A stretch of 64,000 bases of DNA from Prostheceraeus crozeri (taxonomy: Eukaryota; Platyhelminthes; Polycladida; Euryleptidae). The notes under the pieces are model-generated. The model was not told the origin of the DNA. It saw only the letters and a program-made list of their open reading frames with translations, and searched no databases. How positions within the stretch are numbered: the first letter of the stretch is position 1; every line of letters starts with the position of its first letter. Positions 1-64,000 of this stretch are shown piece after piece. Where the stretch lies: the NCBI GenBank assembly GCA_907163375.1, contig CAJQUW010001819.1:186001-250000 (forward strand), written 5' to 3'. The translations under genes and the position numbers were made by a program.

Positions 1-516
1 CTTTTTTGAAATTTCATTCCATGTGAAATTTTCCAAATTTAAGTTACTAATATTCAAAGCTCTCGAATAGAATAAAGAAATTTCACGAAATCGCACTATC
101 CGATAGGCTATCCTAATAGTAATGAAGACGAGGAAAATGGCTGCCATCATTGTAATCAACACTAAAAATGTTGGAAAATTTCCAATACATTGATTGAGTG
201 GATGTATTGCATCGCCCAGATGCGTAGCATTGCCATATAATGGTGTTTGAAACAGACGTGTGTAATTCACGCACCGCAAGAGAAAAGTCGAAAGGCAAAA
301 AACGAGAACAAATTGAAATAATGCAAAAAATTCCTCAACTATGATACATAGCAGACCACCGCGTTGATGAAATTCGTAAGCATGGCGGAAAAATGCATCC
401 ATGTCTTTGAACAGGTCCCATCCGAGCATTGAATTATTTTCAATCTCAGTTTCGTCAGTATCCTCGTCTTCTTCAGCGTCTTCGTCTTCCATTATGATCA
501 TCTCATTGCATTCCAT
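1..516 (-). CDS. ATG9: Autophagy-related protein 9 (ATG9), N-terminal coding part, runs off the window
   Basis: Reading leftwards from the ATG at 516-514, 172 codons stay open to base 1. The peptide starts with an acidic stretch (EDEDAEEDEDTDETEIE), then the ATG9 pattern: GWDLFKDMDAFFRHAYEFHQ, a first hydrophobic span (about residues 62-80), the CVNYTRLF segment, a luminal loop with two N-glycosylation sequons (NYT and NAT), a second hydrophobic span (about residues 116-135), then RFREISLFY and FTWNEIS. Order and wording match metazoan ATG9 (human: DLFF..VY..HQ, FLV.CVDYD.LF, Y..E...FY, CTWQEV). ATG9 is the multispanning lipid scramblase of autophagosome formation, carried on Golgi-derived vesicles. 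An in-frame TGA upstream (529-531) limits the start to 516-514 or the second in-frame ATG at 492-490. The rest of the gene lies left of the window. Identification is from remembered family sequence. Confidence 0.85.
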   Translation of the reverse strand, partial: MECNEMIIMEDEDAEEDEDTDETEIENNSMLGWDLFKDMDAFFRHAYEFHQRGGLLCIIVEEFFALFQFVLVFCLSTFLLRCVNYTRLFQTPLYGNATHLGDAIHPLNQCIGNFPTFLVLITMMAAIFLVFITIRIAYRIVRFREISLFYSRALNISNLNLENFTWNEISKK

Positions 517-2931
517 TGCCAAAATGATTCAAAAATCTACAAGTGGAATGACAAATTTCAAGACTAGAATCTGTTGTTCTATTCATGCATGCACTGTGTA
601 CATGTGTGTGTGTGTGTCAGAAATCTTTAATGAAAATTTGTGCTAATCATTTCAAACAAACCATCATTTCTGGTATATGAGTGGAGAAACATTGAAAGAA
701 AATGTAATGAATGTAATAATAATAGACACGTAATTGTGTTATGATCATGCTTCGGATTGGCAATTTATACGAGAATGTGGCTAAATGTGGATTCAAACGC
801 TCAAAATGTTCGTGTTTGCCGACATAACAAGGCTGGCCAAATCTAAATGTGTTTAGCTTCATTGACAGGGTACATGGACATGATAGGAAATGACCTGAAG
901 ACATTCCATGTAAAAAGTTATGACTCTGGGATTAGCACTTTTCGCTTAATCAGAGAAAATATAGAAAATTTCATTTTTTCAAAAAGACTGTAATCTGCGT
1001 TCCATTGGATAATTATGTGTTTTTCTTTGATCGTGCCTGACATGACGAGGAACCATTTAGAGCTCGGCAGACGCGCAGATTCGTAGTGGGCACAGGGCGT
1101 GCATCAGTATGTGAAAGTCTTTTTTTTCGGCCTCGCTCCCTGCAGAAACTCGCTCTGACAGCTGAATTATTCGTCAGCAATTGGATAAAGTATTCATTAC
1201 ACGCACCACACGGTCGCGATTTATCTATCCGCCGATTTTAGAATGACCAGTAATAGCTGCACTGTGGATATATGACAGGAGCTCCCCACATAGCATTGAA
1301 CCATAGTGTTAAACACGTTCGCATAGGCCAAGTACATCATTTATACGAATCACAGGCCTACATGTTGTCAAGAAAGTCAAATATAGTTCCTATGATATCA
1401 TATCTCCGCATTAAAATCATACAATTGATAGCAATGCGTACTAATGCCTGATTTACATTTAACATGCACGCTATGAACATATCAAGATATGTTGTAATTT
1501 ATTTTAAGCAGCATTTGTTAATATTAAATCAAAGAGCTTAATCCAAACTGCTAAAAGAGATTGTGACAAATTGATGTTGACATCAATTTGCCACAATTTC
1601 TTTTAGCAGTTTGGCTTAAACCCTTTAATTCACTATGAATATAACCCGGTAACAATTGCATTTGCAGATTCGCTAATTATGAATATTGTAGAGTCAGATT
1701 GGGCATTTAATTGAAAGATATCCTCATACTTGAACAATTAAAGCACAAAAATTTCATGTCAACAGTACAAACTGCGCCTTTCTTCCCACAGGGGCTCGTT
1801 AGTGCGACTTGGCATTGCCCACAGTAGATCTGGAGTGTCTGAGCAATTAAGAGATTGCATAACGGGCTGTTCTGTGTTTACCTATCCTGGCTATGCCTTG
1901 CGGCTGATAATCATGAAGATTTTAGAGTGCCAATTCTAGATATCTCAAGCTAGTCTGGGTCTTCCCGAGCCATGCTGATGAACCTTTAAAACGTCTAAGG
2001 CTGTCACAGAATTTTTATGCTTACAATTGTTCAAGTCTGAGGACATCTCTCTATTAGATTTGTTAATGTTTTACAGGCGTTATAAGTTTAATAGTTTGAT
2101 CTAATGGATGCATATATCGATTATGACACAGCTGATAGAAGAAACGGCAAATACCTACACCCCTACAGCTATGTTCGATAATATGATTGATAAATACCAA
2201 AAGTACCAAAACTGAGAAATAAAAGATATTAATAATATGCTTCGTAGTACATGTATATGATGTAGTACTTTCAGTACTTCTATGATGGCAGATTTGCAGT
2301 AGAATCTCAAAAAACAGATTTTCAAGACTTTTATTGCCTTGTTTGTGACTTTTTATGTGATCTGATTTATTATGCTATTTTCCCGAGCATTTACAGATAA
2401 AGTATCGCACTAATTAATAGGGCAGTTGTAATTTCAGTCAAAATAGACTAAGAATGTCACATGCTCTCAATTTTGATGGAAATAATCAAACTTTTAATGA
2501 AAAATGGTCTAGAAATGAGAAAAAATGTAAGATAGATTAATTGTAACCTTCTAATCACTGAATCAATCTCGAAATATTCAGAATCGCGTGATTTTCGATT
2601 GATCGTGCGCTGAATCACAGGAAAATCGAATCACGCCACCACTGCTTTTTCCATATACTCCGTATACTCGATAGCAGCCGTTTTCCTTATCGCGAAGGAA
2701 ATAGACAGCATGTTTGTATGTGCATCAGTGCGCCCTGGTTCCTACATTCACAGATGTGCCCAAACTTTTCCAAATAATTTGACCTATGATAAGAATCTTC
2801 GATTGTAGGCCTACATAGTGTAAAGTCAATTAATGTCTTTGAAAGTTATCTATTGATTGATCATAATTGCAATGACAACTGGTGTGTGGTGGTGAGGGCT
2901 CGATCCTGCCAATTGACACAGTCGAATGTAA
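517..2931. other. Non-coding stretch upstream of ATG9
   Basis: I see no coding sequence here. The part nearest ATG9 (about 520-1300) should hold its 5' UTR and promoter, but no TATA box or clear initiator stands out. A short TG run lies at 602-617. A foldback at 1542-1614 is listed separately. TAGGCCTACATG-type words occur at 1351-1360 and again near 2810. Confidence 0.5.
1537..1619. repeat. 73-bp foldback flanked by CTTAA direct repeats
   Basis: Bases 1542-1614 form one long hairpin. The left arm begins TCCAAACTGCTAAAAGA, the right arm ends TCTTTTAGCAGTTTGG, and the two meet at about 1578 with almost no loop. CTTAA lies directly outside each end (1537-1541 and 1615-1619). This looks like a miniature foldback insertion with a TTAA-containing target duplication, as made by piggyBac enzymes, but its ends lack the CCC start of piggyBac. 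Confidence 0.6.
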
Positions 2932-3017
2932 GCGGCTCGTAGATCAGTTGGCAGAGCAGAAGTCTAGTTCACCTGTGTCGTAGGTTCGAATCGTACCAGT
3001 CGCACATCTTTTGCATG
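2932..3017 (+). repeat. tRNA-like SINE head (or tRNA pseudogene) plus tail
   Basis: A tRNA-like unit covers 2932-3004: A-box-like TAGATCAGTTGG, B box GGTTCGAATCG, and an acceptor stem GCGGCTC with CAGTCGC pairing at 6 of 7 positions. The D stem has one mismatch, and the anticodon and T stems pair poorly, so it is unlikely to be a working tRNA. The 3' boundary sequence CGCACATCTTTTGCATG (3001-3017) recurs at 63230-63246, also preceded by ACCAG, which favours a tRNA-derived SINE family. Confidence 0.45.
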
Positions 3018-4276
3018 ATTGGCACGTATACCGATGAAGCGCCTTTGCTATGTAGAACGAAAACTATGTGCACTGTTAACTGCAGAGTACGAAAGCTGAC
3101 TGATTTTGACTACGAAACCGATGTACAAAACGAGAATAACAAAATGTGCGAGACCAATGCTGTTCGTGTTCATACGCTACGAAAGCGATTGGCTTTCCAA
3201 TTGGATAATCCGCCGATTTTAAAATGTTCGAATAACTTGAAAGAGGGCGACAAGATTATGTACTCAGGCAAGGACTTCCACATAGCAACGATGAGAGGAA
3301 AATAATCCTCTACAGTTCAGCTTAAGCGTGGCTTAACTTTTTTGAGACATTACCCGTGGGCAGAAACTCCATCACAACCGCTCAATTTTTGTTCGAAGGT
3401 TATATCAATAGGATTATTTATCATTTTATGTAGCGGATAGTTGTTCTATGACAGACAGTTTTGTCAAAACGTCGTTCAACTTTCGTAACAATCTTCATGT
3501 CTTTGATGATATAAGGAGACCCACAGAGATGGATCGGCTGTCGCGGTTACTCTAGAGGTGACGCGATTCTATCTCAGCCATTGTATTCAATGAGTAGCAA
3601 GATGTAGAGAGATTCGTCTCACTTTGGCTTACGTGATTGGCCAAGCGTGTACTGCGTGAGGAAAGTCGTATTAGGGAAACGAACACAAGAGTTACCGTTA
3701 TCACATTGCCAGACATTGAACATCTGCAAAGTGAACAGTACTTGTCTTTGACTCAATGTTTCTCCGTAATAAATTCACTAAATGGAAATATTATTCACAT
3801 CGATCGACTCCTCACGATCTAAATCTACTGACCGTGTACGTTCAATGCGGTGTCAATGATCTGGTTTGTCAGAAACCAGACTTGAATTTGCATTACGTCC
3901 ATTGGTAAATTTTTTTGTTGGTGCCAATGTATAAATAACTTTGAAAAATGAAAAATGCAGTCCATTCCCTAGCAATTTCTCCAAAACAGTGAACATGCAC
4001 ATCTCACAGCGGTGCGAGAGAGACATGTTTTATGGGTCCACATCATGCCCATTGCGGCCTGCATCAATTGAATTCAGAAGTCTTTTCATCTTTTTCGTCA
4101 TACTTCATTTCGAATTGCTGTGCTGTGAATGTTTTATTGGTTCCTTAATTTGAAAAGAAACAGCAATTCTTCTTTATTCAATTAGTGCTGCATGTACTGC
4201 AAAAATGGACGTTGGGCATCGGTTCTAAGCTTATAATGCCGAACTCAGTTAGTGTAGCTTGATTGAAATTTAAGCA
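3018..4276. other. No recognisable gene
   Basis: Open frames occur at 3015-3305 (96 codons, plus), 3637-3822 and 3941-4153. None shows a domain I recognise, and base composition resembles the surrounding spacer. The 96-codon frame begins inside the SINE-like tail. I would not call any of them genes. Confidence 0.4.
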
Positions 4277-5665
4277 TACAGTCAGTACGTCCCAGATTAT
4301 TAGGCACTAGGAGACCAAATTCTAAAATAAAGATATTCTGCTTGCAATGTCTCTATTAATGTCTCTAATTATTTCTTTGGATTTTTCCACGAAAATATTC
4401 CTAGGACGTTATATAAGTCAAAATTGCACTTGCACATGTAAATGCAAAAAGCACATGTGAACTATGTTGATGCATGTAATAAAGCGACCATCACACAATT
4501 TGCCTTCCTGCGCATAAGTAGTCATCGCATGCCCTCAGTTGTAGCTTACACGTCACTTGGTCGATACATCCTCCGTAGATGCTTTGTCATGGATCGCTAG
4601 TGGTGTTTTGATTGGTCATTGATTTTCGTTGGCATTCATCCTTGGCTGTATTACTGTTTTACAAGATGGACAGAGGAAACGATGTGACATCGAGGCTGGT
4701 AAGCCAGATCGAAATTTTGTTAGCAGAAAATGTTTGCACTGTTCGAGAAGTGGCAAAAAGATGTAACACAAGCAAATTAACGGTAGATAGGGTGAGAAAA
4801 GGCTACAAAGCGGTCAGGAGATACACCAATGAGTCGGACGATGACGTCGCAAGCGTTCGATCAGACAAATTGACGACAGGTGCTTATTGCGAGCAAATCG
4901 CAAAACCCTACGACGTCGGTTAGAAGTCCTCACCCTAGAATGGCAGAAGAGCAGAGTGACTGTTACTAAGTCTACAACTCACAGACGTCTCAAAGAAAAT
5001 GGATGCAGTCATGGTCATGATATAACGCAAGGGTTCCTCGAAAGTCCCAATTCATCCCCTTTCCATGAGGAAGAAGTGAATGAACCTCGCTATGGTTCAT
5101 CGTCACTTGACCTCTGACGATTACAGAAAGGTAGGATACACAGGATTATATCAAATAAGAAGTCGGCATGCAAGTGCTGGAGTGGCCCGGTAACTCCCCT
5201 CACCTCAATGTGATTGAGAATTTGTGGGCAATCGTTAAGCTTCGAATAGACAAGGACCCAGGTACGACAACTCGGCAAGACCTTATTGAGAACATTCTTA
5301 AGGTCTGGCTTCACGACATCGCCAGCACAGACATTTTCTCAAATCTTTTATATTCCATGTCAAGAAGAGTTGAGGCCGTCATCAAGGCCAAAGGAGATTC
5401 CACGGACTACTAAAAGTTGGCATTTTCGCGTAATTAACATTACTTAGTACTTAATTTCATATGTAGGCCTACATCTGTCTTCGTTTTTTTATGTGAAATA
5501 AATGGATTTTTCGAACACTTAGATTTTGATTATTCTTTTAGAATACACAAATTTAATGAGGATGCTGAATCTGGTTGCTGGTTTGACAACCGGAGAAAAA
5601 TATGGAATAAGGATGTTTCTTGTGAAAAAAGCGTTTGTCCCTAATAACTTGGGACGCACTGCGTA
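4277..5665 (+). mobile_element. Tc1/mariner-type DNA transposon, decayed, both ends present
   Basis: Ends match as imperfect inverted repeats: left from 4279 (CAGTCAGTACGTCCCAGATT, then ATTAGGCAC), right ending 5663 (GTCCCTAATAACTTGGGACG, then CACTGCG). A TA lies outside each end (4277-4278 and 5664-5665), the target duplication of this superfamily. The 1.39 kb body holds a broken transposase on the plus strand. Confidence 0.75.
4666..5413 (+). pseudogene. Tc1/mariner-like transposase remnant
   Basis: Three pieces of one transposase. 4666-4923 has an N-terminal helix-turn-helix (LLAENVCTVREVAKRCNTS...). 4887-5117 is a shifted frame continuing into the second DNA-binding region (STTHRRLKENG). 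5168-5413 is the C-terminal DDE part with the diagnostic WPGNSPHLNVIENLW, including the third acidic residue of the triad. The region that should carry the first two catalytic aspartates is missing between about 5100 and 5168. With frameshifts and that deletion the enzyme cannot be active. Confidence 0.8.
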
Positions 5666-8565
5666 AGGCCCTATTTCCGAAAATTATTCTATCGTGTAAG
5701 TTACGCAATAATTAGTATACACATGTGACAGAATTTGATTTTAAAATGTTTGCGTGAAAATATTGAACTTTGAGATAACAGAACCTCTTGGTTTGATTGA
5801 TGATGGTCGTGGTGACTACATGTATGAAGAGCATTACTGAATTTTCGAACAACTAAAGGCACTCTAACAACTAAGAACAACTAGAACAACTAACCTTTTA
5901 AATGGCGCAAGTTGTTCTGGAAAATATTTACAAATTCGCAATGAAACTTTATCACTCAAGCATTCATATGCAATGCAAGAGATCTATTGTAGAGAAGAGC
6001 AACACATTATCAAATAGTTTACGTAAAGCTGTTATCAGCCGCAGTAATCAGTGATTGAATATGAATGTCATCATCGATATTTGAAAGCTTCAAAATGCTA
6101 TGGTGTACATGTCACATATAGACTTGTGGTTCAAAACATTGATAGCACAACTGTGAACTTAGATTGCATTTTCGAGCTTGTAGCTTTGCAAACTTCTACG
6201 TCCTGTAATCTGCGTATCATTTCATGAATTTCTTCACTCTCTAGTTTCTTGCGACACAATTCATGTTTTTTTTAATTAACTAAGGTCAATTGACAAAGAT
6301 CTTCAAATTATTGGTGGTTGTTCAAACAAAATTAAATTAAGAAAAACTTTTCGAATAAAGATCGTACTACAAAAGGTCTCAAGTCATGTGTTTTGCTTGT
6401 GAGGTAGATCCTCGCACTATCTACATTGGTAGAACTTTGCGACACTGAATGCTTGAATTAAAGGGCACAGTCTACAAATGTCGGCTATCTCTGACCACAG
6501 ATTAAATTGTCAGTGTAGTTGCAGTTCTACCTAACTAACGTAATTTATATTTCCATTAAGGACGGTTAAGTGCTCAAAACGATGAAAATTCTCACCCGGG
6601 CCTGGTCCTTATATTTTGGAATCGATGCGAATGTTGAGGGCATACGGGCCCGGGCAGGGTTTGCTTCAGAAAAAGCGTCCCGGTTCCAGCTCTGACCGTG
6701 CTGTTATGGATTGCCACACATAGAAGGGTGATCAAAAATATTTAGACAATTTTAATGTGCTATTGACGGCAATCGATTATTTGATTATTAACCATGCAAT
6801 TATTGCAATTAATTGCAATAGCAGTCGATTCGCAATTAATCGTTAATTAACATACGAAACAATCACATGCATGGCAGTGTGTTACTTAAGCGTTGCTGTA
6901 ATTAATTGCGATGAACTGTGGCAAGAAACTATGTCGGCTTTGAACTTGACCCTGCCCTGACGAAGACATTTTTAGCGACATCACAGACGGATAATTACCC
7001 CATCTTACTCCCATAATGATTTTCAACCCAATCTTATGCTACTATCAGTATTGACTAAAAAACTATATTGAAATAAGGCGACAAAACATTTTTATTCAAA
7101 AAATCTTAAGCAAAGGGTTTGAAGTGAATCACGAGAAGAACAAATGACGCCCAAATGCTCTTTGAAACAAATCGTTTGCACCAGATTCAAAACGTTCGTA
7201 CACTTTCTATCCAATGTTCACGGGCAGATAAAGCGCCCCTTGAATTCACATTTTGTTGATTAATTGTACATGTAGAAATCGCAGTTGAATCCTCAAGACA
7301 ACCACATTTTGTTGCTATGACTTGCAAGTTTCTTTTCACGGTATGAAAACTGTTATCTTTCATTTTCTGGACTCTTATCTGATTACATTCTCAGCCAATT
7401 TCATGCCTAATTTTACAAGATGAAGACGTTGAATTTAACATTTTTTGTCAAAGCGACTGGAATTTTTTCGATGCATAACACAAGCGAGTTATATGCTGCG
7501 GCGTCCAATTTGAAAAAGAAGCAATTCTTTGACCATCTGCTTGTGTACCGACGACATGAAAATCCAGTGACGAGTTTGTCGCAACTTTCCCTTATTCTTT
7601 TGCAGTATTCCTTAGTCATGCTAATTAATAAGTGATAAAACATTGCAAGTGCACGTCAAAAATAAATTTTATTGATCTTAACAGTCATAATGGAATAGAA
7701 TGATGATTTTTTTTCAAATAGGATTAAATGGAAAAAACGACGTCGAAAAACGACGTGAGGGGTAATTATGATGCCCCCATCTCCCTCTTGAATATTTTTT
7801 ACATATCTATCAAATCACGATTATCTCAAAAATATCGCACATCTTACATGCAAAATGAGATATCTAAACAAGTAGAATTTCTTTCTACAAAGCACTGAGA
7901 AAACAGTAAAAATTGATTGCTAAAGACACCTGGGGTATTTATTACCCCTCTCCTTCGGCGGAAGGTTAAAGATACATAACTTCATCAAATGGATTAAGTT
8001 AGTTTCCTCGCTAATGAAGATTTGTTGGATGAAACAATGCTGCTGATACTCGTAATTCATATATTTGTGCCATTTTGGTGTTAACTAAGACGATGTTTGT
8101 TCAAAAAAGTTTGATAAAAAAGTGCTACTTACTATATTTGTAGTAATAATGGACTAATTCCATGTTGGTGCATTTAGAGAATTATTCAGTTAACCGGTTT
8201 AAAATATTTGACCGGTAAACAACATTCTTACCGCCACCATCCCTGCTCGCAAATCAGTGTTTCTCAACGTTTTATGTGCTGGATCTTAGTTGTTTTCTTA
8301 TTAAAAAAATCCCAAGTTCAAAATTTTAATTTCTTCGCTTTCATGTGGGAACCTTGTGAAACATTGAATTTTGAATTAAATGTTTGCTTACAAAATAACT
8401 AAAATAATATAAAATAGTTGTTTGAAAATAGTGCATCACAGTTATATAATTTTGCGAATGTCTAAATTAAATTTTATAATTTTTTGATTATTCATTTTTA
8501 TCATTAATGAAAAGTGACGAAATACAAATAGATGTACAGATTTATCAGCTTTAAGAAAACATGAG
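5666..8565. other. Spacer with small repeats and a possible Penelope scrap
   Basis: Mostly AT-rich spacer. 5850-5898 repeats AACAACTA-type words several times. 6765-6850 is a cluster of overlapping palindromes built from ATTAATTGCAAT and CGATTAATTAAC-like words. At 6373-6520 a plus-strand frame reads CFACEVDPRTIYIGRTLRH, then a stop, then ELKGH, which resembles the GIY-YIG start of a Penelope-like element; this is weak. The frame at 7420-7635 and its antisense twin show no family signal. Confidence 0.4.
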
Positions 8566-9115
8566 AACGAATTCAACGAAATCCTCCGTCAACATAATTA
8601 TCCTAGTCAAATGATAAAAAAGACCAGCACGAAAAAAGCAAAAGCAAAGACATACTGACTTCTTGTATTTTCCATTCCCATATGTTTCCAACAAAATTGA
8701 TAATCAACTAAAAAACGTTTTCCGCCGAGAAAATGTGAATATTAGATTGAAAAGAAAAAATAAAACATTGAGAAGTGCCTTAAAAAATAGAAAAACAGTT
8801 CAAACTTGCTCCTTACAAAATTGCCGCATTACGGATAAATCAATTTGCTATCGAAAAAAACGTGGTGTATAAACTAACATGCGATTCCTGTAAGAACTTG
8901 GAAGCACCACAAGAACACTCCACATCAGATGCAGAGAACATTCCACAAAATTCCACCTCATTAATGTACAAACACCCTCAAAATTGTCAAACAACACCCA
9001 AGATTCTGATGAAGCTAACCTGCGTCTACGAGAAGCATTACTCATCAACAAATTAAATCCGAAGATCAATGGTAAATCTGAACTCGAACTTTACAGAGAT
9101 TTTCTTTTTGTGTAG
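8566..9115 (+). mobile_element. Penelope-like retroelement, C-terminal endonuclease remnant
   Basis: Plus-strand pieces read through several frame changes: EFNEILRQHNYPSQMIKK (8566 on), FPFPYVSNKIDNQLKNVFRR (8663-8872), TCSLQNCRITDKSICYRK, VYKLTCDSCKN, and at the end LREALLINKLNPKINGKSEL followed by ELYRDFLF (to about 9112). This matches the linker, zinc-binding and GIY-YIG end of Penelope-like reverse transcriptases (typically ...YVS..., C..C...C, VY.L.C..C...YIG...). The catalytic YIG-R part is damaged. The RT domain is absent, as in the 5'-truncated copies common for this class. Confidence 0.65.
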
Positions 9116-10430
9116 TTAGTTATACGTAATATTTTCTATTTTCCATCATGCTGCATCACTTTTTCATTTTTCACATCGCTTCATTTCCTTTTCCTCCTTC
9201 TTTAATCCTTTTCCTTTCCCTCTTAGTCAGATCACAGTCAATTTCTATTGTCTTTGCTATTGGTAAAATGTATAGCCCAATACTATAGAAATCCATGCCA
9301 ATACTATCTGTCTCATCCTCACATTTCTATTCATCTTCTCTTTCATCTTTATTTCTTACTCATGATATCTTATTGCCTTTATGTAATGTGAATTTTGAAT
9401 TTTGTGCATGTAAATGTTTCCTTCTATGCCTGACGATGATCTTCTAATGAAGATTGAAATTAATTGCGAAAATATAAAATTATAATCAACATCGATATTT
9501 ATCTTGACTCTTCCCAACCAATAACTTGAAAACATAGTTATATAGTACGTAATATGTAGGTATGAGTGTCGACTCAAAAAAGTGTCTATATACAATGCAA
9601 ATTTTTATATGAAAATATTCAGCTTTTTACAGAGATTACGTTCCTTTGGTCCAAAAATTATTTGAGCAGTTTTTAAAACGCTAAATTTTGGCAAATTTAT
9701 ATACTGCCGACATGAAGCCGCTTTATAAGTAGTATGAAACAAGTTGGATATCAAAAAGATTGAATATTTGCTAACAAGCATCTTAATTAAGCGGAAATAG
9801 TTGATGATCTAGGAAATTTCATGAACTACATTATAATGCGATCATAGTCTTTGAAAGAAAGTAATCAAAGATCGATCATGAGGCTCTAAAATTTCAACCC
9901 AATCAACCGTTTGCAAATTTAAAACTTGTGATCATTCAGAGTTCACTGCTGTTGTAGAATTTCCGCATTTTCAATCCAATATAATAGATCGCATATTAAT
10001 ACAATATAGGTCTGTCATGTAGCCCTACCTAAATACAAGAGCCACAACGATAGGCCTAAGCAATGATGTGGATCTCCCAAAAATGACCGGGCTCACGCAA
10101 TCCAAGCAGATAATCTTATTTGTAATGCCGATTATGCTCGTATTTTAATAATGATGATAATAATAATAGTTTTATTTCAAGGTAATAAAAATCAAGCTTA
10201 CACATCAGGTTATCTAAAAGAAACTATAGTGCGCTCTGCATCATTAACTATTCTTAATACCACACTGAACACAATCATGTTGCAGGACATTGAATTGAAA
10301 TAAATCACAAATTGGAATTCTGTAGCTTGACACAATAGGGGAAAGAGACATGGATCGACGATATTTTTACAAGGAACAATCTCAAATTGCTGAGAAAACG
10401 GCAATTTTCTTGGCGCAAGGTGGTAGAGAA
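9116..10430. other. Spacer, pyrimidine-rich at the start
   Basis: 9140-9240 and 9300-9360 are CT-rich and may be the 3' untranslated part of the Penelope-like fragment. 10145-10180 is a run of ATAATAATG-type repeats. No coding sequence is visible. Confidence 0.4.
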
Positions 10431-10437
10431 AGCTATT

Positions 10438-10622
10438 AGAATTTTCCACAAAAAAGCATAACAAAAACTCCCCAAAGTCGTCGATGTAATAAGGTTAAAT
10501 TGGTAAACGACAGGTCTTCGGCGTCCAGCGCCTTCGGTGGTCGATCTTACAATAAACAGCGTAATTACATCGACGACCGTAAACTTTGGGGAGTTTTTGT
10601 CACGCTTTTTTGTGGAAAATCA
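10438..10622. repeat. Long foldback (about 55-bp arms, 72-bp loop)
   Basis: The left arm GAATTTTCCACAAAAAAGCA (10438 on) continues to TCGTCGATGTAAT at about 10490. The right arm ATTACATCGACGACCGTAAA (10563 on) continues to CTTTTTTGTGGAAAATCA at 10622. The arms pair over about 55 bp with one short insertion. No clear target duplication. The right arm continues into the LINE-like region that follows. Confidence 0.65.
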
Positions 10623-11111
10623 TCATGCTCTCCTGTCGACAGGTCATTACGTTAACGCTACTAGGGCTGAAGAATCTTCGAAGCTCTGGCGATGCGACGA
10701 TTTTCTAGTCAGTTATTGCTACAGTCATTCCCAGAAATTGTTCTATTTCATTTGCTCAGCGTTGAATTATTCTTTCTGGTTACTCAGACATATAGAAGAA
10801 TTGTATTCAATGATAGAACGCATGCATGCGCTATAAACAATAATGAGGTCAAATTTTTAAGTCACACGGTCCGAGGGCCTTCAAAGTCAAGCGACTGGCG
10901 CGCAGACTTTCTTACTAGCACCCTTAGAAATATTGATTATTTAAGAATCAATCAATCATCACACATGTCATTTCAGATCCATCTTATCATATCTGTTGAC
11001 CGTTGTCGGTAGCGGTCGTGTGTCTCTGTTCTGTGCTGCCGTTGCGTGTCTTGGTCTTTTTCACGTGAATTGAGGGTCGTCATTGGAAAAGACTGAAATC
11101 GCTTTGTCAAT

Positions 11112-12200
11112 TGGCTGAATGACTATCTTCTTAACCGCCAACAACGAGTCAAATTGGATCAGATCAAAAGTTGTTTACTCCATGTAACCAGTGGTATCCC
11201 ACAAGGATCAAAATTGGCACCATATCTTTTCTCTTTGTATTTGTCAAGCTACAAACCATTTAATCATTTTGTGAATATGACGAAATATGCCGGCGAAATC
11301 ACTTTGATTATTCCTGTACATGATTCTGTTGACGACCCAAGTATCGTGTTAACCGAAATGCCTCATTTTAACGAATGGTGTGATAGCAGTCAGATGCGAT
11401 TGAATAATAGTAAATCGAAAATTCTTAATGTAGGTTTTCGAAAGCTCCCTTGTGTTCTACTTCTAGCATTCAGAATGTGACTGATATGAAAATCTTGGGC
11501 CTCTTTTTCAAGGATAAGCTTAAGTGGTCAGACATTTTGATCATATTGTCTCAAACGTTTCTCGACGATTGTATGTGATTCGCATTTTAAAAAGTTTCTT
11601 AGTCACGACCAACTTGTGCTGGTGTATAACTCTATTGTTCGATCAGTAATTGATTACGCTTCGCCTGTCTTCATTTCACCTGGTGTAACTGTAGACAAAA
11701 AATTGTTAATGGTTTAAAGAGCATTTCGTACTATCCATAGCCCTGATGTCAGTACATGTGACAAATGTAACATTCTAGACATTTCAGAACGCAGGAAGAT
11801 GCTTGGATTGCGATTATTTCTTCAATCTCTTTCACACGCACAGCATATCCTACACAGGTACTTACCGTCAAAATCGAATCGAAGTCAGCGGATTATACTA
11901 CCTCATATCAAAACTACTCTGAGACTGAATATCTTTATCTACTCATGTTCTCTCCTATTCAATGAATCTTTGAACGCGTGCAAGCAACCACATTGACTTG
12001 AATGACGAATCCATTTTATTTCATCAGTTTGTGATTTCTTTTCAACACCCTCACAAATGAAATTCTTGCGTAAAGTTGATTTCCTTCACCGTATTTTAAA
12101 TGTACATTTTTCTGCACGACCACCTCGATTATCAATGGAGGTGTGAGACCTGTATTTTGCTATTTTTCAGTAAACGCTAATTCATTCATTCATTCAGATC
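11112..12200 (+). mobile_element. Non-LTR retrotransposon (CR1/Jockey-like) RT 3' remnant
   Basis: From 11112 a frame reads WLNDYLLNRQQRVKLDQIKS, then SGIPQGSKLAPYLFSLYL, NMTKYAGEITLIIP and FNEWCDSSQMRLNNSKSKI: the palm of a LINE reverse transcriptase. The catalytic Y-A-D-D box is KYAGE here, so both aspartates are gone. It continues after frameshifts with MKILGLFFKDKLKWSD and ISERRKMLGLRLFLQSLSHA (11799-11996). An ATTCATTCATTC tail near 12180-12197 marks the 3' end. The copy is 5'-truncated and dead. Confidence 0.75.
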
Positions 12201-13675
12201 CGTCTCCTAGAGTTGTTTAAAAAATTACTTTCTTTATGTACCAACATAAATATATATGAAAAGTCATGCATGTTTTTTTATTCATCTTTTACTTGAATGA
12301 CGATTGTGTACAACTGCGTGCTGTAGATTTAATAAATGAATGCAATTTTCATCATGTACTTCGCATTTTTGTACACAGAAATATTTTATTGATATATAGA
12401 AATGCCTGTATTGAAACATGTATAGAAATAGATGCATTGAAATTTGTATTTCTACATTTTCATCTGCGTTGAACGTCTTTTGTATTGACATACTGCCCTA
12501 AAAGTCCCTACAGTTTTGAATAATCGAAAATATTCATCTCTATACTGACATGTAGATGATGATTCTAGCTTGTGTTTGCTTTTCTAAATTTTACAAGTGG
12601 TAGACAGATTGTAGACTAACTGAATGTAGTGTAGATGCAACACTGCAAAAGTCTCGCGGCAGCGATTTTGATATTTCACCAGACAGATTCAAGTGTCAGT
12701 GAATCCTTTTTATCATTTGAATTCATAGACAGCTGTAGCAGTGTTCAATACTTTACGTTGGGTAGAGTAATCGACACAAAGCAAATGTTTGACGCATAAT
12801 TCAGCGGATTAAAGACACCACGACTGCGAGTTAGCTAGGGCCTATAGAGAATTTCGCTGAGCAAACATGATTCAGTGAGCGTTCTTCATTGATAATAGTT
12901 GAGGTGACCGCAATTCAGGTTCTGTGGGTTAAAGATCCATGTAAAATTAATTATCTCCTTCAAGTACAGGTTATGTCAGTCTACGCCATTTCGCCACTGA
13001 AATTGGTCAACGATTTGAAAATTGCAGCATTTACTCCAGGTAAACACTAAGTTGCAAGAGTTGATGCAAATAGTTGATAAAATATAATAAAAGCCAAAGA
13101 TCTGTTACAGAGACGATTGTATTTTAAGAAACACGTGCAGGAAAGACCACGGAAAATTACAGAAAAGTGAATCAATCATGATGCATGATCGATGGCAATT
13201 TTTCTGAAGATAAAACGAAACAGCTACAGGCGAAATGTAGATGCAAAGTGATAACATCTACTGGATAGAAAGCACATGAATCTGATATTTTTGTGAGTAA
13301 GGCAGTTATCTGTTAAGTTCAAAGATAGATTTCAAAGCAAAAAACGAGGAAATTCGGCGCACAGCAACAATTGATAATTAATAGCTGACATTTAAATGCA
13401 TTGCAAAACTGCAGTTTCTGTGGCGATCAAAAGAGATGCCATGTTGTTAAAAACATAAAAATTGTCGTACAAGAAATCACAAGAAGTAATAGTTTTATCT
13501 AAAATCAGCTATGAAAAATAAGTCACTTGGATGCAGAAAATGAAGGTTCTAAAGTGGAAGTAACCACAGGAGAAAATGCACATACTGAAATGAAAAAATC
13601 CAACGCACTATCACACAAGCACTCACACACAAAGGGCCCTTTCCATCACCCAACTGCTCTACGTGTACATCTAAC
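12201..13675. other. Spacer without recognisable genes
   Basis: Overlapping frames at 12266-12491 on both strands are mutual shadows with no family signal. The part near 13600 should contain the 3' end of the minus-strand gene that follows, but no clear AATAAA (TTTATT on this strand) lies just downstream of its stop. Confidence 0.4.
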
Positions 13676-14728
13676 TTAGTGATTCTTGCCTGTAGTAACT
13701 ACCGGTGCTGCCGCAATAAATTGTCGATCATAATCAAAATCTGTTGCACTGACCCAATTAGCTGTCCTCTCTATGCTAGTCAGCTCATCTATATTAGCAG
13801 TGTTCATGCCAAAGTAGTAATTATTTTGCGGTGGGTGAGGAAATGTTGCTCGGGCAAACTTGTCATAAATTTTGGCATCAACTACGGGGACATTAGCAAG
13901 GATGTTACGATAAAGATAATTGTAAGGGTTTCCTACGCCTGCAGCCATTGCCTCGACTGTACCTGGTACAGCTGCGGCTTTAACTCTGTCTTTTGGATTA
14001 TAATGTTTGCCGTTTTGATTTGAAAGAAAAGGTAAAAGATCTTTTGGAATATCTCGTTGCCAAAGTTTATCTACATCTTTATCTCCTGAATTGTTTTTAT
14101 TAGTTTTCAACCTGGGTAATACTAGTTCTGAATATCCAGTGCTTGTTGTCAGCATATTGGTTACATTTGCTAAACGTCGCCTTTTACCTGTTCTTAATAT
14201 CCCTAATATAGTCTTGGATCTGTTCCCTATTGTTTGATTCTCCGTGGCCGGAATATTAGGTGCAGCTACATGCGCAAGAGCACGTTTTCGCTGTTGTCTG
14301 ACATTGAATGAAGCCTGTTCGCTTGGTGGAGGTGCACTTGGTCCTTGTGGTCTGTCGATGACTTGGACGTGTTGCTGAGGTGGAGATGGAGCCTTCGCAC
14401 TCGTTGCAGACCGTCGATTGCCACTTCGAATGCTGTTTTGAGTAGATGGGGGACCTTTCCGACTGCTTCTGTAAGTTTGTTCGCCATTTGATTGTCCAGT
14501 TCCTGAGCTGGCGACTGGCAAGCCTCCAGTTGTGTAGTTCGTGTCTTCAAGAAGAGCACTGCTTACTCTGACAGAGACACCTCTGTTGTTGACATGATGG
14601 TTCAGGACGAAGTGACGTTGACGTTCAAATTCATCTCGAGGGGTGTCAATCAGGAATCTCGATGGAAGTACTGTAGTCACTTGAACCTTTGGTACTGTTT
14701 TTCGTTTTCTTCCTGGCAACATTGCCAT
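13676..14728 (-). CDS. Hypothetical protein, 350 aa, Ser/Pro-rich N-terminal half
   Basis: An uninterrupted 350-codon frame, the longest non-transposon ORF here. The start ATG (14728-14726) has a favourable ATCAATGG context. Residues 1-10 are basic (PGRKRKTVPK). About 60-150 is low-complexity, rich in S, P, Q and R, and probably disordered. About 170-200 is basic (TGKRRRLANV). The C-terminal 120 residues look more ordered (KDLLPFLSNQNGKHYNPKDR, VPGTVEAMAAGVGNPYNYLY, FPHPPQNNYYFGMN). No signal peptide, membrane span or domain I recognise. It could be a single-exon host gene or a large exon of one. Length and lack of stops argue for real coding; the function is unknown. Confidence 0.6.
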   Translation of the reverse strand: MAMLPGRKRKTVPKVQVTTVLPSRFLIDTPRDEFERQRHFVLNHHVNNRGVSVRVSSALLEDTNYTTGGLPVASSGTGQSNGEQTYRSSRKGPPSTQNSIRSGNRRSATSAKAPSPPQQHVQVIDRPQGPSAPPPSEQASFNVRQQRKRALAHVAAPNIPATENQTIGNRSKTILGILRTGKRRRLANVTNMLTTSTGYSELVLPRLKTNKNNSGDKDVDKLWQRDIPKDLLPFLSNQNGKHYNPKDRVKAAAVPGTVEAMAAGVGNPYNYLYRNILANVPVVDAKIYDKFARATFPHPPQNNYYFGMNTANIDELTSIERTANWVSATDFDYDRQFIAAAPVVTTGKNH

Positions 14729-17700
14729 TGATACAATTTAAATAATTTCTCCTCTCTTTCGGTTATGATGACTGTGTTATGAAATTAAATTTGTGTCGGT
14801 GTTCAATCCCCACAGTATTTCATGAGATCATGCCTTAAATAGCTGATCACTGGAGGATCAGTGCACACTAATCCAGGCTGACAACGCGCGCACCGACTTT
14901 AGCTTTCAATCTAGAAAAGAGATTTGTAACTAAAGACGAAACAGCGCACAAAAATCTACGTCTATCGCACATGAATATGCAGGTGGTTTGGTATGTATTT
15001 GGATTAGCGGTGGGTTGGTGTGACAAATCGCTGATAGCAGGACATTACTGGGAAAGTGGCCGCTAATCTCTGTTGGCGTCCTTCGAACGACTCGAGAGAA
15101 TCTATGTGTGCAGACATCTTACCTCAGTCATATTCTCTTAAGCTCATTTTTTACTTAATCCTCACCTTTGATATTCTAAGTCGGCTCAGTCAAGTGCAAA
15201 ATTCAGTCGCGAGGTGTAATGATGCATCAACAGATTCGTTGGATCCAGGTAGCAGACGTGTGGTATTCATAGCAACATGATTGCGTCGAATCAACGCAAG
15301 TATTTGTTCTGCTCTTGTCACAAGACAAGAAAGAATTATTGTTTCATAATTTGGTAGTGGCCAAGCATTCATTTGAATAATTTAGTATAGAAAATTCGAC
15401 CGCTACTGACCGGTCAAATTGCACTCATTCGGAAGAACAACAGAATAACACTCCACACCAAGTTCGAAAAACCGATAGCAGCTGCTGAGATAGAGTGTAA
15501 ATTAATTTTACAAAATCTAAATTTCCACAGTATATATGAGGATTGAAAGAATTCAAAAATGATCACTTCATTTAATCTAGGAGATAGTCAGTTCTTCGAT
15601 TGACTTTTGCTCGACACTTGATTGCATTGATTAAAAAGGAGTGTAACGAAACAAATATACGGTGGTGTTTTTATAATGCTAGCAAAAATTTGTCACTTCT
15701 TATTTCAAGTTCTAATAATAGTAAAGAAGACCAATTTTACAGCATAACATAACATTAATGATAATTCTCATCACATGCCAGTAATATTTCGGGTGTAGCA
15801 AAAATCCGAGTTAAAAGTAAATTCCGAACAAGGAAAGTTTATCTGAATTTGGGAAAATTTTGTCACAAACATTCTAAATTTCATGATAAAAAGACATTTA
15901 AAGGAAAATCAACTTTCTGCCCCCACGAAATATAATCCATGAGCAAAACATTTCATCCGAACAACAAAAAAGAATGGATCTTAACATCAATTATACTATA
16001 AAAGGCCGAACAATAATTATTAGGAAACGACGTTCAATTGTTCACCAGGCTCCCAATTGACGCCTTCTTTTGGGCTCCCTTCACACACCCGCTATCTGCC
16101 GACAGGTGCATCTTGACTGATTCATGTGCGGTGTTTCGGGACATGTAAGCTGACACTACTTGACTCCCAAAAAACAAAACCAATGCGACTTTTCGTCTAG
16201 GACTCTGCGGCCGTTCTATAAAACTTTTAATGTATGAAAAAAGAAAACGTAGGTCGTTTACGAAGACAATGGATAATCTACTACCTTTGGTCGTTTATGT
16301 GCGATTCTATAAAATTCGTACGACAACATGCGACGATTTATCGATGAAATTGCTATTCAATTTGCAAGTTGATCTGAACGGCGAATTGACGGAGAATTTC
16401 AAATTTTAATTTTTTTTCCGTCGTATTACTTTCATATCTAGTGATTTCACTTCACACTAACAGTGGGAAGTATTTCAGTAGTACATGGTAATTTTAATGT
16501 ACGTAAACGACCAACTGAATAATGTCAACCAAGTAATCCCATTGGCACTAATTATGAAATCTAGGAATTAATATACACAGCATTGAACCTGAGATGAACT
16601 TTTGTGGCATGCCATATTGCACTTGCACGTATATGCCTACATATAGGGTGAGTCTGTGAAAATTTAGACCTATATGAGCTCAGGCATATCTCTTCTTACC
16701 CTGCTACATGTATAGATTTATTATAATCATTGTAATAAATCATCTTTAATAATTAATCATTATAATGATTCCACTTCACTTTGATAGGTAATTCGCCACC
16801 ACAAGGAATTATCTAAGGTATCAAATGCAGCAGCCGGCGTGACGATAGAAATGTACAACAGTGAAACCTCTAGAATGGAAGTTAATCTTCATGCAATGCA
16901 CAGTAGTGGCACAAAAATCGCACGCATTTTCACATAGATACACTTGTCAACGGCTGCATCATTGGGTTATAATCACTCACATGTGTAAGTCTGAGCTTTT
17001 AATTGGTCATTCATGCCCAAACTTAGTTCCCCCGGATGTGCCGTGACCTTGAGTCAATTTACATTCTTGTCAACTTCAGATAAACAGTTAATTTCTATGG
17101 GTGTGACTGATGCTTTAGATCCTCGTTTCTCTCATCATCACCATTGTCAGTTGCGATAACACCAGCCACAATCTCCTCGGCATCCAAAATTTTGATATTC
17201 TAGATCACTTGCTTCAGATGTAATCCAATCATGGCAGACACCTATGCACGTCCATGTCAGGTTCTGAGATTCAGTCTCCCCGCTGAAAGATTGAAGCTTC
17301 CCGTCACTCCTCGGTCACCCAACAGACAATGTTTTCTTCAGTGTTTTCTTCTCTTAAGCTTTTTTAACTTTTTGTTAAAAACTCATAGGTTATTGCAAAT
17401 AATCTGAAAATCGGTATTACTAGATGTTTCAACCGATCGTTTGCAAACATGAGTTGCACCAGTTAACACATGCTCTATATGCAAATATGCTCTAAGAACT
17501 TGCGCGAGACATTTTGCAAATCCGCTACACGGTTCTTGCAAGTCTGCGGCAGATCTTCAACGCAAGATAAATTTCGCTGGCAGATTTGCAAGAATAAGAC
17601 ATTTATCCGACATTTCCTTGTCCGTCACCGCGCTTATATTATTGAAGCTTTTGATAGTACTACCCTACGCTTCTTCTGGTGAGAAACGATTCTCCAGTAA

Positions 17701-17736
17701 TTCAACAGTTGAAAATTATTTGAGCGTAGACTTATT
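14729..17736. other. Intergenic stretch upstream of the 350-aa ORF, with small repeats
   Basis: No gene recognised. An inverted word pair, GGTCGTTTACG (16252-16262) and CGTAAACGACC (16502-16512), frames about 250 bp and may be the ends of a small DNA element. 16715-16775 is an AT palindrome cluster (ATAATCATT/AATGATTAT). At 17076-17103 the word ACTTCAGATAAACAGTTAAT, then TTCTATG, recurs with one change at 61947-61974 inside the hAT transposase gene, so a scrap of a related hAT copy probably lies here. 17821-17830 is a C run. Confidence 0.4.
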
Positions 17737-18360
17737 TGCATGCGAGGTCGTTCATGAAAGGCTGGCGATGTGGGGCACATTAAACCAACCAAGATGGGAT
17801 ACTTTGAACATGGTTCATTCCCCCCCCCCACGTCGGTACTCATATACTCTTTTATTGGGTAAGCAAAGTGATTCACATATGCTTTGACGTGTGATTATGT
17901 CAAAAATTAGTCTGTAACGCTATTAGAATGATTATACACTGCAAGAATGATTACTCGTATCTTGCATTTAGGTCATATGTCAATTGATAACCAAAATGAT
18001 GAATGTAGCATTGTATATCAATACATTAAGCATATTGATGCTCTTACTAAGGCTCTTCTATCATGAACAAAGTGATTAATCTGAGAGCTCAGCTGATGGA
18101 CCATGAACATTTTCTTTCAGAAAATGACATATATTAACTTCAACTTCAAAATAACCTATAGAAACTTCAATCTATAAATTTTGTTGCTTGATTCTGTCAA
18201 TTTATGAATGGAAGTTACAGATGTAATGCAAAACGTCTACCAAAGATGAACAGAGTGTAATAAATAAAGTTGATTCAATGTGCCCCACTGAGTTCAAACA
18301 TGCCCCACCCATGCGGCACATTGAACTACTTCAGCAAAAAATTCAAATTCAAATTGTAAG
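17737..18360 (+). repeat. Dispersed repeat with GTGGGGCACATTGAAC-type words, copy 1
   Basis: Bases 17740-17850 (ATGTGGGGCACATTAAACCA, then GATACTTTGAACATGGTTCAT) match 24745-24860 in the same orientation. 18170-18310 (AATTTTGTTGCTTGATTCTG ... GATTCAATGTGCCCCA) matches 34450-34580. The family is non-coding, several hundred bases long, with recurrent TTCAATGTGCCCCAC words. Its transposon class is unclear. Confidence 0.5.
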
Positions 18361-19061
18361 AAGATTAAATATCACAGAAAAGTCCCACAACTTAGAGATT
18401 ACTTAGAATGCCCTCAACGTTTCACATGAATTTCATTTCGGCTAATTTGCAGTATATTCAAACTATCGAGAAAAGTTCAAAAACATGTTCAATGTGCCCA
18501 CCCTCTCCTACTTTCATAATCACTTTTATATTAAGACAAATTTTTACGATATTTTTTAGTAAATGTGAATTAAAAGTGCTATATTTTTGATTTATCAGAT
18601 TAAGATAAGATTTTTCAAATCACACTTACACCACAGTACTTACTGACTGTAGTACTTACGTGTAATACACGTATAATACACACCCAAAGCACATACATGT
18701 AGTTTGCAGCTATTCTCTAAAACATAGAAATGCTTTGAAAGCTGAATATCCTACTTATCGATCATGTTTCTAATATGATGAATACCATATAGTGCAGATT
18801 TACCCCCATTTGCAAAGTCTTCGCCCACTAAAATTGATATCAAAATATTTACGAAAGTTGCTTTCAAGAAAACCGTGAAACTTAACTTGGGTGTAGCTTG
18901 CGTGCATGATCGATATATTTAATGTTTTGAATTTCTTTCAGCTTTCTTTAAACAAATACGATAATATGGTGTCCTTATAATTCAAAACATTTGGCACGAC
19001 ATCGGTTGTATTATGAAGTGGTTTCACAATACTCACTGCTACAATAAAACCTCAGATATGA

Positions 19062-20071
19062 ATAGCGGAAGGACCCAGATTCAAGTGATCTTTCGTTTAT
19101 TTATATTTATCAAAATAATACTGTCGGAGCAAGGAAAATGGCAACAGCGAGGCAGTTCAGAGAAGAGGGTTGACTTCATACCTTCCAGGGCTTTCTGGAA
19201 GGGTTGGTAGGGTGCTTCGTAGGGCTGGGGTGGAAAACGGGATGAAGTCGGGGAACACTGTGGGGGGTGTGTTGGTCAAAAAACGTACTACACAAAGCAA
19301 GAAGAGGGATTTGGTTTATGGAGTTTGTTGTAAAGATTGTCCCTGGAATTATGTAGGGGAGACAGCTCGAACGCTTGAAGAGTGTCTCAAGGAGCACAGA
19401 CAGGCTGCGAGCAATTTTTCGACTTCCTCCGAGATTGCACCGCACGTCCATCAGCAGGGACACAACATGGACTGGGATGGAGCCAAGAGGTTGGATAGGG
19501 AGAGCAATTACTTTAACGGATATTTAAAGAGGCTTGGCATACCAGACAAAGGGGTGGAGGGAATCGGGTCTTCCACTCCTTGGACCGTGCCTGGTATGGA
19601 GTTTTTTTAACCCTGTATATATTTCCTATTTTTATTTTTTGTCAATTTATTATTTTTCAATATCTTTATTTTATTCAATTCATTTTTTGTATATTTTTTC
19701 ACCTTTTATTTATTCATTTATTTGGTTTGAATTTCTTTTTCATTTTGTTTCACATACATACCTTAAGTATTTTGTATTTAGCCCTTTTCTATGCGTTTTA
19801 TATCTTGTTCCGGCCACGTACTTCAGTATGGAGCGCTGTCAGCCATCTTGTTGTCCATTGTTGGTTGCCTATGTCACGATTGTTTATTTCAGCTTTCATG
19901 CCTGTCGAGATCGTTGTGTGCAGGTATTCATCTAGTGTCTGATTGGTCGGCTGTGTTGATTGCTGCAGTATATCTGATTCCAAGTGTCTTTACAAACCGT
20001 CTTTGTCAATTTTTCGTGAACATGGCTATGGTAAGCGGAAGATCTCTTGAATCTGGGTCCTTCCGCTTACC
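19062..20071 (+). mobile_element. Penelope-like retroelement 3' part between inverted hairpin sequences
   Basis: The endonuclease ORF (next entry) is followed by a T-rich probable 3' UTR (19612-19770). AGCGGAAGGACCCAGATTCAA lies at 19062-19082. Its inverted copy, TTGAATCTGGGTCCTTCCGC, lies at about 20044-20063, inside a 42-nt hairpin (arms GGTAAGCGGA and TCCGCTTACC, about 20030-20071). The inverted copies probably mark element ends or part of its terminal repeats. Confidence 0.55.
19170..19610 (+). pseudogene. Penelope-like RT C-terminus: linker plus GIY-YIG endonuclease
   Basis: A 146-codon frame. Linker: YLPGLSGRVGRVLRRAGVEN, then GNTVGGVLVKKR. GIY-YIG domain: DLVYGVCCKDCPWNYVGETA, then RTLEECLKEHRQAA, then SEIAPHVHQQGHNMDW, ending DRESNYFNGYLKRLGIPDK. 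The two half-motifs are VYG and YVG, with conserved R in ETARTL and the EH pair. Penelope-like elements use this nuclease for target nicking. The RT domain upstream is missing, so the copy is 5'-truncated, but this domain has no stops. In an intact element it would be the C-terminus of a larger protein. Confidence 0.75.
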
Positions 20072-22956
20072 ACCTTGTAAAGCTACCAGGAGAAGGAATT
20101 CGTTCTTCCCGGCTGCAGAAATAATTGTTAATAACACTTGGACTGACTGACTTAACACTCATGTTTCAACATTTTCTGATCATTACATTTAATCCTACAC
20201 TTGGACAGCATTTAATTTTTATTACACTGCTTCCGTGCACCAGTGCTAATTGTACTAATTTTGAAATGTCTTTGTCGTATAGTGCTCTCTATATTTGTCT
20301 TTGTATGTGCCTAAGATTTATATGATTTCCATTTACTTTGCAAATATAAGTAAGCTGAAAAACGTTTCTCTCTTTCTCTCATGAAATTAATCACTCTCAT
20401 GTTTTTAATTTTCTACTTAGGGAAATGTACCTAGATGGTGAAGTGACTTATCCTCTTCATTCAAACTTTGATGAAAAAGCTCTCGATCAAAGCGTTTATA
20501 AAATATACCTTAATGATAATAAGTTTCTAATGGTTTGCAAGGTTGAACCTTAGGTTTTGGGTTGTCCTTCGGTAAGTGATACAGAAATTGTTTTTTCTAT
20601 ACAAAACTTGGGTCTGCTGCACTAATAATGCTGCATATACGACCTACACAAATAAAGTTATAAAATTAATATTTTGATTTGATGCGTGATTGATAAGTGC
20701 ATAAAATTCTGATTTTGTAATCAAAGTTTCACTCAATTCACAGAATATTTCAAAAATCAAATACTAGTGATGAATGGATGTTTCATTTTGGGTTTGACAA
20801 TGCCGCGCATTGAAAGTTCGTACATATTGCATTTGCTGCAAGCTTACATGTATTTTGTTGCACATTAAATTTTTACATATTTCATGTATTTTACATGGAT
20901 ATCTTCGCAGTTATCTTCACACCCTTAAACTTTCTGCAATAGCCGACATTTATCCAAAAGTGAATTAATTCCAATTTCGTATTCTAAACATGTTTAATCA
21001 TGCACTGACTACGCAGATGCCATTTATCAAGTCTGTTTATATTTGTGATTGATAAAATGAAAACAATTGCTTTGTTATGAGCAATGTGCAGTTCAATCAT
21101 AATTAAATCAAAGATCTTCAATTAGTCAGTATATCAGTGTAGGTTAAAATAAAGGAAAGCTTTATAACGTGATACACGTACTTAGGCTACTAATGACAGC
21201 TATTGCAATAAAAAAATCGTGTCACACTAATACCAAACTTCTCATGCTCCCAATAGGAATTTTGGCCAATAGAAGAATTCTTATGGCAACACAAAATACA
21301 AACAATGTACTTCGTTTACTTGATTCTACTCAATTATTGAAACTTGGGTTTTGAGTTTTGGGTTTTGACCCAAGTTTAGGGTATACCCAGTACAAGTTTT
21401 TGCCCAATCTTGAGTTTCGGCCTACTTGTGTATTTTTCCTTTGTAACTGATTTAATCGAGTATTGCTGGAATATTTTACTGAGTTATAAAACTCAGTATA
21501 CCGAGTTTAACTTAACTTGGTTAATTTCCGCATGTTAATTCGGCATGCATGTGGGAATGAACTAACAGAAGACATCATAATTAAAAGATTCCTGCTTGTT
21601 GAAACTTTATGCGCGTCGTGATTCAACGCATTGACATTAAGTTCACTATTGCCTATCTTAACGAACACGTAGATGCAAGTCCGCTGTTTTTCATGTTTTT
21701 TTCTACTACTGACTATTTAGTGTCCCGCTTTTGGTAGTAAAAAAACTTGTCCACCATGATATAGCTCAAAACTAATTTCATCAATCAAGTTAAAGTAGCC
21801 TGCACGTGCCTCATTATGTTTCTGTCTGATTCATCGTAAATTCAGATTTCTGAAAGAAGCAAAACATGACAATATTTACAAGTATCATAAATATTGTAAA
21901 TATCATCAAATGAATCACCAGTTTAGACTGAATTGACTTGTGCAACCAACAGAAACACATGAGCACAAAATATTATTTCGCGTATATGTGCACAAAATAA
22001 ATGAGCGTCGAATACACAATCCTCCCCCGGGTCGCCCCGCAGAAACGACAAGGGATGAAGTTAGTGGGTCTCAAGCATATCTCAGGACTGTTCAGACTAC
22101 GTGGAGTTAGTCGCAGCATAATTTTGATTGACGTTTGAAATCGACGACAGAAACTATAATCTTGCCGTTTGATTGGATGATTGCCTGAGTCTTAGGTCTC
22201 AGCTCTCATGTGTGAACGTAGCTTTAAGCACACATGACACAGTCTCTGTTCGGAAAAACCCCTGATAGTTAGATTTATTGAAATTAATTTTTCCGTGTTG
22301 TAGAACCTTTACATTTGTTCATTGTTTTAATTTTATCCATCCCCATCGGAATAGGCCTTGATTGACTCCCATCTCATTTGTCTTGTTGTTTTCGTAAATA
22401 TCTTCTCATAGTACGTCAGTAAAACATATAAAATCATCAAATAGTACGCTACAAATCATAATGGCTTCTTTAGATATTACATTGTTCGATCATACATGTA
22501 GGCTATTTGTGCCACACACCGGTTTGGAAAAAATTCAACCACTCATTCAGTTTTGCACAATGCAACAAAACATCCACTTTGTAATTTTTTCATATAGATA
22601 AAAAGTGTGATTCGGAAGGCACAGCTTCTACAACATTCATTCAATCTCTCTTAAACTTTCAACAATTAAAATTCATCGTATTTTCATTGTAGAACTGCTT
22701 TTGAAAGCATTTAGTTAGGGAATGACATATAATTTTAAAAAACATAGAAAAATGCTTGCATGTCCATGTACTCATTTTTGTCGTCAAATTATCATTAAGC
22801 AATGTGTTCGATGGGAGAAGAAAATTTGTGTGTTATTCATGTCTCCCTCACGTTTGTTTGTGACGATTGTTTGCGGAAAACTGAACATTTATGAAAGTGC
22901 TACACAACATGCTTGATTCTTAATTCCATTCGATATTGCTGATATGGATGTCTGAG
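20072..22956. other. Spacer with palindromic words
   Basis: No gene is visible. The T-rich frames at 19534-20150 come from Penelope 3' UTR and flank and are not coding. 21341-21380 holds AAACTTGGGT and ACCCAAGTTT as inverted words, and 21479-21500 is a TACTGAG...CTCAGTA palindrome. Nothing else is readable. Confidence 0.4.
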
Positions 22957-24383
22957 CCCTTTGAGCCCGTATACCGTACACTATACGGTATGTTTTCCCA
23001 TATCAAGTTCCGTATACCATATTACATGCGGTATGCGTTTTTTATTCGTTTTCTCAGCAATTCACAGCCAATCGATTTCTTTGTAGTGAAAAGAGACACT
23101 TTATTGAAAGAATGAAAATTCTGGCACCTAACAAGCGGGCAATACACAGCGGGGAGCGAGTTCTCCCAAAGCGTGGATTCTTCCCCCAGGAAATGGCGTG
23201 CCATGAAATTGAAAAGGGGTTCTCTGTATTCTTTGTCAACAAAGAAAAGAAAGCTCTCGCTTGTAAATTCAGAGCCACGAAGAACAAGGCCAATGTTGCC
23301 CGACAATGTAAGCCCAAAGTTCTTTTTTGTTGACAACCAAACATACGGGAACTATTGAGGCTACAGGAAAAAAGGATCGCGATAACGAGATCATGAAACT
23401 ATCGTGCGTCAGCAAGAAAATGGGAGGCGTTGATATTACAGATCAACAACTTCATGACATACAAACCACTCGCAAATCTTACAAATGGACAACAAAATGG
23501 CTGTCAGGCTCCTCATGCTTTTTGTTTTGAATGCTTCGAAGCTATACAAGGCTGAATTTGGAGGAAATTCGCGATTACTGTGCTTCCTTCATGACATCAT
23601 TGCTGTCTACTTGACCTCAAGTCCCAGGCTCAATCGTCCCGTGTTGCGTGAGGTAACTATTCATCGTCTCAGTGGCAGGCACTATGGAGGTTTTCCTCCA
23701 ATGGCCCCGAGTGGACTGAGAGGGCAAGCCAAACCATGCACAGTTTGCTATGCACGTGGCCTCAGAACCCACACGGAAAAACCAGTTGAGAGATCTACAT
23801 GTGCAAGAACTGTCCGGGAAATCCAGCACTTCACCTCGATAGAATTTGCTTTGAAGCATACCACACAAAGTTAGACTTCTCTGAATAGATTTTTTGTCGA
23901 TCCTCTGCGAAGGCGATTTTTGTTCTCTGGAGGTTTTCTGAGATGCTTGAGTTTAGTGAAGTTCATTTATTTGAAAATATTTCTTGTTTTTACTTCAAAT
24001 GTAATAACAGAAGGAGAGATGACGATTTTTTTCAAATTTTATTTCACCAAAACTGCCTTGTCAGGGAAAAGAAACATAATGGTATGTCCTCAAAATTTTC
24101 ATATTTAGGAACAGTAGACCATTTTAACAAAAATTACCCCAATCACATGTTCTCGAAAATTTACATGGCTTCTGCAAGACATTATCCGTCAGAAAAATGG
24201 ATTGAATGTTATTTTTGAGATCATATTGGATCATGTGACTTTGAAACCGGGTCAAAATTAAAATCAGGAATTGAAATAATCATGTCTACGCCCGCAAAAT
24301 TGGAATATTCTGGAAAACCGACACGTGCAAAACACACGAAAAGGCTCAGGAACAAGCCTAGGAATGAGTCAGGGCTCAAAGGG
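22957..24383 (+). mobile_element. piggyBac element, internally deleted, with both TIRs
   Basis: Ends are perfect inverted repeats: CCCTTTGAGCCC at 22957-22968 and GGGCTCAAAGGG at 24372-24383. TTAA follows the right end (24384-24387); the left flank reads TGAG, a mutated duplication. Just inside the left end, copies of GTATACCG/CGGTATRC form subterminal repeats (22968-23037). Length is 1.43 kb, too short for a full transposase. Confidence 0.8.
23112..23874 (+). pseudogene. piggyBac transposase C-terminal third, frameshifted
   Basis: Fragments in changing frames: RGFFPQEMACHEIEKGFSVF (23112-23333), MKLSCVSKKMGGVDITDQQL (23327-23530) and LFVLNASKLYKAEF (23485-23874). GGVDITDQ is the region with the third catalytic aspartate of DDE_Tnp_1_7. 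The first two aspartates are deleted. A C-rich tail (CTVCYARGLRTH) may be the remains of the C-terminal zinc finger. Inactive. Confidence 0.75.
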
Positions 24384-24420
24384 TTAATTATGTATCATAA
24401 TTGCTTAGTTTTACAATGGT

Positions 24421-24880
24421 AGGGGAGGGTGGGGCACATTGAACAACAAGCCTTTTCTCCGAAACTATAAATATGGAAACTTCATGCCTTAAGACGTTGT
24501 TTATTATAACAGATACACATAATTTCTCTGATAGTTTCAATTGTTTTTATTCTCCATCATTTTTTCACAGGATTTTCCAAAATTTCAATGAAAATGTAGA
24601 TTTTCAAAAAATCGGAACTTTTATTTTATTATAAACAACAACTTTTGGGTATATTTTTATTAGACAGCATTTTTCTCAAGCATTCTTTATCAATTTCATT
24701 AATCTGATAGTTGAAGCCATCTGAGTGCATGCATGAAGCTATATTTGAACACGAGGACGTTCTTGAAAAGTTATAGCGATGTGGAGTGCGGCACATTGAA
24801 CCATCCAATGTGGGGGACTTTGGACATAGTTCATAGTGCCTCACTTCGATACTCATTTTTTTCTTTTTTTGAGTAGACGA
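24421..24880 (+). repeat. Dispersed repeat with GTGGGGCACATTGAAC-type words, copy 2
   Basis: It starts GGGGAGGGTGGGGCACATTG right after the piggyBac copy. Bases 24745-24860 (ACACGAGGACGTTCTTGAAA ... GCGGCACATTGAACCATCCA) match 17737-17850. The first 40 bp may be the true left end of the family. Non-coding. Confidence 0.5.
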
Positions 24881-24939
24881 ATTGATTTACAAGTTATGTC
24901 ATGTGATTATGCTACATTAAATAAGAAGTCAAGCAGCTT

Positions 24940-25345
24940 ACACGTAGACACTTTCAGAGAGCTGGAGACAGCGATTTCTTCAGGAAGTGCGTCCCAGTCA
25001 TCCAAAATTCTTTGGGAGAAAGAATTAAGCGAGTGCTACAATTACACGGCTGTCTGTAGAGTCTCAGAGAGTGACCACGAGTGTTTGATGCATTTCTTAT
25101 GAAAAAAGTGTTTGGAACAGAGGGCGTTCGGTGATTCATAATTTTGAATATTCCGCGAGGTCCATTTTTGTCGACGACATTGGAGGGATAGTAAATTTAA
25201 ATGTCTTAGTCGTTCTTCGTATGGAATGGATGTCAAGCCATGAACATTCCGAGTCATGCAGCGTTCCACACGTTCGATCAGAACAAAGTCTTTGGATAAG
25301 GATGGATTCCAAACTGGGACGGCATATTCTTGGTGTGGGCGAACT
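24940..25345 (-). mobile_element. LINE (CR1/Jockey-like) ORF2 C-terminal remnant
   Basis: On the minus strand, pieces read VERCMTRNVHGLTSIPYEER, then LRHLNLLSLQCRRQKW (25269-25042) and, after a frameshift, NTRGHSLRLYRQPCNCSTRL, then LILSPKEFW (25139-24954). This is the usual C-terminal run of these elements (L..L.YEERL..L.L.SL..RR ... TRGH...L...... F..R....WN.LP). Dead fragment, no tail found. Confidence 0.65.
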
Positions 25346-26159
25346 ATGAGGTGTAAAGCTTCATAAATACGTTAGGGTCTCTTGACATGAGGGTTTCTTG
25401 ACAAAAAGGATGGTGTGCTGTGCGAATTTGAGTTGATTGAATCCATGCCAATCAAACATTGTCATTTTAACTGTATTGTTGAAGTAATAACCTTTGATTT
25501 CGTATTTTTTTACCAAGCGCATTTAGTAAAAATCACGTTATTATCTTGGGCACACATTTCAGGAGTTGGAATAGGCCTCTAGATGTTATTGCATCAATAT
25601 TTTCTAACTTTAATTGAAAATTATGCCAATGATAAGCAGCTAATTAAATGGCCAGTATGGTATGTCTCACCCTTTCATTGCAAGGCAAACAAAAAAATAA
25701 AATGTCTAATTCTATTTAAATGGATCTTATATTAGGCAGCATGTTTTCTTTTTACCAGGAAATGGCCTGTGTTTATCCACTGGAAACTACAACAGGACTT
25801 ATATTGCTTTTCCAATATAAAATGAATGCCGATATATCAAAGGTCTTTATAGCAATTTTAGCTGCAAAGCTTGTTCTAAAATAATTGTAACACATACTTA
25901 ATTGTTGCAAACATCGTAATACTATTTTATGCATAAATTTCAATGGATCACGTAAAACAATGCAATTTAAAAATTCGATGCAATACTTTTTTAATACTAT
26001 TCCTTGTTTTGGAACAAAAAGAAATCATTTGCTGATGTGTTTTCAATAGAACAATCCGTAAGACAATTCAAATCCTTAGCTTGATGATTCATCTCTGGAC
26101 ATGAAACTTGCAAGCGACTTTACATTTTGATTAATTTGAGGAGGGCCGGCTATCCTCAG
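25346..26159. other. Spacer, nothing recognised
   Basis: AT-rich sequence without readable frames or clear repeats. Confidence 0.4.
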
Positions 26160-26605
26160 AAACTCATCCTTGATTCATACTCGTCTTTGATAAGATCGGT
26201 TTTATTGTAGCCTACGCCTTTCCTGTATTGCAATGCATCGGAATGCCTCTTGCATAAATTGCTAGTTGTGGAACGCAGAGCTTTGCCTATTGCTGGTGCC
26301 AACCCTAACCAATTCCCCTCTCTTTTGACTGTTGCTGAAAATACATGTGTAAAATTGATGCGTGCTATTGTCATGCATGACGAGCATTTACTGCGTGGCT
26401 TGTTTAATACTTGGCATGCAGGACATACTCGAAGTACCCAACTCTTGGTCGCTCGTTTTGGACGAGCAACCCGCTTCAGCCAATCTTTTGTAAAGTTTTA
26501 TAAATTTGTGGCTTGTTAGATTATCTATATCTTATGTCTGTATTTTGTAACTTGTATGCTTCCACCGACTTACCAAGTGGATCTAATAAAGCCATCATTC
26601 ATTTA
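26160..26605 (+). mobile_element. LINE 3' end with C-terminal peptide
   Basis: The plus-strand frame 26250-26519 ends LLRGLFNTWHAGHTRSTQLL, then VARFGRATRFSQSFVKFYKF and a stop, typical of the very C-terminus of LINE ORF2 (L...F......TR....L..P..RT.RF..SF......). An AATAAA-containing segment (26585) and CATTCATTTATTG follow, matching the ATTC-type tails of the other LINE pieces here. 5'-truncated. Confidence 0.55.
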
Positions 26606-26691
26606 TTGACACATTTGAAATAAGAAGATTTATTAAAATGCGAATTATACATAAACTAATTATGCAAAATTGCCTGTCGACTACAACTTAA

Positions 26692-27230
26692 TTACAAAAT
26701 GACCTTAATATCCTGAAAGAAACAATAAAAGGCGAAATCAGTGAAACAAAACTGAAAGAAATTAAGTCCGGAATCGCATAGATCTTGGCCACCTACGTTG
26801 GCCCCCATGTGCAGCAGCAAAGCACGGGCGTTGGCACGCTGTAAACAAGGACTCAGTCTTCCATGAATACCTCTGTCTATTCCATCACGTGAGGACACAG
26901 TTTGAAGGGATAGGCGAGAAGCAAGTGCCGTAAACGGAAGCTGCTAACGGCTCACAGTGCCACCCCAGTTCAGCACACTTCGAGTAGTTCTCATTTTTCT
27001 TCCTGTCCTCAGCCAAATCAGGAGCAGACTCTGCGGTGACTCTCGCTGACAACAACGAGTTAGAATTTAGCGGATGAGTCACCGTGAGATCAAGCGCCGC
27101 TGAGCGACCAAGGTGTGATGAAGGCAAGAGAATATCAGCCGGACGTTTCTGATCATGCCCCAGGTTACCACCTTTCTCCAACTGAGGTGCCAAGTGAGCC
27201 ATTCATTTATTCATTCAGGAAATGAGCGTG
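26692..27230 (-). mobile_element. RT-element C-terminal remnant, minus strand
   Basis: Minus-strand frame 27202-26885 reads NLGHDQKRPADILLPSSHLG, RSAALDLTVTHPLNSNSLLS and KNENYSKCAELGWHCEPLAA. It continues in another frame (26898-26692) as IHGRLSPCLQRANARALLL. I know this run (RPADVL.P......AA.D.TV..PL ... KC..LGW...PLA ... I.GRL...L.R.NARA.L) from C-termini of metazoan reverse-transcriptase proteins. CATTCATTTATTCATTCAGG lies next to it at 27202-27221. Frameshifted and dead. Confidence 0.55.
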
Positions 27231-27401
27231 GTACTGTATCTTGAGATCAGCGAACTTCTGAAATATGTTCAACACAAAAACATGCTACAAAAGTCCGTAT
27301 TATCATAATACTTTGGCTGTCTTAAGGTCAGTTCACATCCATCTGTATTTTTACACAGAAGTAGATGTCCTGTATTACAGAACGCCGGTTCTGTTTTAAA
27401 A

Positions 27402-28822
27402 ATGGCTCCCAGTCTTGGCATCGTATCGATTTCAAAATCCAGAGCAACTAAAGCGATTCACAATACTCTGTATAACACGTATGGATTTTGCTTTCGCGTC
27501 ACTTTCCAGTTCGTCATGATTGTGGAACGTGAAGACATACTGAAAGTTCTCACCGCACTGCGTCACATCTACGCGATTCATAGCAAGTTGAGAAGAAGAA
27601 CACGCTGGTGGATTCGTCCAGCTTTTCAACGCCGACTTGATTGCAGTGAATTCTGCAAGTTTATTCCTCATATACGCGACAACGATGAAGAGATCTTCTT
27701 CAAGTATTTTCGCATGTCTATGGATAGATGCAGTCATCTTCTATCTCTTGTTTCTCAGCAAATCAAAAAGTCATCCTTTCGAGAGCCTGTCTGTCCAGAT
27801 GAAAGAATGACCATTACCTTGGTATATTTGTCAAGTGGGTGCTCCCAACAAGACCTGTCATTTCGTTTCCAACGAGGACGCTCCACGATAAGAAATATTT
27901 TGAGAGAAACCGTCAAAGCACTATGGGAGGTCCTCTCACCTGAGTATCTGACCTGTCCAAGGACAAAGGAAGAATGGAAGACAATCGGTCGTGGTTTCTG
28001 GCAACGTTGGAATTTTCCTAACGCTCTGGGTGCCATTGACGGGAAGCATTTTCACATCATATGTCCAGGATCATCAGGATCGGAATTCTTCAACTATAAA
28101 CATAGATTCAGCTCGCTTGTTTTAGCAATGTGTGACTCGAACTACGTTTTCACATACGTCAGTGTTGGAAGTGCTGGCAGGGAAGGAGACGCTGGTGTCT
28201 TTGCGGGATCTGACCTCCTGCTATCGTTGGAGAACAATCTTCTCAATATTCCTCCAGATGAAGAGGTACCGGTACGCGGAAGTGACGCAGAGTTACCATA
28301 TGCAATAGTGGGGATGAAGCCTTTCCGCTGAAATCCTTTCTGATGCGGCCTTATCCATACCGTGGACGAAGGGCTTCTACATCACGAGAAAGCTCTACTT
28401 CCTACCGAGAAAAAATCTTCAACTATCGGCTTTCACGAGCACGCAGAATGATAGAAAATAGCTTCGGAGTATTAACTGCACGTTGGAGACTTTTCAGCCA
28501 TCCAATCAATTCAGATATTGAAAATTGTGAGGCGTTTATAAAAGCAGCTTTCGCCTTGCATAATTATCTTCAAATTGAAAAATCCGGTTTTGAGGATGAA
28601 TCAAAGCAATACATTCCTTCTGATTTCGTTGATCGTGACGATCCCAATGGCGAGGTCATTCCCGGAAAATGGAGAAACTTTGCCAATACTGGTGGCACTA
28701 CTGAAATTGGACGTATGGGATCCAATAATTCCGCACGCAGCTTGAGTAGAGTGAGAGATAAATTTGCTGAATTTTTCATTTTTCCATGTGGGGCTGTTCC
28801 CTGGCAGAATCAATGCATCTGA
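27402..28822 (+). pseudogene. PIF-Harbinger transposase (DDE_Tnp_4), one frameshift
   Basis: The N-terminal part (27402-28331) has RRRTRWWIRPAFQRRL, an HTH-like CSQQDLSFRFQRGRSTIRNI and the catalytic AIDGKHFHI (first Asp), then SVGSAGREGDAGVF (second Asp). At the G run near 28310 the frame shifts by one base, where the family has GDEAF.L. The rest (about 28308-28822) gives LMRPYPYRGR and RRMIENSFGVLTARWR (the Glu). All three catalytic acids remain. The true start may be the second ATG at 27516. The single frameshift suggests recent loss or a sequencing error. This is the cut-and-paste enzyme; its partner would be the MADF protein on the other strand. Confidence 0.85.
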
Positions 28823-29566
28823 TAGACTTTCTATTTACATTATATTTCTATTACTTTCTACTATACATGTACATTGTGTATAGCAGCTTCATGTAAGTGC
28901 ATTGGTTTATGTTGCTTTCGTGTTTATAGCGCACGTGAGGTGCGCAGCCTCCCTTTGTTATGATTGACTATTCGATTTCAGTTGAGAAACATACATATAC
29001 ATTAAACGGAATATAAAATTTTCATTGCTTTGGAACAGCCGAAATCCATCTATATCATTTGGTCAAACAGATATACTAAATAATGCTAAAGTACAGTGTA
29101 TATCCACCACCTATCCAAAAATTTAATCAAAAAATATGGTGGTTTTAAAAACATAATAAGCCCTTACAAGAAGTTTAAAACTATCAAAAGTATGGAATTT
29201 CATATTGACTTAAGCTTAGCAATTCGTGCTGTACACTTGTAGTTTTCCATGAAAAAGGAATGAGATTGCCCTTATTAAATTGCATCATTATCCATAGGTC
29301 TATTAGATATGAAATCGGATGCGTGATATTTTTTGCGATATTTAATTGTGATCATTATAAGCCTCCTTGTCAGATGATTACATACGGACTCATATGGTTA
29401 TATACGTATGCCCATCCCGTGCTTACAGATTAAAGGCCTAGAATGCAACATAGTATAATCGACTTATCATATTTCAATATTCGCGAGGTTTTTGATTGCC
29501 CAGTAAAGTAAGATGTACAAAAGCACGCTTTCCAATTGAGAAAAATGCAAATTTATTTAGGCTACA
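28823..29566. other. Harbinger internal spacer
   Basis: Non-coding sequence between the convergent transposase and MADF genes. Short AT-rich repeats only. Nothing else seen. Confidence 0.4.
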
Positions 29567-30502
29567 TTACGATAGACTCATTAGATTTTGAGAAATGTAT
29601 GAAGTGTCAGGTGTCATATCGCCTACTATTTCAGGGCAAATAATGCCAGCTCGTACACTGTACTGCAGCTCTTGGTGTTTAAACATAGCGAATTGTCGGA
29701 GATTGTCCGGCATATTTCGTAGTTCATCGGCCAGTAGTTCAGCGTACTTCGCACATTCGTCCTTCTTATCGTTTTTAAGAAGATCAACACACAAGTTCAA
29801 CGTGTGATCCATCTTCCCCTCAATGGAAAGTTGTTGAAGACTATTAACCCATTATGTACTATCGTTCTAAAAATATGACAGGCAAATGAGCTGATCCTCT
29901 ACGCAGGTCCATACATGTTCAACAAGTAATGCACTTACCATCACGTTTGTTTTGAATTGACGAATGTATATGCAACAAAAATAAACATTTAAATGTCTTT
30001 GTTTATATATTACCTCGATACAAAATCAGCCATTTTCAATCAGCTGATCGCATTTGAACATCTGTCAAGTAAGGTGAGTAATTACATCCTATCAGTCATC
30101 AAAATAGATAAATGACATATATTCAGTAAAGCTGATTTCTCCATGAATGTGTGTGACAGAAAAAACCAAAATACCATCAGCTAGATAAGATAAATTTCAG
30201 CATTGAAAGTGCTGTCTTGTTTTTATGACAATAGGAGTTTGCCTACTGTTTCCTAATTTTGCGACATTTCGCTCAATTCTCAGAGATATTACATGAATAT
30301 TTAAGACGTATACATTTATCATTGTAAGAAAATACATATTTTCATACGTTAGCATTCAGGATAACCAAATAAGGATAAATAATGAATATCCACTCTCTAA
30401 ATATAGTTCAGGTATCATATTTATATGACAACAGGACCTTCAACAGGCGTTTCTTTATTTTCAGCAATGGAGAGATTGAAACTATAACGAACAGCCAAAG
30501 AC

Positions 30503-32586
30503 TTGGCTAATCAACTATTAGAGAAAGGAGACACGATTAGGAATATTGTTCTGATACCACCTGAACCAGATTCCTTTACAGATGAAGACGATTTTCTTGA
30601 TGACGATCTTGTAGGCGCTCCAATAGTGAAGGGCGATTGCGCCAGTACATACGAAGTTGTGTACGAAGAACAGCAGCTTGATGAAAGTGTAGATATTTCG
30701 CAGGAGCCAGAACCGTCTATGAAAAAGCTCAAAACGATTCCAAAACCTAAAACAAGTTGGACTCGAAAGTTTAAGGATAGTGACATAAGTTTAGAGAAGT
30801 TAGAATTCCAAACTAATTAGGTGCAAGAAAATTTGGAAAGCCATCTTCATGAAATGACTGATTCACCTGTGAAATTGTTTGAAGAAATGTTTGACTCGAA
30901 GGCTTATGAACTACTTGCCATAGAATCAAACCGCTATGCCCAACAGAAGAACATGCATAACATAAGTTTATGCCCAGATGATTTTCGTTCATTTGTTGGC
31001 TTCCTTATTTTCTCAGGTTATCATACCTTGCCCCCAGCAAAAACTATATTGGAGCCAGCGTGAAGATTTCGGAATAGAATTTGTCGAGAGCTGTTTCTCA
31101 CGAGATAGGTTCCTGCAAATTAAAAGCGTTCTTCACGTTGTTGATAATGATAATGTTAGCGATGATCCTCGAAAAGATTTCAAAGTGGCTCCGTTGTTTG
31201 ATTTACTGAATAGCAATTTCTTAAAATTCGGAATCCACGACGAGTTTGTCTGTGTAGATGAGCAGGTGGTCAAATATTTCGGTCATAACTCATTTAAACA
31301 ATTTATCCGTAATAAACCTACGAGGTTTGGTCTGAAAAACTGGAGTATCAATGGTTCGACAGGTTATTGTTACAATTTGAAACTTTATTGTGGTAGGGAG
31401 TCTTCATCAGATACCGGTGATTCAAAACTATGTCTCGGGTCGAAAGTAGTCATGGATCTGATTCGTAAAATTGGAGTATCAGGAGCAAATATTCTGACAA
31501 TGGACAACTTCTTCTGCTCACATGAGCTTCTGTGTTTCCTGAGAGAAAAAGGAATACCGGCATGTGGAACTATTCGTCATAACCGAACGAATGGGGCACC
31601 TCTCAAAGAAGATTCGGAATTAAAAAAAAGAAGGGAGAGGCAGCCAAGACGCCGTATTTGAGTGGAGAGTGGAGTTGAATGCGTAAAATGGTGAGTAGAG
31701 TGATTGTTTAAACCATTGTATAACTGTGCAATTATGCATGATAACAATTATAATCAACTAAATATACATGTAATTGCATATACCGGTACAGTGTGTAGTG
31801 AGTACAGATTTTCTAGCCTACAAATATCAATTACAGTTATAAAATGTATAGAACAATGCATAACATCAACAATGATAAATAATAGTGAATAGGTGACTGA
31901 AACACTTGAATATTGTCAGATTTTTATTCACTGCTTAGTAAAGGGACACAGCCAAAAGAGTTACACCGACAGTTACCATGTCATGTTTTCATTGATAGTA
32001 GGCCTATAAAGATACTATTTCTGTCTTTTACAGGAACGACAATAGGTGTGTGTCCTTAGCGACGAACTTTCGATATGATCGAACGGAAAGTACTTCCAAA
32101 AGGTATGTCAAGAAGTCTGGAAAAGTGGACGTTTATCTCCCGGGATTGGTTTCACTATACAATAAGACGATGGGAGGCGTCGACAGCATGGACGGTTTTG
32201 TGAATCGATATCGCATTGCTATTTCGAGCAAGAAATGGTATTGGTGTCTTATAACAAATCTAATTTATGTATGTCTATCGAATGCTTGGGTGCTGCATCG
32301 TAAATTACGTGGTCAGGACAGAAATACTATGACACTCCTGGAATTCCGAAGTGAGGTGGCTTTATACTATATGAATTCTTACGAAACAAGAATCGGGTAT
32401 TCTGATGGAAGAATCAGTGACCCAATCTTTTCCCTTCGATTCGATGGGATTGAACATTTTATGCAAACGCGTGCAAGTCAGCGTCGCTTTCAAGGCTTCC
32501 AGTGCTCGCGAAAACCTGTGACCTATTGTCAAAAATGCAATATTACCCTCTGCAAGCACTGTTTTCCGACTTATCACGTAAAATGA
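30503..32586 (+). pseudogene. piggyBac transposase (PGBD-like), with one intron and three lesions
   Basis: Acidic N-terminus (DSFTDEDDFLDDDLVG), then DDE_Tnp_1_7: FDSKAYELLAIESNRYAQQK, FVCVDEQVVKYFGHN (first Asp), ANILTMDNFFCSHELL (second Asp) and YNKTMGGVDSMDGFVNRYRI (third Asp). The C-terminal zinc finger is CQKCNITLCKHCFPTYH. Lesions: TAG at 30818, a frameshift near 31030 and TGA at 31659. An intron is predicted at 31691-32034 (GTGAGT donor, TTTTACAG acceptor). It restores the W-NDNR motif before the third Asp in frame. Catalytic residues are all present, so inactivation is fairly recent. Confidence 0.8.
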
Positions 32587-32877
32587 CAATGCTATTACAT
32601 TGAATCTCTCAGTTCATCCTGTCAACAACAGAAGTTTTGCTAGTTTTGTGAACTTTTCATTATCAAAATATTATACAATAAACATAGTACATAAAGATTT
32701 TCTTAGAAAATGCAAATACATCTTCATCATTCCATTAAATGTCGTATCGTCATATTTTTATGACATGTCCATATCCTTGAAATAGACATAGAATATATTA
32801 CTGGAGTTATAGCACATCAATATTGACCTGATTCTGCATAAAACACGTAATTTTCGCAATAATCTGATAAATAGAAC

Positions 32878-33232
32878 ATGAAGCCGTCCTTAATGGGAAA
32901 AGACTATTTAAAGACTATTGAAAGTTGTTCTGATCATCCCCTGAGAGAAATGTTTGTGTCTAAAGTCCAACATCGTGTGAATCGGCATACAAAACCCAGC
33001 TGTGCTCTTTGCAGACCCTTCGCTAGGACGAAGCGCTTCGCTTCGTCTTTTATTTGCTATTGTAAATAGTTTTGTTCAGTGTTCTATTTTACTTTTTACT
33101 CACTTTTTATGATTCTGCCATGTAAGCTCTTCTTTGCATTCTTATGTTTACTATTGACTATCGTGATATGTACTGCGCTTACCGATTGTAACTTGTAAGG
33201 CAATAAAGAGATTCATTCTTATCTTATCTTAT
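32878..33232 (+). mobile_element. LINE 3' end with (TTATC)n tail
   Basis: A short frame (32878-33069) ends CALCRPFARTKRFASSFICY, a LINE ORF2 C-terminus, followed by a 3' UTR, AATAAA (33202) and TTATC repeats (33216-33232). Inserted in, or joined to, the piggyBac right end. Confidence 0.55.
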
Positions 33233-34021
33233 CTTAATGGATGACTTGCACGTAGATCGCTGACGCTTTCTTGACGGTGCTATCTCTTTCGAAGAGCTGG
33301 AATCTTCATCGTGGTGGCCCGATAAGTTCGAGCTGTTGAGCGAGCTGTTGAGATCAACAGATGAAGTAGGGAGACGTTTCTTTGGGAGATTTGACGAAGT
33401 CTTCCGTCGCTCTATGAAGGAGTCGAGGAACTTCATTTGTTTGAAGATAGGGTTACATGAATGCAGATTTTCTGTATCTTCAGCTGATTGCCTGCTTGTT
33501 GTCTTCAACGATCTCTTAAAGCGCGAATATTCACCTCGTAAGTATTGAAATCGAGATTGAAATTGTTCCGGATTTTCTCCTCCGATAGCTGTATTTATTT
33601 CAGTCCAGGCACATCGTCGTTTGTTGATGTCTTTATAATCCGATGATTGTGTGTCATACAATAGTTTACGAGACTCAACTTCGATCATGAGCAATTCATC
33701 GAATTGAAGCTGCAGTTGTTTCTTCGTCATCTTGCTTCGAATGTGTGGCTTACATTAGACTCTCACTTTATGCACGCTTCTTAACGGCGTCTATGTCAGC
33801 TAATCTCAGCCATAAAACGTCAGCTACAAACCCTGTGTTCTGTAAAAGTTGAACATTGACCAACTTGTCTGTTTTCAACAAAATTTCTGTTCTGTGTTCA
33901 CATAAGGAGGATGACTCACCGCCACAAACCCTTTCTGTTTTACAGAATAGATGTTCTGTAAAAACAGAACGCAATCTGTATTACAGAACTAAAAATACAG
34001 AGCGATGTGAACCGGCCTTTA

Positions 34022-37000
34022 TGGGAGAGAGAAACTAAAAACGATGGCTGATCTTGAAGGCGATTTCTGCACACCATTGACACGCTTTGTAACTCAAGCA
34101 TAACTTTGTTATGTTTATGGCGGGCCTGAATGGTAAACTGTAATGACGCACTTCATACACTGCTATTCATCATACGAACGCAAAGTTTGGTTATGCAAAC
34201 ACGTCAATGAGAATGAACCTCAGATAAGCCTGGAGCCCGGAGCCTAGAGTCAGCAGTCAGCACTGATTTGAGATTCGTGAAGCTGCATCAATATCAAGGA
34301 ATATTTCCGTAGTTCATGTAGAGGGCACACATGCAACACCTACAACACCCTTGCCGGCGGCCCTGGTAGTCCATGAGCATTTTTCGTTTAGATTAGCATG
34401 CATTTTTTCACATCGAGCATATACAATCATTTTTGACTATAGGAATCTCAAACTATGAATTTTGTTGTTTGATTTTGATAATTCATGAACCATGAGCTAT
34501 AGATCTGATGCACAAAGTCGAAGAAAGTTGAAGAAAGTTGAACAAGAGACTAATAAATAGAGGTGGTTCAGTTTGCGCCGCTGGATGATTACTGAGCATG
34601 GGCTCAAATTTTCATCAGTGTTTGATTTTACCTCATTTGATTTAGTATATTTAAACTGTCGAGTGCATTTTTATCGGTGTGGAATGACGAATTTATCTAT
34701 CTTGACACGAATATTATGATATCTTCCAATGTTTTTAGAAACTGTTCGCAAATATTTTCATGGACAGCATATGCATATTGTTTAAACTAAAATGCAATTA
34801 TTTCGTTAACGAACCATCTAAACTGTCATTTTTGCAGAAAAATCTCTATTGTCGAAGAGTGATGCAAATGAAGCACCTAAATTTTCATTCAAATCACCTA
34901 AATATCATTCAATTCAAAAAGTCTGCTGTCTACTAAACTTGCTCTATAAGTAAAGACAATGAATGTTGCCCCGAAGCTATCCTTTACAACTAACGCATTG
35001 CCGATTATTCGTCAGGTATTCTGACTTTTGAATAAATTGAAGATTTTCAATTGTCATGGCATGACGGAAATAACGTCATGGAATGATGTATTGGATTTCC
35101 TAAAATCAACTTTGTCACAATATCGTTATACCATGAGCATGCACATTGAAGTGATTGCAGGACAGCTGATGTTAGTCAGGCAGCTGTTTAGTTATGTCAT
35201 TTCACTCATTCGAAACATTCTACTCTCTATGAAACTTTTCCCATTTACACAGACAGCAAATGATACCCCAGAGCCATTCTCTTCAGCCACATATTGTTGA
35301 TTATATTGTCAGGCACCTTAAATTTTGAAGAAATTGAAGATTTTTAATTGTCAGGGAATGACGAAATAATGTTATAGAATGACGTTTTGGGTTTCCTAAA
35401 ATTCTTGCCACAAATTCGCTTTACAGATGATGCTATCAACTCAACGTTTGCATTGACGCATGCACGATCATCTGGATTGTCTGCGGGTACACGATCTGCT
35501 TGGTAGACCTATAACCCTGCATTAAGTTAAAGAGAATGAAACTGGAATCGAGGCCAAACTGTGTATCCGAGCAAAATATCATACCGCAATACATTAAAAA
35601 TGAAAACTCTCTTGCTCATCTTCGACATAATGCCTCATCAAAAGAATAAAGAAAATCAAATCAATTTATGTACGATTCAGGCGCAAATCGATATATAAAA
35701 TTAGGCGTTTTCACGATATTCGTTGCTGAATAAACAACGCATTGTCTTTGATGCTGAAGATTCTGCCAACTCGAGAGATTCGGTCAACTAATGACAGCAT
35801 TTTCTAAGTGAAGTAGACTTGGATGTCCTCTTTCAAGTGTTAATCAAATCACCAAGAAATACAACTTTATTAGGCCCACAGTTGTGGTGAAATAATCTAT
35901 ATCTCACACCTAATTGAAATGATCACACTTTCGTGACTGAATAGCAGACGACAAATTTGTAATTCTACAGAGCCATATAGTTACGGTCGTCACAAAGTGT
36001 TTTTATTAGGAATTTATTAGTGACTGTGCTATGACAACTTTAATTTGTGTGACAGTTATGTATTACTTTGTTCTATTATATCTCAAGATTACTTGCATTT
36101 TTTATAGAACATTATGTGTGGAAACGGTCACAACGCTGACCATTATGAAAGTTGTGGGTAGTGCTTGTATTGTCAAATTTGACGAAGGATTGACAAGAAT
36201 GCGCGATCTTTTCTACAGAATGATTTTAGTAACACACCACACTAATTAATTCACATACAAGTTAATTTAAATATTATTTCCTTTTCCAGCAATGGCTCTG
36301 TGTTTGGCGACGGTCGTAACAGCAAAACGGTAACGGTCGCAACAATACAATTGTATTTCATAGAACAAAACTCAATTCGCATAGTGTAGCACAGCTTAGC
36401 AAACGCTTAGTATAACATAGCAAAGCAAAAAGCGATATCATCTTTTGTTGACCATCGAAATTGCACACCAACTTGGTGCATGCACTTCACTTCGATATGA
36501 GGGCCGTGAATATTTGAAGGTTGCATCACGAGTGACGATCGAGGGCGAAGCCCGAGTATAGTAGCACAAAAGAGTGTTGCAACCGAATTGTTACACTGTT
36601 TTTTTGGACAGAGTAATGTAAGCGATTTATCACCACACTTAGCCGATTTCTATGTAATTGCTTGAACTATTAGGGAATTTGTACTTTATTGTTCCTCAAT
36701 GAATGGCATAGAAATCGTTTTTCAACCATAGATATCTATAACTAGCAATTTTGGCTGGTCAACAGTTTGCAGATGTGTTTTGGAACGCTATCTTAGCGCT
36801 ATGATGGCGTTATCCGACAAACTTTAAGTATTTCAGAACGCGCTATTCTTTATCATGAAGCCAATCTATGCGCTATTTATTGAAGTTCTGAGAAACGCTA
36901 CTTAACACAATAGGAAATTGGTTGTTCTCTGTAATTGTAAATGAAAGCTATCTTATTTTATGCACCTTTTTGGGGGAATGTTTTTGCATGTTTACTTGTC

Positions 37001-37132
37001 AAGTTACAAGAGTTCCAACATCAGTATTAAAACTTATTCAGCTTTTTTTGTTTTCTAATTCATATCAATGTAGCCTACTGTCACAATTTCAGATTTGTAG
37101 AAAACAATTAATTCCAGATCTAATTTATTAAT
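34022..37132. other. Intergenic stretch with dispersed and tandem repeats
   Basis: 34380-34640 is a third copy of the GTGCCCC-type dispersed repeat. 35013-35135 and 35309-35425 are direct copies of one segment (GAAATTGAAGATTTTTAATT-like, then GGAATGACG and TTTCCTAAAAT). 35975-36350 has several TACGGTCGTAAC-type words. 36784-36801 holds the first AACGCTATCTTAGCGCTA word discussed with the Crypton. The frames at 35028-35300, 36031-36249 and 36922-37131 show no domain. Confidence 0.45.
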
Positions 37133-38320
37133 TTAGAAAGACACATTTATACTGAAATCAAAATCAATTTGATCAATGGATGTATGAAAGCAATTACATA
37201 ATTTAGTCTTTGGTTTAGGCGGGTCTAGAAGGCTGCTAAGCATCACTTCTTGCTCCGGTCCTTTTCTTTATGCTTCAACAGCATTGCTTCGATGCCCAGT
37301 TCTTGATTTTATTAACTGCTCGTCTACATTTTCTCGGAATAGCCTTGTCGCACATGTTACTTTGCCAGAATGTGCCGTGATGTATCCTTTGATATCGGCT
37401 ATGGATGCGGCCTCCGGCAACAATTTTCTGATGGAATTGACTCCAACGGGATAAGTGGCGAATCTGGGCTGGTCTGGGATAATGTTTCGTAGTGGTCGAC
37501 GTTAAAATGCTCCCGTAAAAACACCCATGCTTCGAAGCCGGCTCACGTAAAGTTTCAATATCTTATATACCGATCGATTGTTATCGCTATCGTATTGTCG
37601 AACACGTATCTTGCGATCGCGGATTCCACCGGAAAAGACTTTGTTGCCGCGACCCGTGTACTCAACAAATTTCCCATGGTCGTCTTCTGAAAACGTGAAT
37701 TGCTCCAGTTGCATCTGGCGATGCTCGTCGCACGCTCTGAGCCCGAAAACTTTACAGTTGTAGAAGTAAACGGCCCGCAATAGTCCATTTCCATCATGTA
37801 AGGAAAATGCATTGGTATCCCATAGTTTCGCCTCACTATCCTCTGATATCGGATCAGCTCTCTTGTGATGGGATCCGATGCCCCGAGAAGTGAGATTTCT
37901 CATGCAGGCATCTAAAGCACGGACAAATTGCACAAAATTGAAATCCTCCTTATCCATTATATTGCAGTCGGGTCTTTCTTCTCGGATAAATCGGGCCAAT
38001 CCGCAAACAATATTGCAAATAGTATTGGGAGGATACTCGGTTCCATCCTGCCGTCGGATCTCGAATATAAAATGTTTCAAGGCTCTTGAAATGTCAGCCT
38101 TTGGAGCCGTCCACAAATCTGTTAGTTGGGGAACCAAGTAATCATTTTCTTGTGTTGTGGAAGATTGTTGGTTTCTCCAAGTGGCCCAATCTTCATATAA
38201 CTTTCTGCACCAGGAACTATTTCTAACGGTGTTCTTTGACCGTGAACATGAAACAACGCGATCAATGTCCTGAGACGACGCAATGGAAAATCGACTAGCG
38301 TCAAAGCTGTGGTCTGCCAT
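37133..38320 (-). pseudogene. Crypton-type tyrosine recombinase (DUF3504-like), two in-frame TAA codons
   Basis: The frame runs 396 codons from ATG 38320. Residues 1-272 read cleanly: RKLYEDWATWRNQ, the N-terminal core with RALKHFIFEIRRQDGTEYPP, then KLWDTNAFSLHDGNGLLRAV and FYNCKVFGLRACDEHR (catalytic Arg box I). A TAA at 37502-37504 follows FTGAF, where the family has F-Y-(R)-P-L. The frame continues RRPLRNIIPDQPRFATYPVG, AHSGKVTCATRLF (box II, HxxR now HxxK) and KSRTGHRSNAVEA, then TAA at 37268-37270 exactly where the catalytic Tyr (A-Y-K/R) belongs. Related domesticated proteins include KIAA1958, ZMYM and QRICH1. As read, the enzyme lacks its nucleophile. Confidence 0.75.
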
Positions 38321-39116
38321 TGTGATCAGATGTGCAAAATTCAGTGGGTAAAATTCAGAAATCCTATTTATATATTAGTGATGAGAATTATTAACAAGTC
38401 AATAATTAAAGAATAGATTTCATATCAAATACAATCAGCAACTGCTTTATCAAAAGAAGACACTTATGAAAGAGTAACAATACAACGCTATGAATTTGTA
38501 TGGGCATTCATTCTGTCTATTCCCTTATTCCAACGCAACTAGGTGTGAAAGTCTTGACTGGCAACAGAATCTATTGTGTTCGCTGTTGTACAAAGAGATT
38601 ATCAGCTATGTTATAAAGAAACGCTATCTTAGCGTATCTGGATAACAGAACAAGTTGAAATTACGGTTACATTCACAATGTGCAATTACGAGCCATAGCA
38701 ATCTTGGGTCAGATAATCAACAGATCAATCTATGCAGCGGGCAGTGTTATTCTACTATAGCGCTAGAAAACGCTATCTTAGCGCTGTCATAGGGTTCGAA
38801 GTTAGAATAGCGTCACAAAATTGTGTTGAGACAGAGCCTTTCATACAAACTTCAGCGTGTGCAAAATGTGGAAATACCTTGTAGACAGTCTGACGCTATC
38901 TCTGTTTCATACAACTTACACAAGCTGTGAGGAGCTCGAACGCTATCTAAGAAAGCGATATCTATGGTATGTCTTTATTCAGCAGTTGAAACAAGTGAAA
39001 TTGCATCAACTGCACTTACATGAGGACGCAATGCAAGTGATTCATAGAAGATAGAACTTCATGTTGATGTAACTGAAACTACTACAGTTAATGCATATGC
39101 ATGGCCAGAGTGTAAC
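38321..39116. other. Spacer with repeated AACGCTATCTTAGCG words
   Basis: AACGCTATCTTAGCG occurs at 38620-38634 and 38769-38783, a partial copy at 38939-38948, and the same word at 36784-36798 on the far side of the recombinase. It contains the inverted pair CGCTA...TAGCG. These could be recombinase sites, element ends or a simple interspersed repeat. No gene seen. Confidence 0.5.
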
Positions 39117-39122
39117 AATTGT

Positions 39123-40170
39123 AGTAGTAAGCACATTCCAAATTCAATTCCAAAATGTGAAATGCTGAGTCATCAGGCTGACTCAGCCCCCCCCCCTCTG
39201 GAAGGAAGGTGAGGGAGAGGGCCAAGGATGTGCTGGGAGGAATGGGTCCGACAGGAAGAAACTGTTCCCTCCCCCCCTCTGGCAGGAAGGTGAGGGAGAG
39301 CGCCAAGGATGTGCTGGGAGGAATGGGTCCGTGAGGAGAAGACTGTTCCCTCCCCCCTCTGGCGTGAAGGAAGGAAGGAAGGAGGAGTGATGAGGCAAGG
39401 GGTGGAATCTCGGAAGGATAGAGTGAGAAAAGGGGGTTTTTTGGATGTTTTGGGATGAGAAAGTCCATTTTTCGGACAGAAGGAGACCTCGGATGGCAAA
39501 ATGGAGTGCAGATTCGGACTCTACGTGAAATTTTGGGTTAGGAAGGATGTTTCCAGCGACATTGGAGAGAAAAAGTTTTGAGGACGTCCCCCCCCCCTCC
39601 TGCCAAACTTCCAACTTTGGTGTAAGAGATCGTAGAAAGTCGTGCAATAGCTCATTTGAAAGCTAAGAGTGAGACAAATGCATTGGAAAGCTCAGTTTGG
39701 ACTAATTTTCTTGGGTATAGGGAGGAAAATGGCAGGAAACCGTCAGAGTTGGAAAAAGTCAGGTTTTGGAGGTTTTGGGATGAGAAAGTGGTTTTTCGGG
39801 CAGAAGGAGACCTCGGAAGGGAAAACGGAGTGCAAATTCGGACGTTTTGGTCAATGTTGGGTCTAGGAACTTCTTCCCAACTCAATCGGAGAAAAAAAGT
39901 TTTGACCCCCTCCCCCTCGGCAACGATCTTCCAACTTTGGTTGTACACATCGTACAAAGTCGTGCAATAGCTCATTTGAAAGCTGGGAGTGAGACAAATT
40001 CAGTGGAAAACATGGCTTGTTCCTACCTGCCTTCGTTTAGAGGTGAGACGTTATTGAAAATTTGGGACCTTGGCGAAAAACGACAGAGTTAGAATGTTTA
40101 TGAAAATCGCTCTAGCGGGTGAAGCAAGCCTCGGACGGGAAAACAGAGACCAAATTTGGCATCAGCGTGT
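39123..40170. repeat. Polinton left terminal inverted repeat
   Basis: About 1.05 kb, the reverse complement of the right end. It contains 2-3 diverged tandem units of about 300 bp, each with GTCGTGCAATAGCTCATTTG, GAGTGAGACAAAT and GGATGAGAAAGT..TTTTTCGG, separated by C runs (39187-39196, 39587-39597). The open frames over this stretch, on both strands, are by-products of the repeats and not genes. Confidence 0.85.
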
Positions 40171-40224
40171 CATGTTGCATCTGAATGTCATTTATGCTAT
40201 GTCTCCGAAGTGAAAGGAAGAAAG

Positions 40225-40647
40225 ATGACAGAAGCAGTAAAGTTTACGAATGAATTTTGTTCACTACGTTTTCATCGACAAAGTCTTCGTGGTGTGATTA
40301 GGGATTACATCATCTCCTTTCATCATGAAAAGGCAGACTTAGAATTTGCTATCGCTAAAGGTTACTTCGTTTTCCAACAGCTCATGGACAGTTTGATGAA
40401 TAAAGATGTGAAAGGACGATTAGTTGCAGAGATTGAATTTGAGAAAGTGACTGATGAACATGCAGGTGAACGTGTAGTGTTTCATTTTGCATCCTATTCT
40501 ACAGAGACGATACATGATCAAAACGATTTCTATCAGCGACACATGGCAAAAATTGCATCTCGACTACATTCATTTCATGAGCATGGATCCAACTTGCTCT
40601 TATGTCGCATAAAACACATTCATATTCAACTCAATGTGTTAAACTAG
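40225..40647 (+). CDS. Stand-alone paralog 1 of the PolB N-terminal domain
   Basis: About 140 residues. I start it at ATG 40225 (MTEAVKF...) rather than the upstream in-frame ATG at 40156, because paralog 3 starts at the matching place. Key segments: CSLRFHRQSLRGVIRDYIIS, DVKGRLVAEIEFEKV, FHFASYSTETIH, NDFYQRHMAKIASRL and HEHGSNLLLCRIKHIHIQL. They line up with paralog 2 (split by piggyBac), paralog 3 (54132-54584) and a region of the polymerase around 51.8-52.2 kb (LRLSKFSLERLVRDYQLE ... IRIASCAADLIGDVNEWVER). No catalytic motif visible. Role unknown; a DNA-binding or priming partner of the polymerase is only a guess. First gene inside the left TIR. Confidence 0.7.
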   Translation: MTEAVKFTNEFCSLRFHRQSLRGVIRDYIISFHHEKADLEFAIAKGYFVFQQLMDSLMNKDVKGRLVAEIEFEKVTDEHAGERVVFHFASYSTETIHDQNDFYQRHMAKIASRLHSFHEHGSNLLLCRIKHIHIQLNVLN

Positions 40648-40746
40648 ATTCGACTACAAGATTTGGGAAAAGCATTCATGAGTCAGACGTCCGCGTGCCT
40701 CCTTTTCCCTGCCGCAACGAAGTCAGGGGAGAAACGGAGGTCTCTG

Positions 40747-40792
40747 ATTGGCTCACATAGTGTCAAATGTGGATTCGCAGGAGATTATAAAA
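40747..40792 (+). promoter_or_regulatory. Promoter: inverted CCAAT and TATA box
   Basis: ATTGG at 40747-40751 and TATAAAA at 40786-40792 precede a probable transcription start near 40817. A donor-like ACAAGTGAGT with GT at 40912 and an acceptor TTCTTTCGTTGCAG ending 41268 would splice the leader to the next gene. Confidence 0.55.
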
Positions 40793-40920
40793 GCAGACGT
40801 CTCCCCATTTTCTCTTCATTTCATTCTCTTGACTTGGAAAGCGTGTGTGACTTGCTGAAGCCATTCTCCCCTCTCAACTTTGTCTGATCAATCCTGTTTG
40901 CCAATTTACAAGTGAGTGTC

Positions 40921-41151
40921 ATGACTGTCTGGCCTAAACCTTACCAGCATTTTAGAAGAGAGACGCAGGAGAGTGTGTGGTCGATGATTGTACAAGCTTA
41001 TTTTGTTGAACCATCACCGCCACCGCCTCCACCACCTAGACGCTTTACCTTTAAGTCTTTTAGGGAATTGAAACTCAATTCGGGTCCTTAGCCCAAGACA
41101 TTTAATTTACTGGACGATGACGAAGACTTAGACTTTGGTGACAATCTTTAA
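40921..41151 (+). CDS. Small proline-rich, acidic-tailed ORF with an in-frame TAG
   Basis: A 56-codon frame from ATG 40921 (MTVWPKPYQHFRRETQES...) contains a run of seven prolines (VEPSPPPPPPPRRFTFKSF). It ends at TAG 41089-41091. The same frame then gives an acidic stretch (LLDDDEDLDFGDNL) before TAA at 41149-41151. The coherent proline-rich, basic, then acidic order on both sides of the TAG suggests one former protein of about 76 residues. It lies inside the predicted intron of the following gene, so it may also be chance. No family recognised. Confidence 0.35.
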
Positions 41152-41274
41152 ATCCTGTGAACGCTCCAAAAGGTCCTCTTAAGGGGCACCTCATATGTCA
41201 CTGCTAAGCTAACAATTTTCTTTTCTCTGATGATCATGAATGTACTTAGTGGTATTCTTTCGTTGCAGACTGCC

Positions 41275-41958
41275 ATGGCCATGAATCCTACTCCAACTGC
41301 TGCATCACTGTATCCTCAACATCTCGAGCTGTGGAATCCGAAAATTGAAAAGGTAATTCACGGCTATCCTACCTACAAACAACAAGTGCGTTACAACGGT
41401 GTTCGACTCTATCTTCAAACGCCGGCGGTATACTTACAAAAAGTGGATACGCAAGTAAATCGTTGCGGTCAAAACCTGAGTATTCCTATTGATAATTGGT
41501 TGCGTCAGCAGCTTGACATTTTAGAAGACGTTGTGAGGCAAAAGGCTCTTATTCCTACTGAACTATTACAGTTGTGGCCAGAAAAGAAAACTTCTTATTA
41601 TAAACCATTGTATCGCGGCACTCGCTGCTATATTTTACAAAACAAGTATTGTAAAGTCACTTCAGGAGTGACAGTTGAACAATCAGTTGAAACAGAATTG
41701 TCATCGTTAAGTGCAGGCTTTTATTCATTTCATATTGAGGTGCCTGCTGTTTATGTGGGACCTCATCAATCTGACGGGAATTTGATTTCTCTCAATTTGC
41801 GCATTGCTCAAATTCATCATCAACCTGAGTTAACAGGACTTGATCACATTGAGAAAGTCATTGATTCTTGTGTCAAAGAGTGTCAAGAACCTGCCACTAA
41901 ACCTAAACGTCGTCGCGCATCAAAGAAAGATGGTGCTACCACCAAAGAGAAATCTTAA
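41275..41958 (+). CDS. Unknown Polinton protein A (GFYSFHIEVPAVY family)
   Basis: Start chosen at ATG 41275, in strong context (GCCATGG) just after a predicted 3' splice site; the upstream in-frame ATG at 41230 lies in the intron. The product is 227 residues: a mid-part IPIDNWLRQQLDILEDVV, a C-terminal beta-rich segment AGFYSFHIEVPAVYVGPHQS, then DGNLISLNLRIAQI, and a basic tail (KPKRRRASKKDG). It is a diverged paralog of the gene at 45741-46345 (PLDYW..., GKGFYSIEIKIQTIYMGP...). No membrane span or signal peptide. A nucleic-acid-binding role, such as single-strand binding next to a DNA polymerase, would fit the basic tail but is not shown. Confidence 0.6.
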   Translation: MAMNPTPTAASLYPQHLELWNPKIEKVIHGYPTYKQQVRYNGVRLYLQTPAVYLQKVDTQVNRCGQNLSIPIDNWLRQQLDILEDVVRQKALIPTELLQLWPEKKTSYYKPLYRGTRCYILQNKYCKVTSGVTVEQSVETELSSLSAGFYSFHIEVPAVYVGPHQSDGNLISLNLRIAQIHHQPELTGLDHIEKVIDSCVKECQEPATKPKRRRASKKDGATTKEKS

Positions 41959-42109
41959 GTATTGTAATCAGTTAGTATGTAGTGAATGTGGAAAACGCGG
42001 CCTTGCGCGTTATGTTCAAATAAAACATTGTCATCATGTTGTATGTATATTTTGTTATGTAAAGAACCGACATCCTTGTAAAGTTTCTGCTCAATGTATT
42101 ATTTTGTAA
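41930..42109 (+). CDS. RING-like cysteine-rich mini-protein
   Basis: A 59-codon frame overlapping the end of the preceding gene by 29 bases in another frame. It has C-x2-C (VCSECGKRG), then HCHHVVCIFC giving C-x-H-x2-C-x2-C, then RHPCKVSAQC. This is close to a RING finger with an atypical last pair (C-x5-C instead of C-x2-C). It could be a separate ubiquitin-ligase-like protein or the former C-terminus of the upstream protein after a frameshift. Confidence 0.45.
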   Translation: MVLPPKRNLKYCNQLVCSECGKRGLARYVQIKHCHHVVCIFCYVKNRHPCKVSAQCIIL

Positions 42110-42464
42110 TGAAGTCTTTTTGATATTGTAGGTTGTCATCTTCATAGACAGTGAGGGAACACCCATGCAGGAAATGAGTGCTATTGCAATGAGAGAAAGT
42201 GATCAAACTGTTGTTAGTGTATATCATAGATTGCAAAACTCTCTTCACGCTGGCATTGTAGTCTCTATGACGTTTATGAACTGTATCTATATTATTGTCA
42301 ACAGCATGGGTCTATGTAAAACATGTTTTTGCTCCTTGTGAATGAATGATGATCATTTATGAAGTGTATTCTGTACTTGTGAATTTTATCTGGTATTGAA
42401 TAGACTTACAGTGGAACATGATTGTTATTTCTGTTTTATTCATAGTGGAAGTCATTGAAGCAAT
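42110..42464. other. Polinton internal spacer
   Basis: Spacer between the RING-like ORF and paralog 2. No frame or promoter stands out; the next gene probably starts at 42465 or 42489. Confidence 0.4.
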
Positions 42465-42582
42465 GTGAAATCTATAGTTACAACGTTTATGATGGCGCAT
42501 CGTACCTTAAGTAACCACATGTGTCATTTGACACTTGATCAACAAGGATTCGATGGATTTTTACAAGATTGGAAACTTACAT

Positions 42583-45088
42583 TTAACCCTTTCGATCCTA
42601 TGACGACACGTTGTCGTCACGCTTACATGCGCTATGACGACAGCGTGTCGTCATGAGAAATTTTGCTAACTGTTTAGGCGTGAAGTATTCCAGTTGCTTG
42701 TAAAACACGTTAGATGTTGTCTTTAGCGCATATTATGTGCAAACCAACTATATTTAATAGAATTAACCGCTGTAATGGTACATGTACATGTAGTAGGTTA
42801 CATGTACACGTACATCAAGTCTATTGAGGGCAAGTAATGCATTAGTTTCATGCTGCTGCGATCAGCTGTGTCTTGTGTTTCTGCTGTCTTTACATGATCT
42901 GATTGTCGGCAATACAACTCAGCGGTTGCAGTGCGATGTCACCTGCATTCAGTCGAGCCACACATGAAGCATATTCAAAGTATTGACTGATGGTGATTGT
43001 ATAATGACGTCCGGTAAAGATTGCGCGTGGCTGATTCGTTGTTAGATAGAGCAGCTAGCACGGTATATTGTCATTTGTCACAACTAATTTCTGATCATTC
43101 TTTCAATGGCAGCGGCACCATCAAGTAGTACCAGGCACTCAACACGCCGAGTGCAGCCAGTCCGTCGCTATGGTTTTGATTCCGATAACAGTGAAGACGA
43201 TTCGGACAATGAAGATACGACTTTTGATCCTCCCCATATTACAGATGAGTCGTCTTCTGATACCGATTCTGATGGCAGTGAAGATCTAGAAGCAAGTGCC
43301 GAAGATGGGTGGACTATCATCGAGCCGACAGATGTCAGTGATGCAACTAACTTTGTGTTTCTTGGAGAGTGGGGCTGGACAGATACGGAGATTGACAGTA
43401 TCGAATTTACTGTGAGAGATTACATAATCAAATTTCTACCAGACAATTTGTTTGAAACCCTCACAAAATGGGTGAATGACCGTGTCCTTATTGAAAATCT
43501 TCGAATGATGGAGGAAGAGCAAGAAGAAATGCACTGGAAAAATTTTACTATTTTAGAAATGAAGACATTTGTTGGTATTACTCTTCTAATGGGCATCATC
43601 GTAAAGAAACCCACAATCAGATCTTACTGGCAAACCGAAGAAATGATGACAACTCCCTTCTTTTTGCAACCAAAGTGTCTGAGTCGTGACAGATACATCG
43701 CTATTCTGAGATTCCTGAGATTCTCGGATCCATTTGCGGTGGACCCATCCAAGAAGGAAAGCAGACTCAGTGGTTTCTTCTCTATTGTGAATGATCTTTG
43801 TTCTCAGTACCGACCACTTCAATCTCTGAGTTTGGATCAAAGTCTTGTATTATTCAAGGGAAGGCTTTCAATCAAGATGTTTATTCGGACGAAAAGATCC
43901 AGGTTTGGTGTGAAGTTATTCATTCTTGCAGATAGTACGGGATACATGATTTATTCTCAAATCTATGTTGGCAAGGATACCTGTTATGAAACCGGTGAGC
44001 CTGGTACTGAGGCGCTTTCGAATAGTGAAAAGATAGTCGTTCGATTACTTTCAAAGGCTGACATGCTTGACAGGGGATACGTCCTGAATATAGACAATTG
44101 GTTTACAAGCTTGCGGCTGATAGAGTACCTTCTTTCGAGAAATACGGGTGTTCGTGGAACAGTCAGACCGCAAAGAGGAATTCCAAAAATTCTTATTCAA
44201 AAGAAACTGCAACCTGTGTCATCGGCATTCGCTGAAAAGGACCGAATAGTAGCGGTAAAATTCTGTGACAGAAAGGATGTTTATCTGATGCCCACGTGTG
44301 ACAACGCTTCTCTGGTGCAAAAAGAAAGGATTTCCAAGGGCAATGTTCGAACCAATGTTCTCAAGCCATCAATTGTCGAGAATTACAATCAAGAAGAGGG
44401 AGGGATAGATCTCACAGACCAAGTTATTCGTCAATACAACTGCGCTCGCAAATCGCATGCCTGGTACAAGAAGATCGGCCTGAATTGCATTCTTCGGCTA
44501 CTTTTCAATTCATGGGCTGTATACAGAAAAGAGAAAGAAAGCAACGTGAGTTTCTTTGACTTCCTAAGGGATGCCATACGAGTCTTGACAGATTTGCAAT
44601 AAACACCAAAGGGAGCCAGAAGAAAAAGACGACCATCAGAGGAACAGCGCACGACTACACATGTGCAAAAAAGAATCCCATCCACAACTGGCAAGAAAAA
44701 TCCATTGAAGCGTTGCCGTGTCTGTTTCAGCAACGGAATCAGAAGAGAATCACGATACATCTGTGATTCGTGCCCTGACAAGCCTGGGCTTTGCCTTGGT
44801 GACTGTTTCAATAAGTTTAAACATGACTAATGTCCCACCAAGTGAAAATTTAATGATTTTTGTATTTTTTAAAAAATATAAATGTTTTGGATAATTTCGA
44901 CTGTTTTTGCATGTTTTCCGATGTTATGGGACTATTCGATCTATTTGGCATCTTATTTAGTGTTGGTTGTGGTCAGGACAACACTTTTTGGTCGAGTAAA
45001 CAGCATTTGAAAAATCCCGAAATTTTAGGATTTTTACAGGCAGCTACGGGAGGAAGCCATAGATGCGAAACAGGATCGAAAGGGTTAA
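42583..45088 (+). mobile_element. piggyBac element 2, near-intact, nested in the Polinton
   Basis: TTAA at 42583-42586 and 45085-45088. Inverted ends are CCCTTTCGATCCTATG (left) and CCCTTTCGATCCTGTT (right, read in reverse), 13 bp identical. Two palindromes just inside the left end (TGACGACACGTTGTCGTCA, then ATGACGACAGCGTGTCGTCA) look like transposase binding sites. 2.5 kb long, full length for the class. Confidence 0.9.
43106..44829 (+). pseudogene. piggyBac transposase, full length but for one in-frame stop
   Basis: A 498-codon frame, then a single TAA (44600-44602), then about 75 more in-frame codons to TAA at 44827-44829. N-terminal acidic region (DSDNSEDDSDNEDTTFDPPH). DDE_Tnp_1_7 core: SLDQSLVLFKGR (first Asp), RGYVLNIDNWFTSLRL (second) and EEGGIDLTDQVIRQYNCAR (third). 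After the TAA lies the C-terminal zinc finger region RCRVCFSNGIRRESRYICDS, then CPDKPGLCLGDCF. All catalytic acids are present. Loss of the cysteine-rich tail may reduce activity. Start at ATG 43106 (TCAATGGC). One of the youngest insertions in the window. Confidence 0.9.
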
Positions 45089-45688
45089 AATGAAGATGAA
45101 TGATATGAAAGTAGTGCTCACTGAAAGCCTTCCTCTCTTCAAAAGATTGATAGAGAGTTTACAACCTCAAGATGTAAAGGGTAGACTCGTTGCTTATATA
45201 CAGTTGAAAGATTTACAAAAACCACTTCGTTTTGGATCTTATTGCACAGAATGGATTACTCTTAGTGATCAATTTTATGGTCGTCATATGGAGAAAATTA
45301 TGGAGAGAATAGAAGAGACGTTGGAAGGAAATGCATACGTTGTTAAACATATCACGATTCAACTGACTGTGTTTACATCCACGACTTTGTTTGATCGTCG
45401 ACACATTGTGTAGATGCAATAAAGTTTTCTTTTCACTGAGTATTTTGTAATGGTGTATAGAGCAACATGAGTCATTGCGCTTTGTTAGATAAATGAATGC
45501 GTCTTTGTTCGAGAAAAGGGGCGTGTCGCAACATGAGTCATTGCGCTTTGTGCATTACTATCAGGCTCTTTGTTAGATAAATGAAATTGACCCACGCAGT
45601 CAAAAGTTCACGTGTGATAACTCTGTCACATGACAAAGACAGGAAAAACGAGAAAAGGGAAACGCATGTGAGTGGAGCTAGGTCTGCT

Positions 45689-45695
45689 TATAAAA
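45689..45695 (+). promoter_or_regulatory. TATA box for the protein-A paralog
   Basis: TATAAAA, only 16 bases before ATG 45711. A normal start site about 30 bases downstream would exclude that ATG and favour the next in-frame one at 45741. Confidence 0.5.
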
Positions 45696-45740
45696 CGAAC
45701 GACTGAGCGCATGGCAATCATTTCCGTCCTTGCGCTAACC

Positions 45741-46345
45741 ATGCAGTTGCTCGGAGCCATCAACTCCTCTGCTCTCGCACTGGGTACACTGAACTCCCTT
45801 ACTTTAGCATCGGGTAAAAATGCTTTCAATCAAAAGATAACTCATCATGGAGAAGCCGTAACCATAAAAACTCCAAGTCAACGGATAGATTATCTAAAGA
45901 TTATGTCAACAAAGTATGGACTGGCCGTGTGTGTGCCGTTAGACTATTGGACACGTTACAATTCAATACTCTTGAAACATTCCTGAAAGAAAATCTCACC
46001 ATTCCCAAAGAAATTGTTCGACACAATGGGAAGCGGCCACAAGTTCCCATCATGGAAAGACGATACATGTATGTGCATATGGATAGACACTGTCTCATCA
46101 TCCATGAAAATGAGGGCAGCGAATTCGACTTACTCAATTGCAAACCACTCCCCATTTTGGGAAAAGGATTCTACTCCATCGAAATTAAAATTCAAACCAT
46201 CTACATGGGTCCGCGCAGGGACGGAAGGTTGTTGACGTTGAATCCTTATCTTGTCTCCATCACCTTTAAAAATGATGTCCATGTTGATGATGATCACTAC
46301 AGTAACACTCTCCACACACTGAGAACGCACCATCGGTCTTTGTGA
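45741..46345 (+). pseudogene. Unknown Polinton protein A2 (paralog of 41275-41958), frameshifted
   Basis: The first frame (to 45986) has SQRIDYLKIMSTKYGLAVCV, then PLDYW. Between about 45947 and 45965 homology moves to the next frame (45929-46345): ETFLKENLTIPKEIVRHNGK, MERRYMYVHMDRHCLIIHEN and GKGFYSIEIKIQTIYMGPRR, then DGRLLTLNPYLVSI. The GFYS...YMGP...L.LN.....I pattern is shared with protein A. It lacks protein A's basic tail. Duplicate genes in one small element imply a dosage or subunit role; function unknown. Confidence 0.55.
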
Positions 46346-46381
46346 GACCACGGCCTAACGGCCACCGTATCAAGAAAGAAG

Positions 46382-46792
46382 ATGTACACTCACCATGCCA
46401 CACATGAACATGACTCTCCCTCTCCTTCTTTCTTAGGCATGCCCTTCTTCACTCAAGTTTTAATCATGTGGAAATTATCAGCATGGCTCCATGTATCATG
46501 GAAAAGTCAGTGTGTTACATTTCATGATACGAAACGTCAACTTCAGATAACTCTAGAACGCTTTCATCTACGAAGGTTACATCGCGCTATCCTATCCAAC
46601 TCTTGTCGTGTCATTAATGTAGGAGACGGCATTGTATTTATTCGCATTCAAGAGATGATTCTACATAATGATCACTACTACATTGTGATTCCAAAACCCT
46701 CATGGGAAAAGTATAAAAGGGAAGTTCACTCCACCCTCATGTCATTTGTGAGTCATGCTCCCCATCCGCATCATCAACGCCATGCGAAATGA
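46382..46792 (+). CDS. Unknown Polinton ORF upstream of the TBP-like gene
   Basis: 136 codons. A strong acceptor-like sequence (CTCCTTCTTTCTTAG ending 46435) lies inside, so the coding exon may begin there with the ATG at 46440 (MPFFTQVLIMWKLSAWLHVS). It has RQLQITLERFHLRRLHRAIL, then VGDGIVFIRIQEMIL and PKPSWEKYKREVHS. The stop overlaps the next start (ATGA at 46789-46792). No family recognised. It could be a diverged partner of the TBP-like protein. Confidence 0.4.
   Translation: MYTHHATHEHDSPSPSFLGMPFFTQVLIMWKLSAWLHVSWKSQCVTFHDTKRQLQITLERFHLRRLHRAILSNSCRVINVGDGIVFIRIQEMILHNDHYYIVIPKPSWEKYKREVHSTLMSFVSHAPHPHHQRHAK
46712..46718 (+). promoter_or_regulatory. TATA box of the TBP-like gene
   Basis: TATAAAA followed by GGG, 71 bases before ATG 46789 and inside the preceding ORF. 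A start near 46745 would give a short leader. Confidence 0.5.
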
Positions 46793-47292
46793 ATCTCAGA
46801 AGAGACATCGATTTAGAACAGTTGCATACCCATCTTCCCGATTCAGTCTATCATCGCGGTCGTCCGCAAATGTTGGTCATTCGCATGAGCAACGGTCGAA
46901 ATCTTCAAATCTTTCGCTGCGGCAAAATTCAAGTCCTAGGAAACCTTTCTCATTTCGTGATGCAGTCCATGTGTCACGAAGTCGTCAAGAAAATGCGAAC
47001 ACTCATGCCTCATCTCCGCCTGAGTCCCCTGACATTAAAGAATATAGTAGTGTCTGTTCAATTGAAGATGTTAGTGAATCTAGCCAACATTAAAACCAGT
47101 AATCATTGTATATTTTATGAAACTGAACTCTTTCCTGCTGCTCTGATTCGGAAGTGGCATCCTGTACATATTGCAGTGTTTCAAAACGGACATTGTATCA
47201 TGACTGGTTTACGTGATATCAGTAAAGTAGCTGACATTGTTAAATCTTTAATGCGTTATCTGTATGAGTCACAGTTAATAGAATCGTGTTAA
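46789..47292 (+). CDS. TATA-binding-protein-like protein
   Basis: 167 residues covering almost the whole two-repeat TBP saddle. Repeat 1: MNLRRDIDLEQL, MLVIRMSNGRNLQIFRCGKI, then QVLGN (family: R..ALIFSSGKMVCTG). Repeat 2: LTLKNIVVSVQLKMLVNLAN, FYETELFPAALIRKW and VHIAVFQNGHCIMTGLRD (family: KIQNIV.S......L, YEPELFPGLIYR, .LIFVSGKVVLTGAK). Of the four DNA-kinking Phe residues of TBP, three are kept (QIFRCGK, ELFPAAL, AVFQNGH); the fourth (LGFPA) is Met in TLMPHL. Host TBP nucleates RNA polymerase II initiation at TATA boxes. Viral TBP homologs occur in large DNA viruses. Here it probably serves the element's own TATAAAA promoters. Divergence from host TBP is high, and the frame is intact. Confidence 0.75.
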   Translation: MNLRRDIDLEQLHTHLPDSVYHRGRPQMLVIRMSNGRNLQIFRCGKIQVLGNLSHFVMQSMCHEVVKKMRTLMPHLRLSPLTLKNIVVSVQLKMLVNLANIKTSNHCIFYETELFPAALIRKWHPVHIAVFQNGHCIMTGLRDISKVADIVKSLMRYLYESQLIESC

Positions 47293-47329
47293 TCACATGA
47301 TGTGTTTTGAATGAGTCATCGCAATGAAC

Positions 47330-47590
47330 TATCGCCCACACTCTTGTCGGTGAAAAGGTCATCAACAAGGTTCTTCGCTTTATGATGAGTCAGCCCTATT
47401 TATAGACATGAAATGATGTCCACACACTTGTCGGTGAAAAGGTCACGCTGTCTGACGTGAGGCGCCATCGATGTTGAATGAGACGCCCACACACGTGTCG
47501 GTGAAAAGGTTGAACAAGACTGATTAGATTCGTATGACTGGCGCGTTACCACCTCATGAGTCAGAGCTATTTATAGACATGAGTCAGCAA
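47330..47590 (+). promoter_or_regulatory. Triplicated TTGTCGGTGAAAAGGT boxes with two TATA/TGAGTCA units
   Basis: Three copies of CACAC..TTGTCGGTGAAAAGGT-like sequence lie at about 47337-47360, 47411-47444 and 47488-47510. Two units of ATGAGTCAG.GCTATTTATAGACATGA lie at about 47384-47412 and 47555-47583. TGAGTCA is an AP-1-type site and CTATTTATAG a symmetrical TATA-like box. No large ORF follows on the plus strand, so the target transcript is unclear. Confidence 0.45.
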
Positions 47591-47639
47591 AGTGGTTGAT
47601 GTTTCCTAAGCCGAAGAAATTGCCATGATGTTACATTCG

Positions 47640-48335
47640 CTGGTGAGGATGTTAACTTACAAACTCTAACATGGTTTTGAATTTATTTTATACTTTACCT
47701 ATCTTGCAAATAGTGAAATACTTATGACTTCATTTTATATTTCACCTATCTTACAAACTGTACAAACAGTGAAATGATTTTAACATTAATTCAAACTTTA
47801 CAATCATCAACTTTATTTCTAACTTTACGAACAGTGAAGTGATTCTAACTTCATTTACATTTCACCTATCTTACAAACGGTGATATGGTGATAATTTTAT
47901 TTCTAACTTTACAAACGTCAACTTTATTTCTAACTTTGCAAACAGTGAAGTGATTCTAACTTCATTTATATTTCACCTATCCTACAAACAGTGATATGGT
48001 TATAACTTATTTTATACTTTACCTATCTTGCAAACAGTGAGATGATTTTAACATTAATTCAAACTTTACAATCATCAACTTTATTTCTAACTTTACAAAC
48101 AGTGAAGTGATTCTAACTTCATTTACATTTCACGCATCTTACAAACAGTGACATGGGTACAACTTTATTTCTAACTCTACAATCAACAACTTTATTTGTA
48201 ACTTTACAAACAGCGAAGTGATTCTAACTTCATTTACATTTCACCTATCTTACAAACGGTGATATGGTGATAATTTTATTTCTAACTTTACAAACGTCAA
48301 CTTTATTTCTAACCCTACCCATCTTACAAAATGAT
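47640..48335. repeat. AT-rich tandem-like repeat array in the Polinton
   Basis: Words such as TTTCTAACTTTACAAACAGT, then GAAGTGATTCTAACTTCATT, then TACATTTCACCTATCTTACAAAC recur four to six times at 110-160 bp spacing. 48217-48300 nearly duplicates 47847-47925. The array separates the plus-strand genes from the 3' end of the polymerase. A 23-bp repeat (GAAAACAAAGTCACTCATGT plus CAGG) follows at 48509-48570. The 110-codon frame at 48264-48596 lies across these repeats and is probably not a gene. Confidence 0.7.
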
Positions 48336-51300
48336 CAAAACTTTTACTTCTATCTATTGAGTGAGAATCCCACCTTTATGTCAAAAGGAAAACAACACAG
48401 TGTGTACATGATATGTTTTTCATCATCACAACCGATTTTCATAGCACCGCACATAGTTAATACTGATGGTAGCAGAAAACAAAGTTTTTATGGCTCACAT
48501 CACCGTAGAAAACAAAGTCACTCATGTACAGGGAGAAAACAAAGTCACTCATGTGCAGGGAGAAAACAACGTCAGGAAAAACCAGTTGATATGTAGGTCA
48601 TGATATGAAGTGATCAGGAGTTGGGCGCATCTTACAAGGCACTCACTCACAACGCCCCATAGAAAACGCCATTGAGCAAAAAGCAAAACATCAACCACAA
48701 CAGAGAGGAAGTATTTATCATCAGAGATCGCCGGACGGAGGAGGAGAAAGTTTCTGTCTCTTGGGTGGAGGTAGATGAGTGTCTGGATGGCCGTACGGTA
48801 ATGAGTGATTAGGACTCATCCAGCATCGCTTGTCTTCCCAAGCTGAGAGACCTTGTTTCCTAAACGTCGTTCTTCTGACTTGATGCGACTGTGATCTTAA
48901 AATGGTCATTTCTACTTTTTTGATTTTAAGAGAATCTAAGGCATCTTGATAGTCCCTATGTGTCATTTTTCTAACGATTGACTTCGAGATGCCTTTCGCT
49001 CGTTTTATAGAAAGCTCTGAGGATTTTAGCTTCATGGAGTACATCTTGGGGAGAAGCAAGATCATCTCCTTTATCTGTTTGCCGGCACACTCATCCTTGA
49101 AGCAGCCAAGCTTCGCTTTATTTGAGGTAGAGTAAAGCGGATGGTCAGTGGGATAGTTGGAACTATCAAACTTGGGTGCTAAATATTTTAAAATGTCGTC
49201 CTGCTTGACTTGGCTCGTGGTTGTCAAAGCTAGGAAGAACATGTCTGTATCACCTCCTACTAATTCCACACGTTGGAGAAGTGGACATGTCTTAAAAGTG
49301 TTGTAAAATAACTTGTGCATTTTTAACTTGGAGTGATCCAAGACAGCTTGACCCACATAAATGGGCTTACAAAGTTCTACTTAAGATTTTAACATTTTAA
49401 AACCATTGATGTCTTCGGAAATAACATCATGGTGGCAAAACAACGGCGAGCGACATAACTTGATACTCGTTCCCGGATCAGTTACGATGCGATAGTCCAT
49501 GCGCTTTCTTACATCCTCCATGGTCTTACCAAAGAGGGCATTATTCTTAAATTTAAAGAAGTCCTTTTCGAAAGGATTCTTGGATTCAGCCCGTTTCTTG
49601 CTATTAAATTCTATATACGGTTTTAGAAAGGGCTTCTGCCTAAACTGGATAGCGCGATGGACTTTATCAAGTTGCATCCCCATACCTAGATAGAATTTGA
49701 GGATGGAATAGTGCACGATGTAATGCTGCTTGTTCAATTGGGTGAGCAACAACTTCCTAGTGGCTTTATACTTTAAGTCATTTTCCGCCTCATATTTCTT
49801 ATTGTGTTCTTCCATAAAGGGAGAGAACATATCTGGACTGACTATGCCAGATTCGGATGTCAGAGGAAAATCAACGGTCCTATTCTTAATGCAGTCTGGA
49901 TAGATGAGCTCGACTTCAAATAAATAACCTATGTCGGCCTCATCTCTCAGTGACATGATGTGTGCTGGATTGGAGAAGTGTTCAATGTCATGGGGCTCTA
50001 CCCATTGGAAGTCAGACTGTGGCAAAGGCTTGGAGAGTGCACTCCCATACAAATTATTTTGGTCTATGTACATTAAATGCGTGGTCGATCCTATGTCTTG
50101 GGTGCTGTTGACAACATGTTTGTTAAAAAATGTCAAGCCACACCTAATACCACGTTCAAATAACGTATACATTTCTGCATCTTGCAGTAAATGAATGCTT
50201 TCTTTCGTCATCTTGAAGGCTGACTGATAGGACAGACCCGGCAGACTAACAAAATGAACGGAGTCTAAAGCGTCCTGTTCTAATGGAACTTTCCTAAAAG
50301 TCTCAAACACGTCAGCCAACAGATAGACGTCTAATTTTAAGTAGGCAAGCATGTAGTCACCAAACGTGCGGCACCTAAATTCTAACCATGCTTGCTATGC
50401 ATGCCTATAATCATCCAGCGAACAGTCCTCACCCGTCAAATCATTTTCAAATTTATCGATGGACGGAAGGGATGTCTCTTTCAATGTATCCATTGAACTA
50501 AAATAACTATAAGGCAACACCCCTTTCCGTCGCATCAGACTGTCACTTATGTTGGGATAGTCTTTTTTTAAATGATGAGTGAGGGGAAGTGTTTCTAAAT
50601 TATTAGCCAACGCGGCTAAGGAAGAAGACATAAACTGGAAACTGTCTAGAAACTTTATGTCATAGAAGACAGGCTTCCCCTCCTTCGTCTTATCGACTTT
50701 GACTTTAGCAGTGATGCGCATAAATTTTTCCTTACTTTGTGCAATCACTTTGGATGACTTTCATTTTACCGAATCCATGGCGAATGATGATGTGAGCATC
50801 ATAGCATTTGAAGTTATGAAAGAGGACGGGGAGCGTTCGCCGTTTGAGCCTAAGTTTCATATTGCATTTACTGCATAAGGCAGACCTAAATTTACCACTG
50901 AGATGGCAATGGTCCCTCACTTTCTTATGTTGCTGATCATGAAAGGATGAACAGCAGCGGGGACATTCCGTGGTCTTATCAAATTTGATTTTATCGGCTT
51001 CTGTGAAGCACATTGGCTTCCTAGTTAGCTCCGTTTCATAGCGTTGATGAAAACGGGCTTTCCTATCTAAAAAGTTGAGGAAGTCTTCAACGCACTCCTC
51101 GCCTTGCCACACATGCATCTTATTTTGACTCCTATAATATGGATGCCAAACTTCATAACAGGCAATGGCTGCTGGCTCATGACTTAGGTCTTCTTGTTCA
51201 ATATAACATTCAATGTCCGCATAGATGGTACATATGGGACTGAGCTCATTGCCGTTTTCTTCATACCTACAAAATTTATCTTTGGGCATGACTTCCATTT

Positions 51301-52749
51301 GAAGTTTACCCCGAGAGCACCACTCGTAATGCTCTTCAAAAAATGCTTTTGATGTGAAACGCCGTGTGCAGCGATCACAGTAATAATGTTTGTCATCATA
51401 ACTTTCTTGGTGGCGATACAATCTAGAAATTTTAGGAATGCCACAATAATGGCATTCTGGGTGGTTGTCGCTATAGACTAGGAGAAGACTGACAACCCGC
51501 TCGAAGTTACTTTGGCGATTATTGTACCTAACACCCTTCAGATCTTTTTCCCAGAGATGGACGACAAACTTAATATTATTCAATTTTTCAAATTGGGCGA
51601 TGCCTTTAAAGTCTAATGTGTTGACATCTAACCCGTCAAACTTAAGCTCATCATCCCATTCACAATACTTGGTGACTCTTTGACGATGTATACCTACATC
51701 ATTATAGTGAAGAATGGAGAGGACGGCATACTTGAAACACTGGGACTGACATTCTACATTGATGACAGCCTTTTTGTCAGCCAGTGCTTTGGGGAGGGTG
51801 AAACAACCGCTCCCTTGTAAATTTTCTAAAAGATTTATTTTGATGTCTACCTTCTCTATCCCATCAAAGACCAGACCGCTGTCTCTTTCATTAAATTTAT
51901 TTAAATTGCTGACGAGATAGGTCGCATGTCTCTCTACCCACTCGTTTACATCACCTATGAGATCAGCAGCACAGGAGGCTATCCTAATGGTCACAGTGGA
52001 CTCTACTTCTCCCGTGCTACTGTCTACCTTATTGAAACGAGCAGTGGGATAGAACATGCCCTTAAGTAAAAATCTATCTAAACTTGCCAACATTTGATGA
52101 ATTAAGCCTATATGATTCATCAAGAAAGGATGAATGTCCTGCACAGCTTCAGAGCTTTCTAACTGATAATCGCGAACGAGCCTCTCAAGGGAAAACTTGC
52201 TCAGCCTTAGAGTGACGTTGTTGTCAGTGTAAACCTCAGTGGGATGAGTGTGACAGAGTGTGTGTGAAGAAAGAACAAACTCTGTAGGAAAGGTCTTCTG
52301 ACACGAAGAACAGGAAAAGCCGACGTGCGATGAAGGATGCTTCCTACCTGTTGTTGTCGGTGGTTGCCTCACACTGCCACAGGAACCGCCTTCGATGTGG
52401 ACTCGCAAGTTGGCGCTGTTGTAGAACGTGCGCCTACAACCTTCACACTTGGGCCGTTGAGGGATCGGTCGCCGCTTTCCTCCCCTGCAGGCGCGCCCAG
52501 CGGTGTGACGTCTCAAACTGTAGGCTGAGGCGAAGACCCCGTCACACCGCTGGCATCGAAAGTCCTCCTTCTTTTCGACTTCTATCTCCCTCTCCTCTCC
52601 GACGATCTCCAACTCCTCCTGCTCCAACAGTCTCTCCACCGACTTGACGGAGAGGAGAGGGAGGTCGGCCGCTGCAGGTGGTGGTGGCGATGCAGGGATG
52701 ATGATGGGACGGCAAGGAACGTCACCGTCCAGGAGGAAGGCCGCCAGAT

Positions 52750-52840
52750 CTGTTGAGAAAAAGAGAAAAGAGATTAATAACATGATCAACATTTCAAGTT
52801 TGAAGTCTTAGCCCCCCATTTCCCAATCACGGTTACTTAC
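52750..52840 (-). other. Predicted pPolB intron 3
   Basis: On the minus strand, donor GATG|GTAAGTAACC at 52840 and acceptor TTTTTCTCAACAG ending 52750. 91 bp; phase 1 on both sides. Confidence 0.65.
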
Positions 52841-53128
52841 CATCTAAGGACTGTAACTCCGGCAGCAGGGATGGACGCGGAGGAGCCAGGAGAGGGACGC
52901 GAGCCGAGGGTGGAAGGGTCCTGGGCTTTGGTGTCGGAGGGACGTGGTGACGAGGAGCAGGGACTGGCGCAGGTACCGGAGCTGGTGGCGGTGGAGGTGG
53001 GGCGATAACGATGCCCGAGAAAGGGGTCGCACCTTGGGCGGAGGTAGATGAGCGGGAAGGTAGGGTCGGAAATTCCTCACGGTATTTCCGCCTCGCGGCT
53101 TCCTCCCACTTCTTCTTCTTCGCCATAT

Positions 53129-53218
53129 CTGTAGAGAGAAAAGAGAGATTAGATAATGAGACAAGGATGATGCAGAGGATCTGAAACATTATAAACATGA
53201 AATGTTAAAGATACTCAC
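53129..53218 (-). other. Predicted pPolB intron 2
   Basis: Donor AAGT|GTGAGTATC at 53218 and acceptor TTTTCTCTCTACAG ending 53129. 90 bp; keeps frame. Confidence 0.65.
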
Positions 53219-53293
53219 ACTTGCCAAGCCGCTCATAGGCTTCCCCGATTGCTCCTTGGGGGACGGGTTCCCCATTACGAATACATTCATGCA

Positions 53294-53440
53294 CTGAAAA
53301 AGAATGACGGCAAAGATGAGCAGAGGTAAATTTGGATTTGGTTTAAACATGAACAAAATAAGGGAGGGGCTCTTGATTTTAATGAGGATGTCTACCCTAA
53401 TGATGTTAGTAATAGAGTCAATCTTGTTACAAATACTTAC
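53294..53440 (-). other. Predicted pPolB intron 1
   Basis: Donor CAAT|GTAAGTATT at 53440 and acceptor ATTCTTTTTCAG ending 53294. 147 bp; keeps frame. Confidence 0.6.
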
Positions 53441-53540
53441 ATTGCTCGATGGTAGCCTTCTCCATCTCAGCAGCAATGCGATAATTTTCAATTTTTGCGA
53501 ATTCCATTTTTGTTCGATTACAGACAGCAGATTTCAATCA

Positions 53541-53992
53541 CTGAAAAGGAAAGATGAAAATCGTTTCATTTGCCTAGTCAACGTTTTGGAACAATCATTG
53601 AAGTGACATCTAATGAGTTACATCTCACTCTACTCTATATCATAAAGACTAACCTTTGTCGAATGGCTGAAGTACTCTGACCTGGCGAGAGAAAGCGTCA
53701 CGTTGAGTATGAAGTCAAACGCCCAACATGAGCAACGGCTCAGAGGTTTTGGTCTAATAAATGACGAACAACTCGTGCAACGCAATCACTCTACGGCAGT
53801 ACCCGCCGTCCCGAAGGAACGCTCGAGCAAAGGAGGTATTACAGCGATGATATGTTTTATGAGCATAAGATGTGATAGCAAGAGACTATTCAACTTGATA
53901 GCAAGTCAAAACAACCTGATGGCAGGAGATCACCGACACTCACCTTGTGAAAGATAACTGTGAAGAGCAGAGCTGGTGCACTGCCTTTTATA
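53541..53992 (-). promoter_or_regulatory. pPolB promoter and leader intron
   Basis: TATAAAA on the minus strand at 53992-53986, a probable start near 53960, donor ACAAG|GTGAGTGT at 53943 and acceptor TTTCCTTTTCAG ending 53541. This leader intron contains the first of three related repeats (see 53690-53950). Confidence 0.55.
53690..53950. repeat. Polinton internal direct repeat, copy 1
   Basis: Shared order with copies at 55420-55690 and 55775-55990: ACGTTGAG, then (in copies 1 and 3) CCAACATGAG and GGT(T)TCGGTCTAA-like words, then ATCACTACGGCA-like, then CGTCCCGAAGGAACGC-like, then TATTACAGC-like. The copies are diverged, direct, and tied to the polymerase promoter side, so they look like duplicated regulatory or replication sequence. 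Confidence 0.55.
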
Positions 53993-54131
53993 AGATTTTC
54001 CTAAGCGGTGAATGGATGAGACCTCTCGTCCAATCACAGACGAGCTAGAGTTCCCGATGTGCGCACGCACAATTGTAACGCGTCATTGAAATCGTGTTAG
54101 GCAAAAATGTTGTTTAGCAATAGACTCAACC

Positions 54132-54584
54132 ATGACACCTGAAGTCAATACATTGAAACATGATGATTGTACGATTCGCTTTCATCAAGAGAGCTTCGGA
54201 GGCTTAATACAAGATTACATCCTTGAGTTTCAAAGGGAGGAGACAGAATTGGAAGCATGTTTAGACTACACACGAAAAATATTTACGGAGTTAATATCTT
54301 ATTTCAAAGACAGTCTCATCAAGGCTCACTTAATTGCACATGTCAATTACACTCATTTTCCAAAAGGTGAAGTAGCGGAAAGTGTTGACTTTCAATTTCG
54401 TTCCTATGGACAAGAATATGTTACTGATGCTTCTGAGTTTTATACACGACATCTGCGGAAGATTATTTCTCGTATGGACAACTTTCACGGTTACGGCGAT
54501 CATTTGCTTCTGAATAAAATAAACCATATTGTCATTGCTATTAGTAAAGTGGGTTTCAATGATGTTAAATCAAAGACCAAATGA
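54132..54584 (+). CDS. Stand-alone paralog 3 of the PolB N-terminal domain
   Basis: 150 codons, intact. CTIRFHQESFGGLIQDYILE, then LIKAHLIAHVNYTHF, DFQFRSYGQEYVTD, ASEFYTRHLRKIISRMDNFH and GDHLLLNKINHIVIAI align in order with paralogs 1 and 2 and with the polymerase segment at about 51.8-52.2 kb. Start at ATG 54132 (ACCATGAC). It lies head-to-head with the polymerase gene, sharing the 53.5-54.1 kb promoter region, so the two may be expressed together. AATAAA occurs at 54766. No catalytic residues recognised. Confidence 0.7.
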   Translation: MTPEVNTLKHDDCTIRFHQESFGGLIQDYILEFQREETELEACLDYTRKIFTELISYFKDSLIKAHLIAHVNYTHFPKGEVAESVDFQFRSYGQEYVTDASEFYTRHLRKIISRMDNFHGYGDHLLLNKINHIVIAISKVGFNDVKSKTK

Positions 54585-54589
54585 AGTAT

Positions 54590-55200
54590 TTTTTCATGAC
54601 ACTTGTGTTGTGTTAAACTTTCTAGCGCTGTGGTGAACACTGTTTTCATATAACATTCTAAACTCTCATTGCAGTAGAAAACTGCTTTTAGTAAACCTGA
54701 TGAAGCTAATCTAACAGTCATGAAGTTTGAATTTTCTAATAAGGGAACATTTACCAACTGTCTCCAATAAAACTTTCTAACACTGTGAAAGTAAGTTACA
54801 AGACAATCTACACTGTGCAGTAAAACCTTTTCGATAAAACTTTCTAGTGCTGTGATGAGTTTGGTCAGTCATACAACGTCAATGATTAAACTTTATTTTC
54901 ACAAACGTGCGTTGCGGTAAATTATTTGACTACACTAACACTTGCATTTCATGACATCTGTGTTTCATAAAACATCATGATCAAACTTTTCTAACTATAC
55001 ATCAACCTGTGTTGCAATAAGACTTTTGCAAACCATGATACACTTTCTGACCTTTACTTTTACAAACATGTGTCGTAGTAAAAATAGTTGACTACACTAA
55101 CGCTAACATTTATGGCATTTGTGTTTCATAAAACACCATGATCAAACTTTCTAACTATACATCATCCTGTGTAGCAGTAAAACTTTTGTACGACACTGGC
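54590..55200. repeat. AT-rich direct repeats in the Polinton
   Basis: Units of about 165 bp: about 54894-55045 and 55062-55196 share TTGACTACACTAAC, GTGTTTCATAAAACA(C/T)CATG, ATCAAACTTT and CTAACTATACATCA. Earlier partial units repeat AAAACTTTCTA..CACTGTG. Wording resembles the array at 47.64-48.33 kb. Confidence 0.6.
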
Positions 55201-55419
55201 AAGAGCTTGTTCACTAGCGAAGAGAGAAGTCTGTGATGTGTTGCGTGTGGCGCATGAATGTCCTCCTTCTTTCCTTCATCATTTCGTCTCCGTGATAGAG
55301 GCAAGAAGAACTGATGGTTCATTCTCGCATGGTTGGCCAACTGTCGGGAGACAAGTGCAATGGAGATTTTATGAGGTAACCTGTGGCAGATAGCTAAATG
55401 TCGCCCTGGCGGTCAGAGT

Positions 55420-55990
55420 ACAACGTTGAGACGAAAGGCAACCACTTGCAAACATGACGCAGAGAAGTTTCACAAGGATTACCATTGACCACGTCCCATG
55501 CAGTACTCATCGCTACGGACTTCACCGCTGTCTCGAAAGAACGCCTGCCCACAGGAAGTATCACACCGAAAATCTCCGTGACTTGCACCGTCCATGACTT
55601 GATCGCCAGACATGAAAACCGGTGGAGTTATTTACAAGAGGAAACATCCCAAGTCGTTGCTTTGATCAGCTTGATAGCAAGCCGTAGAGAGCTTGATTCA
55701 CCAGCGTTTTGCAATGGAGATGTTTAGAGGCCACCCATGACAAGATAGCTAAGACTCAACCGATTGGCGTTCAAAGTGCTACGTTGAGAACTGTGTCAAA
55801 TGTCCAACATGAGACGAGTTGCCCCAGCGGTTTCGGTCTAAAATATGACACTCTCCCTTGCCACACTTATCACTACGGCATCGTCCGTCGTCCCGAAGGA
55901 ACACCCTGTCAGTGGAATATTACAGCAAAATTCTCCGTGTCTTGCTCGCTTTCAGTGAAAAGCTGCTTATACCATGAGAAGAATGGCTCA
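55420..55990. repeat. Polinton internal direct repeat, copies 2 and 3
   Basis: Copy 2 is at about 55420-55690 and copy 3 at about 55775-55990, both related to 53690-53950 as described there. The frames at 55485-55727 and 55709-56005 fall on the repeats and have no protein family signal. Confidence 0.5.
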
Positions 55991-56519
55991 CTAAAAATCA
56001 TCTAGTTGACTTCAGCAGGGTCGAAAACCCCAGAAAACCTCCAAAACTAGTGAATTTAAAGTTTTCAACTTTTTAGAACTACTTATGAAATTTTATAAGT
56101 AGTCTATCACTTAGGGCAGGTTTATAGCGACCGAACCTTTTTTGAATCAAGTCAAACGGACTTGTAGAAGCAAAGTTACAAGCCTTTAAAGTTTTGGAGT
56201 CTTTTATGGCCTGGAGACGAAGGCCATCTCCTGGCGAACCTCTAAGTCTGACGCCTTAGCTGACTTCAGCAATGAAATTTTCTAAGTCGGTTTCTTACAG
56301 AAACCCGGAATTTGGAATGTCCGAAGCTATCATCGGAGCTCCGGAGTTCACCTACCCCAACCCAGTCGGGAGGAGAACTGATTTCCACAAGCCGAGTTTC
56401 CACTTATATAGTGTGTGGCGATCAGCTGATGACGTAATAGCCATCATCCAAACACTAAAAACCCGTCTATCTCTGATTCTAGTGCTCCGATGGAGCTGGA
56501 AATACACCATTTCCATGTA
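55991..56519. other. Polinton spacer before the right TIR
   Basis: No gene recognised. TTGACTTCAGCA recurs at about 56005 and as CTGACTTCAGCA at about 56261. TTATATAGTG at 56403-56412 is a possible TATA box without an obvious gene. Confidence 0.4.
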
Positions 56520-57976
56520 GAATTTGACGCTGAATCCGAATCTGCCCTCCATTTTCCCATCCAATGCTTCGGTTTGGCTCTACAGCCCACAGCCATCGCA
56601 AAAATTCTAACTCGTTTTTCGGAAAAAATGATGAAAAATTTTTTCTCTCCGATGGCTTTCAAATTTAGCATGCCGAAGCAGAATTTGACGCTGATTCCAA
56701 ATCCGGTCTCTGTTTTGCCGTCCGAGGTTTGCTTCACCCGCTAGAGCGATTTTCATAAACATTCTAACTCTTTCGTTTTTTCGTCAAGGTCCAAAATTTC
56801 AATAACGTCTCACCTCTAAACGAAGACAGATACAAACAAGCCATGTTTTCCACTGAATTTGTCTCACTCCCGGCTTTCAAACGAGCTATTGCACGACTTT
56901 CTACGATGTCTACAACCAAAGTTGGAAGTTTGGCAGGAGGGGGGGACGTCTTCAAAACTTTTTCTCTCCGATGCCGCTGGAAACATCCTTCCTAACCCAA
57001 AATTTCACGTTGAGTCCGAATCTGCACTCCATTTTGCCATCCGAGGTCTCCTTCTTCTTCTGTCCGAAAAATGGACTTTCTCATCCCAAAACCTCCAACA
57101 CCTGCCTTTTTCAACTCTGACGGTTTCCTGCCATTTTCCTCCCTAAACCCAAGAAAATTAGTCCAAACTGAGCTTTCCACTGGTTTTTTCTCACTCTTAG
57201 CTTTCAAATGAGCTATTGCACGACTTTCTACGATCTCTTACACCAAAGTTGGAAGTTTGGCAGGAGGGGGGGGGGGTCAGAACTTTTTCTCTCCGATTGA
57301 GTTGGGAAGAAGTTCCTAGACCCAACATTGACCAAAACGTCCGAATTTGCACTCCGTTTTCCCTTCCGAGGTCTCCTTCTGCCCGAAAAACGACTTTCTC
57401 ATCCCAAAACCTCCAAAACCTGACTTTTTCCAACTCTGACGGTTTCCTGCCATTTTCCTCCCTATACCCAAGAAAATTAGTCCAAACTGAGCTTTCCAAT
57501 GCATTTGTCTCACTCTTAGCTTTCAAATGAGCTATTGCACGACTTTCTACGATCTCTTACACCAAAGTTGGAAGTTTGGTAGGAGGGGGGGGGGGGACGT
57601 CCTCAAAACTTTTTCTCTCCAATGTCGCTGGAAACATCCTTCCTAACCCAAAATTTCACGTAGAGTCCGAATCTGCACTCCGTTTTCCCATCCGAGGTCT
57701 CCTTCTGTCCGAAAAATGGACTTTCTCATCCCAAAACATCCAAAATCCGCCTTTTCTCACTCTATCCTTCCGAGATTCCACCCCTTGCCTCATCACTCCT
57801 CCTTCCTTCCTTCCTTCACGCCAGAGGGGGGAGGGAACAGTCTTCTCCTCACGGACCCATTCCTCCCAGCACATCCTTGGCGCTCTCCCTCACCTTCCTG
57901 CCAGAGGGGGGGCTGAGTCAGCCTGATGACTCAGCATTTCACATTTTGGAATTGAATTTGGAATGTGCTTACTACT
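56520..57976. repeat. Polinton right terminal inverted repeat
   Basis: Reverse complement of the left TIR, but longer because it holds at least one more of the roughly 300-bp internal units (unit boundaries near 56940, 57197 and 57540). G runs of 7-13 occur at 56938-56944, 57265-57275 and 57583-57595. Clear identity with the left TIR reaches inward to about 56680; related but diverged unit sequence continues to about 56520. Frames on both strands here are repeat by-products. Confidence 0.8.
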
Positions 57977-57993
57977 AATTGTTATCACGCCAC

Positions 57994-59755
57994 TTAGCTC
58001 AGTGGATCAGATTGACTGTACACCAATTTGACCCATTGATCAACAACATAGCAGGTACTTCCGTCAAGCTTAATCAACGGCTTATTCTTCTTGATACATT
58101 CACGTAAGTCAGGAGTCAAATCCTTCCTGAATTTTTCATTGCTATTTATGAGCCAATGGTGATCTTCATGAATCCCAGGCACTTTAGATGATATGGACAA
58201 ATCACTTTCAATTCGAGTGTAGAAGTCGTCAATTTCTAGGATATCAATGTATAGCAAATCAATACCCCAGGTGGCACATGAATCTAGACTTAAGCTGCGA
58301 AGCCGGGCCGTCGCTCCACAGAACGACCTTTGTATCGTCTTTATTTCGGCCTAAATATTCATGAATTATTTTGTCCAAAAAAACAATTGACAGACACTCT
58401 TGAATGGTCAACTTTGTCAGAAATGGCTGCTATCATCTGTTTCACATCCTTCGAATAACAGGTGACGGTAAATATACTCACTTGAGCTTGACTCCAGTAC
58501 GCGTTTTGAGCATCGTCTTTATAGCCACATGAATAATTTTACTAAAGTCGAAGTGTATTATGCATGCGTTGTCATTCTCCATCACATATTTCTTTTGGCT
58601 TTCATACGAATGACTTTGATGACACTTAGTTGGTGCAACTGAAAAGATGGGAGCAATCTTTCAACTTCTTGACAACCGAGCTCACATCTTCTTCAATCGA
58701 GGACCGATGCATCCGGCCACTAAAGGATGTTTCCAACCACAAGTAAAATAAATACATGAGCCTTGTTTATACTCGGATGCACATTAGGCACGGAGCCTTT
58801 CTTCCATGTGGCCGAGTTGTCATTTATCTACTGTCATTCCTTTTGTGCTGAGTGTTTAGCAGGAATGCAGAGTGTGCCTATTTTGAAAGTCTTAGGTATG
58901 ACCCAACCAAGGTCTCCCGGACGCAGAGCGAACACTCTACCACAAGGCCACAGCACCGGTTGGTATTTAACCCAAGTATTTTGCATAGTGGTCATTCGAA
59001 AAGCTCGAGGCAGGGATACGGATATCAAAGTTCTGGGAATGATTGCAAAGTTCACAGAGCCTGCGTTCTAAGTTTTCAGTAGGCGGCAGACTCAGCAAAT
59101 AGGCATTGATCCACGAAGATGAGTATGAGCACAGATAACACTTTTGGAAGAGTATTGCACAATGACTTGAAGTTCTCATGCTTCAAGCAGCAACATGCTT
59201 CTAAAGGCTTACGCGCAAAAGCAAAGACGTGCTTCGGACGGAGATCACAAAACTTCGACAATGATGACTTCTGATCTGGGTGTTCCTCACAAAATAATCC
59301 ATGACATTCTTTGAAACTCATTATCAAGCATCTTTTCTGCATCAGCTCACCGTCTACTTTGATACATTCTTTCGCACCTGCTGTCCATCCGCAGAAATAT
59401 CTTCAACATTGTAAAATTCGATGACTAAATCTTTAGTCTCATCAGGTGACGCAGCGACTTTTCTTCTCATCGACGTTCAAACAAATTCCAGCGTCGTTTG
59501 CCAGTCTTGACAAAACACGAATGGCTTACCTCGGCGATTTTGGCAAACCATTTGAACTTTGTTGATGGCCATAGACTCCGATGATTGGAATTTAAATGCA
59601 GTAGACGTAGGAGTTTGGTTAAGAGATTCACTGAAGGAAGGCGATCTAACAAGTCTCCTTGCTCGCATATGCCGCAAACGAGATTTAGCTTGATCATTTT
59701 CCTTGGTCTTAATCGTGGAGTTCGACGACTTTGATATTCTTTTAAGTTGACTCAT
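57994..59755 (-). pseudogene. Decayed gene of an uncharacterised family (SKF..LRPK / HENF motif)
   Basis: Minus-strand pieces in order. 59755-59477: MSQLKRISKSSNSTIKTKEN, RARRLVRSPSFSESLNQTPT. 59342-59076 (its frame extends upstream): CHGLFCEEHPDQKSSLSKFC, DLRPKHVFAF, EACCCLKHENFKSLCNTL. 59179-58967: ENLERRLCELC. 58257-57994: FRKDLTPDLRECIKKNKPLI. The middle part matches a widespread uncharacterised invertebrate and fish protein pattern (L..F....P....S.F..LRP..V.......C.C..HEN......L), probably of transposon origin. Several frameshifts break it. The right end of the Polinton lies just beyond its 3' end. Confidence 0.5.
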
Positions 59756-60166
59756 TTTCTTTTTCGTCGTCGATAGTCTGCTTGAATTTGCCTCCGTGAT
59801 TTCGCCCTGTGGGACTTTAGCTGATCAAGAAAGGAAGCAGATTGGACGAGGACAATCGATGATAGAATGAATGCAAGGACACGGGACGGGGCCGGGGGGA
59901 CAAACGAGCTTCTTTTTCATTCGCTCTGCCCTGATTGGATGTTACTCGATGAATATAAAGCAATGACACCAGTAACTCGAAGTATCGCTTCTAGATGACG
60001 TCATTTAGTACAACACATTTGAATTCATTTATAGACGGATACTTCAGATGACTACAAGATGATTAATTTTGTAGTCCATCACATAGGCGCATTTGGTAAC
60101 GGTCGTAACCAACATTTGAAATCTTCCACAATCTACACTAGGAATAAATGACAACTGATAATGAGT
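59756..60166. other. Upstream region of the decayed gene
   Basis: Contains a GC-richer block at 59880-59900, a TATA-like ATATAAAG at 59952-59959 and GGTAACGGTCGTAACC at 60098-60113, a word also seen near 36320. No coding sequence. Confidence 0.4.
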
Positions 60167-62332
60167 GATCACTAGGGCGGTTTTTTATTGACCTAAAAAA
60201 TTACGAATTTTTACTTTATTTTCAAGTAAATTTTTGCCTAAAATTTTGACTTAAATGTAAAATTTTTACCCAATCTTTTTACCTAATTCAGTTTTGTTTA
60301 ACCAAAGAAAGCATCATTTCAGACTCACAAGAAACGTTACTTGTTTTAATTAAAGAAACACATTTTATTATTGAGCCCACAAATACAAAGTGCTTCACGA
60401 AAAGAAGGAATGCCTCTTAAACAACGAGTTAATTGTTACTGGTGTTGTAATTCATTATTGCATAGTATCTAATGTTTTGGGGAGAAAAGTTTCTGTTAAA
60501 AAGCAGGAGATTTTTCAATTTGGAAAAGCTTCGTTCGATCGCAGCTGTGGTTGATTGTGCACACAACAGAAGATTGTATTCAGTTGGTGAAATATCGTCA
60601 CGTGCCAAGTTAACAATCTCCATGATATCATTATTAGATGAAAAAGTAGATTAAAATTCTGCTGAAACAATCCCTGAAGCGGCCTAAGTAGGCGAAAATT
60701 TGGGATAAAAATCTATAATAGCAGCAAGGCTTTTTCTCACATTCATTCTTAGATAAACGCAAGTTTATACCGGTATATGATTTGATGTCACAGGGATCAA
60801 TTCCGAAATCCAGACTGTTTGCCTCCTGTATTACCTGACAAATGTTGTAGTTGGTTCATTCGCATCGATCCATTAGATGATGAAGAGGTCTATGCGTTGC
60901 CACATCCACGAGTTGGTCAGCAGTTACTGTGCTGAAAACTGCAGATTTTGCACGACTTACAAGTAATCCATCATCCTCGAAACCCAACACAATTTGTTTG
61001 ACGTCGGAAAAGTGGTCTGCATACCAAAAAGCCGCGTTTAACCATGTTCCCCACCTGGTTACGACCGGCTTTGGTGGACTTCCAAATAATGCAAAAAGAA
61101 GACGGCGATCACCATTTTCAACAGTGGCAGCCTTGATTGAGGAAATCAAACTGTCGACAGCCTCATACTTCGACTTCACAAGCAATGCACAGTTGTGCAA
61201 CAGGTGCGCCATGCACGTTACATGAAATAATGATGGATACATAAACTTCAAAGTTTTGCCCGCAAGAGTCATATAACGAGCTGCATCAGATAGCAGCAAA
61301 AGGAAATTATTCCGATGAACATTTAAATCTTTAACAACATCATCAATAGCATGGCACACTGTTTGATGATTGATGTTTCCTTCTAGCTGTCTACAGTCAT
61401 ATAAATGAGTAACTTCAGGCTTTTCTAGAATTCCGACAAGAATGTTCATAAACTTCTTCCACCATTATAAATATTTTTCTCCATTCACATATCGAAACAA
61501 TTTCTGTTGTTCTAACTGAAAGAGTTTTGGGACATGTTGCCGACATGATGACTCAGATGGGCAATGATGACCCATAAAATCAAATAAATCTCGTATCGCT
61601 TGATGCTCCAATTTATGTAAAGGAATGTCAGCGGCTAAAAACGCTGTTCTTACATGCTTAGCCAGATAAGGTTTGAAGTTCAAGAAGGTCTGACTTTCAT
61701 GCTTTGATGAGGTGGGTACTGATGATGAAGAGGTAATTCTTTGTAACTTCGTTGCATGTTTGGCACTTTTGCGATGACTGTCAATCATAAACTGTTTCGC
61801 GTATTTCACCGGGCATTCACAAAGCTCACAGAAAAGTTCATTCTTTGGTGTTACTTTAAATTCTTGAGGACATTGGCAAGTAATTCTTTTGCACTTGGAT
61901 GCATCACTTTCAGCCATAGAAATTGACAACAATAAACCTCGAACTTCAGATAAACAGTTTATTTCTATGCTTTCAGCTGTCTTGGGCATTTCGAACAATC
62001 GAAGATAGTCAGTGTCAGTAAACAAAAAGATGCAGTTATGTGCGTTGAAATCCTTGCGAGAATATTTGGTGTCCCAATAGCTTAGCTTTTTGTTTTGATT
62101 GAAAAGAGTTCGGGAAACCCAGATCTAAAAACAGCGCTTAAGAAAGCCAGGTGTCTAAAAATAGCGTCTGGGAAGACCAGATTCCTGAAAAATTTACTGT
62201 TTTATTTAAACTTTTTGACCTTATTTGACTACATTTGACCTCATTTTTACTCTATTGACTGACTTCATTTGTTTATTTTGATCGTATTTTTACTTCATTG
62301 ACTTTTTGACTTTATTGACCGCCCGATCGCTT
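60167..62332 (-). mobile_element. hAT DNA transposon, both ends present
   Basis: The element spans 60175-62324. Left GGGCGGTTTTTTATTGACC, right (reversed) GGGCGGTCAATAAAGTC. Flanking 8-mers GATCACTA (60167-60174) and GATCGCTT (62325-62332) agree at 6 of 8 positions, as expected for an aged 8-bp hAT target duplication. AT-rich subterminal repeats (TTTTTAC, TTTGAC) lie on both sides. Confidence 0.7.
60429..62025 (-). pseudogene. hAT transposase (CGGBP1-like zinc finger), broken
   Basis: N-terminal piece 62025-61465 has a BED/CGGBP1-type zinc finger (LFCELCECPVKYAKQFMIDS, then HRKSAKH). Middle piece 61449-60856 is the core (NNFLLLLSDAARYMTLAGKT, SLFHVTCMAHLLHNCALLV, PPKPVVTRWGTWLNAAFWYA). C-terminal piece 60623-60429 is the dimerisation domain (STTAAIERSFSKLKNLLLFN). 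Stops at the piece boundaries disrupt it. The catalytic Asp of DAARYM and the RW motif are present. Close family: hAT elements behind vertebrate CGGBP1. Confidence 0.8.
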
Positions 62333-62356
62333 ATACAGCTGACACAGTTTGACACT

Positions 62357-62529
62357 TTAAGGAAGGAAATTGAAGTAATGATGTTGCTATTTTTTTATAA
62401 GCCAATATATTTCTACGACAATAGCGTCGTTATCATCAGGGCACATAGTGTAAAAAAATAAATTATATAATTTTTTTTATTTTGGCTCATAAAAAATAAC
62501 AACACCATTACTTCAATTTCCCAACTTAA
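62357..62529. repeat. 165-bp foldback flanked by TTAA
   Basis: The left arm GGAAATTGAAGTAATGATGT, then TGCTATTTTTTTATAAGCCAA (62365-62405), pairs with the right arm TTGGCTCATAAAAAATAACA ... CATTACTTCAATTTCC (62482-62522). TTAA lies at 62357-62360 and 62526-62529. This looks like a miniature element using a TTAA target. Confidence 0.65.
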
Positions 62530-63221
62530 AATATAAATTCTAATGAGGGCCCTTTTGCCAATATAGTTTGACTTTCATCACAACGATATTGTATTTTGTC
62601 CACGACTTGCGGCATGAAAAAACTTTAAGCTGCAATTTTGTAACGGACGTAACTTTTACGCAGGTGCCATCTCCACCTGCCAGCTTCCTGTCAATATGTA
62701 GACTTCCACCTGGTTTGTAATTTTTAAATTGGTTCCAAAATATAATAGAAAATACATTTTAGAATACTTAATTTACATTTGTGTATACAATGTAGATTTG
62801 ACACAAATGTTTAACCTGTGCTTTTTAACTAAAAACTTTTTATTTTCGCAATCGTTCCTTCAGACGATGATTAAGCTATTTTTTCATCCTCGTGTCATCT
62901 CAAACTAATTATTTTAGCAAAATATAGGTTGAATCCCTGACAGAAAAATCAAACCCGTATGTTGAATTCTGATTTTTTCCTCTCAGGACAACTCTTACAT
63001 GGCATTACCCAGCTGCATGCCGAGGACACGTAATTCTTTCTTTATATTTCTGTGCCACCTAGCTGCTTCTTTGTTTCAATATTTTCCTCGCTTGTGCGGA
63101 GTGGACTTTGATTCTATACCTGCCACAGGCCTACATCTCTTCTTTATCCTTTCTATCTTTTATCTGTCTCTATCCTTTTACCTTCCGATATATTTTATCT
63201 ATCTTTATATTTTATTTGATC

Positions 63222-63250
63222 CTACCAGCCGCACATCTTTTGCATGGCAA
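63222..63250 (+). repeat. Second copy of the SINE-like 3' word
   Basis: CTACCAGCCGCACATCTTTT, then GCATG, repeats 2995-3017 (TACCAGTCGCACATCTTTTG) with one change. The tRNA-like head is not recognisable here. Confidence 0.35.
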
Positions 63251-64000
63251 TTTGATCCATCGTTTATTTGATTTCATTGTTGTTATTGTCATCCCATTGG
63301 CAGCTCTTTTCGATCATCTTAGTCTACATTTAATCCATCTTCTTCCCATTTCAGGCAGTTGAACCGCATTTGTGGCAACGAGTTATGCTAGTTATGACAG
63401 TCGCCTGTGGCATGTACACTGTCATTTGAGTTTCATTGATAGGCTTGATTTGAGTCTGAAAAAGTCACTTGTGATGTCACAAAATGATATGTCATTCCGC
63501 GACATAACTTGTCGTGGAATGACGATTTTGATTCTCCTTTAGATGACAAATGCGTCAGCTAGATGGACTGCTGGTATATGGTCTGTGGCATTACCCACAT
63601 TTAAAGTAATTAGGTATGTAATATTGTCTTGATTATGACCGATGCAATATTAAAAGATAGTTAATTAAATACGTCGTGAAATTACGATTTTCAACAAAAA
63701 TTTTCAGCAAGCAATTTTGCTGAAATCATGAAATCAACCTGCCTAAAATCAAATTTTTTCGATTTAGCAGACAACTTATGATGGTGTTCTTGACAAATAA
63801 TTGGCATTGATTTGCTCAGATGAATGTATACGATCATCTTAAACAAATACAAAAATTTGATATTTTCTAGATTTTTATTCAAAATCTGGGTTCCTGCAAA
63901 AAATCTGAAAATCGGTGCTGCCGGATATTTAGACAGAGATCTTTTACAGATTATGGAATATGGATAAATGGTAAAATATGGATAAGTGGCAAAATCGAGC

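Follow-up and report, generated by a model that had tools for sequence, protein, structure and literature searches.

Polinton-type elements in the genome of the flatworm Prostheceraeus crozeri carry a gene for a two-lobed TATA-binding protein (TBP), which occurs together with pPolB in an amplified group of elements whose scanned ORFs showed no integrase (family A), and within a few kb of an rve integrase gene in a single copy from each of two diverged groups (families B and C). Polintons normally depend on host transcription; the many TBP copies, in several old lineages, suggest that these elements supply some of the transcription start machinery themselves. We consider it likely that an animal Polinton lineage encodes its own TBP, which would bend element promoter DNA, recruit host TFIIB and RNA polymerase II (Pol II) and start the element's own transcription. 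The gene came to light in the window, by which we mean the whole stretch of 64,000 nucleotides that was analyzed. The preliminary description of the window knew of no Polinton with a TBP; no such report turned up in the open-licence literature that we searched and, as far as that literature shows, the TBP is a real, undescribed part of the gene content of animal Polintons.

The window ORF is a real TBP, matched far above chance. It hit PF00352 with an E-value of 2.3e-20 and 72.6 bits (cut-off 22.9) in two stretches corresponding to both TBP repeats, and a phmmer search of the PDB matched 35 sequences at E up to 10, the best being 1mp9 (9.7e-11); all 35 are named as TBP/TFIID or as fusions with TBP/TFIID, except 4wzs_D, which bears a locus name alone. 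All 50 aligned element TBP rows matched the TBP family. The structural comparison with TBP proposed earlier turned out positive, as the AF2 model of a longer copy, P0062 (modeled in place of the shorter window ORF), is a two-lobed saddle with TBP matches in the PDB. A chance ORF is ruled out by the PF00352, PDB and family-alignment matches and by the predicted fold. The ORF had first been described as intact, with 167 codons and both TBP repeats; the ORF and both repeats are upheld by PF00352 and the PDB, but the N-terminus is cut. Compared with the window protein, P0002 is 99% identical and has 12 extra N-terminal residues, the first strand of lobe 1, which in the window sit in another frame (ORF 46755-47093), so that the window frame opens at an internal Met, without this strand. 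The protein is at least 170 aa long in 49 of 53 relatives, and copies with a longer open frame are present elsewhere in the same genome. By eye, the element TBP gene looks intronless.

Table 1. Features of the TBP-bearing element in the window (positions within the window)
Feature	Position	Strand	Remarks
Left target-site duplication AATTGT	39117..39122		sequence, end scan
Left terminal inverted repeat	39123..40187	+	starts AGTAGTAAGCACATTCC; minisatellite-like units
Free-standing 140-aa ORF	40225..40647	+	related to pPolB residues 193-327, blastp E 3e-12
242-aa ORF	41230..41958	+	paralog of 45818-46345, blastp E 1e-6; no Pfam match
Nested insertion with piggyBac-type transposase	42587..45084		missing at nine junctions in eight other elements
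piggyBac-type transposase, 498 aa	43106-44602		within nested segment; PF13843 E 9.8e-55
Second terminal-protein-type ORF	45063..45413	+	matches 40225-40647 and 54132-54584, not pPolB directly
p45818 ORF frame	45818..46345	+	kin of 41230-41958; first codons from 45711, another frame
p46382	46382..46792	+	directly 5' of TBP; in families B and C, homologs lie before TBP and overlap it
TBP homolog	46789..47292	+	167 aa, two lobes; this copy without first strand of lobe 1
pPolB, several broken frames	48721..52792	-	C2H2 fingers, terminal-protein-type domain, endonuclease VII-like region, polymerase
Third terminal-protein-type ORF	54132..54584	+	pPolB match (residues 193-327), E 6e-6
Right terminal inverted repeat	56669..57976	-	ends GCTTACTACT
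Right target-site duplication AATTGT	57977..57982		sequence, end scan

The element that contains the gene spans 18,854 bases (39123-57976), is bounded by inverted repeats, begins with AGTAGTAAGC... and ends with ...GCTTACTACT, and has AATTGT at both sides. A pPolB with an endonuclease VII-like region, inverted repeats and a 6-bp duplication are Polinton hallmarks, and in these respects the original designation as a Polinton-type element holds; it has to be qualified in that no integrase was found, pPolB is broken, the TBP N-terminus is cut and a piggyBac segment is nested within. Two other copies have a pPolB frame that is open across 1364 aa, in which family B polymerase motifs can be made out by eye; a sequence search returned 1274 related proteins, and eight of ten aligned pPolB pieces have a frameshift or stop. 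No Pfam match to an rve integrase was obtained among 20 ORFs (the window element and its copies supplied 19 and a neighboring, different polymerase the other, with some short ORFs of the window element outside this set), and the window copy is therefore classed as a Polinton-derived non-autonomous element. Likewise, no double jelly-roll capsid protein, packaging ATPase or protease was matched by Pfam among the scanned window-element ORFs, a search that was also blank for those ORFs of families B and C that resemble capsid and ATPase genes. The window copy is thus a defective, non-autonomous member, with a TBP frame that lacks the first strand. A piggyBac gene serves as the element's own mobility gene in Teratorn; that role is rejected here because the nested segment is missing from other elements (Table 1), and the 6-bp duplication at the element ends also speaks against it.

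The N-terminal domain of pPolB, D1, is the terminal protein according to PMC11071308. Three paralogous ORFs (starting at 40225, 45063 and 54132) are read as putative free-standing terminal-protein-type domains, a reading drawn in this analysis from a position match to the published pPolB domain map. The window element seems to hold several candidate priming proteins besides the terminal-protein domain fused in pPolB. A protein search with p45818 gave a single match, 98% identical. Between TBP and pPolB, at 47640-48340 of the window, lies an A/T-rich array of repeated words seen by eye, for example, TAACTTCATTTA and CTTACAAACAGTG.

The genome searched comprises 2.05 Gb in 14,165 contigs, and its COX1 gene can be read with the mitochondrial code of invertebrates. 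Family A, to which the window copy belongs, has at least 150 copies, the window included, with 96-100% identity; 148 of the 150 listed, which were picked by protein score, are free of stops. The best 150 rows of a search with the yeast TBP core include two host TBP exons (contig C9306) and a single TRF-like exon (C3829); of the other 147, again as picked by protein score, 140 are stop-free. Nine of the 147 (L052-L060) were inspected: by blastp against the window protein, three are 53-55% and six 42-46% identical (40-57% by tblastn), and families B and C are the names given to the diverged TBP groups among them. On contigs C1764, C6222, C381 and C6234 (the last two outside the fetched loci), TBP genes are paired in inverted orientation, 4-6 kb apart. 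The C1764 element (L025/L026, C1764:131975-144769) is palindromic, with ATGGAT on both sides, two TBP frames and most of pPolB lost, and its ends resemble those of the window element (3-4 mismatches in 23 bases).

For families B and C, one copy each was read, L061 (family B, TBP 55% identical) and L062 (family C, 46%), over 3.5 kb starting about 1.1-1.2 kb 3' of the TBP gene; the overall span read around the TBP genes of these families extends from 1.5 kb upstream to about 4.6 kb downstream. On the strand opposite TBP, L061 encodes an rve integrase (PF00665, E 1.5e-13) with a Chromo domain (E 1.5e-7), and L062 an rve integrase (PF00665, E 2.6e-11). Since an integrase lies near TBP in a copy of family B and in a copy of family C, TBP is not peculiar to family A, and the same kind of gene is present in other element families of the same genome; the preliminary description had asked for it in related genomes, beside pPolB. 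Further ORFs of L061 and L062 look, by their motifs, like three Polinton proteins: the major capsid protein, a small basic virion protein and the packaging ATPase. No such Pfam family matched these ORFs, and a PDB sequence search with two of them was blank. As objects of study, both families are better than the defective window copy.

In TBP, the L5.1 phenylalanines touch DNA, and a C-lobe glutamate pair, E186 and E188, touches TFIIB, as set out in PMC7221094. The window TBP keeps F116, F190 and F207 (yeast numbering) and has Pro in place of F99, in agreement with the three of four DNA-kinking phenylalanines initially noticed. Across the 50 aligned element rows, F116, F190 and F207 are present in every one and the F99 position is Pro in 49 and Thr in one, so that no row has all four phenylalanines. 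Both E186 and E188 are Glu in 50 of 50 rows, N159 is likewise invariant, and N69 is found in 46 rows, with Asp in one and a gap in three. Because F99 is replaced by Pro, the DNA bend made by the element TBP may differ. The glutamates that contact TFIIB are variable in viral TBPs, with about 40% conservation at one of them, and nearly all viral TBPs are accompanied by a TFIIB-like gene of the same virus, according to PMC7221094. No TFIIB came up among the ORFs scanned from the window element, its copies and the family B and C stretches.

In 36 copies of family A drawn from the TBP list there was no frameshift or stop, and TBP pN/pS was 0.14, but this sample was picked by best protein match and overstates constraint; eight other genes in the larger loci gave 0.22-0.63, and ORF468 (two copies) gave no usable value. 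A second sample was drawn from the best 40 rows matched by the non-coding spacer at 47293-47640, nine of which adjoin listed TBP rows (by eye, from coordinates). From the remaining 31, 20 copies were analyzed, the omission of the nine tilting the sample toward decay: six have a stop or frameshift, two are truncated and 12 are open over the stretch, although one of the 12 lacks a stop codon and two have in-frame deletions. TBP pN/pS in these 20 family A copies was 0.49. Strong purifying selection, as read from the value of 0.14, is accordingly withdrawn: that sample was biased. Many inserted copies are decaying, and the best sign of constraint is that certain residues stay invariant from one diverged family to another, not the value of 0.14.

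Element and cellular TBPs were compared in a tree of 24 rows (18 element and six cellular, with no large-virus TBP included): the element rows fell on one side of a branch in 200 of 200 bootstrap trees (support 100/99). The tree program warned of long branches, in respect of the host TRF exon with the element rows. Identity of the 18 element rows to the host TBP exons is 21-28% (23% over 151 aligned residues for the window TBP), whereas host TBP is 82% identical to yeast TBP over 154 residues. For the sequences compared, the element TBPs are shown to form one group distinct from host TBP. A recent processed copy of host TBP caught in a Polinton, which would be in keeping with the intronless look of the gene, is thus ruled out by the 23% versus 82% identity and by the tree split of element from cellular rows; public proteins also include related genes at 43-63% identity. 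We give this origin next to no credence; the preliminary description had named it as an outcome that would refute its reading. Two scans of viral contigs (IMG/VR), one using the protein as query and the other the family alignment, yielded no confirmed relative among 12 and 20 pattern matches, respectively.

In the mechanism that we favor, the element TBP would bind and bend A/T-rich element promoter DNA as an asymmetric saddle, using one Phe of the N-lobe and the intact pair of the C-lobe; it would recruit host TFIIB and Pol II through its two conserved C-lobe glutamates; and element transcription could start without dependence on host TFIID, to the benefit of the element. TATA-like words lie within 220 bases upstream of only three of ten genes of the open-pPolB copies, so these regions reveal no common element promoter; TATAAA starts 22 bases before the p45818 ATG. 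Apparent splice sites near pPolB, noted by eye, would fit nuclear Pol II transcription. In families A (p46382), B and C (L053, L058, and L060), an ORF 5' of TBP runs into the TBP gene in another frame. The family B ORF (L053) has 33% identity over 212 residues to p46382, a similarity that lies partly in the TBP overlap, where TBP's own conservation could produce it, and in L058 (family C) a second, related ORF precedes the partner ORF. The p46382 protein is possibly a cofactor. A PC4-like fold, guessed by eye, was dropped after Pfam and PDB profile searches gave no support (one Pfam row, E 0.22, was to another family). A broader and more tentative reading, to which we give perhaps one chance in three, is that an ancient, separately evolving, virus-encoded TBP lineage would be a core transcription gene of a major animal Polinton group, that together with p46382 it would make up a two-gene module for promoter recognition, cooperating with host TFIIB and Pol II outside host TFIID, and that derivatives without capsid and integrase genes would still have spread it to well over a hundred copies.

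The same residues could be read as those of a protein whose main target is the host. With its N-lobe altered, such a partial TBP might occupy host promoters or titrate TFIIB, damping or redirecting host transcription, and the retained TFIIB glutamates, the lost F99, the divergent N-lobe and the many copies per genome would all be compatible with this. Nothing specific speaks against it, but a multicopy element that harms host transcription should be costly; we regard it as unlikely. Reuse of the TBP fold in replication or integration, where it would bend the terminal repeats to aid pPolB or the integrase rather than start transcription, draws on the company the gene keeps, with pPolB and terminal-protein-like ORFs in family A and, in a single copy from each of families B and C, with an integrase gene nearby. 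Yet E186 and E188, the TFIIB contacts reported in PMC7221094, are invariant and would be superfluous for DNA bending alone, which makes such reuse decidedly unlikely.

Decay bears on whether the gene has any current function, since a fossil could have been amplified as a passenger of the element. The broken frames among the spacer-chosen copies and the frameshifts or stops in most aligned pPolB pieces are what such a gene would leave, but the key residues do not vary among the 50 aligned rows and nearly all listed rows are stop-free (148/150 and 140/147, picked by protein score and with nine of the 147 inspected). A functionless passenger therefore seems very unlikely to us, and transcription start at the element's own promoters remains the reading that we prefer.

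Among known systems, Polinton/Maverick elements and adintoviruses are closest in gene content: the window element shares with them pPolB with its endonuclease VII-like region, the inverted repeats and the 6-bp duplication, and family B shares with adintoviruses an rve integrase with a chromodomain (PMC11071296). The elements here differ from both in carrying TBP, and the window's family differs further in having no integrase or capsid gene recognized among the scanned ORFs and in having three free-standing terminal-protein-type ORFs. With host TBP and TRF/TBPL1 the element TBP has the two-lobed saddle in common, and its C-lobe Phe pair and TFIIB glutamates are as in TBP; it differs from host TBP in its low identity and in having Pro at F99 in all 18 rows compared. 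TBPs of large DNA viruses, mirusviruses among them, are likewise encoded by the virus or element, and TBP is a mirusvirus core gene present in 59% of genomes (PMC10132985). Set against published descriptions of these viral TBPs (PMC7221094), the element differs in the invariance of both glutamates and in having no TFIIB among the scanned ORFs. Poxvirus VITF-3, a TBP/TFIIB-like factor, also belongs to the closest known systems. If our reading is true, a TBP that retains the TFIIB contacts yet differs widely from the cellular TBPs in our comparison would naturally serve as an alternative initiation factor in an animal nucleus, with a bearing on routes to element-specific transcription, on how animals silence or tolerate Polintons and on the source of viral TBPs. 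One genome with at least 148 stop-free TBP frames of a single family, plus other families, is striking in itself.

Other mobile sequences lie around these elements. A second piggyBac fragment is found at 30978-31661 of the window, and the flanks at 27402-28822, 33224-33730 and 37502-38320 contain transposon-type genes matching DDE_Tnp_4, MADF and DUF3504/QRICH1, the last of which is presumably Crypton-like. Near the right end of the two open-pPolB copies is a 468-aa ORF (L016:7097-8500), and none of that length was seen in the window. A fragment of a different DNA polymerase B (DNA_pol_B_2, E 2.3e-11) is encoded at L013:1-1650, near the C6222 element; its identity to the window pPolB is about 31%.
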